Below, piece after piece: positions 1 to 64,000 of a stretch of DNA of 64,000 nt. The stretch spans positions 6,016,501 to 6,080,500 of the forward strand of contig NW_026562179.1 in assembly GCF_027943255.1 (NCBI RefSeq). Reading direction: 5' to 3'. Every line of letters starts with the position of its first letter. Position 1 is the first letter of the stretch. Position numbers and translations under genes: made by a program. The DNA is from Anastrepha obliqua. Its lineage: Eukaryota > Arthropoda > Insecta > Diptera > Tephritidae. Under the pieces are notes generated by a model that had not been told where the DNA came from, searched no databases, and saw nothing but the letters and a program-made list of their open reading frames with translations.

Positions 1-1751
1 AGTCGCGAGTTAATGCGACTTCCAGCGAATCACACATTGCTGTCCGCAAAGCCGCATATATGTATGTACCTTATTATCAGAAAGTACCGGGAATGTTTAA
101 ATTAAACAAAACAGAGTTAAATGTAAGGCAAATTTATATCATCTACTTCAAAATATGACCCGTCTGAAGCGACACACATGTGCCAACGTTTAACCCAGTC
201 CTCCAAACACCCCCGGCAGGCCGATTTGTATTCTCTTTGATCAGTGCGATGGCGCGTTATCATCATGCAAAATCTGAGAATTGTTTGCTCACATTTCCGG
301 CGGTTTGCAACACACAGCATCTCTCTAAGGTTTCAAAACGGATAAATAATATTCTCTATTGACTGTCTGGCCCGATGGAAGGTACTCATGGACTATGCCT
401 TGGCAATCGAAGAAAACAGTCAACATCACCTTCCCGGTTCTTTTTGCTCATAGGGTATACATATCCCATCTTTTCACTGACGGACAAGAAGACGGTCGCA
501 GTTGTTGTTTTTTATATGCATACATTTTGCGTTCGTTGAAGGTTTTTATATACATATTTATATATATTTACATATATACATATGCGTGCATGCGCGTTTG
601 GCTTTCTGGATGCATCCATGGATATTAGAATATTTTCTCGTCAATATGTGTATGTAAGTAGTTCAGATTTGACTGAAGAGATTAAATATAGGAATGCATA
701 TTCATGATTGCCTTTCTGGCTGTTTTACATATAAATTAATTCAAAAGAAGTATGAATAATGTTATATAGAAAATAAATTTCTAAATAACAGGTATTAGAA
801 AAACCTGAATACACTATTTTAAATCAATTCTAATTAAACCAAATACAAAAACATTAAATAAAAATATCGAACAAAGAAAAGTGTGTACAGGACTTGAACC
901 TGAGTCAAACATGAGACTATGTACTGCATGCACAACACGTCTTTCACGATTGCTCTAAACTACAATTAGTAATGATCTTTTCTAAATCACTCATTTATTC
1001 GATTCGCAGTTTTATATGCACATATTCTGGGTTAGTTGAAAGTTTGTATGCGTAATTATATGCATATGGATCTGTGTATGCGCGTTTGGCTTTCTGGACG
1101 GATATTAGAATGATATTTTCTCATCAATATAATTTGGATTTGATGAAATAGATTATAGACATATGTACATATTTTCTGTTTTGATTGATTTATATAAAAG
1201 TCAGGTCATATCCAGTATGAACTATTTTATACCGAAAAGAGATTTCCATTTATAAAATACAAAAAAAACAGTATTTTAAAGAAATTTTAATTAAAATAAA
1301 CTCAAAAATTTTACCAAACTTTCCTGGTTTGAATTGTAAAAAAAAAAATGTGCAAGAAAAAAATATGACTTCAGGACTTGAACCTGAATTATATACGTGC
1401 CAAAAAACAAAACGAATAATTCCGTCGACTTTAGCTTCTGCACCACAAACTAACTGCCGCGCGGCGTTCTTAATCGCAAATTTATTCGCTTCGATTTCCT
1501 TAGTAGTGTGCCGAAAAATCTTATGAACTTCCTCAGTAGTTTGGTAAACGCAGAAAATATCTGAATTCTTGTCCTAGCGTGGTAAGTAAATATAGAAACC
1601 CTCCACTCGCGTCACTCGCGTGGTAAATATCTGCAATTCCCCACTCGTGAAGATAGTTGAATTTGAAATGACCTTATTATGAATCTATAACTTAGAACTC
1701 GAAAAAAGCTCATTTAACATTTGCTCCTTCTCATTGCATTAACATTCTCTG
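1..1751 (-). mobile_element. CAG element copy W (partial, reverse orientation)
   Basis: This is the 5' part of a terminal-inverted-repeat DNA element seen six times in the window. Its outer end at 1715-1751 is the reverse complement of the family terminus starting CAGAGAATGTTAATGCAATG. The other end lies left of the window. It contains a mariner transposase fossil (about 67-450) and both tRNA-like modules (about 880-960 and 1370-1450). It inserted into the gypsy-class leader; the adjoining CCAAGAC at 1752-1758 is the expected 7-bp target duplication but its partner is out of view. No transposase belonging to the element is visible, so it is presumably non-autonomous. The superfamily is uncertain: the CAGAGAA terminus recalls hAT, but the 7-bp duplication does not fit hAT's usual 8. 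Confidence 0.8.
67..450 (-). pseudogene. Mariner transposase fossil inside copy W
   Basis: Read on the minus strand, the block ends in the motif E-D-W-x-x-R-W-x-x-C-x-x-S-D-G-S-Y-F-E, which is the C-terminal signature of mariner transposases. The terminal sequence near 67-95 (TACC...AGAAAGTACCGGGAA) looks like a mariner inverted repeat. The catalytic core is eroded. The same fossil occurs in copies A-E, so it entered the ancestor of the CAG family once and has been carried along. It cannot encode an active enzyme. Confidence 0.75.
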
Positions 1752-2180
1752 CCAAGACAGCAGAAAAGCTTACCAAATGTGAAGACAGCAGAAAGCTTAT
1801 CACAAGCGAAGACATCAATCACACCAAATACATCATCCGAAGACGTTAAGAAAGCACAACAGCAGAAGTTTTTTAACATATGTATTATAAGAACATGTAA
1901 GTAGAGTGTTCATTAAAAAAATAAATATATAAAAACAATACAAAAATTTTGCCAACAAAAAATTATAATAATAATTAATTAAAATTTTTATAAATACACT
2001 AAACAATTCCAATAGTTGTGTGTTACCAAGTTACATGAGTAGTTACAAAGAGAATGCCCATGTCTTCTCTTGAATGTTATGAGTTATAGTGATATACTCG
2101 TACAGGATTTGGTGACTAAATTCCAGAAACTTAACAAAACAGAACACTAGGGAAAATTAGGAAAAAACAAAAAGTTAACA
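1752..2180 (+). other. Leader of gypsy-class internal region 1
   Basis: This untranslated leader lies between the CAG copy W and gag. Its first ~215 bp repeat almost exactly at 25456-25668, which directly follows an LTR and primer binding site there. It contains short repeated AAGCTTA/GAAGACA-type motifs. A consensus-like splice donor (CATGTAAGTAGA) sits near 1894-1905; in errantiviruses a leader donor is used to make the spliced env message, so this is the likely donor here (inference). The 5' LTR that should precede it is left of copy W, outside the window. Confidence 0.7.
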
Positions 2181-3312
2181 ATGGCAATGACTAGTGAACA
2201 ACTAACAGCTACAGTGGAGGGTGCAGTTACAAGCGCACTAGCCGCCCAGGAGCGGAGTTTTGAAATAAAACTAAGGAGTATTCAAGAAACTACAGATAGG
2301 GTAAAAATCACCACACCCGAAGAACAAGGATGCTGAAATAAGAATACACGTCGTATGCAACAAGACTCTTGACATTATGAAATCCTTGCCAGACTTTGAG
2401 AGAGAATGAAACCTATGTATCATAGAGGAAAGCCGCGCATACCGCATACAAAGAATATGAAAAATATGACGGTAGTTCAAAATGTATTAAGCTTTAGGAA
2501 TATTAAGAAACAAAGTTAAGAACTCAGCTGATATGGAACTCTCTTCCTTTCACACCCCTTTGAATTTTAAAGCTATCATGAATCGGTTAGATTTAAAATA
2601 TGCAGACAAACGACCGATACACGTGATTGAACAGGAGATGTCAACACTCCGTCAAGGAAACATGACATTGTTACAGTACTATGACGAAGTAGAAAAGAAA
2701 TTGACTCTGCTTATAAACAAGACATTAATGACCTACGACAACACTGTAGCTTCTTCATTCGTTGAGAAGTACAGAGCAGACGCTCTATGCGTATTTATCT
2801 CAGGAACTAGAAAGGCTTTAAGTGATGCCCTATTCTCGGCAAGACCAAACGATCTTCCCTCTGCTTTAGCACTGGCCCAGGAGGTCGATGCTAGTCATGA
2901 CCGATACATGTTCGCTACGAACTTTGCTCGTAGCATGGAGGAAAAAGTTCAGAAAACTGAACAAAGACAACAAAGCAGGGAAAATAGTATAGTACCAGAC
3001 TCGAGATACAGACATCAAGGGAAAAGCCCACATTACGAGAAACAGGAATTGTCACAAAAGCAAGAACCAGTGCAACCAATGGAGGTAGACACATCATCCC
3101 GTTTTAGTCAGTCTACCCAATACCAACAAAACAACTCGACTCTGAGACAAACTCAGTGGCCAGTTCAACAACAGAACACTCAATATAACAATCAGGGACA
3201 AGCAAACAAACGACCAAACAATAGTAGTGCACGGTTCACAGGACCGAAACAACAAAGAATTAATCATGTAGAGACAGACAACATACCTAAACAAGATGAT
3301 CAACAATACTAG
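2181..3312 (+). pseudogene. gag: Errantivirus gag, copy 1 (frameshifted)
   Basis: The likely start is the ATG at 2181. The reading frame breaks near 2330 (frame change and stop), and the main open part is 2533-3312 (259 codons). That part carries the gypsy/17.6/Yoyo-type gag core, including a YADKRPIHVIEQEMSTLRQG-like stretch, an FISG block and a 'PSALALAQEV' block. It then runs into a Q/N-rich, basic tail with no zinc knuckle, as is usual for this retroelement group. A second copy is at 48478-49605. The family role is virion-like particle and RNA binding. Frameshifts make it non-functional. Confidence 0.85.
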
Positions 3313-3785
3313 ACTAACGCGGACGCCGAAGTAGATGACATAGACGACGACCTTACAGACTATGATCAAATTAATTTTTTTACCGCACAGCTTCTTGTTC
3401 CCGTTCATTGAAAGAACAGTTGCAGGGAAAACGATTAAGTTACTAACAGATGCAGGAGCTTCGAAAAACTATGGAAAACTATTAAAAGAACTTAAAGCGT
3501 ATCACGCCAGTAAATAAACCTTTTCGAGTAAAATCAATTCATGCTTATAATGTCAAATACAAGAAATGTACTATGCATATTTTTAATACCAACACAACAT
3601 TCTTCTTACTACCAAACCTCACGACATTTGACGGCATAGTTGGACTTGACCTACTTAAACAAAGTGATGCTTTACTAGACTTCAAAAATAGGAAGTTAAT
3701 AACAAATTGCGGTTCCGAAACAATTCAACTTTTAAAATGTGCTGCCGTCAACTTTACAAATATTGAAGAAATACAAGTCCCTTAG
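3313..3785 (+). pseudogene. pol: Errantivirus protease region, copy 1
   Basis: An aspartic-protease-like block is recognisable: a hydrophobic strand followed by D-A-G-A-S near 3450-3465, and the downstream I-V-G-L-D-L-L motif at about 3640-3660, which is the second conserved protease signature. The canonical catalytic triplet is D-T/S-G, so the alanine is unexpected; it is the same in copy 2. The frame is broken between gag and here. The open stretch 3573-3785 covers the C-terminal half of the domain. Confidence 0.65.
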
Positions 3786-4407
3786 TCTATTTCAAAAAAG
3801 TTTCAACTTATGTTAGGAAAGCGGACGGGTGTTTTTGCGGAACCAAACGAAGCACTCCCATACAACACCAACATCGTTGGAACTATCCGAACAGAGAATG
3901 AAGGCCCCATATATTCAAAATTATATCCTTACCCAATGGGCGTATCAGAATTTGTAAATACAGAAATCCAGGACTTGCTAAAATATAGTATAATACGACC
4001 ACCACGGTCACCATACAACAATCCTATTTGGGTAGTAGACAAAAAAGGTACCGATGAACAGGGAAATAGAAAGAAACGTTTGGTTATAGATAGAGGAAAA
4101 TAAAGTAGCTTCTGATCGTAAAGTTTTTTTGTTTAGTGAAAAAATCCGACGAAAAAAACAAAAAGACGTTGTAAATGCAATCCACTGCGAATTACCCATA
4201 CTAGCGTTTACTCAACACAAATTAATAGAAACCTTTTCAATAACAATATTCCGGTATACAAAACATATAGTTAATGATATTTTCGACAAGAATAAACGTT
4301 TAGGAAACAAATTAACACCTCTGTACACCGAAAATAAAATCGATGCAGACTTGGGGACAAATGACATAATTAAAGGGAGGGTGGTCCACAAGGACAATTT
4401 AAGATAA
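3786..4407 (+). pseudogene. pol: Errantivirus pol remnant with large internal deletion, copy 1
   Basis: The stretch 3810-4103 reads as the N-terminal start of a Ty3/gypsy reverse transcriptase: YPYPMGVSEFVN-like primer-grip region, then SPYNNPIWVV and a truncated LVID motif. It then jumps straight to the C-terminal end of integrase at about 4318-4407 (TPLYTENKIDADLG... to a V-V-H-K-D-N-L-R end). The polymerase active site, RNase H and the integrase catalytic core are all missing. Copy 2 has the same join, so the deletion predates their separation. The element cannot replicate on its own. Confidence 0.8.
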
Positions 4408-4475
4408 ACATTAGCACTAACTTTCTCTCTATTCTCTTATTTCTTAGGATTTAAGTTACACTTTTTCTAGCCACT

Positions 4476-4872
4476 ATGAAGACAGCAAAACTTACCGACT
4501 ATATTAACGCAAACTACATACCAATCATGGATGGGGACGTAACCATTTGGACGGACTTCCAGTACTTAAAACACTCTTCTAATCTAACTAATTTAATACT
4601 CTGAAATATTAAAAAAAACAATCACACATGGGACAGATACTAGACTCAGACATACGACACATAGAAACTCTAATAGCTACAGTAAACATTCACCACAGAC
4701 ATGCTAGGAGTATTAACCTGTTAGGTACCGTTTTAAAAGTTCGAGCTAGTACTCCGGACTTTGTCGACTTTGAAAAGCTTAAATTTACACAGAAAGAACT
4801 TTTAGAATCAGAAGATAGACAAATAACCATTAATACAAAAATGCAGGAACAAATTAATAAACTAACCAGCGT
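4476..4872 (+). pseudogene. env: Errantivirus env, copy 1, first fragment
   Basis: This matches the 5' half of the env gene of copy 2 (51224-51625). A short N-terminal reading (4476-4602) ends in a stop; the main frame is 4628-4872. A basic R-x-x-R site followed by a hydrophobic stretch is visible near 4700, as expected for the processing site and fusion-peptide region of gypsy-type envelope proteins. The gene is cut at 4872 by the LOA pair and resumes at 15409. It is a broken relic of an insect endogenous retrovirus. Confidence 0.75.
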
Positions 4873-5009
4873 TTTGAATTTGAAAAGGTCGAGCCAAGGA
4901 GCACCAGGAGATTTGGTGGCTCCTAAAACACTCAGGCTAAAGAGCCCATTGTATTTAAAGCTGTGGAAAGGGGGTAGATAGTCAAGGAGGGAGACAGAGA
5001 TAGAGATAT

Positions 5010-8000
5010 TTAGTCATGTGAGAATTTTCCAGATTCTTTGGCAAATCTGCAAATATCCTCTAGTTTTAGAGAACGAATATTACTCATTCTCATGACATCG
5101 GAACCCAAAACTCGTAGCCTTGCTCTAGCAAAGACAGGACACTCACAGAGAAAGTGCTCAGTGCTATCCGCCTCCTCCAAGCATGACAGGCATACTGGGT
5201 TCTCGATGAGTCCAATAGTGGTCATATGCTGTCCCCATGCGTTGCGTCCTGTAATGATGCCGACCATCAACCGAATATCTTTCCTTCTAAGTTTTAGTAG
5301 AAAGTTTGACAGTTTTCTGTTCGGACTTGTCACAAAACACTTTGCAGTTCTGCAGCATTCCAGACCGGACCATCGCTCTTTATGTAGATTGCCTACATAA
5401 TCGCTGATCCAATTCTTGATTCGTACGGGACTGATTCCGATTATTGGCTCTGACCCCTGTGGGGGCACCGCTGATCCACGGTTGGGCAATTCGTCGGCAA
5501 TTTCGTTTCCTTTAACACCGGAGTGTCCCGGAACCCATATAAGTACAAGCCTGTTTTGTCTTGCGACAGAATTAAGCTTCCTCTTACATTCTTGAACAAT
5601 CTTTGAGGTTTGCTTCGCGTTCTCCAGGGCCTTCAATGCAGCCTGACTGTCACTGAAGACTCCAATCTGTTTCCTGCTCCATCTTCTCTCGATTATCCAT
5701 TCGGCTACTTTTAGGATGGCAAAAACTTCTGTTTGAAAACCAGTTGCCATTCCCCCCATAGCATAGTGATACTTAATACTATCGTTTAAGTACCATCCAG
5801 TTCTAGACCCTATTTCAGTCTTGGACCCATCGGTAAAGAAAATATCCATCAAACCTCCCTGCATGCATTCTGGATTGCTCCATTGCTCACGCAATGGAAA
5901 TCTGACATCCAATTTCCTTCCAAATGAAACTGCGGGTATCAGGTCATCTTTAGGTGCCAAAAACAGTGGATACTGCTCCGACAGCAACTTAAAGATTTCT
6001 CTGTGTCCCGAAGTTCCATCTTCGTGCCAGAAACCATATTTATGGAGTCTACACATTGCTTTTATTGCTTCCTGTCGTATCTTAAGATCCAGGGGGAGCA
6101 AATCAAGCATAGCATTTAGGGCATCACCAGAGGTTGTACTCATGGCACCCGTGATGCATAAACATACACTTCTTTGCAGCCTGTATAGTTCCCGGATTGT
6201 GGACTTAACCATGCTCCGTCGCCACCAGACCACAAAAGCGTAAGTGATGATTGGTCTGATAAGTGCTGTGTATATCCATAGGACCACAGCAGGTTTCAGA
6301 CCACAGGTTTTGCCAAAGGCTCTACGGCATTGCTGAAAAATCTTCAATGCACGATTCACTTTCAGTGAAACGTGTGTCTCCCATGTCAGCTTCTTATCCA
6401 AGATTACTCCTAGATATTTAACTTCGTTGGAAAAACCGAGTGTCACACCTTTAAGTGTTGGAAGACCGAGTCCATCCAATTTCCGTTTTCTCGTAAACAA
6501 GACTATGGTTGATTTGTTCGGGTTAACGGAAAGACCTTGTCTCATGCACCAGTCATCGATTTTGTCAAGAATCTTCTGCACTTTCGTGCAAAGCCTCCTT
6601 AAGGATTTATCCGATGTTAGCGCACAGACGTCGTCCGCATATGCTTGGACGTGAAAGCCGAGTTCCTGCATCTCCGCTAATAGGGAGTCTACGACGAAGC
6701 ACCACAGCAGCGGAGAAAGAACACCCCCTTGGGGACATCCTTGCTTGGCCCTGACTGTGATTTGTTTGTCACTGCTCCCACCAGCGGTTCACAGCCTCTC
6801 AGAGAGCATGGAATATATCCATTTTATAATGGCTTGATTAACTTCGAGCCGAAAGTGGCATTGTCAAAAGCCCCCTCAATGTCCACGAACACGCCCATTG
6901 TGTATTCGTCAGCTTCCAGCCCGGCTTCAATCTTGCTAACAAGATCGTGTAAGGCTGATTTTCCACTCTGGTAAGCGCGTTGATTTCTACTAAGTGGACT
7001 TCTCGGCAATACCCCCACTCGAATATGTTTCTCCACCACTCGTTCCAGACTTTTCAACATGAACGATGTCAAACTGATTGGTCTAAAACTTTTTGCTAGG
7101 GAATAGTCATCTTTTCCTGGTTTCGGAATAAATACTACTCTTACGCGTCGCCATTGGGATGGTATGTAACCAAATGCGAGACAGGCTGTGAAGATCCTTT
7201 TCAGAGCCTCAATCAGCCTGTCTCCTCCTTTTTTAAGCATTGCTGGATATATTCCGTCAGGTCCAGGGGACTTAAAGTTCTCAAAGGAAGACAAGCAAAA
7301 CCTTATCGATTCCCTTGTCACTATCCGACTAGAAATATACCAGCTGTACCTAGAGGTTCCACCGTTCCTACCGTTATTGTTCATGCCACTCTCAACTTCA
7401 GAGAGATTTCTACTACCCGGAAAATGGGTTTCGAGTAGAGCATTAAACGTTTCCGATGGAAATTTTGTATGAACCATCAGGTTTTCGAATGGAATCCAGC
7501 CTTACTGAGCGGTCCAAATAAAGGTCCTTACAAAGTCTCGCTGTTTCCCTCATTTCTTCGACGTTACTGCAGAAATTTCTATAGGATTCAAGTTTGGCTT
7601 TCCGTACTTTTTTCTTATATTCTCTCTGTGTAAGTCGATGATTAGCCCAGTCCTCTTCTGTTTTGGTCTTCAAGGCCTTATTAAGAAGTTTCCGGGACCG
7701 TACACGAAGCTTCGACAGTTCATGGTTCCACCAAGGAACCGCTTTCCCCTGTCTGCTTTGCCTGAGTGGGCACAGTTCCTCAAAGCAATTGATTAAAGTA
7801 CCTTCTAATTTCTTAGTAGCATCTTCAATCATTTCTGCTGATTTGAGTTTTTTCAGGTTTTGGTAATCGCTCTGTTACAAGCTCACCATACCTGTCCCAG
7901 TCCACATTTCGAGGATTCCTACCGGAAGGTATTGATATTGTGTCAATTCCCAGTCGGAATTCGATAAGACGATGATCAGAAAGAGAGTCCTCTTCCAAAA

Positions 8001-8634
8001 CTCGTCATCGGTTGATTTGATTTCCAACTGACCTATTGGTAAGTGTTAAATCAATCTCCTCTTGTCTCCTTCTGGTCACAAAAGTTGGTTTGTTACCAGT
8101 GTTTTGAATGACCAAATCGGATGACAGGATAAAATCCAGTAACTTGAGACCTCTGGGGTTGCATTTGCTGCTTCCCCACACAATGTTCTGTGAATTGGCA
8201 TCACAGCCCACTATTAGCCCCAGATTATTGGATTCTGCATACTTGACCACTTCTCATAGCTCCCTCGAAGGAGGTGGCTGTAAAGAGTCGAAGGATAGGT
8301 AGGCCGACACTATGATAGCTTCGACACTGTTCCCACTTTTCAAGTACTTTATTTTTGCAGCAACGATATCTCCGGAGCATAGCTCTTTTAACATCGTGTG
8401 TTCGATCAACCTCGGCATGATAATACATGCTCGCGGTCTCACATTCCCTTCACAAAGAAGTATTTTTCCCCACGTCATAGCACCTAGACCACAGATACGC
8501 TTGTGACATACCCATGGTTCTTGTATAAGTATTATGTGTGGGTTTGTTTGCAGTTTTGCATGACTACGACACAAGAGAGCCGTAGACGCTTTGCTATGCT
8601 GCAGATTTATCTGTTTAAATATTACTTCCGTCAT
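5010..8634 (-). pseudogene. LOA-like ORF2, minus copy (EN-RT-RNase H, broken)
   Basis: Order on the minus strand: AP-type endonuclease (8634-7900, with a CDANS motif and R-x-x-E-E-I-D-L-T), a linker (7832-7443), reverse transcriptase (7477-6200, with SPGPDGIYP, FIPKPG and a YADD box at ~6630), RNase H (5850-5480, with F-T-D-G-S, DSQAAL and GHSGVKGNEIADE) and a C-x-x-C-x(8)-H-x(4)-C finger near 5200. Breaks include a stop after the NQINR residues near 8005, two frame changes near 7840 and 7450, and deletions near 6790-6840. It is non-functional. The C-terminal 553-codon block (6671-5010) is still open. Confidence 0.85.
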
Positions 8635-8729
8635 GAGACTGAGTATATTTACCTTTTGTCCTCCACCTTATCCTGGACACGGAAGTGGATTCGCCCCAGA
8701 TGTAGGTGAGGACGGCACCCGTACTTCGA

Positions 8730-9619
8730 CTAAAGAACCTTGAGGGACCCAAGATCGATACCCAGTACCAGGTGGGAACCCGCCTTCGAAGTGGTAGCGG
8801 ATTTCTGCCTGATGCACGAGTATACTCTCCAGAGAGTCGTGTCAAGATCCTTATTCTGAACACGGATGCGTTTGAGGACTTCTGCTGAATTACAGGAAGG
8901 ACCCGGAATCCAGACACTCGCTCGTACCAGCCTTTCTTTGGTACTCCCAACAAGAATGAACTTGCTGTTTTCGCAGGATGGAATCTTTGCTATCGCTTCT
9001 TCTAGCCATTCTCGGGAAAAAGCATTGGAACAGTGCACCTTTACGATGCCGTCCACCACGCTTTTCCCCTCGAAAGTCGGCGCGTCTTTCGACTCACCGA
9101 TAGCTTTCCAAAGATAGCTGTCAAGATAGTCTTGTTGTCCTTTGGACAGTAGACCATCTTGTTTGTCGGTATGTATCTCCACTATCATTGCCTTTGCTGC
9201 CATTCTCGCGAATGATTCGCCAGACGTTGACGGAAGAGTGTCATTCGACATTTAAGGTGCCTTAGCCTCTGCCTTGTCAGGCAAAGGTTTGTCTGCCTTG
9301 GATTGGGTCGAGGATGCAGCCATTTCCGAATTCCGTCTCTCGACTTTCCTCTTCTCTGCCTTTCTCCTCTTCCCGGTCTTTGGCACAGACCCCGTTTCGT
9401 TTCCGGAAGAGCGCAGCGCTACAGAGGAATCCTCTGTTCTGCCACGCTTTCCCGTTTCAGTTACAGGTGTCGAAGTTGACGGAGCTTGAGTCCTTGCCTT
9501 AGCTAGTGCTTCGGCTTGCCTCGCCTTCTGTCTTCTTCGTTTGATCTGCCTTGCGGTTAGACCAACACCTGCGTTCGACTCTCCAATAACTTCAGTCTTT
9601 TTACCGGTACTTACCTGAT
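8730..9619 (-). pseudogene. LOA-like ORF1, minus copy (truncated, one nonsense codon)
   Basis: This is homologous to the plus-copy ORF1 codons from about 90 onward. A TAA at ~9252 replaces the CAA present in the plus copy, splitting it into 9619-9252 and 9251-8730. The N-terminal end is lost at the 5' truncation point. The C-terminal half carries the DUF4780-like region (VWIPGPS, VLKRIRVQN and LWRVY blocks). The presumed role is RNA binding in the retrotransposition particle. Confidence 0.8.
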
Positions 9620-9722
9620 CCAGGATCTCTCTGCACGAGGTAACCCACTTCTGGGAAATCCTCCCGTCGAGCAATCGACGGCTCGGGCATCGGATGTGCA
9701 GGCCCGAACCCCACATTCCCCC

Positions 9723-10847
9723 ATGACCGGAACTGACACCCAGGGTTCCGGAGGAAGCACACTACTAGTGGTGAAACATGGCACATGTGCTATGCCAATG
9801 GAGAGCCGAGCGAGTGTGAGCGATATACCGCCGTCGAAACGATCTGAAGCAACTGAACAAGTTGTGGAGGATGTGGAGATGGCGGACAATCTCTCAGTAG
9901 ACTCAGACGGATCTCTGGTACCGAGTAAGTCATTGACAACGGTTAAACCTGGTGCGAATCAGGTAAGTACCGGTAAAAAGACCGAAGTTATTGGAGATTC
10001 GAACGCAGGTGTTGGTCTAACCGCAAGGCAGATCAAACGAAGGAGACAGAAGGCGAGGCAAGCCGAAGCACTAGCTAAGGCAAGGACTCAAGCTCCGTCA
10101 ACTTCGACACCTGTAACGGAAACGGGAAAGCGTGGCAGAACAGAGGATTCCTCTGTAGCGCTGCGCTCTTCCGGAAACGAAACGGGGTCTGTGCCAAAGA
10201 CCGGGAAGAGGAGAAAGGCAGAGAAGAGGAAAGTCGAGAGACGGAATTCGGAAATGGCTGCATCCTCGACCCAATCCAAGGCAGACAAACCTTTGCCTGA
10301 CAAGGCAGAGGCTAAGGCACCTCAAATGTCGAATGACACTCTTCCGTCAACGTCTGGCGAATCATTCGCGAGAATGGCAGCAAAGGCAATGATAGTGGAG
10401 ATACATACCGACAAACAAGATGGTCTACTGTCCAAAGGACAACAAGACTATCTTGACAGCTATCTTTGGAAAGCTATCGGTGAGTCGAAAGACGCGCCGA
10501 CTTTCGAGGGGAAAAGCGTGGTGGACGGCATCGTAAAGGTGCACTGTTCCAATGCTTTTCCCCGAGAATGGCTAGAAAAAGCGATAGCAAAGATTCCATC
10601 CTGCGAAAACAGCAAGTTCATTCTTGTTGGGAGTACCAAAGAAAGGCTGGTACGAGCGAGTGTCTGGATTCCGGGTCCTTCCTGTAATTCAGCAGAAGTC
10701 CTCAAACGCATCCGTGTTCAAAATAAGGATCTTGACACGACTCTCTGGAGAGTATACTCGTGCATCAGGCAGAAATCCGCTACCACTTCGAAGGCGGGTT
10801 CCCACCTGGTACTGGGTATCGATCTTGGGTCCCTCAAGGTTCTTTAG
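9723..10847 (+). CDS. LOA-like ORF1 protein (DUF4780-type), intact
   Basis: The frame is open from the GTG at 9696, but the ATG at 9723 is the more credible start (374 codons). Residues ~1-85 are acidic/Ser-rich. Residues ~90-200 are strongly basic with K/R-rich clusters (TARQIKRRRQKAR, KRRKAEKRKVERR) and look like a nuclear-localisation or RNA-binding segment. Residues ~225-374 resemble DUF4780, found in ORF1 of LOA-clade LINEs: an FARMA start, WLEKAIAKIP, VWIPGP and RIRVQN blocks. No CCHC knuckle is seen. It ends 95 bp before ORF2. This is one of the few intact frames in the window. Confidence 0.8.
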   Translation: MTGTDTQGSGGSTLLVVKHGTCAMPMESRASVSDIPPSKRSEATEQVVEDVEMADNLSVDSDGSLVPSKSLTTVKPGANQVSTGKKTEVIGDSNAGVGLTARQIKRRRQKARQAEALAKARTQAPSTSTPVTETGKRGRTEDSSVALRSSGNETGSVPKTGKRRKAEKRKVERRNSEMAASSTQSKADKPLPDKAEAKAPQMSNDTLPSTSGESFARMAAKAMIVEIHTDKQDGLLSKGQQDYLDSYLWKAIGESKDAPTFEGKSVVDGIVKVHCSNAFPREWLEKAIAKIPSCENSKFILVGSTKERLVRASVWIPGPSCNSAEVLKRIRVQNKDLDTTLWRVYSCIRQKSATTSKAGSHLVLGIDLGSLKVL

Positions 10848-10942
10848 TCGAAGTACGGGTGCCATCCTCACCTACATCTGGGGCGAATCCACTTCCGTGT
10901 CCAGGATAAGATGGAGGACAAAGCGTAAATATACTCAGTCTC

Positions 10943-13900
10943 ATGACTGAAGAAATATTTACACAGATAAATCTGCCGCATAGCAAAGCGTCTACGGCTC
11001 TCTTGTGCCGTAGGCATGCAAAACTGCAAACAAACCCACACATAATACTTATACAAGAACCATGGGAATGTCACAAGCGTATCTGTGGTCTAGGTGTTAT
11101 GACGTGGGGACAAATACTTCATTGCGAAGGGAATGTGAGACCGCGAGCATGTATTATCATGCCGAGGTTGATCGAACACACGATGTTAAAAGAGCTATGC
11201 TCCGGAGATATCGTTGCTGCAAAAATAAAGTACTTGAAAAGTGGGAACAGTGTCGAAGCTATCATAGTGTCGGCCTACCTATCCTTCGACTCTTTACAGC
11301 CACCTCCTTCGAGGGAGCTAAGAGAAGTGGTCAAGTATGCAGAATCCAATAATCTGGGGTTGTGATGCAAATTCAAAGAACATTGTATGGGGAAGCAGAG
11401 GTCTCAAGTTACTGGATTTTATCCTGTCATCCGATTTGGTCATTCAAAACACTGGTAACAAACCAACTTTTGTGACCAGAAGGAGACAAGAGGAGATAGA
11501 TTTAACACTTACCAATAGGTCAGTTGGAAATCAAATCAACCGATGACGAGTTTTGGAAGAGGACTCTCTTTCTGATCATCGTCTTATCGAATTCCGACTG
11601 GGAATTGACACAATATCAATACCTTCCGGTAGGAATCCTCGAAATGTGGACTGGGACAGGTATGGTGAGCTTGTAACAGAGCGATTACCAAAACCTGAAA
11701 AAACTCAAATCAGCAGAAATGATTGAAGATGCTACTAAGAAATTAGAAGGTACTTTAATCAATTGCTTTGAGGAACTGTGCCCACTCAGGCAAAGCAGAC
11801 AGGGGAAAGCGGTTCCTTGGTGGAACCATGAACTGTCGAAGCTTCGTGTACGGTCCCGGAAACTTCTTAATAAGGCCTTGAAGACCAAAACAGAAGAGGA
11901 CTGGGCTAATCATCGACTTACACAGAGAGAATATAAGAAAAAAGTACGGAAAGCCAAACTTGAATCCTATAGAAATTTCTGCAGTAACGTCGAAGAAATG
12001 AGGGAAACAGCGAGACTTTGTAAGGACCTTTATTTGGACCGCTCAGTAAGGCTGGATTCCATTCGAAAACCTGATGGTTCATACAAAATTTCCATCGGAA
12101 ACGTTTAATGCTCTACTCGAAACCCATTTTCCGGGTAGTAGAAATCTCTCTGAAGTTGAGAGTGGCATGAACAATAACGGTAGGAACGGTGGAACCTCTA
12201 GGTACAGCTGGTATATTTCTAGTCGGATAGTGACAAGGGAATCGATAAGGTTTTGCTTGTCTTCCTTTGAGAACTTTAAGTCCCCTGGACCTGACGGAAT
12301 ATATCCAGCAATGCTTAAAAAAGGAGGAGACAGGCTGATTGAGGCCCTGAAAAGGATCTTCACAGCCTGTCTCGCATTTGGTTACATACCATCCCAATGG
12401 CGACGCGTAAGAGTAGTATTTATTCCGAAACCAGGAAAAGATGACTATTCCCTAGCAAAAAGTTTTAGACCAATCAGCTTGACATCGTTCATGTTGAAAA
12501 GTCTGGAACGAGTGGTGGAGAAACATATTCGAGTGGGGGTATTGCCGAGAAGTCCACTTAGTAGAAATCAACACGCTTACCAGAGTGGAAAATCATGTGA
12601 ATCAGCCTTGGACCTGACGGAATATATCCAGTAATGCTTAAAAAAGGAGGAGACAGGCTGATTGAGGCCCTGAAAAGGTTCTTCACAGCCTGTCTTGCAT
12701 TTGGTTATATACCATCCCAATGGCGACGCGTAAGAGTAGTATTTATTTCAAAACCAGGAAAAGATGACTATTCCCTAGCAAAAAGTTTTAGACCAATCAG
12801 TTTGACATCGTTCATGTTGAAAAGTCTGGAACGAGTGGTGGAGAAACATATTCGAGTGGGGGTATTGCCGAGAAGTCCACTTAGTAGAAATCAACACGCT
12901 TACCAGAGTGGAAAATCATGTGAATCAGCCTTGGACCTGACGGAATATATCCAGTAATGCTTAAAAAAGGAGGAGACAGGCTGATTGAGGCCCTGAAAAG
13001 GTTCTTCACAGCCTGTCTTGCATTTGGTTATATACCATCCCAATGGCGACGCGTAAGAGTAGTATTTATTCCAAAACCAGGAAAAGATGACTATTCCCTA
13101 GCAAAAAGTTGTAGACCAATCAGTTTGACATCGTTCATGTTGAAAAGTCTGGAACGAGTGGTGGAGAAACATATTCGAGTGGGGGTATTGCCGAGAAGTC
13201 CACTTAGTAGAAATCAACACGCTTACCAGAGTGGAAAATCATGTGAATCAGCCTTACACCATCTTGTTAGCAAGATTGAAGCTGGGCTGGAAGCTGACGA
13301 ATACACAATGGGCGTGTTCGTGGACATTGAGGGGGCTTTTGATAATGCCACTTTCGGCTCGATATGTTCCTCTGCCGAACGACACGGAGTTAATCAAGCC
13401 ATTATAAAATGGATATACTCCATGCTCTCTGAGAGGCTGTTAACCGCTGGTGGGAGCGACGACGAGCAAATCACAGTCAGGGCCAAGCAAGGATGTCCCC
13501 AAGGGGGTGTTCTTTCTCCGCTGCTGTGGTGCTTCGTCGTAGACTCCCTATTAGCGGAGATGCAGGAACTCGGTTTTCACGTCCAAGCATATGCGGACGA
13601 CGTCTGTGCGCTAACATCGGATAAATCGTTAAGGAGGCTTTGCACGAAAGTGCAGAGAGTCCTTGACAAAATCGATGATTGGTGCATGAGACAAGGTCTT
13701 TCCGTTAATCCAAACAAAACAACAATAGTCTTGTTTACGAGAAAACGGAAATTGGATGGACTCGGTCTTCCAACACTGAAAGGTGTGACACTTGGTCTTT
13801 CCAACGAAGTTAAATATCTAGGAGTAATCTTGGATAAGAAGCTGACCTGGGAGACACACGTTTCACTGAAGGTGAATCGTGCATTGAAGATTTTTCAGCA

Positions 13901-15221
13901 ATGCCGTAGAGCCTTTGGCAAAACTTGGGGTCTGAAACCTGCTGTGGTCCTATGGATATACACGGCACTTATCAGACCAATCATCACTTACGCTTCTGTG
14001 GTCTGGTGGCGACGGAGCATGGTTAAGTCCACAATCCGGGAACTATACAGGCTGCAAAGAAGTGTATGTTTATGCATCACGGGTGCCATGAGTACAACCT
14101 CTGGTGATGCCCTAAATGCTATGCTTAATTTGCTCCCCCTGGATCTTAAGATACAACAGGAAGCAATAAAAGCAATGTGTAGACTCCATAAATATGGTTT
14201 CTGGCACGAAGATGGAACTTCGGGACACAGAGAAATCTTTAAGTTGCTGTTGGAGCAGTATCCACTGTTTTTGGCACCTAAAGATGACCTGATACCCACA
14301 GTTTCATTCGGAAGGAAATTGGATGTCAGATTTCCATTGCGTGAGCAATGGAGCAATCCAGAATGCATGCAGGGAGGTTTGACGGATATTTTCTTTACCG
14401 ATGGGTCCAAGACTGAAATAGGGTCTGGAGCCGGATGGTACTTAAACGATAGTTATAAGTATCACTATGCTATGGGGGGAATGGCAACTGTTTTTCAAAC
14501 AGAAGTTTTTGCCATCCTAAAAGTAGCCGAATGGATAATCGAGAGGAGATGGAGCAGGAAACAGATTGGAGTCTTCAGTGACAGTCAGGCTGCATTGAAG
14601 GCCCTGGAGAACGCGAAGCAAACCTCGAAGATTGTTCAAGAATGTAAGAAGAAGCTTAATTCTGTCGCAAGACAAAACAGGCTTGTACTTATATGGGTTC
14701 CAGGACACTCCGGTGTTCAAGGAAACGAAATTGCCGACGAATTGGCCAACCGTGGATCAGCGGTGCCCCCACAGGGGCCAGAGCCAATAATCGGAATCAG
14801 TCCCGCAGGAATCAAGAATTGGATCAACGACTATGTAGGCAATCTACATAAAGAGCGATGGTCCGGTCTAGAACGCTGCAGAACTGCAAAGTGTTTTGTG
14901 ACAAGTCCGAACAGAAAACTGTCAAACTTTCTACTAAAACTTAGAAGGAAAGACATTCGGTTGATGGTCGGCATCATTACAGGACACAACCAATGGGGTC
15001 AGCATATGACCACCATTGGAATCATCGAGGACCCGGTATGCCTGTCCTGCTTGGAGGAGGCGGATAGCACTGAGCACTTTCTCTGTGAGTGTCCTGCCTT
15101 TGCTAGAGCGCGACTACGGGTATTGGGTTCTGATATCATGGGAATGAGTGATATTCGTTCTCTAAAACTAGAGGATATTTACAGATTCGCCAAAGAATCT
15201 GGAAAATTCTTACAGGGCTAA
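10943..15221 (+). pseudogene. LOA-like ORF2, plus copy (EN-RT-RNase H, broken)
   Basis: The ATG at 10943 opens an AP-endonuclease domain (10943-11546). This is broken by a short deletion near 11357 and a further one near 11396, then by a TGA after NQINR (11544). The linker is 11719-12108 and the RT starts at 12074. The RT N-terminal region is tandemly triplicated (12287-13255), each unit shifting frame. From 12957 a 754-codon frame runs open to 15221: RT fingers/palm with C-P-Q-G-G-V-L-S-P and YADD (13590-13601), RNase H (F-T-D-G-S ~14397, DSQAAL, GHSGVQGNEIADE) and a C-terminal C-x-x-C-x(8)-H-x(4)-C finger (~15040-15090). It cannot make a full ORF2 protein. Confidence 0.85.
12287..13255 (+). 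repeat. 323-bp tandem triplication inside LOA RT
   Basis: Units begin with GGACCTGACGGAATATATCC at 12287, 12610 and 12933, giving a period of 323 each time. Because 323 is not a multiple of three, each junction changes frame. The first unit matches the minus copy at several sites. Units 2 and 3 share other variants with each other (for example GGTTCTTC against GGATCTTC, and CTTGC against CTCGC). Confidence 0.95.
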
Positions 15222-15408
15222 CTATCTCTATCTCTGTCTCTATTCTTTCCTATCTCTTTCTCTGATACTTTTCTCCCTCCCTCCTTGACTATCTACCCCC
15301 TTTCCAGAGCTTTAAATACAATGGGCTTTTTAGCCTGAGTGTTTTAGGAGCCACCAAATCTCCTGGTGCTCCTTGGCTCGACCTCTTCAATTTTTACCTG
15401 ATTCACTT

Positions 15409-15557
15409 ACCTTTTAGTTAAAGACATGGAGATAAAACAAATTAACACAGAAAAATTGTACGAAGCATTACTTTAAAGAAGCCGAATAATTATTTCAGAA
15501 TTAAAAGCACTAATATTATAAGATACACTTTCAAAAATTGGAATTGTTAATCCCGCC
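15409..15557 (+). pseudogene. env: Errantivirus env, copy 1, second fragment
   Basis: This continues env after the LOA pair. It matches copy 2 at 51629-51777, with scattered substitutions and indels that add stops. It ends at the insertion site of CAG copy A, in the sequence CCCGCCATAGTAG. The next env fragment is at 23432, beyond the two CAG copies and a displaced block. Confidence 0.8.
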
Positions 15558-15847
15558 ATAGTAGCAGAGAATGTTAATGCAATGAGAAGGAGCAAATGTT
15601 AAAAGAGCTTTTTTCGAGTTCTAATTTATAGATTCATAATAAGGTCATTTCAAATTCAACTTTCCTGAAGAGGTCGGAATTGCAGATATTTACCACGCGA
15701 GTGGAGGGTTTCTATATTTACTTACCACGCTTGGACAGTAATTCAGATATTTTCTGCGTTTACCATACTACTGAGGACGTTCATAAGATTTTTCGGCACA
15801 CTACTAAGGAAATCGAAGCGAATAAATTTGCGATTAAGAAGGCCGCG

Positions 15848-15956
15848 CGGTAGTTAGTTTGTGGTGCAGAAGCTAAAGTCGGCGGAATTATTCGTTTTGT
15901 TTTTTGGCACGTATATAATTCAGGTTCGAGTCCTGAAGACATGTTTTTTTTCTTAC
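15848..15956 (+). other. tRNA-like module P1 in copy A (B box plus T-run)
   Basis: The eleven bases GGTTCGAGTCC at 15923-15933 match the Pol III B-box consensus exactly and sit in a small T-arm-like stem (CAGG/CCTG). They are followed within 15 bp by a run of eight T, a Pol III terminator-like signal. An upstream A-box candidate (TAGTTTGTGG) is weak. No complete cloverleaf can be drawn, so this is not called a tRNA gene. The module recurs in W, B, D and E; copy C lost it. Confidence 0.5.
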
Positions 15957-16344
15957 ACATTTTTTTTTACAATTCAAACCAGGAAAGTTTGGTAAAATTT
16001 TTGAGTTTATTTTAATTAAAATTTCTTTAAAATACTGTTTTTTTTGTATTTTATAAATGGAAATTTCTTTTCGGTATAAAATAGTTCATACTGGATATGA
16101 CCTGACTTTTATATAAATCAATCAAAACAGAAAATATGTACATATATCTATAATCTATTTCATCAAATCCAAATTATATTGATGAGAAAATATCATTCTA
16201 ATATCCGTCCAGAAAGCCAAACGCGCATACACACATGCATATTCATATAATTACGCATACAAAGTTTCAACTAACGCAGAATATGTGCATATAAAACTGC
16301 GAATCGAATAAATGAGTGATTTAGAAAAGATCATTAATAATTGT

Positions 16345-16432
16345 AGATTAGCGCAATCGTGAAAGACGTGTCGTATATGCAGTACATAGTCTCATGTTTG
16401 ACTCAGGTTCAAATCCTGTGCACAGTTTTTTA
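16345..16432 (+). other. tRNA-like module P2 in copy A (A box, B box, T-run)
   Basis: TTAGCGCAATCG at 16348-16359 resembles an A box, and GGTTCAAATCC at 16406-16416 resembles a B box, about 57 bp apart as in tRNA genes. A run of six T starts at 16426. The acceptor ends do not pair, so a working tRNA is unlikely. Copies of this module are also at ~880-960 (reverse), 20640-20725, 26815-26900, ~32835-32920 (reverse) and 34255-34340. Confidence 0.5.
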
Positions 16433-16799
16433 TTCGATATTTTTATTTCATTTTTTATATTTGGTTTAATTGAAATTGATTTAAAATAATATAGTGTATT
16501 CAGGTTTTTCTAATACCAGTTATTTAGAAATTTATTTTCTATATAACATTATTCATTTGAATTGATTTATATGTAAAACAGCCATAAAGTCAATCATATG
16601 AATATGCATTCCTATATTTAATTTCTTCAGTCAAATCTGAACTACTTACATACACATATTGATGAGAAAATATTCTAATATCCATCCAGGAAGCCTAACG
16701 CGCATACTCACATATGTGTTTAAATATATGTACAAACTACCACCATTCTAACAAACCCAGAACACAAGCTTCTGCGCACACTTGACACATGGGATATGT

Positions 16800-17194
16800 A
16801 TATCCTATGAGCAAAAAGAACCGGGAAGGTGATGTTGACTGCTTCCTTCGATTGCCAAGGCATAGTCCACCATGAGTACCTTCCATCGGGCCAGACAGTC
16901 AATAGAGAATATTATTTATCCGTTTTGAAACCTTACAGAGATGCTGTGTGTTGCAAACCGCCGGAAATGTGAGCAAACAATTCTCAGATCTTGTATGATG
17001 ATAACGCGCCATCGCACTGATCAAAGAGAATACAAATCGGCCTGCCGGGGGTGTTTGGAGGACTGGGTTAAGCGTTGGCACATGTGTGTTCCTTCAGACG
17101 GGTCATATTTTGAAGGAGATAATATAAATTTTCCTTAAATTTAACTCTGTTTTGTTTAATTTAAACATTCCCGGTACTTTCTGATCATAAGGTA
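16800..17194 (+). pseudogene. Mariner transposase fossil in copy A
   Basis: From ~16829 one frame reads V-M-L-T-A-S-F-D-C-Q-G-I-V-H-H-E-Y-L-P, the first catalytic aspartate block of mariner transposases. It is followed by L-Y-D-D-N-A-P-S-H (second aspartate) with stop codons between. The third catalytic block is deleted: the sequence passes directly to the C-terminal W-V-K-R-W-x-x-C...Y-F-E-G-D motif (16941-17138). The end at 17165-17194 (CCCGGTACTTTCTGATCATA) looks like the 3' inverted repeat of the mariner. The 5' repeat was not found. Confidence 0.8.
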
Positions 17195-18429
17195 CATATA
17201 TGCGGCTTTGCGGACAGCAATGTGTGATTCGCTGGAAGTCGCATTAACTCGCGACTGTCGCACAGTTAGAAGACATATTTACATACATATAAGGGTGCAT
17301 ACATACATACGGAGCCGCGGCCACTCGACATGACAAAAATTTAAGATTTATCAAATATTGGCAAATAATTCCACGCGAAATATTCCAATATTGACTATTT
17401 TCGAATGGTCGCGAAAATTGGCATATGGGCGGCTCGTTTTATGAATGAAATTGAAATATGAGCTCTAACTTATGAATGAACTTTTTGTTTTGTTCTAAAT
17501 TGTTCAGCGCCGTCGCTGATAGAATCATGGCCGCTGCGACTGCGTCTACGAATGTATTTTGTTTTTGTAGTCGCTAGGCTTAGATTTTAGCTTTGGGCGA
17601 CATGCGCATGTGAGGTATGTGTTTTTGTTGTGTTCTAGAACATTTTAGAATGTGCGGTGGCAAAGCGGCCATGGCGTTGCGCTTGCTGTTGCTTTTGCGT
17701 CTATCAAAGTACATATCGTGTTTTTGTAAGTACAATATTAGGAATATCGACTGGTGAAAGTACACGGAAGCAAGAAGGGAGCGCTGTGCTCGCGCATATA
17801 CATATGCATGAATGTATGAACGTGCATGGATGTAGTAACATATGAATACAATTATTTTGTAGGAAGTTTAGAAGGCAACTAGGTATATATGTATGTATAT
17901 ATGCTAGGACATAATACATACATAGAGCAGAATTGTTTTTGCACTTGTTAGGAAGAAACTCGCTAGTGCGTATGTGTATTTGTCTTGTAAGAATGTGATG
18001 TGCTGTGACTTGTGTACATACATAAGTCAAGGTTATTTGGGCATAGATGCATATGTACATATGTATGAAAGGAAGATGATGTTCTTGCGCTTGTGCATTA
18101 TTGTTTTTCATATACAAATGTACATACCTACATATGTATGTAAATGCTGTCGAATACATAAACTATAAATTGACATACAATATAAAATAAGTGTTGATTT
18201 ATCTTAAACCGTTTTTTTTTCTTAATGCAAATACCTCCTATTGACATGTACATACATATTATGTATGTATATTGTCATATACCATCATTTATGTACATAT
18301 AGAGTATACGTTCATTTATGAATGTATGTAATGAAAAACTTCATGAATTACTTTCAGAACTTTATTAAAATTAATTCGCGTCGCGCGCATGCACAAAACC
18401 TTGGTTCACAACGCAGGCGCAGAAATAAA

Positions 18430-19160
18430 CGCACTGCGTATTTATCCTCCCCATGTGACTCGGCATCAATTCTCGGCGCCAATTTTTTTTTTTTTTTTTT
18501 TTAAATGTGTTTTTTTTAATGTAATCGTAAAAAATTTTTAATAAATTTTATGTATCCGCTTATCATTTCAAAACTAACAAAATGGTAAAAACATAAGCAG
18601 TCGAAGAAATAAATGCACCGCCTATTTTTCCTCGCCACATGTTAGACTCGATTTCAATTCCCAGTGCAAACCTTTTTTTATTAATTTTTTTTTTTTAAAT
18701 TCGTTTTTTTTATGTAATTAAAAAAAATTATGTAATAAATTCTACGTATTCGCTTATTATTTCAAAAAATACGAAAATAGTAAAAATTTAATTAGTTTAA
18801 TGTATTTATCCTCCCCACGTGACTCGCCATCAATTCTCGGTGGAAATTTTTTTTTTTCGTTTTTAATTTTTATTTTTTTAATGTAATCGTAAAAAAATTT
18901 GTAATAAATTTTATGTATCCGCTTATCATTTCAAAAGTAACAAAATGATCAAAAAATAAGCGAAGAAATAAACGCACCGCCTATTTTTCCTCGCCACATG
19001 TTAGACTCGAGTTCAATTCCCGGTGCAAACTTTTTTTTATAAATTTTATTTTTTAAAATCGTTTTTTTTTTTTAATGTATATTAATTGAAAAAAAAATTA
19101 TGTAATAAATTTTACGTATTCGCTTATTATTTCAAAAATACGAAAATAGTACAAATTTAA
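18430..19160 (+). repeat. ~360-bp dimeric tandem repeat in copy A (2 units)
   Basis: Two alternating ~180-bp halves are seen. Half X carries GACTCGGCATCAATTCTCGG (18459, ~18820). Half Y carries GACTCGAGTTCAATTCCCGG or a variant (~18647, ~19007). Each is followed by a T-rich run. X and Y are themselves related, so the array is a monomer repeat with dimer-level order. Half Y looks like a tRNA T arm (GTTCAATTCCC). Confidence 0.85.
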
Positions 19161-19364
19161 TTGGTTTAATGTCGAGGTGAGAAATGTGTTGTGTGTTGAG
19201 GTGAAAGATGTGTGGTGTTTCTAATTTTTGTGTGGGCAAAAGTCAGTGAGGTGTCTATAAACTCGGTGTGCTAAATGACCTTATTACAAATCTTTCAGAT
19301 CTCAATTGTACTAAAAAAAGCTTACAGTAACATTTGCACCTTCTCATTGCATTAACATTCTCTG

Positions 19365-19850
19365 ATAGCAGCTAGAGAGAAAACCAAATCATGCTTTTGT
19401 ATGACTTGTTTCTCTCTAAGCATTATCACAACACACATATTTCGGCAAGATAGCAAGAAAAGCAATGACACTGAAAGGCAATGAAAAACAATTCAATTCA
19501 AACAAGTGAATTGTGTCAAATGTGGATTATTTACTTACATGAATTCCTGATATTTTAAAATCAAATAGGCAGTTAATGTTTGGTATGATGGTTTTGTAGA
19601 ATAAAAATTAAATTCTGATTAATATTTGAATGTAGCTTACACTTTGCCTGCAAATATTCTTCTGCGCACTTTATTGGATTTTAAATTTACTAAAAGCTGT
19701 CTTATTTCATAACTTCAATAGCTTTAAAAATTATTCATCGAAAGTTTACCGTTATTTATTAATATTCTCCCCTTAATACGCAAAAGTGCGCGGGGAGCGA
19801 AGAAATGTGTATGTTTGCAATTTTCATACATCTCGAAGGTGTGCTAATAC
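19365..19850. other. Displaced block, probably Helitron 5' region
   Basis: This 486-bp non-repeated block lies between CAG copies A and B. It has no coding potential. Its left edge ATAGCAG (19365-19371) duplicates the left flank of copy C (26650-26656). Its right edge CTAATAC (19844-19850) duplicates the right flank of copy C (29612-29618). By its edges it therefore belongs between 26656 and 29612, inside the Helitron, not inside env. Confidence 0.7.
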
Positions 19851-21114
19851 CAGAGAATGTTAATGCAATGAGAAGGAGCAAATGTTAAATGAGCTTTTTT
19901 CGAGTTCTAATTTATAGATTCATAATAAGGTCATTTCAAATTCAACTATCTTCACGAGTGGGGAATTGCAGATATTTACCACGCGAGTGGAGGGTTTCTA
20001 TATTTACTTACCACGCTAGGGCAAGAATTCAGATATTTTCTGCGTTTACCATACTACTGAGGAAGGTCATAAGATTTTTCGGCACACTACTAAGGAAATC
20101 GAAGCGAATAAAATTGCGATTAAGAACGCCGCGCGGTAGTTAGTTTGTGGTGCAGAAGCTAAAGTCGACGGAATTATTCGTTTTGTTTTTTGGCACGTAT
20201 ATAATTCAGGTTCAAGTCCTGAAGTCATATTTTTTTTCTTGCACATTTTTTTTTTTACAATTCAAACCAGGAAAGTTTGGTAAAATTTTTGAGTTTATTT
20301 TAATTAAAATTTCTTTAAAATACTGTTTTTTTTTGTATTTTATAAATGGAAATTTCTTTTCGGTATAAAATAGTTCATACTGGATATGACCTGACTTTTA
20401 TATAAATCAATCAAAACAGAAAATATGTACATACATATATCTATAATCTATTTTATCAAATCCAAATTATATTGATGAGAAAATATCATTCTAATATCCG
20501 TCCAGAAAGCCAAACGCGCATACACACATGCATATTCATATAATTACGCATACAAAGTTTCAACTAACCCAGAATATGTGCATATAAAACTGGGAATCGA
20601 ATAAATGAGTGATTTAGAAAAGATCATTAATAATTGTAGATTGGCGCAATCGTGAAAGACGTGTCGTATATGCAGTACATAGTCTCATATTTGACTCAGG
20701 TTCAAATCCTGTGCACAGTTTTTTGTTCGATATTTTTATTTCATTTTTTATATTTGGTTTAATTGAAATTGATTTCAAATAGTGTATTAGTGGTTTTTCT
20801 AATACCAGTTATTTATAAATTTATTTTCTATATAAAATTATTCATACTTCTTTTGAATTGATTTATATGTAAAACAGCCTTAAAGGCAATGCATATGAAT
20901 ATGCATTCATATATGCATGTGTGTATTTAATCTCTTCAGTCAAATCTGAACTACTTACATACACATATTGATGAGAAAATATTCTAATATCCATCCAGGA
21001 AGCCTAACGCGCATACTCACATATGTGTTTAAATATATGTATGTACAAACTACCACCATTCTAACAAACCCAGAACACAAGCTTCTGCGCACACTTGACA
21101 CATGGGATATGTAT

Positions 21115-21508
21115 ATCCTATGAGCAAAAAGAACCGGGAAGGCGATGTTGACTGCTTCCTTCGATTGCCAAGGCATAGTCCACCATGAGTACCTTCCATC
21201 GGGCCAGACAGTCAATAGAGAATATTATTTATCCGTTTTGAAACCTTACAGAGATGCTGTGTGTTGCAAACCGCCGGAAATGTGAGCAAACAATTCTCAG
21301 ATCTTGTATGATGATAACGCGCCATCGCACTGATCAAAGAGAATACAAATCGGCCTGCCGGGGGTGTTTGGAGGACTGGGTTAAACGTTGGCACATGTGT
21401 GTTGCTTCAGACGGGTCATATTTTGAAGAAGATAATATAAATCTGCCTTAAATTTAACTCTGTTTTGTTTAATTTAAACATTCCCGGTACTTTCTGATCA
21501 TAAGGTAC
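21115..21508 (+). pseudogene. Mariner transposase fossil in copy B
   Basis: Same fossil as in copy A: the first catalytic block is near 21145, D-D-N-A-P-S-H near 21310, and the C-terminal Y-F-E-x-D end at ~21425. The third catalytic block is missing and there are internal stops. It ends at the GGTA of the mariner-type terminus at ~21508. Confidence 0.75.
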
Positions 21509-22504
21509 ATATATGCGGGTTTGCGGACAGCAATGTGTGATTCGCTGGAAGTCGCATTAACTCGCGACTGTCGCACAGTTAGAAGACATATTTACATACA
21601 TATAAGGGTGCATACATACATACGGAGCCGCGGCCACTCGACATGACAAAAATTCAAGATTTATCAAATATTGGCAAATAATTCGACGCGAAATATTCCA
21701 ATATTGACTATTTTCGAATAGTCGCGAAAATTGGCATATGGGCGGCTCGTTTTATGAATGAAATTGAAATATGAGCTCTAACTTATGAATGAACTTTTTG
21801 TTTTTCTTCTAAATTGTTCAGCGCAGTCGCTGATAGAATCATGGCCGCTGCGACTGCGTCTACGAATGTATTTTGTTTTTGTAGTCGCTAGGCTTAGATT
21901 TTAGCTTTGGGCGACATGCGCATGTGAGGTATGTGTTTTTGTTGTGTTCTAGAACATTTTAGAATGTGTGGTGGCAAAGCGGCCATCGCGTTGTGCTTGC
22001 TGTTGCTTTTGCGTCTATCAAAGTATTGTGTTTTTGTAAGTACAATATTAGGAATATCGACTGGTGAAAGTACACGGAAGCAAGAAGGGAGCGCTGTGCT
22101 CGCGCATATGTATATGTATGCTTGAATGTATGAACGTGCATGGATGTAGTAAGATATGAATACAATTATTTTGTAGGAAGTTTAGAAGGCAAGTAGGTAT
22201 ATATGTATGTATATATGCTAGGACATAATACATACATAGAGCAGAATTGTTTTTGCACTTGTTAGGAAGAAACTCGCTAGTGCGTATATGTATTTGTCTT
22301 GTAAGAATGTGATGTGCTGTGACTTGTGTACATACATAAGTCAAGGTTATTTGGGCATACATGCATATATACATATGTATGAAAGGAAGATGATGTTCTT
22401 GCGCTTGTGCATTATTGTTTTTCATATACAAATGTACATACCTACATATTAATTCGCGTCGCGCGCATGCACAAAACCTTGGTTCACAACGCAGGCGCAG
22501 AAAT

Positions 22505-23230
22505 AAACGCACTGCGTATTTATCCTTCCCATGTGACTAGGCATCAATTCTCGGCGCCAATTTTTTTATTTTTTTAAATGTGTTTTTTTAATGTAATCGT
22601 AAAAATTTTTTAATAAATTTTATGTATCCGCTTATCATTTCAAAAGTAACAAAATGGTAAAAAAATAAGCAGTCGAAGAAATAAATGCACCGCCTATTTT
22701 TCCTCGCCATATGTTAGACTCGATTTCAATTCCCAGTGCAAACCTTTTTTTATTAATTTTTTTTTTTTTAAATTCGTTTTTTTTATGTAATTAAAAAAAA
22801 TTATGTAATAAATTTTACGTATTCGCTTATTATTTCAAAAAATACGAAAATAGTAAAAATTTAATTAGTTTAATGTTTTTATCCTCCCCACGTGACTCGC
22901 CATCAATTCTCGGTGCCAATTTTTTTTTTTTCGTTTTTAAATTTTTTTTTTAATGTAATCGTAAAAAAATTTTTAATAAATTTTATGTATCCGCTTATCA
23001 TTTCAAAAGTAACAAAATGGTAAAAAAGTAAACAGTCGAAGAAATAAACGCACCGCCTATTTTTCCTCGCCACATGTTAGACTCGAGTTCAATTCCCGGC
23101 GCAAACTTCTTTTTATACATTTTTTTTTTAAATCGGTTTTTTTTTAATGTAATTGAAAAAAAAAATTATGTAATAAATTTTACGTATTCGCTTATTATTT
23201 CAAAAATACGAAAATAGTAAAAATTTAATT
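22505..23230 (+). repeat. ~360-bp dimeric tandem repeat in copy B (2 units)
   Basis: Same alternating X/Y halves as in copy A, with X near 22535 and 22895 and Y near 22725 and 23085. Homopolymer T runs separate them. Confidence 0.85.
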
Positions 23231-23431
23231 GTTTAATGTCGAGGTGAGAAATGTGTTGTGTGTTGAGGTGAAAGATGTGTGGTGTTTCTAATTTTTGTGT
23301 GGGCAAAAGTCAGTGAGGTGTCTATAAACTCGGTGTGCTAAATGACCTTATTACAAATCTTTCAGATCTCAATTGTACTAAAAAAAGCTCACAGTAACAT
23401 TTGCACCTTCTCATTGCATTAACATTCTCTG

Positions 23432-24142
23432 ATAGTAGACTCAAAAGATTTAAAAAACTTAATCAATGAACACTCTACAAATATCACTATTACTGACTTA
23501 ATGGTAGAAGCTCAAATCAAAGTTTTACTAAATAATAATTTCTTACATTTTATTATAAAATATCCTAAGCCTAACATAGTATGTAAAAACACAATCCTAC
23601 ACCCTGTTCAACACAATGGTATTATAATTAATTTCGCTGAAGACGACAAAACAGCAGATTGTGGTAATCAGGTATGTACTGCTCTTACAACAACGTTCTG
23701 CAAAAAGCTGTTCTATACAACATGCGCACAACAATTACACTCAGGAGGCACTGCACACTGTTAAACTCGACCCAGCCATCTCGAGCTTTTAACCAACGTC
23801 GATGACGGCGTCATTATCATTAAATGGAACAGCTACGATCAACGAGCACGCGATTGACGGGACATTTCTGTTCACTTTTGACGGGCCACGAAGAGACACC
23901 AAGCTTACCGTATTTACAAAAGCTAAGTATGAAGAACTTACGACATATCGCCCAAATAGAAGTGGGACTTGTAAGAAGACCAATAATTTCTGGACTGGCC
24001 GTAGTTATCTTTCTATTTCTCTGCTATGCCGTAGCAAAACTCTACCAAACGTATCAGGAAGCAGACGCCAGCGTGACCTTCAAACTATAAACAATGCTTT
24101 CAAGAAATCCGAGGACGTCTTCCATTTAAGAGAGGAGGGAGG
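23432..24142 (+). pseudogene. env: Errantivirus env, copy 1, last fragment and polypurine tract
   Basis: This resumes env at the ATAGTAG target duplication, one base pair step from where 15564 stopped. The open part 23501-23764 has spaced cysteines (D-C-G-N-Q-V-C...F-C-K-K). The last part (23802-24090) contains a single hydrophobic segment (about 24 residues, near 24000-24065) followed by a short tail, as expected for the transmembrane anchor. Frame changes separate the pieces. The purine-rich AGAGAGGAGGGAGG at 24129-24142 is the polypurine tract immediately before the LTR. Confidence 0.8.
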
Positions 24143-24177
24143 AGTTAACACGAGCGACCAGCTAAGCAAAAAATAAG

Positions 24178-24395
24178 AGTTGGCAGCGGAAACGTCGATG
24201 CCAACAATGTTGCGAGCTATGCCTCGCGCCGTAATATGATTCCTTGCAGTAAAGAGCAAGAACGTAAAATAGCAGTTCCCACAGAAGTCATATAGCGGCA
24301 GCGGAAACGTCGACGTACAAAAATCTTGCGAGCTATGCCTCGTGACGAAATACGATCCCTTGCAGTAAAGTTCAAGACCAGCGTGTTTGGAGCTA
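24178..24395 (+). repeat. ~115-bp imperfect repeats with hairpins in the LTR
   Basis: Two related units (24181-24296, 24297-24395) each contain GCGGAAACGTCGA, then TTGCGAGCTATGCCTCGCG or a variant, then CCTTGCAGTAAAG. The GCGAG/CTCGC arms can form a 5-bp stem with a 6-base loop. The pair recurs at 25062-25252 and in the other LTR at 52506-52738. A regulatory or RNA-structure role is possible but untested. Confidence 0.75.
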
Positions 24396-25061
24396 ATATT
24401 TTGGATGAAATTGTTTTTAACTTGCACTGCTTGTTTTACATTTATCCGATCGCAAGTGTCACCTCCTTGAATTGAAATTTTTTTTTACCAAGGCGGGCAT
24501 ATCGAGCATATTTTGTAACAAGGAGTTCAGCTGTTTTTATAGAGTACTGTCGAATAGATTCAATATTAATTCGAATCGTATGGATCGTAGAAACAGTTAA
24601 TTGGGATGCTAGTTGCCTGGCAATATTGCCATTGTTAGTGTTCCCCGAAGCAGCCATTGGAATTTCATCTCGCAGTGCCATATGTTCTTATAAAAGCTTT
24701 CCTTTTAAAAGCATATGTTCTATTAAAAAATTTCCTAAATTATGTAGTTACATGTAGTTAGTTGCTTCCATCTTCTTTCGGCTAAAGCATGATAGTGTGA
24801 AGCAATAGATGCTTTTATTGTGCTCAGTCGGGTGGAGACTGCCACCGCCTCTGCTAAGTCTAGTGTCGAATAATTTCTTGCTAGCTCATTCGCTATCTCA
24901 TTACCCCGTATGTTCCTATGACCGGGAACTCATATCAGAGTAGTTTCAAGCCAATGACTAAGTAATTCTAGTTCCTCTCTACACTGTAAGACTAGTTTGG
25001 ATGAACCGGAGTTGGAGTCCAAGGCCTTGATAGCTGCTTGACTGTCTGAGGAGATAGCTAA
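24396..25061 (-). mobile_element. Insertion in LTR: unknown repeat protein fragment plus LOA-2 RNase H fragment
   Basis: This 666-bp block matches 53484-54190 with internal deletions. Its left part (24681-24420, minus) is a degenerate coding fragment (starting near a MALRDEIPMAASG reading). Its right part (~24745-25061) is the end of a LOA-like RNase H domain, with a GNEIANELA-like motif at ~24880-24910. The edges share AGCTAAT. The same two unrelated pieces being joined in both places shows the junction existed before the copies separated. Confidence 0.7.
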
Positions 25062-25404
25062 TGTTGCGAGCTATGCCTCGCGCCGTAATATGATTCCTTG
25101 CAGTAAAGTGCAAGAACGTAAAATAGCAGTTCCCACAGAAGTCATATAGCGGGAGCGGAAACGTGGACGCACAAAAATGTTGCGAGCTATGCCTCGCGAC
25201 GAAATACGATCCCTTGCAGTAAAGTGCAAGACCAGCGTCTTTGGAGCTTAGGGCTAGCTTACGTTTAAGAATTAAGGTTATTATTAAGTCAGAGGAATTT
25301 GGGAAATAAAGGCCGACGGTTATCACCTCGCTAAGTACTAATTCTCTCATTTAAGCGCAACACCGCGTGTCATAAAAACACTGCAAAAAACGCATGTAAT
25401 TAAT

Positions 25405-25668
25405 TGGCGCCCATCAACAAATACATCAACCAATGACAACGGAAAAGCCTGTCAGAAGTGAAGAAAAGCTTACCAAATGTGAAGACAGCAGAAAGCTTAT
25501 CAGAAGCGAAGACATCAATCACACCAAATACATCAACCGAAGACGTCAAGAAAGCACAGCAGCAGAAGTTTACTAACATATGTATTAAAGGAACATGTAA
25601 GTAGATGGTTCATTAAAAAAATAAATATATAAAAACAATACACAAATTTTTCCAACAAAAAATAATAA
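25405..25668 (+). other. Primer binding site and leader of gypsy-class internal region 2
   Basis: TGGCGCCC at 25405-25412 directly follows the LTR and fits a tRNA-Lys primer site. The rest is the same leader as at 1752-1975, with the CATGTAAGTAG splice-donor-like sequence near 25594. It stops at 25668 where the Helitron begins and continues at 48260. Confidence 0.8.
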
Positions 25669-26547
25669 TCTATAGCATTATTTTAAAACATGGCTCTTAT
25701 TCTGACTAAACTACAACACGTACAGATATGAAATATATATCAAAAGAAAGGTTTTGATGAGCATATTTCCGGAAAATTATAAAAATTTAAATTGGTTAAT
25801 TAGTTCATGAAATATTTGCGTGTAAAGTTATCAAAATTTTCATATTGATAACAGCGATGTCTATGCAAAGCGGGTTGACACACAAATATACGCATATATG
25901 TATTGTATATGAGTACGTTTGCTTTGTTTAGCTCCCTTTCTAATGAGCACAGCATTGTATACATTTGGATTCTCAATAATTGTTTTGCTTTGTTATCCTT
26001 ACTAATAAATACATATGTATTCATGAACATAGTCCCAACGGTTGCTGCGAATTTTTTTCAGAATTTTGTTGTGATCGCAATAATCTTCTTCTTCTATCTT
26101 CTTCTATAGTATCTATAGTATTATTTCAAAACATGGCGCTTATTCCGACTAAACTACAACACGTACAGATATGAAATATATATCAAAAGAAAGGTTTTGA
26201 TGAGCATATTTCCGGAAAATTATAAAAATTAAAATTGGTTAATTAGTTCATGAAATATTTGCGTGTAAAGTTATCAAAATTTTCATATTGATAACAGCGA
26301 TGTCTATGCAAAGCGGGTTGACACACAAATATACGCATATATGTATATGAGTACGTTTGCTTTGTTTAGCTCCCTTTCTAATGAGCACAGCATTGTATAC
26401 ATTTGGATTCTCAATAATTGTTTTGCTTTGTTATCCTTACTAATAAATACATATGTATGTATGTATTCATGAACATAGTCCCAACGGTTGCTGCGAATTT
26501 TTTTCAGAATTTTGTTGTGATCGCAATAATCTTCTTCTTCTATAGTA
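25669..26547 (+). repeat. Tandem duplication of the Helitron 5' end (443 bp period)
   Basis: Unit 1 starts TCTATAGCATTATTTTAAAA at 25669 and unit 2 starts TCTATAGTATTATTTCAAAA at 26112. They are about 95% alike over their length. A third TCTATT at 26548 begins a different sequence. No convincing coding frame lies inside. Confidence 0.9.
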
Positions 26548-27289
26548 TCTATTAAAGTGGTGCACAAGTCGACATATATGTGCTTTCAAGTCATTTGCTA
26601 AATTCACACAACAATGCAGTGTTTTGTTCTCAACTAACAGTAACAGGCAATAGCAGCAGAGAATGTTAATGCAATGAGAAGGAGCAAATGTTAAAAGAGC
26701 TTTTTTCGAGTTCTAATTTATAGATTCATAATAAGGTCATTTCAAATTCAACTTTCCTGAAGAGGTCGGAATTGCAGATATTTACCATATTTAGAAAAGA
26801 TCATTAATAATTGTAGATTGGCGCAATCGTGAAAGACGTGTCGTATATGCAGTACATAGTCTCATATTTGACTCAGGTTCAAATCCTGTGCACAGTTTTT
26901 TGTTCGATATTTTTATTTCATTTTTTATATTTGGTTTAATTGAAATTGATTTCAAATAGTGTATTAGTGGTTTTTCTAATACCAGTTATTTATAAATTTA
27001 TTTTCTATATAAAATTATTCATACTTCTTTTGAATTGATTTATATGTAAAACAGCCTTAAAGGCAATGCATATGAATATGCATTCATATATGCATGTGTG
27101 TATTTAATCTCTTCAGTCAAATCTGAACTACTTACATACACATATTGATGAGAAAATATTCTAATATCCATCCAGGAAGCCTAACGCGCATACTCACATA
27201 TGTGTTTAAATATATGTATGTACAAACTACCACCATTCTAACAAACCCAGAACACAAGCTTCTGCGCACACTTGACACATGGGATATGT

Positions 27290-27690
27290 ATACCCTATGA
27301 GCAAAAAGAACCGGGAAGGTGATGTTGACTGCTTCCTTCGATTGCCAAGGCATAGTCCACCATGAGTACCTTCCATCGGGCCAGACAGTCAATAGAGAAT
27401 ATTATTAATCCGTTTTGAAACCTTACAGAGATGCTGTGTGTTGCAAACCGCCGGAAATGTGAGCAAACAATTCTCAGATCTTGTATGATGATAACGCGCC
27501 ATCGCACTGATCAAAGAGAATACAAATCGGCCTGCCGGGGGTGTTTGGAGGACTGGGTTAAACGTTGGCACATGTGTGTTGCTTCAGACGGGTCATATTT
27601 TGAAGAAGATAATATAAATCTGCCTTAAATTTAACTCTGTTTTGTTTAATTTAAACATTCCCGGTACTTTCTGATCATAAGGTACATATA
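27290..27690 (+). pseudogene. Mariner transposase fossil in copy C
   Basis: Same eroded mariner fragment as in A and B: first catalytic block at ~27320-27380, D-D-N-A-P-S-H at ~27485, and C-terminal Y-F-E block at ~27600. The third aspartate block is missing. Confidence 0.75.
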
Positions 27691-28679
27691 TGCGGGTTTG
27701 CGGACAGCAATGTGTGATTCGCTGGAAGTCGCATTAACTCGCGACTGTCGCACAGTTAGAAGACATATTTACATACATATAAGGGTGCATACATACATAC
27801 GGAGCCGCGGCCACTCGACATGACAAAAATTCAAGATTTATCAAATATTGGCAAATAATTCGACGCGAAATATTCCAATATTGACTATTTTCGAATAGTC
27901 GCGAAAATTGGCATATGGGCGGCTCGTTTTATGAATGAAATTGAAATATGAGCTCTAACTTATGAATGAACTTTTTGTTTTTCTTCTAAATTGTTCAGCG
28001 CAGTCGCTGATAGAATCATGGCCGCTGCGACTGCGTCTACGAATGTATTTTGTTTTTGTAGTCGCTAGGCTTAGATTTTAGCTTTGGGCGACATGCGCAT
28101 GTGAGGTATGTGTTTTTGTTGTGTTCTAGAACATTTTAGAATGTGTGGTGGCAAAGCGGCCATCGCGTTGTGCTTGCTGTTGCTTTTGCGTCTATCAAAG
28201 TATTGTGTTTTTGTAAGTACAATATTAGGAATATCGACTGGTGAAAGTACACGGAAGCAAGAAGGGAGCGCTGTGCTCGCGCATATGTATATGTATGCTT
28301 GAATGTATGAACGTGCATGGATGTAGTAAGATATGAATACAATTATTTTGTAGGAAGTTTAGAAGGCAAGTAGGTATATATGTATGTATATATGCTAGGA
28401 CATAATACATACATAGAGCAGAATTGTTTTTGCACTTGTTAGGAAGAAACTCGCTAGTGCGTATATGTATTTGTCTTGTAAGAATGTGATGTGCTGTGAC
28501 TTGTGTACATACATAAGTCAAGGTTATTTGGGCATACATGCATATATACATATGTATGAAAGGAAGATGATGTTCTTGCGCTTGTGCATTATTGTTTTTC
28601 ATATACAAATGTACATACCTACATATTAATTCGCGTCGCGCGCATGCACAAAACCTTGGTTCACAACGCAGGCGCAGAA

Positions 28680-29405
28680 ATAAACGCACTGCGTATTTAT
28701 CCTTCCCATGTGACTAGGCATCAATTCTCGGCGCCAATTTTTTTATTTTTTTAAATGTGTTTTTTTAATGTAATCGTAAAAATTTTTTAATAAATTTTAT
28801 GTATCCGCTTATCATTTCAAAAGTAACAAAATGGTAAAAAAATAAGCAGTCGAAGAAATAAATGCACCGCCTATTTTTCCTCGCCATATGTTAGACTCGA
28901 TTTCAATTCCCAGTGCAAACCTTTTTTTATTAATTTTTTTTTTTTTAAATTCGTTTTTTTTATGTAATTAAAAAAAATTATGTAATAAATTTTACGTATT
29001 CGCTTATTATTTCAAAAAATACGAAAATAGTAAAAATTTAATTAGTTTAATGTTTTTATCCTCCCCACGTGACTCGCCATCAATTCTCGGTGCCAATTTT
29101 TTTTTTTCGTTTTTAAATTTTTTTTTTAATGTAATCGTAAAAATTTTTTAATAAATTTTATGTATCCGCTTATCATTTCAAAAGTAACAAAATGGTAAAA
29201 AAGTAAACAGTCGAAGAAATAAACGCACCGCCTATTTTTCCTCGCCACATGTTAGACTCGAGTTCAATTCCCGGTGCAAACTTTTTTTTATAAATTTTAT
29301 TTTTTAAAATCGTTTTTTTTTTTTAATGTAATTGAAAAAAAAAAATTATGTAATAAATTTTACGTATTCGCTTATTATTTCAAAAATACGAAAATAGTAA
29401 AAATT
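28680..29405 (+). repeat. ~360-bp dimeric tandem repeat in copy C (2 units)
   Basis: Same X/Y halves and spacing as in copy B, from which it differs mainly in homopolymer lengths. Confidence 0.85.
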
Positions 29406-29611
29406 TAATTGTTTAATGTCGAGGTGAGAAATGTGTTGTGTGTTGAGGTGAAAGATGTGTGGTGTTTCTAATTTTTGTGTGGGCAAAAGTCAGTGAGGTG
29501 TCTATAAACTCGGTGTGCTAAATGACCTTATTACAAATCTTTCAGATCTCAATTGTACTAAAAAAAGCTCACAGTAACATTTGCACCTTCTCATTGCATT
29601 AACATTCTCTG

Positions 29612-29775
29612 CTAATACACACTACGTACATAAATACATATGACACCAATTCACACATTGTACTTGATGTCTTTCGGCAAAGCTTGTATGAGAATGTTTT
29701 TCTACCATTGCCATGTAAGCATATAAGCAGCGTCGTGCAATTCGTGCACTGTCGATAGAGCCGAAGTAGTATCAG
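29612..29775. other. Short Helitron block between CAG copies C and D
   Basis: 164 bp without coding potential. The left edge CTAATAC matches 19844-19850. The right edge GTATCAG (29769-29775) matches 33461-33467 and is the target duplication of copy D. Confidence 0.65.
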
Positions 29776-29989
29776 CAGAGAATGTTAATGCAATGAGAAG
29801 GTGCAAATGTTACTGTAAGCTTTTTTTAGTACAATTGAGATCTGAAAGATTTGTAATAAGGTCATTTAGCACACCGAGTTTATAGACACCTCACTGACTT
29901 TTGCCCACACAAAAATTAGAAACACCACACATCTTTCACCTCAACACACAACACATTTCTCACCTCGACATTAAACCAATTAAATTTGT

Positions 29990-31050
29990 ACTATTTTCGT
30001 ATTTTTGAAATAATAAGCGAATACGTAAAATTTATTACATAATTTTTTTTTTTCAACTACATTAAAAAAAAAAACGATTTTAAAAAATAAAATTTATAAA
30101 AAAAAGTTTGCACCGGGAATTGAACTCGAGTCTAACATGTGGCGAGGAAAAATAGGCGGTGCGTTTATTTCTTCGACTGCTTATTTTTTGACCATTTTGT
30201 TACTTTTGAAATGATAAGCGGATACATAAAATTTATTAAAAATTTTTTTACGATTACATTAAAAAAAAAATTTAAAAACGAAAAAAAAAATTTGCACCGA
30301 GAATTGATGCCGAGTCACGTGGGGAGGATAAATACATTAAACTAATTAAATTTTTACTATTTTCGTATTTTTTGAAATAATAAGCGAATACGTAAAATTT
30401 ATTACATAATTTTTTTTAATTACATAAAAAAAACGAATTTAAAAAAAAAAAGTTAATAAAAAAAGGTTTGCACTGGGAATTGAAATCGAGTCTAACATGT
30501 GGCGAGGAAAAATAGGCGGTGCATTTATTTCTTCGACTGCTTATTTTTTGACCATTTTGTTACTTTTGAAATGATAAGCGGATACATAAAATTTATTAAA
30601 AATTTTTTTACGATTACATTAAAAAAAAAAATTTAAAAACGAAAAAAAAAAATTTCCACCGAGAATTGATGCCGAGTCACGTGGGGAGGATAAATACATT
30701 AAACTAATTAAATTTTTACTATTTTCGTATTTTTTGAAATAATAAGCGAATACGTAAAATTTATTACATAATTTTTTTTAATTACATAAAAAAACGAATT
30801 TAAAAAAAAAAAGTTAATAAAAAAAGGTTTGCACTGGGAATTGAAATCGAGCCTAACATGTGGCGAGGAAAAATAGGCGGTGCGTTTATTTCTTCGACTG
30901 CTTACTTTTTTACCATTTTGTTACTTTTGAAATGATAAGCGGATACATAAAATTTATTAAAAAATTTTTACGATTACATTAAAAAAACACATTTAAAAAA
31001 ATAAAAAAATTGGCGCCGAGAATTGATGCCTAGTCACATGGGAAGGATAA
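29990..31050 (-). repeat. ~360-bp dimeric tandem repeat in copy D (3 units)
   Basis: Y halves lie near 30110, 30470 and 30830 and X halves near 30298, 30659 and 31015, all read on the minus strand. That is one dimer more than in A, B and C, so the array changes copy number. Confidence 0.85.
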
Positions 31051-32064
31051 ATACGCAGTGCGTTTATTTCTGCGCCTGCGTTGTGAACCAAGGTTTTGTG
31101 CATGCGCGCGACGCGAATTAATATGTAGGTATGTACATTTGTATATGAAAAACAATAATGCACAAGCGCAAGAACATCATCTTCCTTTCATACATATGTA
31201 TATATGCATGTATGCCCAAATAACCTTGACTTATGTATGTACACAAGTCACAACACATCACATTCTTACAAGACAAATACACATACGCACTAGCGAGTTT
31301 CTTCCTAACAAGTGCAAAAACAATTCTGCTCTATGTATGTATTATGTCCTAGCATATATACATACATATATACCTACTTGCCTTCTAAACTTCCTACAAA
31401 ATAATTGTATTCATATCTTACTACATCCATGCACGTTCATACATTCATGCATATGTATATGCGCGAGCACAGCGCTCCCTTCTTGCTTCCGTGTACTTTT
31501 GTCTTTCACCAGTCGATATTCCTAATATTGTACTTACAAAAACACGATATGTACTTTGATAGACGCAAAAGCAACAGCAAGCGCAACGCCATGGCCGCTT
31601 TGCCACCGCACATTCTAAAATGTTCTAGAACACAACAAAAACACATACCTCACATGCGCATGTCGCCCAAAGCTAAAATCTAAGCCTGGCGACTACAAAA
31701 ATAAAATACATTCGTAGACGCAGTCGCAGCGGCCATAATTCTATCAGCGACTGCGCTGAACAATTTAGAAGAAAAACAAAAAGTTCATTCATAAGTTAGA
31801 GCTCATATTTCAATTTCATTCATAAAACGAGCCGCCCATATGCCAATTTTCGCGACCATTCGAAAATAGTCAATATTGGAATATTTCGCGTGGAATTATT
31901 TGCCAATATTTGATAAATCTTAAATTTTTGTCATGTCGAGTGGCCGCGGCTCCGTATGTATGTATGCACCCTTATATGTATGTAAATATGTCTTCTAACT
32001 GTGCGACAGTCGCGAGTTAATGCGACTTCCAGCGAATCACACATTGCTGTCCGCAAAGCCGCAA

Positions 32065-32465
32065 GTATGTACCTTATGATCAGAAAGTACCGGGAATGTT
32101 TAAATTAAACAAAACAGAGTTAAATTTAAGGCAAATTTATATTATCTTCTTCAAAATATGACCCGTCTGAAGCAACACACATGTGCCAACGTTTAACCCA
32201 GTCCTCCAAACACCCCCGGCAGGCCGATTTGTATTCTCTTTGATCAGTGCGATGGCGCGTTATCATCATGCAAAATCTGAGAATTGTTTGCTCACATTTC
32301 CGGCGGTTTGCAACACACAGCATCTCTCTAAGGTTTCAAAACGGATAAATAATATTCTCTATTGACTGTCTGGCCCGATGGAAGGTACTCATGGTGGACT
32401 ATGCCTTGGCAATCGAAGGAAGCAGTCAACATCACCTTCCCGGTTCTTTTTGCTCATAGGGTATA
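32065..32465 (-). pseudogene. Mariner transposase fossil in copy D
   Basis: Minus-strand reading gives the C-terminal W-V-K-R-W...Y-F-E end (32126-32323) and, upstream, H-H-E-Y-L-P-S-G-Q-T at ~32360-32390. The mariner-type terminus lies at ~32067-32095. Confidence 0.75.
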
Positions 32466-34729
32466 CATATCCCATGTGTCAAGTGTGCGCAGAAGCTTGT
32501 GTTCTGGGTTTTGTTAGAATGGTGGTGGTTTGTGCATATATTTAAACACATATGTGAGTATGCGCGTTAGGCTTCCTGGATGGATATTAGAATATTTTCT
32601 CATCAATATGTGTATGTAAGTAGTTCAGATTTGACTGAAGAAATTAAATATAGGAATGCATATTCATATGATTGACTTTATGGCTGTTTTACATATAAAT
32701 CAATTCAAATGAATAATGTTATATAGAAAATAAATTTATAAAAAACAGGTATTAGAAAAACCTGAATACACTAATTTAAATCAATTTCAATTAAACCAAA
32801 TATAAAAAATGAAATAAAAATATCGAACAAAGAACTGTGCACAGGATTTGAACCTGAGTCAAATATGGGACTATGTACTGCATATACGACACGTTTTTCA
32901 CGATTGTGCTAATCTACAATTATTAATGATCTATTCTAAATCACTCATTTATTCGATTCGCAGTTTTATATGTACATATTCTGCGTTAGTTGAAAGTTTG
33001 TATGCGTAATTATATGCATATGCATCTGTGTATGCGCGTTTGGCTTTCTGGACGGATATTAGAATGATATTTTCTCATCAATATAATTTGGATTTGATGA
33101 AATAGATTATAGACATATGTACACATTTTCTGTTTTGATTGATTTATATAAAAATCAGGTCATATCCAGTATGAACTATTTTATACCGAAAAGAAATTTC
33201 CATTTATAAAATACAAAAAACAGTATTTTAAAGAAATTTTAATTAAAATAAACTCAAAAATTTTACCAAACTTTCCTGGTTTGAATTGTAAAAAAAAAAA
33301 TGTGCAAGAAAAAAAATATGACTTCAGGACTTGAACCTGAATTAAATACGTGCAAAAACACAAAACGAATAACTCCGCCGACTTTAGCTTCTGCACCACA
33401 AACTAACTACCGCGCGGTCTTCTTAATCGCAAATTTATTCGCTTCGATTTTCCTCCTCTGGTATCAGAGAATGTTAATGCAATGAGAAGGAGCAAATGTT
33501 AAAAGAGCTTTTTTCGAGTTCTAATTTATAGATTCATAATAAGGTCATTTCAAATTCAACTTTCCTGAAGAGGTCGGAATTGCAGATATTTACCACGCGA
33601 GTGACGCGAGTGGAGGGTTTCTATATTTACTTACCACGCTAGGCCAAGAATTCAGATATTTTCTGCGTTTAGCATACTATTGAGGACGTTCATAAGATTT
33701 TTCGGCACACTACTAAGGAAATCGAAGCGAATAAAATTGCGATTAAGAACGCCGCGCGGCAGTTAGTTTGTGGTGCAGAAGCTAAAGTCGGCGGAATTAT
33801 TCGTTTTGTTTTTTGGCACGTATATAATTCAGGTTCAAATCCTGAAGTCATATTTTTTTTCTTGCACATTTTTTTTTTTTACAATTCAAACCAGGAAAGT
33901 TTGGTAAAATTTTTGAGTTTATTTTAATTAAAATTTCTTTAAAATACTGTTTTTTGTATTTTATAAATGGAAATTTCTTTTCGGTATAAAATAGTTCATA
34001 CTGGATATGACCTGATTTTTATATAAATCAATCAAAACAGAAAATATGTACATATGTCTATAATCTATTTCATCAAATCCAAATAATATTGATGAGAAAA
34101 TATCATTCTAATATCCGTCCAGAAAGCCAAACGCGCATACACAGATGCATATTCATATAATTACGCATACAAACTTTCAACTAACGCAGAATATGTACAT
34201 ATAAAACTGCGAATCGAATAAATGAGTGATTTAGAAAAGATCATTAATAATTGTAGATTAGCGCAATCGTGAAAGACGTGTCGTATATGCAGTACGTAGT
34301 CCCATATTTGACTCAGGTTCAAATCCTGTGCACAGTTCTTTGTTCGATATTTTTATTTCATTTTTTATATTTGGTTTAATTGAAATTGATTTAAATTAGT
34401 GTATTCAGGTTTTTCTAATACCTGTTTTTTATAAATTTATTCTCTATATAACATTATTAATACTTCATTTGAATTGATTTATATGTAAAACAGCCATAAA
34501 GTCAATCATATGAATATGCATTCCTATATTTAATCTCTTCAGTCAAATCTGAACTACTTACATACACATATTGATGAGAAAATATTCTAATATCCATCCA
34601 GAAAGCCAAACGCGCATACACGCATATGTATATAAATATATGCAAACCTTCAACGAACGCAAAATGTATGCATACAAAAAACAACAACTGCGACCGTCTT
34701 CTTGTACGTCAGTGAAAAGATGGGATATG

Positions 34730-35125
34730 TATACCCTATGAGCAAAAAGAACCGGGAAGGTGATGTTTACTGTTTTCTTCGATTGCCAAGGCATAGTCCA
34801 TGAGTACCTTCCATCGGGCCAGACAGTCAATAGAGAATATTATTTATCCGTTTTGAAACCTTAGAGAGGTGCTGTGTGTTGCAAACCGCCGGAAATGTGA
34901 GCAAACAATTCTCAGATTTTGCATGGTGATAACGCGCCATCGCACTGATCAAAGAGAATACAAATCGGCCTGCCGGGAGTGTTTGGAGGACTGGGTTAAG
35001 CGTTGGCACATGTGTGTTCCTTCAGACGGGTCATATTTTGAAGGAGATAATATAAATTTTCCTTAAATTTAACTCTGTTTTGTTTAATTTAAACATTCCC
35101 GGTACTTTCTGATCATAAGGTACAT
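34730..35125 (+). pseudogene. Mariner transposase fossil in copy E
   Basis: Same fragment as in the other copies: first catalytic block at ~34760-34820, D-N-A-P-S-H region near 34925 and C-terminal block at 34869-35066. It ends at a mariner-type terminus at ~35122. Stops and the missing third catalytic block make it inactive. Confidence 0.75.
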
Positions 35126-36369
35126 ATATGCGGCTTTGCGGACAGCAATGTGTGATTCGCTGGAAGTCGCATTAACTCGCGACTGTCGCACAGTTAGAAG
35201 ACATATTTACATACATATAAGGGTGCATACATACATACGGAGCCGCGGCCACTCGACATGACAAAAATTTAAGATTTATCAAATATTGGCAAATAATTCC
35301 ACGCGAAATATTCCAATATTGACTATTTTCGAACGGTCGCGAAAATTGGCATATGGGCGGCTCGTTTTATGAATGAAATTGAAATATGAGCTCTAACTTA
35401 TGAATGAACTTTTTGTTTTTCTTCTAAATTGTTCAGCGCAGTCGCTGATAGAATCATGGCCGCTGCGACTGCGTCTACGAATGTATTTTATTTTTGTAGT
35501 CGCCAGGCTTAGATTTTAGCTTTGGGCGACATGCGCATGTGAGGTATGTGTTTTTGTTGTGTTCTAGAACATTTTAGAATGTGTGGTGGCAAAACGGTCA
35601 TCGCGTTGCGCTTGCTGTTGCTTTTGCGTCTATCAAAGTATCGTGTTTTTGTAAGTACAATATTAGGAATATCGACTGGTAAAAGACAAAAGTACACGGA
35701 AGCAAGAAGGGAGCGCTGTGCTCGCGCATATACATACATATGCATGAATGTATGAACGTGCATGGATGTAGTAACATATGAATACAATTATTTTGTAGGA
35801 AGTTTAGAAGGCAAGTAGGTATATATGTATGTATATATGCTAGGACATAATACATACATAGAGCAGAATTGTTTTTGCACTTGTTAGGAAGAAACTCGCT
35901 AGTGCGTATGTGTATTTGTCTTGTAAGAATGTGATGTGTTGTGACTTGTGTACATACATAAGTCAAGGTTATTTGGGCATACATGCATATGTACATATGT
36001 ATGAAAGGAAGATGATGTTCTTGCGCTTGTGCATTATTGTTTTTCATATACAAATGTACATACCTACATATGTATGTAAATGCTGTCGAATACATAAACT
36101 ATAAATTGACATACAATATAAAATAAGTGTTGATTTATCTTAAACCGTTTTTTTTTTCTTAATGCAAATACCTCCTATTGACATGTACATACATATTATG
36201 TATGTATATTGTCATATACCATCATTTATGTACACATAGAGTATACGTTCATTTATGAATGTATGTAATGAAAAGCTTCATGAATTACTTTCAGAACTTT
36301 ATTAAAATTAATTCGCGTCGCGCGCATGCACTAAACCTTGGTTCACAACGCAGGCGCAGAAATAAACGC

Positions 36370-36822
36370 ACTGCGTATTTATCCTCCCCATGTGACTCGG
36401 CATCAATTCTCGGCGCCAATTTTTTTTTTTTTTTTTTAAATGTGTTTTTTTTAATGTAATGTATTTATCCTCCCCACGTGACTCGCCATCAATTCTCGGT
36501 GCAATTTTTTTTTTTTTTCGTTTTTAAATTTTTTTTTTTTAATGTAATCGTAAAAAAATTTTTAATAAATTTTATGTATCCGCTTATCATTTCAAAAGTA
36601 ACAAAATGGTAAAAAAATAAGCAGTCGAAGAAATAAACGCACCGCCTATTTTTCCTCGCCACATGTTAGACTCGATTTCAATTCCCAGTGCAAACCTTTT
36701 TTTATTAATTTTTTTTTTTAAATTCGTTTTTTTTTATGTAATTAAAAAAAATTATGTAATAAATTTTACGTATTCGCTTATTATTTCAAAAATACGAAAA
36801 TAGTACAAATTTAATTGGTTTA
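36370..36822 (+). repeat. Shortened dimer array in copy E
   Basis: An X half at ~36395 is joined directly to a second X half at ~36480 after a deletion, followed by one Y half at ~36665. T-runs up to about 17 bases occur at 36420. Confidence 0.8.
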
Positions 36823-36868
36823 TTTATTTTGAGAAAAAAGTACATACATACATATTTAATTTTAAAAT

Positions 36869-36934
36869 ATGCCTAGAGGACGCCCAAGAAGAGTTCGTAG
36901 AAGAGTTCCTACTTTAAGTGGAGGAATAGAGCAG
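36869..36934 (+). pseudogene. Helitron putative first coding exon
   Basis: An ATG opens a 22-codon basic peptide (M-P-R-G-R-P-R-R-V-R-R-R...) that ends in CAG followed by the splice-donor-like GTAAGTAAG. Helitron Rep/helicase proteins often start with such an Arg-rich segment. The following exon was not found before the mdg1-like insertion at 37262. Moderate confidence because the exon is short. Confidence 0.45.
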
Positions 36935-37261
36935 GTAAGTAAGTGATAAATGTTTGAAACGTCACGTATTGGATATGATTGGCAGAAGCATCCACTTTTG
37001 TTTTCGTTCATATATGGTACAATTGATCTACAATATATAAACGTATGTATGTATTTAAAAATTTTGTGTCCGCTTAATCCTTTTTGCAAAACGCAAAATT
37101 TTAAATAGTTTTAAAAAATGAAGAGAGAGAGACAAATTAGTTTTTTATTTGATACGCTTTTGGCATGGATCCATCTACTTGCTGTAAACGCCCTTTTGGC
37201 ATTTGGCATGCGATGTGTCGTACTGTAAAGAAAGTTTATTATTTATTTGTTTGTTATATTT
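36935..37261. other. Helitron intron or spacer
   Basis: No coding region could be recognised here. It includes a GA-repeat stretch near 37125. It ends at the LTR of the inserted retrotransposon. Confidence 0.5.
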
Positions 37262-37613
37262 ATTTATTTGTCGTTCCAAGCTAGGCATCCAGCTTGGCGA
37301 ACGATTATATTCTTTCTTGTGTCTTACATACTAATTACAAGCGTTTTTATAGTAACTTTTATCAATGCAAGCCAATAACAATTTTTCGGTGTTTACTTGT
37401 GTAATATGATTCTAGCATTCACGCGCCGCGCATAAAATAATTACGTTAGCTATGTTTGCGTTTACTTTCAAGTGTAATGAACCTTTTAAGAAATATGATA
37501 CTTTATTTAAACGGCACAGCACAGTGAATGCATAAGTGGACAATAAAATAAAAAGCCAAAACAAAATGTTTATGAATATTAATGTTAAGGCATATCCGAC
37601 TTATAATCATACT
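37262..37613 (-). repeat. 3' LTR of mdg1/412-like element
   Basis: On the minus strand it starts TGTAGTATGATTATAAG, directly after a polypurine tract (AAGAAGGGAGG, 37614-37624), and ends near GACAAATAAAT. It matches the 5' LTR along its whole length. Confidence 0.9.
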
Positions 37614-37777
37614 ACACCTCCCTTCTTCGGAAGAATGCTCATACAACCCTTTTTTTGTATGAACATTCTTTTACATTGAATTGTTAAAATAAAATATGTA
37701 CATAAGAGTAATCTTAATTTTATTTATATGTATATATTGTATTAATTTTCTAAGTTTAGACCGGTCTTTAAAACTAC

Positions 37778-40700
37778 TTATTGTTGATAAATCTTAAGCC
37801 TATTTTTGTGAACTATTTGTTCTTTTAAAGATAACTTATCGACTATAGTAACATTATTTTTATCATCTATTGCTTTAATGGTATAAGGCCCACAATATTG
37901 GGGTTCCAGTTTATGGGCCCCTTCATTCCTAAGTAAAACTAAATTGCCTATGCTAAAATTGTAATCTAAACTATTTTTATCATAAAATGTTTTTTGCTTA
38001 ATTTTAGCTATGTCTATCATATTGCGAGCTCTTTTATGTGCTACTTCTAGCCTAAATCTTACTTCTCTAGCGTAGTTATCTATGTTATATAATGGAGTAA
38101 TTTGGTCTACATTTTTGAACTGCTGAAACATGTTTGGTGTTTTTCCAAAAACTAATTCATACGGACAATAGTCATGTACTGTAGAAGGAGTGGTGTTAAA
38201 ACAGTATGTGAAGTATTGTAGCCACTCATCCCAGTCGTTTTTGTCAATCGATATGTAAGATCTTACGTATTGATTGAAAGTTTTATGTGATCTTTCTATT
38301 ACTCCCAGTGTTTGGTGGTGGTAAGCAGTTGAATTAATTTTCTCTATTTTTAGCAATTCACATAGCTCTGTTAGTATTGAATTTTTGTATTCTGTACCCA
38401 TGTCCGAAATGAACGTCTTCATTGGACCGTAGGTAAGAATAAACTTTTCAAATATTGCTTTCGCCACTGTCTTGGCGTTTTTGTCTTGGATGGGTATCGT
38501 GACTAAATATTTTGTCATGTCGCATATTATTGTGACTGCATAAGTATTGCCATTAATTGTTGTAGGTAGTGGGCCTATTGTGTCTACCATAACTGTATCA
38601 AATGTACCTGTAGGTGTTGGTGTTATAGTCATTGGGCTTTTTAAATGCTTTGTTATTTTGGTTTTTTGGCATTTTTCGCAAGTTTTTACGTACTTAGCAA
38701 CATCTTTTGACATTTTATTCCAGAAGTAATGTCTTTTAATTTTCATAAGTGTTCTGAAAATTCCGCAATGACCGCCTTCTATAGGGTCATCGTGGTATCT
38801 TTTTAGAATGTCCATTACAGTTTTAGCATCATTGATCTGGGTCACCTCATTCAGTAGCGCTACTTTTACTTTATTTAATATCATATTGCCCTTATTTTTA
38901 AAATCATTTATCGAGACAAATTCGAAAATTTTCTCGCTAGGTGCCACTTGTAAATTATTAATGTCATATTTGTCGGCCACTTCGTCGAGCCTAGAGAAGA
39001 ATTGTCCTAAGTCAATTTTCCCATTAACAAATAAGTCATCAAATTTTATATATGCCATTATAGATTTTCCTCGTTTGATGTAACATCGCGTGGGTGTAAT
39101 CTTTAATTTATTGTATTTCCTGACGTCAGTGTTATTAATTGGCACATATATTTTGGGCTTATCATATGTTTTAATGTGCTGCTGTGTAGTTGGACTGCTG
39201 TTATTTTTCGACATTGATCTAGTCACTATTTTGTATAAATTTTGATTCTTTTCATTTATTTCCTTTAAGTCATTGATTGTAATGCGAGACAAAGCGTCCG
39301 CGACGTGATTATCTTTTCCTCTAAGATATTCTACTACGAAATCATACTCTTCTAAATCAAGTCTCATTCGTGTTAGTTTTGAACTTGGATTCTTCATTGA
39401 GAACAGGTAAAACAGGGGTCTGTGATCGGTTCTAACTAAAAACTTTGTACCATAGACATAAGGTCTGAAATGGGTTATTGCCCAGTGTATGGCAGCTAAC
39501 TCTTGTTCAATTGTCGACTTGTTGCTTTCTCCTTTTGTGAAACTTTTGGAGGCATATGCTACTGGTAGAAGTTTTCCTTCATATTCCTGAGTAAGTACTG
39601 CACCACACGCGTATTTGCTTGCGTCTGTTGTTAAGCAAAATGGTTTCTTAAAGTCGGGATATTGTAACAATGTAGGACTCATTAATGCTCTTTTGAGGTA
39701 CACAAATGCCTCATTGCATTCTTTTGTCCATTCGAAAGCAACTCCCTTTTTAGATAACCTTGTTAGGTGTCTTGAATATTCAGCGAAGTTTTTAATAAAC
39801 CTGCGGTAGTAGTTGCAAAAGGCGACGAACCTTTTTGCACTATCTCCGTCTGTGGGTGTAGGATAATTTTTTATTACCGAGTACTTATTGTCGTCTGGAA
39901 GTATCCCCTTGTTTGTACATTTATGCCCGAGGTAGGTTACTTCATGCATAAAAAATGAACATTTTTCAGGATGTAATTTTAGATTATGTGTTCTACATAA
40001 ATCGAAAACATTTTTCAAGTTTGAAAGCATATGTTTTTCAGAACAACCAAGGACTACTAAGTCATCCATATATAAGAAAGCTTGCTCTGGTTTTAAACCA
40101 CTGAAAGCAATTGTCATCATTCTTTGGAATGAATTAGGTGCTACCTTTAAGCCATATGGTAGTCTAGTAAATCTGTATGAACCGTTGTTGGTTGAAAAGG
40201 ATGTGAAATTTCTTGAATTTTTATCAAGTTCTATTTGATGAAATCCAGTCATTAGATCGAGACATGAAAAATACTTTGCCCTTCCGAGTTGGTCTAAAAT
40301 GTCATCTATTCTCGGCATCGGGAATTTATCTGCAATTAATTTTTTGTTGATTTGTCTGTAGTCGATTACTAATCTCCATCTTTTTTCTACTGAGTTCGGT
40401 AGAGACTTTTTTGGTACCAATAGTATTGGACTATTGTATTCTGAAAATGATGGTTCGACTATTTTGTCTTCTATAAGTTTGTTTACTTGTCTCTCAATTT
40501 CATCCTTATGTGTGTGGGGTATACGGTAGTTCTTTATGTATACCGGCTGTTTGTCTTTAACCATTAACTTTTGCTTATAAAAATTATTTGTTGTTATTGT
40601 TTCTGTTTCTAACCCAAATATGTCACTGTATTCGGAACATAGGTTTGTCAATTGTTTTTCATATGTTTTAGGAAAATTTTTTCTCAATTTGTTGAGAATA

Positions 40701-41440
40701 TCCGTTTTTCTTTGTGCATTTCCCGTGTTATTGTTTATTATGTCGTAATCAGAAACATTTTCAGTTAAAATGTTGCTTTGCTTTAAAGATACTGTATTAT
40801 AATTTGTATTTAAAATGCGGATATAGGCGTTGTCAGGTTTTACCAAGGTATTGGCTATAAATATTCCAGGGTGTGGTTCTTGATTTGGAATCAGTACTTC
40901 CTCCAAGGTATTAGGTAAGTTTATTTTTCGTATAACTTCGGACCTTGCGGGAATGATTATTTCGTCGTTACATGTTGTTGTTATTGGTATTTCTATAATT
41001 TGTGTTAAATTGTCTGGTCTCAGAATTAGAGCATCGTAATTTTGAGTAAAGTCTAATACACAATTGAATTTTTTCATGAAATCCATGCCTATTATACCAT
41101 CACATGGAATTGGAAAGTTATCCGGGATAACGTGAAATTTATGTGGAATTAAAAATTTCGTAAATTTTAAATCAAAAAATATTGTACCAATAGAACTGAT
41201 TTTGCCTTGCCCTATACCGCTTAATGCTGTAATGTGTTTTGTGTTTATTTTTTGAAAAGTGGATTTATTGAATTTTAAAAGTGATATATCTGCGCCAGTA
41301 TCTACAAGTAGTGTAATGTTTGTATTTAAATCTGCTATTTTAAGTTGTACAAAAATGCTAAAGTCAAGGTTAAGCGTATGTATCTTAGAGGAATAGATTA
41401 GTTTTCCGAGTTGTTTTCGTCCGATTGGGCAACTCGTACA
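37778..41440 (-). CDS. pol: Pol polyprotein of mdg1/412-like element (PR-RT-RH-IN)
   Basis: The frame is open from before the gag stop (41400) to 37778; the first in-frame ATG, at 41086, lies inside the protease, so translation must come from gag by a -1 shift (gag and pol frames differ by -1 and overlap). The exact upstream limit is not fixed. Order: protease with D-T-G-A-D (~41290-41304) and G-I-I-G-M-D; RT with V-I-D-Y-R-Q and the Y-M-D-D box (~40060-40072); RNase H with T-T-D-A-S-K and V-R-T-D-H-R-P; integrase with an H-x-x-H/C-x-x-C zinc site (~38650-38760), D, D and E catalytic residues and a G-P-Y module near 37890. No stops or frameshifts were seen. It may be functional. Confidence 0.9.
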   Translation of the reverse strand, partial: CTSCPIGRKQLGKLIYSSKIHTLNLDFSIFVQLKIADLNTNITLLVDTGADISLLKFNKSTFQKINTKHITALSGIGQGKISSIGTIFFDLKFTKFLIPHKFHVIPDNFPIPCDGIIGMDFMKKFNCVLDFTQNYDALILRPDNLTQIIEIPITTTCNDEIIIPARSEVIRKINLPNTLEEVLIPNQEPHPGIFIANTLVKPDNAYIRILNTNYNTVSLKQSNILTENVSDYDIINNNTGNAQRKTDILNKLRKNFPKTYEKQLTNLCSEYSDIFGLETETITTNNFYKQKLMVKDKQPVYIKNYRIPHTHKDEIERQVNKLIEDKIVEPSFSEYNSPILLVPKKSLPNSVEKRWRLVIDYRQINKKLIADKFPMPRIDDILDQLGRAKYFSCLDLMTGFHQIELDKNSRNFTSFSTNNGSYRFTRLPYGLKVAPNSFQRMMTIAFSGLKPEQAFLYMDDLVVLGCSEKHMLSNLKNVFDLCRTHNLKLHPEKCSFFMHEVTYLGHKCTNKGILPDDNKYSVIKNYPTPTDGDSAKRFVAFCNYYRRFIKNFAEYSRHLTRLSKKGVAFEWTKECNEAFVYLKRALMSPTLLQYPDFKKPFCLTTDASKYACGAVLTQEYEGKLLPVAYASKSFTKGESNKSTIEQELAAIHWAITHFRPYVYGTKFLVRTDHRPLFYLFSMKNPSSKLTRMRLDLEEYDFVVEYLRGKDNHVADALSRITINDLKEINEKNQNLYKIVTRSMSKNNSSPTTQQHIKTYDKPKIYVPINNTDVRKYNKLKITPTRCYIKRGKSIMAYIKFDDLFVNGKIDLGQFFSRLDEVADKYDINNLQVAPSEKIFEFVSINDFKNKGNMILNKVKVALLNEVTQINDAKTVMDILKRYHDDPIEGGHCGIFRTLMKIKRHYFWNKMSKDVAKYVKTCEKCQKTKITKHLKSPMTITPTPTGTFDTVMVDTIGPLPTTINGNTYAVTIICDMTKYLVTIPIQDKNAKTVAKAIFEKFILTYGPMKTFISDMGTEYKNSILTELCELLKIEKINSTAYHHQTLGVIERSHKTFNQYVRSYISIDKNDWDEWLQYFTYCFNTTPSTVHDYCPYELVFGKTPNMFQQFKNVDQITPLYNIDNYAREVRFRLEVAHKRARNMIDIAKIKQKTFYDKNSLDYNFSIGNLVLLRNEGAHKLEPQYCGPYTIKAIDDKNNVTIVDKLSLKEQIVHKNRLKIYQQ

Positions 41441-42578
41441 TTGTGTGTCATGTTCCGGTTGAAATTTGGTCTGCCTTGTCGGTAACGATATCTATTTTGA
41501 TTATTATTTCCTAAATTATCAAAATTTGAACGATTTTGATTTCTAGGGAAGTTGTTTCTTCTTTGAAACCTTCCATTTCTGGCAAATCGTCCATTGAATG
41601 GTCGTTGACCAAAATGTAGTATTGTGTTTTGTTGTCCTGTAGCTTCAGTACAGCTACCAATGAATTTGCTTATCGCATCGTTCATATTGTTAAAATGGCC
41701 GGCTTCCATTATTAATTTGACTTTTCAATGCTGCAGTTTTTGGTCAATGCTTTTACTGCAGTTTGTGTCGAGTATTTACTTGCGAGTTCTGCCGACAACC
41801 CATCTGTGATATAGGCATTTTCTAAGTTTTTTGTAAGAGCTTCTATCTCATTACAATAACTATTAGCTGGTTTGTTGTTCTGTCTGATACTCATTATTTT
41901 TGCAGCTAATACTTCTACCGATTCTCCTTTAACTGACCTGTTAAGTTTTGTGATTATTTCAGAGATTGTTGTTTCTGTGTCTATGAGATTTCTGGCATTC
42001 CCTTTTAATTTTGTTTTTATGAGTGAAACAGCAACAGTTTCGTGCTCACCCTTGATCACTTCAACTAATTCTAAGGAATCTAAGAATGATCGTAGATTTT
42101 CTGGTTTACCATCGAATTCAGTCACTAGCTTTGCAGCCGTGTTGAGAAATTCCACAACTGTTTGTGTCATTTCGCCTTCTTCTTCTGACTCTATTTCTGA
42201 ATTAGTAACTGGATAATCTGTTTCTGAGGAAACTGCTTCAAGCTTAGCTGGTAGGTTCTCAATAATATTTATTGAAATTTTCTCATTAATTGAATGAGAT
42301 ACTTCCTGTTGAATGTTGTATTTGGCTAAAACTTTTACTAATTGATCTCGTAGTTGCCAAAATATGTCAAGAGCTTCTTTTTGATGATCCTTTGTGAGTC
42401 GCTCGAAATTTATATAAGTTAAATTTCTAATTGATTCTAATGCTAATACTAAATTTTCTAAATGTTTTTTAACTGTTTCCTGTTTTATTTGTATATTTTT
42501 ATTGATACATTTAAACGATTTTTTGAAATTTTCCTTTTCTATCAGTAAAGTTTTATGAATTTCGGACCATTTGTTCAT
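41398..42578 (-). pseudogene. gag: Gag of mdg1/412-like element (single frameshift)
   Basis: The ATG at 42578 starts a 288-codon frame ending at 41712. The same protein continues in another frame (M-E-A-G-H-F-N-N-M-N at 41709 to 41398), so a one-base loss lies near 41715-41730. The N-terminal half is helical and charged (coiled-coil likely). The middle has a retrotransposon gag domain. The C-terminal 100 residues are R/N/G-rich (RNGRFQRRNNFPRNQNRSN) and replace a zinc knuckle as an RNA-binding tail. The start overlaps the upstream ORF by four bases. Confidence 0.85.
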
Positions 42579-42826
42579 ATTTTGTCTAACTCATTAGATC
42601 TACTCATATACTTTTTCTTTAGTTTTTTATTATGCATAGCATATAATTTTAATGCTAATATCAATAAGGTTACGACTGTGATTATAATTAAGCAAATTTC
42701 TACTAAATTTAAGCCAGTGTTAACGACTACTTCGTTTACTACATTGGCATTGGGTTTATCAACTTTTGATAAGGTTTTTCCCATTTCTGAAAGATTATCT
42801 ATTGGGGACCTTATACCGTAAATCAA
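42575..42826 (-). CDS. Small membrane ORF upstream of gag
   Basis: It has 83 codons from ATG 42826. One hydrophobic segment (about residues 41-63, N-L-V-E-I-C-L-I-I-I-T-V-V) is followed by a basic juxtamembrane stretch (H-N-K-K-L-K-K-K), so a single-pass membrane protein is likely. The stop overlaps the gag start in ATGA (42578-42575), suggesting termination-reinitiation. Similar small ORFs exist upstream of gag in mdg1/412/blood-type elements (recalled, not checked). Function unknown. Confidence 0.7.
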   Translation of the reverse strand: MIYGIRSPIDNLSEMGKTLSKVDKPNANVVNEVVVNTGLNLVEICLIIITVVTLLILALKLYAMHNKKLKKKYMSRSNELDKI

Positions 42827-43136
42827 ATAATTTATGCAATGTAATAATGTATAATGTATATATGTATATAATGTATGTATAATTTTTTTTTTTTTTTTTT
42901 ACATTGGATTTAAAATTTTTTGTTTTTCAAGTTAATTCATTTATTGAGTAAGCATATTAGAAAGTATATTATATTTAACATATTCATAAAATGACCTTTA
43001 ACATATTCAACATATTCATAAAATGACCTTCTGAGTAATTTTTACAGTCAAAAATTTTTTTTTTTTTTTTTTTTTTTTTATAAGGCAAACAGAAGCCAAA
43101 GTTGTTTAACTTTAAGAAAAAGAAAATTATTTTTGT

Positions 43137-43192
43137 CTCGAGCGGTTAACGCTTACAGACTCTAACTGTCTGCATTCAATCATGCACAGTTT
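43137..43192 (+). other. tRNA-like sequence in the retrotransposon leader
   Basis: CGAGCGGTTAACGCTTACAG resembles the D arm of a class II (Ser/Leu) tRNA, and a TGCATTCAATCATGCA stem-loop follows as a T-arm-like hairpin. The acceptor stem and variable arm are not recognisable. It is antisense to the element. Confidence 0.3.
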
Positions 43193-43448
43193 TTACTTAA
43201 ATTCCTTTCTCTGCTGGAGCAGGAATTCCAGTTTGGGATGCGTTCCCAAATTCCAAGCCTTGTTCCAAGGTGGTGGTGGCGGCTGAGTGTTGACTTCTTC
43301 TCCTATACTCCTCAATGGAGATAGCTTTCGGCCCTTCTGTGGTAATCTATCTTCTGGTCTATTGGCCAGACCAGGAACTTCACGCAACTGGTAGATCTTA
43401 TTGACTGATCAATACCAGGACTTTGTTATTATTATTAGTATATTATAT

Positions 43449-43691
43449 TATATGCTTTCCGCCACTTGTGCAAAAAATCTTAGCACCAAGCGGGACTTTG
43501 GAATAAGCATTTGAGCTTTCCGCCACTTGTGCAAAAAAATCTTAGCACCAAGCTGGCAGGATCTTGTTTGTGCAAGAAACTTGCATTTTATAGCTTAGCA
43601 AAATTAATGCTCAAGCTGGCAGGATCTTGTTTGTGCAAGAACTTGCATTTTATAGCTTAGCAAAATTAATGCTCAAGCTGGCAGGATCGCC
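43449..43691 (-). repeat. Tandem repeats in the leader next to the primer site
   Basis: A ~61-bp unit (GCTTTCCGCCACTTGTGCAA) starts at ~43454 and 43515. A 63-bp unit (AGCTGGCAGGATCTTGTTTG) starts at 43551 and 43614, with a partial third start at 43677. The last partial copy runs into the primer binding site next to the LTR. Confidence 0.9.
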
Positions 43692-43692
43692 A
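43677..43692 (-). promoter_or_regulatory. Primer binding site candidate
   Basis: On the minus strand TGGCGATCCTGCCAG follows the LTR directly. TGGCGA fits the tRNA-Arg-type primer site described for mdg1/412 elements; the match beyond the first six bases was not checked. Confidence 0.5.
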
Positions 43693-44045
43693 TTTATTTG
43701 TCGTTCCAAGCTAGGCATCCAGCTTGGCGAACGATTATATTCTTTCTTGTGTCTTACATACTAATTACAAGCGTTTTTATAGTAACTTTTATCAATGCAA
43801 GCCAATAACAATTTTTCGGTGTTTACTTGTGTAATATGATTCTAGCATTCACGCGCCGCGCATAAAATAATTACGTTAGCTATGTTTGCGTTTACTTTCA
43901 AGTGTAATGAACCTTTTAAGAAATATGATACTTTATTTAAACGGCACAGCACAGTGAATGCATAAGTGGACAATAAAATAAAAAGCCAAAACAAAATGTT
44001 TATGAATATTAATGTTAAGGCATATCCGACTTATAATCATACTAC
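43692..44045 (-). repeat. 5' LTR of mdg1/412-like element
   Basis: This matches the 3' LTR throughout. The outer end reads AGTAGTATG instead of TGTAGTATG, so the terminal T is changed. The outer flank on the right is Helitron sequence. Confidence 0.9.
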
Positions 44046-44221
44046 TGAAAAGAGTACATGTCTATCCTTCAAATAAGATAGAGTTTTAACAAAGTGGTTG
44101 TGCGCTTAAATCGGTTTTTGTTGAAAACTTACATCTCTTTGCTTCCGCTTCATATAATATATGTTTTAAACGATTTCATGTTTTTTACGTCCGTATTCAT
44201 GCAAGCACAAGTACATACAAA
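44046..44221. other. Helitron spacer right of the retrotransposon
   Basis: No gene is recognised. An acceptor-like CAAG|CACAAG lies near 44205, just before the next coding exon. Confidence 0.4.
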
Positions 44222-45181
44222 AAAGCTCTAGATCCAGCATTTAATGCAGAATATAACACGCTTCGTGGTTTAACCAATATATGTTTGCATTGCAATGCTA
44301 AACAATTTAAATGTGAAAAGGTAACTTTGCATTATTGAAAATCTTTGGTAAACTTGATAAAGAAAAATTTTGTATAGGGAAGAAATCAATTCCTTACATG
44401 CTGCCACGGTGGGAAAGTGCAGATACCGATACCTCGCATACCTGATTTTTTGGAAAGGGTTTTTGAAAATAATTTGAACTCTTCCCGGTCCCATTACTTA
44501 GAGAATATAAGACAAATAAATAGCTCATTCACTTTTGCATCTTTTGAAGCTAAAATTGTAGAGCCACCAGGACGTGGCCCTTATTGTTTTCGGATACATG
44601 GATAAATTTACCGTCGAGTGGGTCCTCTTCATGCTAATAATGATTCAAACTCATTATACGCACAGCTTTATATACTTGATACTGACCAAGCCACTGACAT
44701 TCGACTACAAAGGAATGCAAATTGCGATAGTTCCTTGATGAAATGCCTACACGAGATGATATCAACCGTGAATCGCTTAGCCCGTCAGTATAAATTTATG
44801 GCACAAGTTGAACGCGAGGAGGAACAGAGGGCACGACAGGCAAATCGAGTTCCGCACAAAGTGAGCATGATTTTCTTCAGTAGTCATGCGAATCGACGTT
44901 ATAATTTGCCTAACTGCTCAGAAATTGCAGCCGTTTTCACAACTGAGGATGGTGAACCACCGGCAAGCCGAGATTTAAGAGTATTTTCTCACAGCTCAGA
45001 AACACAGTATTGCACCACGATTTCAACTTTACATAGATTATGCGATCCCTTGGTTTACCCTCTTTTATTTCCCTATGGTGAGCCAGGATACGACGAAGCA
45101 CTACTACATGAGCAAAAATACAGAACAAGTCGCAGGTTCAGGGTCACACAGTTGCAATTCGTTACTTCATGCTTCAGGTAA
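44222..45181 (+). pseudogene. Helitron N-terminal coding part (two exons, broken)
   Basis: Exon ~44222-44320 reads A-F-N-A-E-Y...I-C-L-H-C-N-A-K-Q-F-K-C-E-K, a C-x-x-C motif conserved at the start of Helitron proteins. A 57-bp GT-AG intron (44321-44377) separates it from an exon starting at 44378 (T-C-C-H-G-G-K-V, matching the second cysteine pair). A TAA at ~44603 interrupts G-P-Y-C-F-R-I-H-G. The frame continues from 44618 with the Helitron-like N domain (Q-L-Y-I-L-D-T) and shifts near 45150. This part precedes the HUH nuclease. Confidence 0.8.
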
Positions 45182-46814
45182 ACTTTGGCAACAATATTTA
45201 GTTGATCAGTACGTTAGAATAGAGGGTGCAAGGTTGGCGTTTTTGCGTAATCACCAACATCAGCTTCGAGCTGAAACATATGCTGGCTTACACGATTATG
45301 TTATGCTTCAAGCAGAACTAGAAAATGCACGCCCTGGTCGCATTGTCGTTCTGCCTTCCAGTTTTCCAGGCTCACCTCGCAATATGAATATGCATTACCA
45401 AGATGCCATGGCTATTGTTAGAAAACATGGAAAGCCGTCACTTTTCATAACTTTTACCTCTAATCCAAAATGGCCTGAGATAACTCAAAACATTGAACAG
45501 TATCAAGTACCCCAAATGCGTCCTGAGTTAATAGCGCGAGTTTTTAAGCAAAAACTAAAAGATCTTTTAAATGATATTTCAAAAAAGCATGTATTTGGAA
45601 GGGTGAAATATTTTCTACACGTAATAGAATTTCAAAAAAGAGGTCTACCGCATGCACATATTTTGGTTGCTCTTCATGATGCAGATACCATTATTGATGC
45701 TTCTATTATAGACTTGGCTGTTTGTGCTGAAATTCCGAATAAAGAAACTGAGCCTGAACTTCATGAAATTGTTTTAAAATGTATGGTGCATGGTCCATGT
45801 GGCCCACTTAATCCTTCATCGCCTTGCATGTCTGAATCTGGAGAATGCACAAAAAAATATCCAAAACTATTTCAAGAAGTTACTTTGCAAGATGTCAATG
45901 GGTATCCCCAGTATCGTCGCCGCGATGACGGGAGCAAAGTTTTAGTTCGAGTCAATCAAAACCAAATTGAATTAGATAATCGATGGATCGTACCATATAA
46001 TAAATACTTAACAAAAAAATACGCCGCTCACATCAATGTTGAAATATGTTCTTCAATCAAAAGTGTTAAGTACCTACATAAATATATCTATAAAGGATAT
46101 GATTGTGCAAGTATTCAGATCATTGAACAACCTGTTAGTAACTGCATTAATTTTGATGAGATAACGACTTTTGTAGATGCTAGGTATGTAAGCGCACCAG
46201 AAGCGTGTTAGAGACTTTTTGAATTTCCAATGCAGGAAAAATCACACACAGTAAAACCTCTTGCGGTACACCTTCCAAATTTACAAAATATTTACTTTCG
46301 TGAAGACAGTGCTATTATAGCAGAAGCGATTACGGAATTCCGAGACACTACACTTACTGCGTACTTTAAGCTGAATACAATAGATACTTTTGCTAATACA
46401 TTGACTTACCAAGAAATTCCTGAACATTACACTTGGCAGCAAGGCTCACGTTCGTGGCAGAGAAGAAAAAATTTAGCCAACGCAATAGGCAGAATTTATA
46501 CGGTCGATCCAAAACATCGAGAACGATTTGCATTACGTTTACAGTTAGTTTCCATAAAGGATCCTAAATCATACAATGATTTATTGACAGTTGGTAATGA
46601 GCTCCTCTCTTCTTTTTGGGAATCGGCCGTCAAACGAAAGCTATTAGTGGATAACTCGGAATGGGTTGCTGTTTTGACAGAAGTTTCTACCTTCAAAATG
46701 CCGTCACAGTTAAGACCTATTTTTGCCATGATTTGCGTGTTTGGAGAACCTACTTCGCCCCTTGAACTTTGGACAACATTTAAAGAATATTTTATTGAAG
46801 ATTTTGTAAGATAA
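45075..46814 (+). pseudogene. Helitron Rep (HUH, two-tyrosine) nuclease region
   Basis: The frame 45180-46211 contains the metal-binding L-P-H-A-H motif (HUH, 45651-45659) and the paired tyrosines in K-Y-L-H-K-Y-I-Y-K-G (~46068-46097), the signature of rolling-circle Helitron transposases that nick and join DNA. A TAG at 46209 follows S-A-P-E-A-C and the frame continues unchanged (46230-46814), so this is a single nonsense mutation. The start of this block overlaps the previous frame because of the shift near 45150. Confidence 0.85.
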
Positions 46815-46833
46815 TGTAGTAGAAAGTGAAATA

Positions 46834-48058
46834 TTGGCGTTGCGGGAAATTAATCAAATTTTACTTTCCCACAATACATCTTTAAAACATTTTGGTTTGC
46901 CGGAAGTTTCTTTTGCAGACAACCTTACAACTTTAACAACTGATATTGAAGTCGATTTGATATGCGCACAAACATTAAAAGATCAGCTTAATCGAGAACA
47001 AAAACACATTTTTGACGAAGTATGTACAATGCTAAATGATGAGGGCATATCTGTTAAAGCTGTTTTTATTGATGGACCAGGTGGCTCTGGAAAAACATTT
47101 CTATATAAAACTCTTACTCACTATATTCGTGGTATTGGAGAAACAGTGATTACCGTAGCTTGGACAGGTATAGCTTCAATTTTGTTGCCAGGCGGGCGAA
47201 CTGCTCACAGCGTTTTTAAATTTCCCATACCGTTGACTGAATCGTCAGTTTCTTTGGTAAAACCAAACACTAAAGTTGGTCAGGCATTAAAGGCAGCAAG
47301 AGCTATAATTTGGGATGAAGCTAGCATGGTACCTGGCAGAGCTCTGCCTTCCTGATCAAATTCTTTTAAAAAACGGAAACCTCATTGACTGGGTTTTCCA
47401 ACCAAATAATGGAATAATAGAAATTGATAATTTAAAAGACCGAGCCATATTATGTCCAAAAAATGATCAATGTGCCATCATAAACTCGAGTATAGTCGAT
47501 ATGCTACCTGGTCAAGAGCGCACATATCTCAGCGCTGATACGATTGTTTTACAAGATTCACAAGATCAGGTAAGATTCCCAGTGGAATTTTTACACTCCC
47601 TCAATTTTAGTGGAACTCCGCCGCATAAGCTTCAATTGAAAATTGGAACAGTGATAATGTTGATTCGCAATTTAAGCCCAGCAGAAGGATTGGTGAATGG
47701 CACACGACTTATCGTAAAAGAAATGCATCCGAATTGCTTGCACGCGGAAGTGTTATGCGGAGAGGCTCAGGGAAGGCGATTTCTATTGCCTCGTATAAAT
47801 TTGCAGCCGAGCGAAACCACACTTCCCTTTACGTTGAAGCGTCGCCAATTTCCAATTATAATAGCCTTCGCCATAACTATAAATAAGGCCCAGGGGCAAA
47901 CATTATCAAGGGTGGCGCTTCATTTAAAGGAGGATTGCTTTGCCCACGGCCAACTTTATGTTGCGTTAAGCCGGGTTAGATCCTGGGAAAATATACGCGT
48001 TCAAATGGGCAATAACGAAAACCTCACGTTGAATGTAGTTTATAATGAAGTAATTTAA
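46834..48058 (+). pseudogene. Helitron PIF1-like helicase (internally deleted)
   Basis: Motif I G-P-G-G-S-G-K-T is at 47074-47097 and motif II W-D-E-A-S at ~47308-47325. Right after it the sequence jumps (~47335) into another frame at L-P-D-Q-I-L-L, so the region between motif II and the later motifs is deleted. The C-terminal part (47345-48058) is open, with the I-N-K-A-Q-G-Q-T and V-A-L-S-R-V-R motifs. PIF1-type helicases unwind DNA during Helitron transposition. This copy could not supply the activity. Confidence 0.85.
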
Positions 48059-48259
48059 AAAAGAAAATTACTCATTTAACTGAACAAAATTTTAAAAATG
48101 TTATAGGCATGCATAAGTTCTTACATACATAGGTATTACATATGAATAAAAATATACACTTTTCTAATCATCATAACTTTTAATATATAAAAGTGTCACA
48201 TATGCTGTTTACTTTCCGTGGGAAAAAAGCCCATCCGATTTTCTGGGGTTACATACTAG
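48059..48259 (+). other. Helitron 3' end
   Basis: Non-coding tail after the helicase. The last 30 bp contain a CCCA/TGGG hairpin, then TTACATA and the CTAG terminus at 48256-48259. Confidence 0.75.
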
Positions 48260-48477
48260 TAATAATTAATTAAAATTTTTATAAATACACTAAACAATTC
48301 CAATAGTTGTGTGCTACCAAGTTACATGAGTAGTTACAAATAGAATGCCCATGTCTTCTCTTGAATGTTATGAGTGATAGTGATATACTCATAGAGGACT
48401 TGGTGACTATATTCCAGAAACTTAACAAAACAGAACACTAGGAAAAATTAGGAAAACACCAAAAGTTAACAATCGCA
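48260..48477 (+). other. Leader of gypsy-class internal region 2, right part
   Basis: Matches 1976-2180 of region 1 closely. It continues the leader that stops at 25668. The first gag ATG of copy 1 is ATC here, so the next ATG at 48478 would be used. Confidence 0.75.
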
Positions 48478-49605
48478 ATGACTAGTGAACAACTAACAGC
48501 TATAGTGGAGGGTGCAGTTACAAGCGCACTAGCCGCCCAGGAGCGGAGTTTTGAAATAAAACTAAGGAGTATGCAAGAAACTATAGATAGGGTAAAAATC
48601 ACCACACCCGAAGTACAAGGATGCTGAAATAAGAATACACGTCGTATGCAACGATACTCTTGACATTATGAAATCCTTGCCAGACTTTGAGGGAAAGAAT
48701 GGAACCTTTGTATCATAGAGGAAAGCCGCGCATACCGCATACAATGCATATGAAAAATATGACAGTAGTTCAAAACATTATCAAGCTTTAGGAATATTAA
48801 GAAACAAAGTTAAGAACTCAGCTGATATGGTACTCTCTTCCTTTGACACCCCTTTGAATTTTAAAGCTATCATGAATCGGTTAGGTTTCAAATATGCAGA
48901 CAAACGACCGATACACGTGATTGAACAGGAGATGTCAACACTCCGTCAAGGAAACATGACATTGTTACAGTACTATGATGAGGTAGAAAAGAAATTGACT
49001 CTGCTTATAAACAAGACATTAATGACCTACGACAACACTGTAGCTTCTTCATTCATTGAGAAATACAGAGCAGACGCTCTATGAGTATTTATCTCAGGAA
49101 CTAGAAAGGCTTTAAGTGATGCCCTATTCTCGGCAAGACCAAACGATCTTCCCTCTGCTTTAGCACTGCCCCAGGAGGTCGATGCTAATCATGACCGATA
49201 CATGTTCGCTACGAACTTTGCTCGTAGCATGGAGGAAAAAGTTCAGAAAACTGAACAAAGACAACAAAGCAGGGAAAATAGTATAGTACCAGACTCGAGA
49301 TACAGACATCAAGGGAAAAGCCCACATTACGAGAAACAGGAATTGTCACAAAAGCAAGAACCAGTCCAACCAATGGAGGTAGACACATCATCCCGTTTTA
49401 GTCAGTCTACCCAATACCAACGAAACAACGCGACTCTGAGACAAACTCAGTAGCCAGTTCAACAACAGAACACTCAATATAACAATCAGGGACAAGCAAA
49501 CAAACGACCAAACAATAGTAGTGCACGGTTCACAGGACCGAAACAACAAAGAATTAATCATGTAGAGACAGACAACATACCTAAACAAGATGATCAACAA
49601 TACTA
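48478..49605 (+). pseudogene. gag: Errantivirus gag, copy 2 (stops and frameshifts)
   Basis: Same protein as 2181-3312. A frame break near 48628 and a second near 48700 disable the N-terminal third. TGA at 49082 follows A-D-A-L, and TAG at 49451 lies in the Q-rich tail; copy 1 lacks both of these stops. The C-terminal Q/N-rich tail is otherwise conserved. Confidence 0.85.
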
Positions 49606-51156
49606 GACTAACGCGGACGCCGAAGTAGATGACATAGACGACGACCTTACAGACTATGATCAAATTAATTTTTTTTACCGCACAGCTTCTTGCTCCCGTT
49701 CATTGAAAGAACAATAGCAGGGAAAACGATTAAGTCACTGACAGATGCAGGAGCTTCGAAAAACTATGGAAAACCATTGTTACGCCAAATGGCTTAGAAT
49801 TTTAATAATTAATTTAATTTTATATATTTAATTTAATTTTAATCATTATTATCATAATTGTTAAATTCCATAATTTCTCGTAACGTTTCAATATTAAGCT
49901 TACTGTTTTCTAAAAATACTGTTCAATTTTCGTATATGAATTTAAAAATAGCACTATATATGTATAAACACCTATATTACATAAACGTAACAGAGCAATA
50001 CATATTTACTCCAATTACATAAATTTGAACTTAATCCGTTAGGCTAAGACACTATAAAAACTCGAATTCAGAAATAAATAAATCACTTGTGAAGTTACCA
50101 CCGAACGCGTTCGCATTTTATTTATATTAACAGGCAATTCGCGCATTTCCCACGTAAATTAATTTCTCATCTCAAAAAAGCTTGAGATTTTTCAACCATT
50201 AAAAGAACTTGAAGAATATCACGCCAGTAAATAAACCTTTTCGAGTAAAATCAATTCATGGTTATAATGTCATATACAAGAAATGTACTATGCATGTTTT
50301 TAATACTAACACAACATTCTTCTTACTACCAAACCTCACGACATTTGACGGCATAGTTGGACTTGACCTACTTAAACAAAGTGATGTTTTACTAGACTTC
50401 AAAAATAGGAAGTTAATAACAAATTGCGGTTCCGAAACAATTCAACTTTTAAAATGTGCTGCCGTCAACTTTACAAATATTGAAGAAATACAAGTCCCTT
50501 AGTCCCTTAGAAAGCGGACGGGTGTTTTTGCGGAACCAAACGAAGCACTCCCATACAACACCAACATCGTTGGAACTATCCGAACAGAGAATGAAGGCCC
50601 CATATATTCAAAATTATATCCTTACCCAATGGGCGTATCAGAATTTGTAAATACAGAAATCCAGGACTTGCTAAAATATAGTATAATACGACCACCACGG
50701 TCACCATACAACAATCCTATTTGGGTAGTAGACAAAAAAGGTACCGATGAACAGGGAAATAGAAAGAAACGTTTGGTTATAGATAGAGGAAAATAAAGTA
50801 GCTTCTGATCGTAAAGTTATTTTGTTTGGTGAAAAAATCCGACATACAATACATTTCTCAAATAGAAATTTGTTAATTGACGTTGTCAAAAAAAAAAAAA
50901 CAACAAAAACCGTTGTAAACGCAATCCACTGCGAATTACCCATACTAGCGTTTACTCAACACAAATTAATAGAAACTTTTTAAACAACAATAACATATTC
51001 CGGTATACAAAACATATAGTTAATGATTTTTTCGACAAGAATAAACGTTTGGAAAACAGATTAACACCTCTGTACACCGAAAATAAAATCGATGCAGACT
51101 TGGGGACAAATTACTTAATTAAAGGGAGGGTGGTCCACAAGGACAATTTAAGATAA
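49606..51156 (+). pseudogene. pol: Errantivirus protease/pol remnant, copy 2
   Basis: The D-A-G-A protease block is at ~49742-49760, then a solo LTR splits the domain (49778-50194). The second half with I-V-G-L-D-L-L follows at 50209-50502. The RT N-terminal fragment ends in the same place as in copy 1 (50795), then leads to the integrase end (~51067-51153). About 60 bp near 50840-50905 are retained here but lost in copy 1. Confidence 0.8.
49778..50194 (+). mobile_element. Solo LTR (417 bp) with 5-bp target duplication
   Basis: It starts TGTTACGCC, ends TTTTTCA and is flanked by ACCAT on both sides (49773-49777 and 50195-50199). Copy 1 shows the empty site. A TATAAAA at ~50053 and AATAAA near 50073 suit an LTR promoter and poly(A) signal. 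No internal region is present, so it is the product of LTR-LTR recombination. The family is not recognised; strand is uncertain. Confidence 0.85.
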
Positions 51157-51223
51157 ACATTAGCACTAACTTTCTCTCTATTCTCTTATTTCTTAGGATT
51201 TAAGTTACACTTTTTCTAGCCAC

Positions 51224-52432
51224 TATGAAGACAGCAAAACTTACCGACTATATTAACGCAAACTACATACCAATCATGGATGGGGACGTTACCATTTCGA
51301 CGGACTTCCAGTACTTAAAACACTCTTCTAATCTAACTAATTTAATACTCTGAAATAATAAAAAAACAATCACACATGAGACAGATACTAGACTCAGACA
51401 TACAACACATAGAAACTCTAATAGCTACAGTAAACATTCATCACAGACATGCTAGGAGTATTAACCTGTTAGGTACCGCTTTAAAAGTTCTAGCTAGTAC
51501 GCCGGACTTTGTCGACTTTGAAAAGCTTAAATTTACACAGAAAAAACTTGTAGAATCAGAAGATAGACAAATAACCATTAATACAAAAATGCAGGAACAA
51601 ATTAATAAACTAACCAGCGTAGTAAACCTTTTAGTTAAAGACATGGAGATAAAACAAATTAACACAGAAAAATTGTACGAAGCATTACTTTCAACAAACC
51701 GAATAATTATTTCAGAGTTAGAAGCACTAATGTTATCAGTTACACTTTCAAAAATTGGAATTGTTAATCCCGCCATATTAGACTCAAAAGCTTTAAAAAA
51801 CTTAATCAATGAACACTCTACAAATATCACTATTACTGACTTAATGGAAGTAGCTCAAATCAAAGTTTTACTAAATAATAATTTCTTACATTTTATCATA
51901 AAATATCCTAAGCCTAACATAGTATGTAAAAAAATAATCCTACACCCTGTTCAACACAATGGCATTATAATTAATTTCACTCAAGACGACAAAACAGCAG
52001 ATTGTGGTAATCAGGTATGTACTGCTCTTACAACAACGTTCTGCAAAAAGCTGCCCTATACAACATGCGCACAACAGTTACACTCAGAAGGCACTGCACG
52101 CTGTTAAACTCGACCCAGCCATCTCGAGCTTTTAACTATCGTCGATGACGGCGTCATTATCATTAAATGGAACAGCTACGATCAACGAGCACGCGATTAA
52201 CGGGACATTTCTGATCACTTTTGACGGACCACGAAGAGACACCAAGCTTACCGTATTTACAAAAGCTAAGTATGAAGAACTTACGACATATCGTCCAAAT
52301 AGAAGTGGACTTGTAAGAAGACCAATAATGTCTGGATTGGTCGTAGTTGTTTTTCTATTCCTCTGCTATGCCGTAGCAAAACTCTACCAAAGGTATCAGG
52401 AAGCAGACGCCAGCGTGACCTTCAAACTATAA
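51224..52432 (+). pseudogene. env: Errantivirus env, copy 2 (broken, uninterrupted by insertions)
   Basis: The same gene as the three fragments in region 1. An N-terminal reading from the ATG near 51224 stops at ~51350. The long frame 51376-52107 (243 codons) has the basic R-x-x-R site followed by a hydrophobic stretch near 51450, a coiled-coil-like charged middle and spaced cysteines near the end. It stops at 52107, and the last part (52145-52432) is in another frame with one transmembrane segment (~52320-52395) and a short cytoplasmic tail. It does not encode a complete protein. Confidence 0.8.
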
Positions 52433-52470
52433 TCGATGGTTTCAAGAAATCCGAGAACGTCTTCCATTTA

Positions 52471-52897
52471 AGGGAGGAGAGAGGAGTTAACACGAGCGAC
52501 CAGCTAAGCAAAAAATAAGAGTTGGCAGCGGAAACGTCGATGCCAACAATGTTGCGAGCTATGCCTCGCGCCGTAATAGGTATGATTCCTTGCAGTAAAG
52601 AGCAAGAACGTAAAATAGCAGTTCCCACAAAAGTCATATAGCGGCAGCGGAAACTTCGACGTACGAAAATGTTGCGAGCTATGCCTCGTGACGAAATACG
52701 ATCCCTTGCAGTAAAGTGCAAGACCAGTGTCTTTGGAGCTTAGGGCTAGCTTACGTTTAAGAATTAAGGTTATTATTAAGTCAGTTGAATTTGAGAAATA
52801 AAGGCCGACGGTTATCACCTCGCTAAGTACTAAATCTCTCATTTAAGTGCAACACCGCGTGTCACAAAAACACTATGAAAAACGCATATAATTAATT
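52471..52897 (+). repeat. Polypurine tract and terminal LTR of the gypsy array
   Basis: The purine run AGGGAGGAGAGAGG (52471-52484) precedes the LTR 52485-52897 (413 bp, AGTTAACACG to ATAATTAATT). It contains two ~115-bp hairpin repeats. TACATACG follows; TACA would suit the 4-bp duplication of gypsy elements, but the partner at the other end is out of view. Confidence 0.8.
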
Positions 52898-53243
52898 TAC
52901 ATACGATTTAAAGTTTCCGGAACATTTTTAATGAACAAAACTTTATTTATTATTTTTTTTATTTAATTTTTTTTTAATACAATTTTTTTTTATTTAAACT
53001 TTTTTTAATTAAAATTTTTTTTTATTTAAATTTTTTTTATTTATTTTTTTATTTCAATTTTTTATGCCAATTTCAGTGGTATGTTTTTAATGATGTACAA
53101 TGTTCACAAAATGGGTTTTATTTTATAGATGTAAGATTAGAGTCTATCAAATAAACAAAGTTTTGACAACAACAGTTAACACACAACACAAAAATATTTT
53201 TTTATTTTCTGTATTTTATAACTTATTTATGTTAATATATATT
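52898..53243. other. AT-rich spacer
   Basis: No gene is seen. Long T-rich, low-complexity stretches lie at 52940-53060. Confidence 0.6.
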
Positions 53244-53830
53244 TTATTTTTCAGTTACAACCTGAGTCTCTTTCATCTTAACTGAGTTCTTCATATTCGT
53301 TATCTTTATCACAAATAAGTTGCATACTTCTTTACCCAAAACATTTTTTTTTAAATAACTGTGACTTTTAGATAAAGACGATATAACGAGATCGGACGAA
53401 CAGAAAATAACAATCATTAAATCTTCCATAGTGTTTTCTCTTGAACTTTTTCTTGTTTGATACTTGCGATAATTGCGGAAATCTTTGTTTTTAACTTGCA
53501 GTGCTTGTTTTACATTTATCCGATCGGAAGTGTCACCTCCGTGAATTAAAATTTTTTGTACCAAGGCGGGCATATCGAGCATATTTTGTAACAAGGAGTT
53601 CAGCTGTTTTTATAGCGTATTGTCGAATAGATTCAATATTAATTCGATATCCACAAGAAAAGGATCGTAGAAACACGTTGAATCTTTAAATAAGTTCTTT
53701 GCTTACACCAGTTAATTGGGATGCTAGTTCTGGTTTATGGGAAAAGCGCCTGGCAATATTGCCATTGTTAGTGTTCCTCGAAGCAGCCATTGGAATTTCA
53801 TCTAGCAGCGTCATATGTTCTTATAAAAGC
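53244..53830 (-). pseudogene. Degenerate unknown repeat protein
   Basis: A 116-codon frame (53594-53244) includes ALVQKILIHGGD, RKSSRENT and SSDLVISSL blocks. Upstream in another frame (~53825-53600) lie MAASRNTNNGNIAR and E-L-L-V-T-K-Y-A-R-Y blocks. The composition looks like a real coding sequence and the arrangement recalls a multicopy arthropod protein of unknown function. No domain can be named. The first third occurs again at 24681-24420. It is probably part of an unrecognised mobile element. Confidence 0.45.
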
Positions 53831-53899
53831 TTTCCTTTTAAAAGCATATGTTCTATTAAAAAATTTCCTAAATTATGTAGTTACATGTATTTGTTGCTT

Positions 53900-55730
53900 C
53901 CATCTTCTTTCGGCTAAAGCATGATAGTGTGAAGCAATGGATGCTTTTATTGTGCTCAGTCGGGTGGAGACTGCCACCGCCTCTGCTAAGTCTAGTGTCG
54001 AATAATTTCTTGCCAGCTCATCCGCTATCTCATTACCCCGTATGTTCCCATGACCGGGAACCCATATCAGAGTAGTTTCAAGCCAATGACTAAGTAATTC
54101 TAGTTCCTCTCTACACTGTAAGACTAGTTTGGATGAACCGGAGCTGGAGTCTAAGGCCTTGATAGCTGCTTGGCTGTCTGATAAGGTAGCTACTCTTGCA
54201 CCAACTTGCTTTTAGATTCTCTGATCGCTAAAAGTTCTGCCTGGAACACGCTGGCATAGTCAGGAAGTCTAATTGACTAAGAGAGGTTGAGTGGCTCTGA
54301 ATGGAAGCCAGCTCTCACGGTATAGATTTCGATATCGTATCTTCCAATCATCTTCCCTTTGTTCCATTCGACTCTCGGTGGAAAACGTACCGTTAAGTCC
54401 TTCTTAAAGTTAAGGTCTGGGACTGTGCAGCCTGATCTGTTTTTGAACAGCGAGGGTCCCTGTAGGAGGATCTTACTGTGACCGTACGACCTTGTTGTCC
54501 AGCTTCCTATGTCTCTGAGTCTCCCCGCGCTTCAAGTAGCTATTGTTTTAATGTGTAAATCTAATGTTTGCAGATGAATTAGTACATTGAGCGCTTCAGT
54601 AAGACTGGTGATAAGCGCTCCTGATGCACGCTGTTCTTTGTATCTTGTTCAGCTTAGTTTCGTTGTATTTCTTTTCTGTTGCAGGCCACCAAACTAGTGC
54701 CGCCTATGTTAGTATAGGCCTTACAATGGCTGTGTAGGACTAGTTTTGGTTGGAGACTTCATTTTTTACCCAACATTCTCTTATACGTGCTAAGTGCTGT
54801 ATTCGCTTTCTTCACCCTGTACTCTACGTTGGACTTCCAGCTGAGTTTGGGGTCTAGGATAACACCTAGGTATTTTGCTTGGTGGGCTAGCGTGAGACTA
54901 ACACCGCTTAGTTTTGGGGGATTAAAGTTTGGGGGATACCTCGGTTTTCTTAGTGAATAGCATCACTTCAGTTTTTCTCTGGTTTACACTTAAGCCACAG
55001 TCCGTGGCTCAATTGCTGAGTAATACTAGAGCTCCTTTCATAATCTCACTGATTGTGGTTGGAAACATTCCTGAAACCCTAAGCACTATGTCGTCCGCGT
55101 ACGCCACTACTTTAATTCCCTTTCGGTTGAATTTGGTAAGGATATTTTTGACACTTAGTAACCACAGCAGAGGGGATAAGTCTCCTCCCTGAGGGGTTCC
55201 CCTCTTGACAGCGCTTTTTATCGGGCTGATGCCTACCTCACCGATGATTATTCTAGTTTTAAGCATGTTCTCTATCCATTCCTTGAGACCCATGTCTGTG
55301 CCTAACATATTAAGAGCCTCAATTATGGATCTTGTGTTAACATTGTTAAACGCCCTATTTATGTCGAGAAAAACGACTAGTGAGTATTGTTTGTATTTTA
55401 TGCTCCTCTCAATCGTACTTACAATCTCATGAAGAACTGTCTCTGTGAATTTGCCTTTGAGGTAGGCATGTTGAGATGGCGAAATCGTTGTGTGTAATCT
55501 TCTCCCTCAGATATACATCCAACAATCGCTATAGAGTTTTGAGAATATAGGAGGATAAGCTGATGGAATTGAAATCTTTCGCTGTATCATGACCGCATCT
55601 ACCAGCTTTGGGGATAAAAATAACCTTAGCCCTCCTCCAGCTTTTTGGAATATACCCTAGCATAAGGCTTTTTCCGAAAACGACCTCCAGCCAAGGAATC
55701 GTCGTTTCTCGAGTGTTCCACAGCATGGCT
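53900..55730 (-). pseudogene. LOA-2 ORF2 C-terminal part (RT and RNase H)
   Basis: RT motifs: I-P-K-S-W-R-R-A-K-V-I-F-I-P-K-A-G (~55655-55600), G-T-P-Q-G-G-D-L-S-P-L-L-W (~55205-55165) and Y-A-D-D (55101-55090). RNase H: H-G-N-I-R-G-N-E-I-A-D-E-L-A (~54055-54013). The reading frame changes repeatedly. Confidence 0.8.
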
Positions 55731-55906
55731 GGGAATATCCCTTATGGGCCGGCTGCTTTGTATGGTTCAAAGTTTTTAATCGCCCATAGTATTCTATCTT
55801 GGGATGCGATGTGATTGATTGTATTGGATGACAGGTTGGATGTTTGAACACTTTTAATATTGCTCTCAATATATTCTGTGTTACCTGTGAAATGTGTATT
55901 TATAAG

Positions 55907-56291
55907 ATACTAGCTTTAACCCATCAGAAAAATATCAAGCAAAATTATTTTTATTAATTTTCTATCTCAAACCGTTTTTAAACTTTGCATTTGGTTCATA
56001 GTTGAACATCTTATGCGGATTATGAAGTCTAGAGTGTGCTATAAATAGTGGGAAATAGGAAAAACTAAGATTTTTTAGATTAAATTTAAGCAAATATTCG
56101 ATTATTAGTGACGAATGAGAGTGGAGGCGCGGCCTGGGGGCTGTGGGAAGGGAGCTCCATCATAAAAACATGCCTATAACCTTCATTGGGTGAAAATATG
56201 AATGTATAAAAATTTTTACGTCATTTGGTGTTGTCGTTTCCTAGTGATGCGCGGACAACGTACAGACATTCACCTTTATAGAATAGATTCT
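55907..56291. other. 385-bp block of unknown origin inside LOA-2
   Basis: It separates the RT part from the linker part of LOA-2 and is much more AT-rich on its left than its host. It begins near ATACTAGCTTTAACCCATCA, which resembles the 'CTAGCTTTACCC' start seen in some insect LINE/SINE tails. No terminal repeats or target duplication were found. Confidence 0.35.
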
Positions 56292-57300
56292 TGAGTGTCG
56301 CCCGAGGATTTTGTCCATTCTCCGTTATCTTTCTTCTAGAAGGAAGGGCAGGAGTGTTCTTTGGATAAAAGCTTACCTAGTCTGGCCGTATCTTTGGTTG
56401 ATTCGATGGGACTACAATAATCTCTCCAAGCCTCTGGGCAAACCTCTTTGATCGCTTTATTGTATTCCCTAAGGCAATCTTTGTAGGGTTTAAAGTACTT
56501 GTGTTTGTAACAGATGTTGAAGATTTCTCTTGTCATTTTCCTGAGTTGACTTAAGTCTTCATTCCACCAGGTGGGATAGGTTGTTTTGTCATATGTGGCA
56601 CAACATGAAGCTTCCAGCCCTTTCGTCAGCGAAGCTTCAAAAGCTCTTACTTTCTCATCTAAGTCTTCACTTGGCGTTATGGTTTTATTTATATGTTGGA
56701 GGTTAGACTTAGTTACTCTACGGAATATGTGCCAGTTTGTTCTTCTAGGGTTTCACTATGGGGTCGGTTTCTCAAGCTTGAGATTGATATCGAAGAGAAT
56801 CCAACTAAGGATTTCGTGTCGGCTACCCTCCAATTTGAGACGAATTGAGATTTGGGAATTACTGTTTGTGCATAGGGTAACGTCTAAGACCTCTTCCCAG
56901 CCTGGAAAATTTGCCGATCTCGGAAAAGTGCCAAGGTTGGTATTTAATAATAATTCAAAAAGTTACTCAACTTTTTCATTCGTCTCCGAACTGCCTCAGA
57001 GCTCGTTTCTGGCGTTTGCGTCACAGCCAATCAACAGTTTATCTGTGTTGTTTAGTGTTGATGGGGATCAAGCCACTTCGTCTGGCGGCGCCGGTTTATC
57101 ATGTGGCATGTAAACTGATGCCAGGTATTTTGCCGATTTCTGTAACTCCACCTTCACCACAGTAAAATCAGGAGTACTAAAATTGGAACACAGAAAAGCT
57201 TTTAAGTGTTTTTTAGTGATTATGCATGATCGGGGCTTACCGTCTTGTAGAATATGTTGATGTTGTTGTTGTCTTGAAACTCTTTAACCTCATTGGCTCT
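56292..57300 (-). pseudogene. LOA-2 ORF2 N-terminal part (endonuclease and linker)
   Basis: The linker frame 56536-56336 reads Y-K-D-C-L-R-E-Y-N-K...C-S-P-I-E-S-T-K-D-T-A-R-L, a LOA-type block between endonuclease and RT. Upstream minus-strand pieces show endonuclease motifs (C-D-A-N near 57020, W-V-R-A-N near 57300). Several frames are needed to follow it. Confidence 0.6.
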
Positions 57301-57371
57301 GACCCAAGGTTCCTGTATAAATCCCCTTCCCTGAGGAAAACATCTCAGTTCTCTGTAGCACGTTTCGAGTG

Positions 57372-58190
57372 CTAGGCATCGGGTTTGTTATCGTCTTCAG
57401 CTAGGTAGAGCTTTTCTAACTGTATATTGTTGTCGACCTCAACTAGGTCATCCTTATTTTCACTGCTGTCTGCTTTGAAATTTTTTAGTTTGGCCTTTCT
57501 TGGACCAAACCGCATTTTATTGTCAGATTTTTTGAGTATTGGCAGGCCCTCATCGTTAATCTGCAGAACGAATGACATGCTGCTCTTTTGCGGTTTTTCT
57601 GCCTTCACGATCGCCCAGACGTCCATCGGAACCGCAGGGTTGTGTGACTTTAGGTATTTCAGCACATGTGCACCGCTTAAGTCCATCACTGGTAGCCAAA
57701 TGCGAGCGTGCGGAGGGCAAGGTATGTCCCTGGCCGGAACAAGCTTAAGCCTTAAGCCGTCCATTGAGCTGCTGATCTCAGCAACGCACTTTTCTAGGAC
57801 AATTCTTGACCAGTCCTCGTCGACCTTACTGAATGGTATTTTTTTTGTGTCTTCGATGCTGTTGGACACCTTAGGTCTATTCGGTTACTGATAGATCACG
57901 TCCTGTGATCGGTTCCTCTTCGTCGCATCGCCTTTTTTATTGTTGTCCGCTTTTGGTTTTTTGGATATGAAGTCTTCGTGCTCCTTTACCACCTGTTGGT
58001 ATTTTACCTTGTCTGCCGCGTCGCGGTCGTCAGTCGCTCCAGCGAGTTCATTCTTAGCAATCTTGCTTAGAATGAACCTTGTCTTCGTATAGTGAGACTT
58101 CATGAGGGCACCCTCTGACTTGGGTTTTCTTGCGGCCTGCCTCTCTCTCTGAGTGCCGTCTGCCGCCTTTTGCGATATTGTTGGTAAAAC
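57372..58190 (-). pseudogene. LOA-2 ORF1 (DUF4780-type)
   Basis: Two open pieces (58190-57885, ending in a TAG, and 57869-57372) make up an ORF1. The C-terminal piece has the DUF4780-like series: R-I-W-L-P-V-M-D, V-L-K-Y-L-K-S-H-N-P, V-W-A-I-V-K-A and V-L-Q-I-N-D-E-G-L-P. The N-terminal piece is K/R-rich. One stop separates them. Confidence 0.7.
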
Positions 58191-58385
58191 TGTTTATTGT
58201 TGCTGGTTGCTTGGTAGGGGTGTGCTATGGCTGGCACTTCCCTTACTCTTTGCAGACTCAGAAGTATTAAAGGGAAGTAATGGGGTCCCCCGCGGCAGCG
58301 CCCCTTACCGCGGTAAGGCCACAGTTACTCTCGAAGGCGGCCAGGTATTCGAAAGGGAAGCTCTGGTGTGTACTTAATGGGAACT

Positions 58386-58724
58386 AGGACATTTGAAGCT
58401 CGCCGCTACAATAAGATTATCAGTGGAGGCTTGGCTAGTAATGGAAGAAACTTTGCGAAATTGTGTTTTGGGTATGCAATTTGTGAACTCCCTTTCTCTC
58501 GAAAAAGACTAATTGTCGAACCAACTAACAAAAGGGCCCTCTATAGCTACTTTTTTCTACCAATTTGCTGTTGAAATGTCTTAAGCTCAAACCTATATAT
58601 CGACCTTGGGCCTAATTATATTTGTACTTAGAGATATTATTAGCAATTATTAATGTGTTCAATGATTAAAATTTTTTTTTGAAGGATATCAATATCATCG
58701 GCATACGCCAACTATTCCACGCTC
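58386..58724. other. Unassigned spacer
   Basis: No gene or recognisable element. Short open stretches here have no coding character. Confidence 0.5.
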
Positions 58725-58985
58725 TAATAAAAAATTGTGCCTAAGCGATTAAGTTTTGTGGCTCGCACGATCTTTTCCAGCATCAGGTTAAATAAGCCAC
58801 AACCCAGAGAGTAAGCTTGTCTGAAACATCATTTGGTATCAAACGGATAGATCCGTCCCAATTTTGACGGCGCTGCAAGTATTGAGCAACGGCATTTTGC
58901 ATAGCCGTAATAGTTTTGCGGGGATACCAAATTCAGACATTGCTGTCGAATGTAGCAGTAGGCCAAAAGATGATGTGTGTTGATT
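58725..58985 (-). pseudogene. Short RTE-like RT fragment
   Basis: It resembles 61847-62115 of the larger RTE-like remnant (for example AAGTTTTGTGGCTCGCACGA against AAGTTTTGCGGCTCGTACGA). It covers the RT segment around the 'F-D-x-x-x-K-L' palm region. It is highly degraded. Confidence 0.65.
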
Positions 58986-59084
58986 CTTCGTTCATGACTA
59001 GTTACAACAAAAGTAAATTCAAAAAAAAAAAGATTATAAAGTCTATATTATTAAGATATGTAAAGCGATGTTAAAAAAGTAGGA

Positions 59085-60540
59085 ATGATGCTAGTTATTT
59101 TTGAATACGTGAGTTTAAAACAAATTTTAATATTAAGCGAGAATCTAAAAACACTACACCAACCATTAACATCACCCTTCAGTATATGTAAATCCGCCGA
59201 GTTTGAAATAATAGACTATATTTTTAAATCATCCGCTTACAGAAGGAAATTGGCAAAAGAAAAACCTCTACGAATATCATTGATAAATAAAACAAAAAGC
59301 AAGGGACCCAATATACATACTTCCTTGAGATACCCCAGAAGACGGAGAAAAAGGGACATACAAGGCATCATCAATAGAAACTACACAATGTATATTACAT
59401 AAGTAAGACCGCAGCCAATCTAAGAAAACTTAGTGAAAGCTCAGAAATATATGTTTATCTATTAAAATCGTAGGCGATACTTTATCGAATGCTTTTGAAA
59501 AATCAGTATAGATACAGTCAACTTTATGCACTCCCGAGAAAGCCGCAATACAGTATTCAGTGTAAATGTCCAAATTGGAAACTGTGGACCTACCTGCCAC
59601 AAAACCATGCTGGTATGATGATATTATACTTTTAGTTGCAAAATATATCTTTTCTTTGACAATATTTTTAAATATTTTAGATACTGACGGGGGCTTCGAG
59701 ATTGGTCTGTACTTACGGATATCTTTTTTTTATAACTTTTAAAAAATGCAGCCACAACTATCACAAGGCAAGAACTGAACAATGTTTGAAAAGAGCAACT
59801 GAAAGACCAGAGGTAGCATCCATAGGATTTATCCAGTGTGAACCATTTACAAAATTTGCTTTAAAAAAATTAGCTTAGATAATTTATCATCCAGAAAAAA
59901 AGCAGATAGAACACCAGAACTGGACTTCTTATATTTGATGGATTCCCAAAAAAACTTCGGACTGGATTTATTATTGTTTTTCGAACTTAAAATACATTTA
60001 TTATATAAAAATTTATTTAAACAGTTAAATATTTTTATGTAATGTTAATACATAATATAAGCTTCATCTCTTTGGTTTATTTAAAACTTCTGAGAGATTT
60101 TGTTACGCCTATTCTTAAGTCTTTTATACTCGGAAGCTTGTGAACTAAGGAAGCTTGTACTGCCTTTCTTTAATTAGAGGGATATTTATGCGCTAACTTC
60201 AATTACAGATTTATCCGCAAATGAAAACTCACAATTACTCGGAAATACTAAAATCCACATTGTCACTGACAAAAATGAGATATAAAATTATATTGAGTTT
60301 GTTTTGAAAACCATTATTTTCACTGAATTGAAATACTATAAACGACATAATCGAATTAACTTTCATTGGTAAAAGACCCAGTTTAGATAAATTATTAGAC
60401 CAGATAATATTTGGAAGATTGAAATCATCAAATACACATAAATGATTATTAGGTAACTGATTCGGGACCAGTGATGAAATATTGTCCGTGTGAGCTCTAT
60501 AAATATCAAAACTACTCCCTCACCTTACTTGAGAAACCCT
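59085..60540 (-). pseudogene. Jockey/CR1-like LINE remnant
   Basis: Minus-strand readings give an endonuclease fragment (D-F-N-L-P-N-I-I-W-S near 60420; L-D-L-I-F-V-S-D-N-V near 60265) and then RT motifs (Y-R-P-I-S near 59715; F-V-A-G-R-S-T near 59605; Y-T-D-F-S-K-A-F-D near 59495; and a D-A-L-Y-V-P-F-S-V region near 59350). Stops and frame changes are frequent. Too eroded to place in a family with confidence. Confidence 0.65.
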
Positions 60541-60654
60541 TAATAAATATACATAATATAAATGATCGGAGATTGAATAAATATTGCTTAGTGAAACGAG
60601 GAACGAACTAAAATAGGTCCGATATGCAATAAGAGACTATTTGAGCCAAATCGT

Positions 60655-60755
60655 TTTCAAATCGCTTTATTATTGGTGGCGACTTTAATGCAAAGCATAC
60701 AGCATGGGACTCAAGACTCCATACGACTAAAGGTATATAAGGGCGTTTGAATAAG
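60655..60755 (+). pseudogene. LINE endonuclease fragment (Jockey-like)
   Basis: The plus strand reads I-I-G-G-D-F-N-A-K-H-T-A-W-D-S-R, the conserved catalytic block of Jockey-type AP endonucleases, followed by a stop. Orientation is opposite to the neighbouring remnant, so it is from another insertion. Confidence 0.7.
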
Positions 60756-61225
60756 TACCTACACAGTGCAAACCCTTAAAGGAATTATAAAAGTCCTTTA
60801 ACATTTTTAATGTAAAGTATAATTTTAAAATTATTTTTAGTATTTCTACAAAGTGATTTCGAAATTAATTACTTTCTTTTGCTTATATAAAAGGTATAAA
60901 ACTATTAATTTTAATTAAAAGCAACAGCAACAACAATAGCAAAAGTTAGAGTGACAGGGGTGTTGAAATTGGAACCAGTTTATTAAAACGATCTTGAAAT
61001 CATTTTTCCAAATAGATTTTACTCACAAAGGGTAAAAAATCTCGTGTTCGCAAATTTTGTGCGAAGAATAGAACATGAAATAGCGCTGTGCAAAAGGGAG
61101 AGTTCTAATTGTTTCGATTCCGCACTTTTTACCAAAAAAAAATAGTCAGCTGTCACTAAACAAAATGTGAAGAACGCCCCCTTCATGTGAAAAAGAGAAG
61201 AGAGATGCAGCCCATCAATCAAAAA
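60756..61225. other. Unassigned AT-rich spacer
   Basis: No gene is seen. It includes a CAA/CAG-rich stretch at 60920-60945. Confidence 0.5.
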
Positions 61226-64000
61226 GATTCTTCTTCTTCTTAATTGGCGCGATAACCGCTTACGCGATTTTGACCGAGTTTCTTTCTCGTGCTAATCGGC
61301 GTCAGTTGGAAACACCAAGTCCAGTCAAGTCCTTCTCAACCTGATCTTTCCAGCGCAGAGGAGGCCTTCCTCTTCCTCTGCTACCACCAACTGGTACCGC
61401 ATCGAATACTCTCAGAGCCGGAGCATGTGGAGCCATTCGGACGTCATGTAGTGTGTAGCCATTCTGCGCTATGTCTATGTTGTCGTAAAGCTCATATAGC
61501 TGATCGTTTCATCGCCTGCGATATTCGCCACTGCCACCGTGCAAAGGTCCAAAAATCTTACGCAGAATCTTTCTATCAAACACTCCAAGCGTCGCTTCAT
61601 CGGATGTTGTCATCGTCGACGCTTCTGCGCCATACGTTAGGATGGGCATGCTGAGAGCCTTGTAGAGTGTTAGTTTTGTTCGTCGAGAGAGGACTTTACT
61701 GCTCAGTTGCTCACTTAATCCAAAATAGCGCTTGTTGCTAAGAGAGATTCTACGTTGGATTTCCAGCCTGGCATTGTTATCGGTCTTAATGCTGGTTCCT
61801 AAATAAACGAAGTCTTTTACAACTTCGAAATTATAAAAAATGTTCCTGAACAATTAAGTTTTGCGGCTCGTACGATCCTCTCCAACATCAGATTAAAGAA
61901 GTCAAACGACAGCGAGTCACCCTGTCTGAAGTCTCGTTTGGTATAAAACGGCTCGGAGAGGTCCTTCCCAATTCTGACGGCGCTGTTCGTATTGAGCAAC
62001 GTCATCTTGCATAGCCATATAAGTTTTGCGGGGATATCAAATTCAGACATCGCGGCATACAAGTAACGCCTTTTCGTACTGTCGAATGCAGCTTTGAAGC
62101 GGCGAAGATGGTGTGTGTCGATTCTCCTTTCATGGATCTTTTCCAAGATTTGGCGTATTTTTAATATTTGGTCGATGGTAGACTTTCCCGGTCCAAAGCC
62201 ACACTGATAAAGTCCAATCAGTTGGTTGATGGTGGGCTTCAGCCTTTCACAAAATACGCTCGCTAGAACCTTATAGGCGATACTTAGAAGACTAATCGAA
62301 CGGTAATTGGCACAGATTGCCGGATCACCCTTCTTATGGATTGGGCAAAGCAAACTTAAGTTCCTATCAACAAGCATGCTTTCACCCGACCATAATTTGC
62401 ATAAAAGCTGAAGCATACACCTTACCACCTCCTCGCTCAGTCGGCAGTCCGTCGGCTCCCGCGACTTCATTGTTCTTTAGCCGCGTTATCGCTATTCTCA
62501 CCTCGTCATGATCGGGTAGCGGAACGACAATTCCGTCGTTAACGATTAGGCTATCGGGATCTTCGCATTCTCTCTGACATGAGAAGCTATCACTATTTAA
62601 CAGTTTTGAGAAGTGTTCCCTCCATAATTTAAGTATGCTCCGGTCGTCAATCACCAGATCGACGTCTTTGTTCTTACAGAAAATCGTCCCGGTATGGAAA
62701 TCTTCTGTAAGCCGCCGAACTTTCTGGTAGAATTTTAGGGCGTTGTTCCTATTGGCCAGCATCTCAAGCTTCTCGCAGTCTCGTATTTCGGCCTCTCGTT
62801 TCTTCGTCTTTTCTTTCGACATTCCTCGTCGTACCAACTGGTTTTTTGAGCTCGCCGGAAACCGATTTTTTCTTCGGCGGGGGTATGTAGAGAACGAGAA
62901 ATGTTGCTACATTGCTCGTTCCTGGCGGGTTTTTGGGCAGTACTCTCTGAGAGTAGGAGTGAGAGTCAAGTGGCGAATCTTCTGGCTGTTTGATGTGATT
63001 GTAGCTTTTCGATGTTCAACATTCTTTGCGTAGGTAGATGTAGATTTTTTGCTGCAGAGAGGAGTGTGCGTAGTTTGGCTGCAACAAGGTAATGATCCCA
63101 GTCTATGTTGGGTCCTCGGATCGAAAGTACATCTAAAACACTAGAAGCGTCTCCTCCACTTATCCCAACATGATCGATCTGGTTTAGCGTTTTTCGATCA
63201 GGAGACATCCAGGTAGCTTGGTGTATCTTCTTATGCTGGAATCTGGTGCTGCAGACTACCATGTTTCGGGCCCCGGCGAAGTCGGTCAGCCTCCGTCCAT
63301 TACCTGATGTGGGATCCGATTTTCATGTCGTGGCGGGGGTAGCGCTAATAGGAACGTTCCAAGCACTCAAAGAAGGAATCTTTGATGTGAATTATTGCGA
63401 GACGCTCGTCCACCGGAGTAAACGACAGAACTTGGCGACGAAGTCTCTCTCCCACAACAAATTTGACAGCGAATTTGCGCTCCTTTAGATGGCAGCTGTA
63501 GTAGACGTCGCAAGGTCATAAGCTTTTCTTGCCTTGTCCCGTCCATCGCATCTCTTGAATGGCAGTGATGTCAGCCTTTACTCTCACGAGGACATTAACC
63601 AGCTGGGCAGAGGCACCTTCCCCACTAAGGGATCGGAAATTCTAGGTGCATGCCCTCAAATCGTTATCCTTAGTTCGTTTACAGGGGTCGTCATCAGTGT
63701 AGGAAGTTCTCATCCGAGGCTTTTTTAATATTTATTTAAGTGGCGGGTCCCAAACCCAGCGCACAAGCAGCTATTCTAGAATGCTTCGCCTTCTCACGTT
63801 AGCTCACTCCCGAACGGGTGTTTGGGAGCTACCCAGCGGATACTTTGGCAAATCCCGGAAGTTGTGAGCTGCTTGAACCATATGCAGAAGAATCATACCA
63901 GCCATTCCCAAGTGAATGGCGATCAGTAACTTTACCCACTTGCGTGGACTTCTACATATGGATCCATCCTCGAAAAGTTTATCAGTGGAATTTTCTCCAG
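61226..64000 (-). pseudogene. RTE-like LINE remnant, running out of the window
   Basis: On the minus strand: an endonuclease of the craniofacial-development-protein-2-like type (A-D-I-T-A-I-Q-E-M-R-W-T-G near 63575; N-Q-I-D-H-V near 63190; R-G-P-N-I-D-W-D-H-Y near 63110), a linker (62837-62382), RT (62470-61817, with P-I-H-K-K-G-D, Y-R-S-I-S-L-L, F-G-P-G-K-S-T) and a C-terminal domain (61853-61509, Y-L-G-T-S-I-K, L-T-Y-G-A-E-A), followed by G-R-G-R-P-P-L-R-W-K-D near 61360. Several frameshifts are present, and the catalytic Y-A-D-D region is missing between L-M-L-E and the next block. Confidence 0.8.

Follow-up and report, generated by a model that had tools for sequence, protein, structure and literature searches.

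Three same-direction copies of a P-superfamily-type element, here called A, B and C, lie in a 64,000-bp window of the Anastrepha obliqua genome (the whole stretch of DNA analysed; contig NW_026562179.1, positions 6,016,501 to 6,080,500 of the forward strand), and carry 7-bp flanks that match between copies only. The arrangement is best read as the outcome of macrotransposition, in which two linked transposons move as one unit, and we regard this reading as probable. The more specific proposal, that a hybrid non-autonomous transposon arose here in nature along this route, with the full unit at the target and a deletion hybrid at the donor, we favour with somewhat less confidence.

Copy A (15565..19364, 3,800 bp) and copy B (19851..23431, 3,581 bp) are the left and right elements of a composite, the segment between them being referred to as Block X, while copy C (26657..29611, 2,955 bp) occupies a donor site 3.2 kb from A-X-B; the copies and the flanking segments described below are all on the plus strand. 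Each copy starts with CAGAGAATGTTAATGCAATGAGAAGG and ends with its exact reverse complement, and the frames of at least 120 aa inside A, B and C are on the minus strand, within a repeat-rich stretch. The left flank of A, ATAGTAG (15558-15564), recurs to the right of B (23432-23438); the left flank of C, ATAGCAG (26650-26656), recurs to the right of A (19365-19371); and the left flank of B, CTAATAC (19844-19850), recurs to the right of C (29612-29618). An initial annotation of this DNA had reported these six 7-mers and held that no pair closes within one copy, and both observations are borne out, for all six sites and all three pairs.

The target of the composite is a relic labelled env in that annotation. 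Its left part (15409..15564) is 94% identical to 51626-51781 and 96% identical to positions 139-294 of a second paralogue elsewhere (L049), and it resumes after the composite at 23432..26549, running up to the donor repeat, with 23432-24394 being 95% identical to 51775-52740. The two pieces align to one uninterrupted paralogue (51626..52740) with an overlap of exactly 7 bp, and to L049 (139-294 and 288-986) with an overlap again of 7 bp, such that the site is uninterrupted in both paralogues examined. In these alignments A, B and the intervening DNA (15565-23431, 7,867 bp) appear as a single insertion in an otherwise continuous target, with one target duplication, the two identical copies of ATAGTAG, at the outer edges.

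The donor can be traced in a similar way. Block X (19365..19850), which begins with ATAGCAG and ends with CTAATAC, is a piece of a dispersed repeat with 40 scored matches in the genome, itself included. In all of the best seven of the 39 other listed matches (L002-L008), the sequence ending at 26656 (26550..26656, the first part of the donor repeat, ending in ATAGCAG) adjoins X on its left and the sequence from 29612 (29612..29772, the last part, starting with CTAATAC) comes after it, each with a 7-bp overlap. At its two breaks the X repeat bears precisely the 7-mers that flank A and B on their inner sides and C on its outer sides, and the inner flanks of A-X-B trace to the site where C now lies. 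The older order proposed in the initial annotation (env, then 23432-26656, 19365-19850 and 29612 onwards) is what the uninterrupted paralogues of env and of the X repeat show. Its further claim that this order makes env and a Helitron contiguous finds no support: the continuation of the X repeat in L002-L008 has no match in the window beyond 29772, and identification of the repeat with the Helitron (open frames 44606-48058) was set aside on the same ground. The repeat round X, starting at about 26550, could be something other than a Helitron. We also considered B-Y-C as the composite, where Y is the block between B and C and CTAATAC provides the outer flanks; two facts exclude this: the target that is interrupted is env and not Y, and the segment absent from the donor repeat is X and not Y.

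Copy C is hybrid in its make-up. Its first 131 bp are A-like, not B-like, at 8/8 diagnostic sites, and the joint (26787..26789) connects A position 131 to B position 762 through one extra base, A matching C at 1-131 and B matching C from 133. Beyond the joint, C differs from B by three mismatches in 1,948 bp; six sites, starting at C164, are common to B and C and to none of 24 other copies; and the last 270 bp are identical in the two, where all 23 of the other right ends show at least three differences from B. Over 2,825 columns B and C show nine mismatches and five gaps, and they are identical over an unbroken stretch of 1,700 bp. Among 40 scored of 4,048 candidates, B and C are the only genome copies at 100% (rounded), the next best reaching 97% over 1-1833 and 98% over 1-1414 of the 1,836 bp compared. 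Copy A, in contrast, has no exact run longer than 241 bp with B or 159 bp with C, differs from B at 38 positions per 1,900 in the core, and departs from B from position 40 onward at the left and at 42 from the end at the right; all three copies are plainly distinct at the sequence level. The donor thus retains a remnant that joins an A-type left end to a B-type right end, with the caveat that A-type left ends are common (of 33 left ends, 25 lie nearer A than B and 12, counting A and C themselves, match A exactly over 130 bp). C may therefore have its left end from a copy other than A, and the joint could alternatively be a 630-bp internal deletion in one element. Around C2600-2800, C is nearer A (five differences) than B (nine); in the alignment of this part A and C agree with D, so that it looks to be B that has changed, but conversion is possible. 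The initial annotation had overlooked both the insertion of A-X-B as one unit and the nature of C as an A-left/B-right hybrid with a deletion.

Under macrotransposition, A and B would first have entered a copy of the dispersed repeat in the same orientation, at sites separated by 479 bp, generating the duplications ATAGCAG and CTAATAC. A P-type transposase acting in trans would then have cut at A's left end and at B's right end, and the whole 7,867-bp A-X-B unit would have been pasted into the env relic 3.2 kb away, with ATAGTAG as the new duplication. The broken donor site would have been only partly refilled by gap repair, leaving a copy C, still bordered by the earlier outer flanks ATAGCAG and CTAATAC, in which 131 bp of A's left end is joined to B from position 762. 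What the sequence itself shows is the older order of the blocks, three target duplications, a continuous target interrupted by A-X-B, and a hybrid C; that transposase used these two ends, that the unit moved by cut-and-paste and that C arose through gap repair are what we infer from these end products.

In its target sites the family resembles the P superfamily, of which it is a candidate non-autonomous member (1360/Galileo-like). A baseline was drawn from 20 regions with other copies (L009-L028), 16 of which have a copy with both of its own ends; identical 7-bp flanks, the duplication length expected of this group, occur in 11 of these 16. The modal duplication is 7 bp in 1360/Hoppel of Drosophila, according to the available text of one report (PMC3276498), and 7 bp is likewise given for Galileo in the available sections of two others (PMC2775673, PMC4168063). 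The target preference, roughly nTAnTAn over 13 flanks, is palindromic and of the GTANTAC type described for Galileo in the available part of PMC4168063. Among 20 loci matching PF21787, five (L029-L033) have ends within five edits of the 26-base end, and the frames of L030 and L039 match Tnp_P_element and TNP-like domains; the sole exact end near a transposase (L041) points away from it. These matches suggest that P-type transposases with related ends are present in the genome.

Because the family prefers nTAnTAn-like targets, two unrelated flanks would agree with a probability of about 0.005 (from the 13 flanks) and not 6e-5, and a perfect three-way cycle would arise by chance with a probability of the order of 2 x 0.005^3 (arithmetic from the 0.005). 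Chance 7-mer matches, at about 0.005 per pair, are therefore far too improbable to produce the closed cycle, and the order is settled by the paralogues. Unpaired flanks as such are not rare in this family, although a closed cycle is: five of the 16 two-ended copies (L012, L020, L022, L025 and L028) have non-identical flanks. Near two of these five, L025 and L028, no partner copy was found with 4 kb extra on each side, and other causes of unpaired flanks therefore operate in the genome. Two array regions (L013, L014) and two regions with one end missing (L017, L023) fall outside the baseline; units in the arrays likewise have unpaired flanks. At L022, 216 bp of inverted left end come after a complete element, and the 7-mers that match (CTTCCAC) lie beside the two outer left ends instead of at both ends of a single element, which reads as a second case of unusual end use. 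We rejected the idea that A is an intact copy whose duplication has mutated on one side (ATAGTAG and ATAGCAG differ by one base), since B and C would remain without explanation and the exact matches between copies would go unaccounted for.

Homologous recombination would yield identical flanks for all three copies. Three insertions made separately would have stood in the older arrangement, the first and second would have crossed over and released a circle (23432-26656 plus one copy), and a second crossover would have returned it into the third copy. There is precedent in the P superfamily, in that exchanged 7-bp flanks in Galileo are put down to ectopic recombination in the available text of PMC2775673, and 12 chimeric copies with non-matching flanks are given for D. 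mojavensis in that of PMC3573991; local hopping could moreover supply near-identical neighbours. Yet B resembles C nearly throughout while A is unlike both, and because B and C agree where A differs, our own case analysis confines the first crossover to the first 39 bp or last 41 bp of the element, unless the sister copies' ends were converted too. Neither A nor B showed an in-register switch, save what fits within those terminal 39-41 bp, and the joint in C, from A131 to B762, is out of register and therefore no homologous crossover. Two crossovers and a separate deletion in C are thus needed, as against one transposition with its usual by-product, and we consider this history unlikely.

Misassembly, the cause that the initial annotation had thought likely, with plain recombination as its alternative, would mean that the old order is real and that the assembler misjoined blocks across near-identical copies. 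Three same-direction copies within 14 kb, two of them sharing the 1,700-bp exact run, speak for such an error. A wrong join between B and C alone, however, would cut out a circle and give no linear chromosome, so a second wrong join is required, into A, where exact runs are short. The window contains no N, the assembly places 836 Mb in 204 contigs, and the scored genome matches include no second version of X, nor of the B core at 100% besides B and C. A misjoin by itself would also leave unexplained why the closest copy to B is C and vice versa. Misassembly is in our view very unlikely. Both it and recombination are disfavoured because their breakpoints would have to fall within the terminal 39-41 bp unless further events are assumed; with short exact runs involving A, distinct copies and the diagnostic-site pattern against it, the initial annotation's suggested cause is probably wrong, while its unpaired flanks and older order stand. 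Variants of the transposase reaction itself, namely hybrid element insertion via ends on sister chromatids or homologues, or an A-X-B copy leaving one chromatid while the other's donor was deleted, would give the same end products and are reported for P and Ac/Ds in the available text of PMC2775673 and PMC3744419, but they are unneeded, sequence does not separate them from macrotransposition on one chromatid, and we judge them very improbable.

When P-type elements carry exchanged target duplications, ectopic recombination is usually invoked or the pattern is dismissed as assembly error. A transposase that uses ends belonging to two copies would leave the same signature in direct-repeat copies, and the processes can be told apart by uninterrupted paralogues of target and donor together with the position along the copies at which diagnostic sites switch. 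Macrotransposition would offer a route for moving host DNA (486 bp here) to a new site and for the origin of hybrid elements. If L022 is of the same kind, use of the ends of different copies recurs in the family and may account for some of the unpaired copies with no need for homologous recombination.

Macrotransposition of linked Ac/Ds elements was reportedly described in maize by Huang and Dooner in 2008. Ac and Ds are hAT elements followed in genetic events, whereas here, in a P-type family, an event that took place in nature is deduced from genome sequence, and its donor, target and by-product all lie within 14 kb. Our family resembles 1360/Hoppel, of the P group, in its modal 7-bp duplication, the comparison resting on duplication length and target motif, which is GTTNAAC there and nTAnTAn here (PMC3276498, in its available text). 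With Galileo it shares the P superfamily, 7-bp duplications of the GTANTAC type, internal tandem repeats and chimeric copies with unmatched flanks; as far as the available parts of those accounts go (PMC2775673, PMC3573991), the pattern in Galileo is explained by ectopic recombination, the 2z3 inversion involving opposite-direction copies and an in-register chimeric breakpoint, unlike the same-direction copies and out-of-register joint seen here. A further parallel is AgaP2-P12MITE of Anopheles gambiae, for which the available text of PMC1562414 proposes macrotransposition in a P-MITE, in which two nearby P copies move en bloc and a deletion between them produces a hybrid that owes one end to each copy. 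That case, with 8-bp duplications in place of our 7-bp ones, was inferred from hybrid ends alone in the same text, whereas here the deletion hybrid lies at the donor and the full unit at the target; if our reading is true, the route proposed for the mosquito element (as given in that text) is seen here with its intermediate still readable.

The locus is probably the product of a macrotransposition in which two element copies, A and B, and the block between them, X (19365-19850, a piece of a dispersed repeat), moved as one. The six 7-mers flanking A, B and a third copy, C (ATAGTAG, ATAGCAG and CTAATAC, each present twice and paired only across copies), are all present as the initial annotation had stated, and the older block order that it proposed, in which env, a label of that annotation, was followed by 23432-26656, then X, then 29612, proves right, the env paralogues and the X-type repeats being uninterrupted across the split points. 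The env site split by A-X-B is continuous in two paralogues (window 51626-52740 and the fetched region L049; two of the 12 other matches listed), with flank alignments to both overlapping by 7 bp, and the X-bearing repeat is continuous across both break points in all seven copies fetched from the 39 other matches listed, also with 7-bp overlaps. The env site is single in the paralogues and its 7-mer occurs once ahead of A and once behind B, so A, X and B (7,867 bp) fill one insertion site. The original place of X is between 26656 and 29612; the unit therefore came from there, and C stands today between exactly these flanks.

A stretch of 60 kb holds three copies of the env relic, all pointing the same way (G000:C9 6009538, 6031909 and 6068126; region about 6,009,500-6,069,000), which suggests a tandem arrangement of proviral relics. 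The parts of the env relic are separated by two long retrotransposon-like coding copies, so labelled by eye from their frames, which are arranged head to head, one on each strand (window 5010-9761 and 9561-15221). Elsewhere in the window, identical 354-bp direct repeats (37262-37615 and 43692-44045) surround a long reverse-transcriptase-like frame (37778-41491), the pattern that a young LTR element would be expected to show.

A (15565-19364), B (19851-23431) and C (26657-29611) share one direction and a 26-base end at both termini with zero mismatch, and each carries, towards its right end, internal repeats about 360 bp long. Their relatives in the window are D (from 29776, minus strand) and E (from 33465, plus strand), both to the right, and F, at the left edge. 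The family makes 7-bp target duplications and prefers sites resembling nTAnTAn. The assembly searched (836 Mb, 204 contigs, the window being contig C9, 6,016,501-6,080,500) encodes transposases of P-type domain content, with 150 scored matches, two frames among the matches carrying such domains in a Pfam check; the kinds of element present would suit an insect, probably a fly. An end within five edits of the family end is found at 5 of 20 P-type transposase loci, and the family's own transposase source was not found among the loci examined. We class the family as P-superfamily in type and, as far as seen, non-autonomous.

Copy D is bounded by a perfect duplication, GTATCAG (window 29769-33467), and lacks the usual left end; the last three bases of GTATCAG are the first three of E, so D was inserted exactly at the left end of E. 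A tandem array (L013 and L014; G000:C12:470000-488500) holds at least four head-to-tail units of this element, spaced by an identical 104-bp spacer that starts GTAAAAG and ends CTATGAC, and in one copy (L023, 5481-7815) the array of the internal repeat is enlarged to five or more units, each about 365 bp long.

C is a hybrid. Its first 131 bp equal A exactly, B differing at eight sites (40, 98, 101, 103, 105, 109, 110 and 111); at the joint, A131 is followed by one extra base and then B762, past which C follows B with three mismatches in 1,948 bp. When 40 of 4,048 candidates were scored against the 1,836-bp B core, B and C stood at 100% (rounded) and the next best at 97% over 1-1833 and 98% over 1-1414. 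This scoring, the last 270 bp, which are the same in B and C and differ from B by at least three changes in all 23 other right ends, and six sites, starting with C164, that set B and C apart from 24 other copies (from 23 at one of the sites) together indicate that B and C are sister copies, with a left end of A's type in C. Origin of that end from A itself is less firm, because the type is common among the left ends scanned (25 of 33; 12 of the 33, A and C included, match A exactly over 130 bp). At C2600-2800, C is closer to A (five differences) than to B (nine), which looks like a change in B since D agrees there with A and C in the alignment.

Under macrotransposition, whether on one chromatid or between sisters, the transposase would have picked the left end of A and the right end of B, and gap repair halting early at the donor site would have left C, extra base included. 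Gap repair that stops early is a known source of P elements with internal deletions. Plain recombination, with a circle excised between direct copies and then reintegrated, yields the same flanks, and because local hopping could give sister copies we keep it as an unlikely alternative; however, it predicts that A is a chimera of old copies one and two, and that B and C have traded portions of the third copy and the copy on the circle. As B resembles C throughout and A is unlike both, the first crossover would, by our reasoning, be confined to the first 39 bp or last 41 bp, identical in all three, or else the ends were converted separately; C would also need a separate deletion, and its joint is out of register. 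Misassembly through wrong joins across similar copies, which the initial annotation thought likely, is unlikely, since the window is without any N, the longest exact run is at most 241 bp between A and B and 159 bp between A and C, a long run (1,700 bp) occurs only between B and C, and a wrong B-C join alone cannot convert to another linear order, so that two would be required, one via short identity.

A second mixed-end transposition is possible in the fetched region L022, where 216 bp of inverted left end (6414-6629) come directly after a complete element (2237-6413) and identical 7-mers, CTTCCAC, lie outside both left ends (2230-6636). The element's own right end adjoins GTAGTAT, a word that occurs also within the left part of the family, and the arrangement fits an element inserted into another and later moved by the two left ends, on weaker evidence than at the main locus, a single 7-mer pair with a chance of about 0.005. 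Unpaired flanks are also seen in L012, L020, L025 and L028, among 16 two-ended copies, and no partner copy was found within 4 kb on each side of L025 and L028.

Among known systems, the family resembles Galileo in its 7-bp duplications and in its target, nTAnTAn here versus the GTANTAC preference described in PMC4168063. For maize, PMC2775673 and PMC3744419 cite macrotransposition of linked elements in direct orientation. The route proposed here for A-X-B and C is similar to that proposed in PMC1562414 for a hybrid MITE of Anopheles gambiae, in which two P copies would have moved en bloc with a deletion between them.
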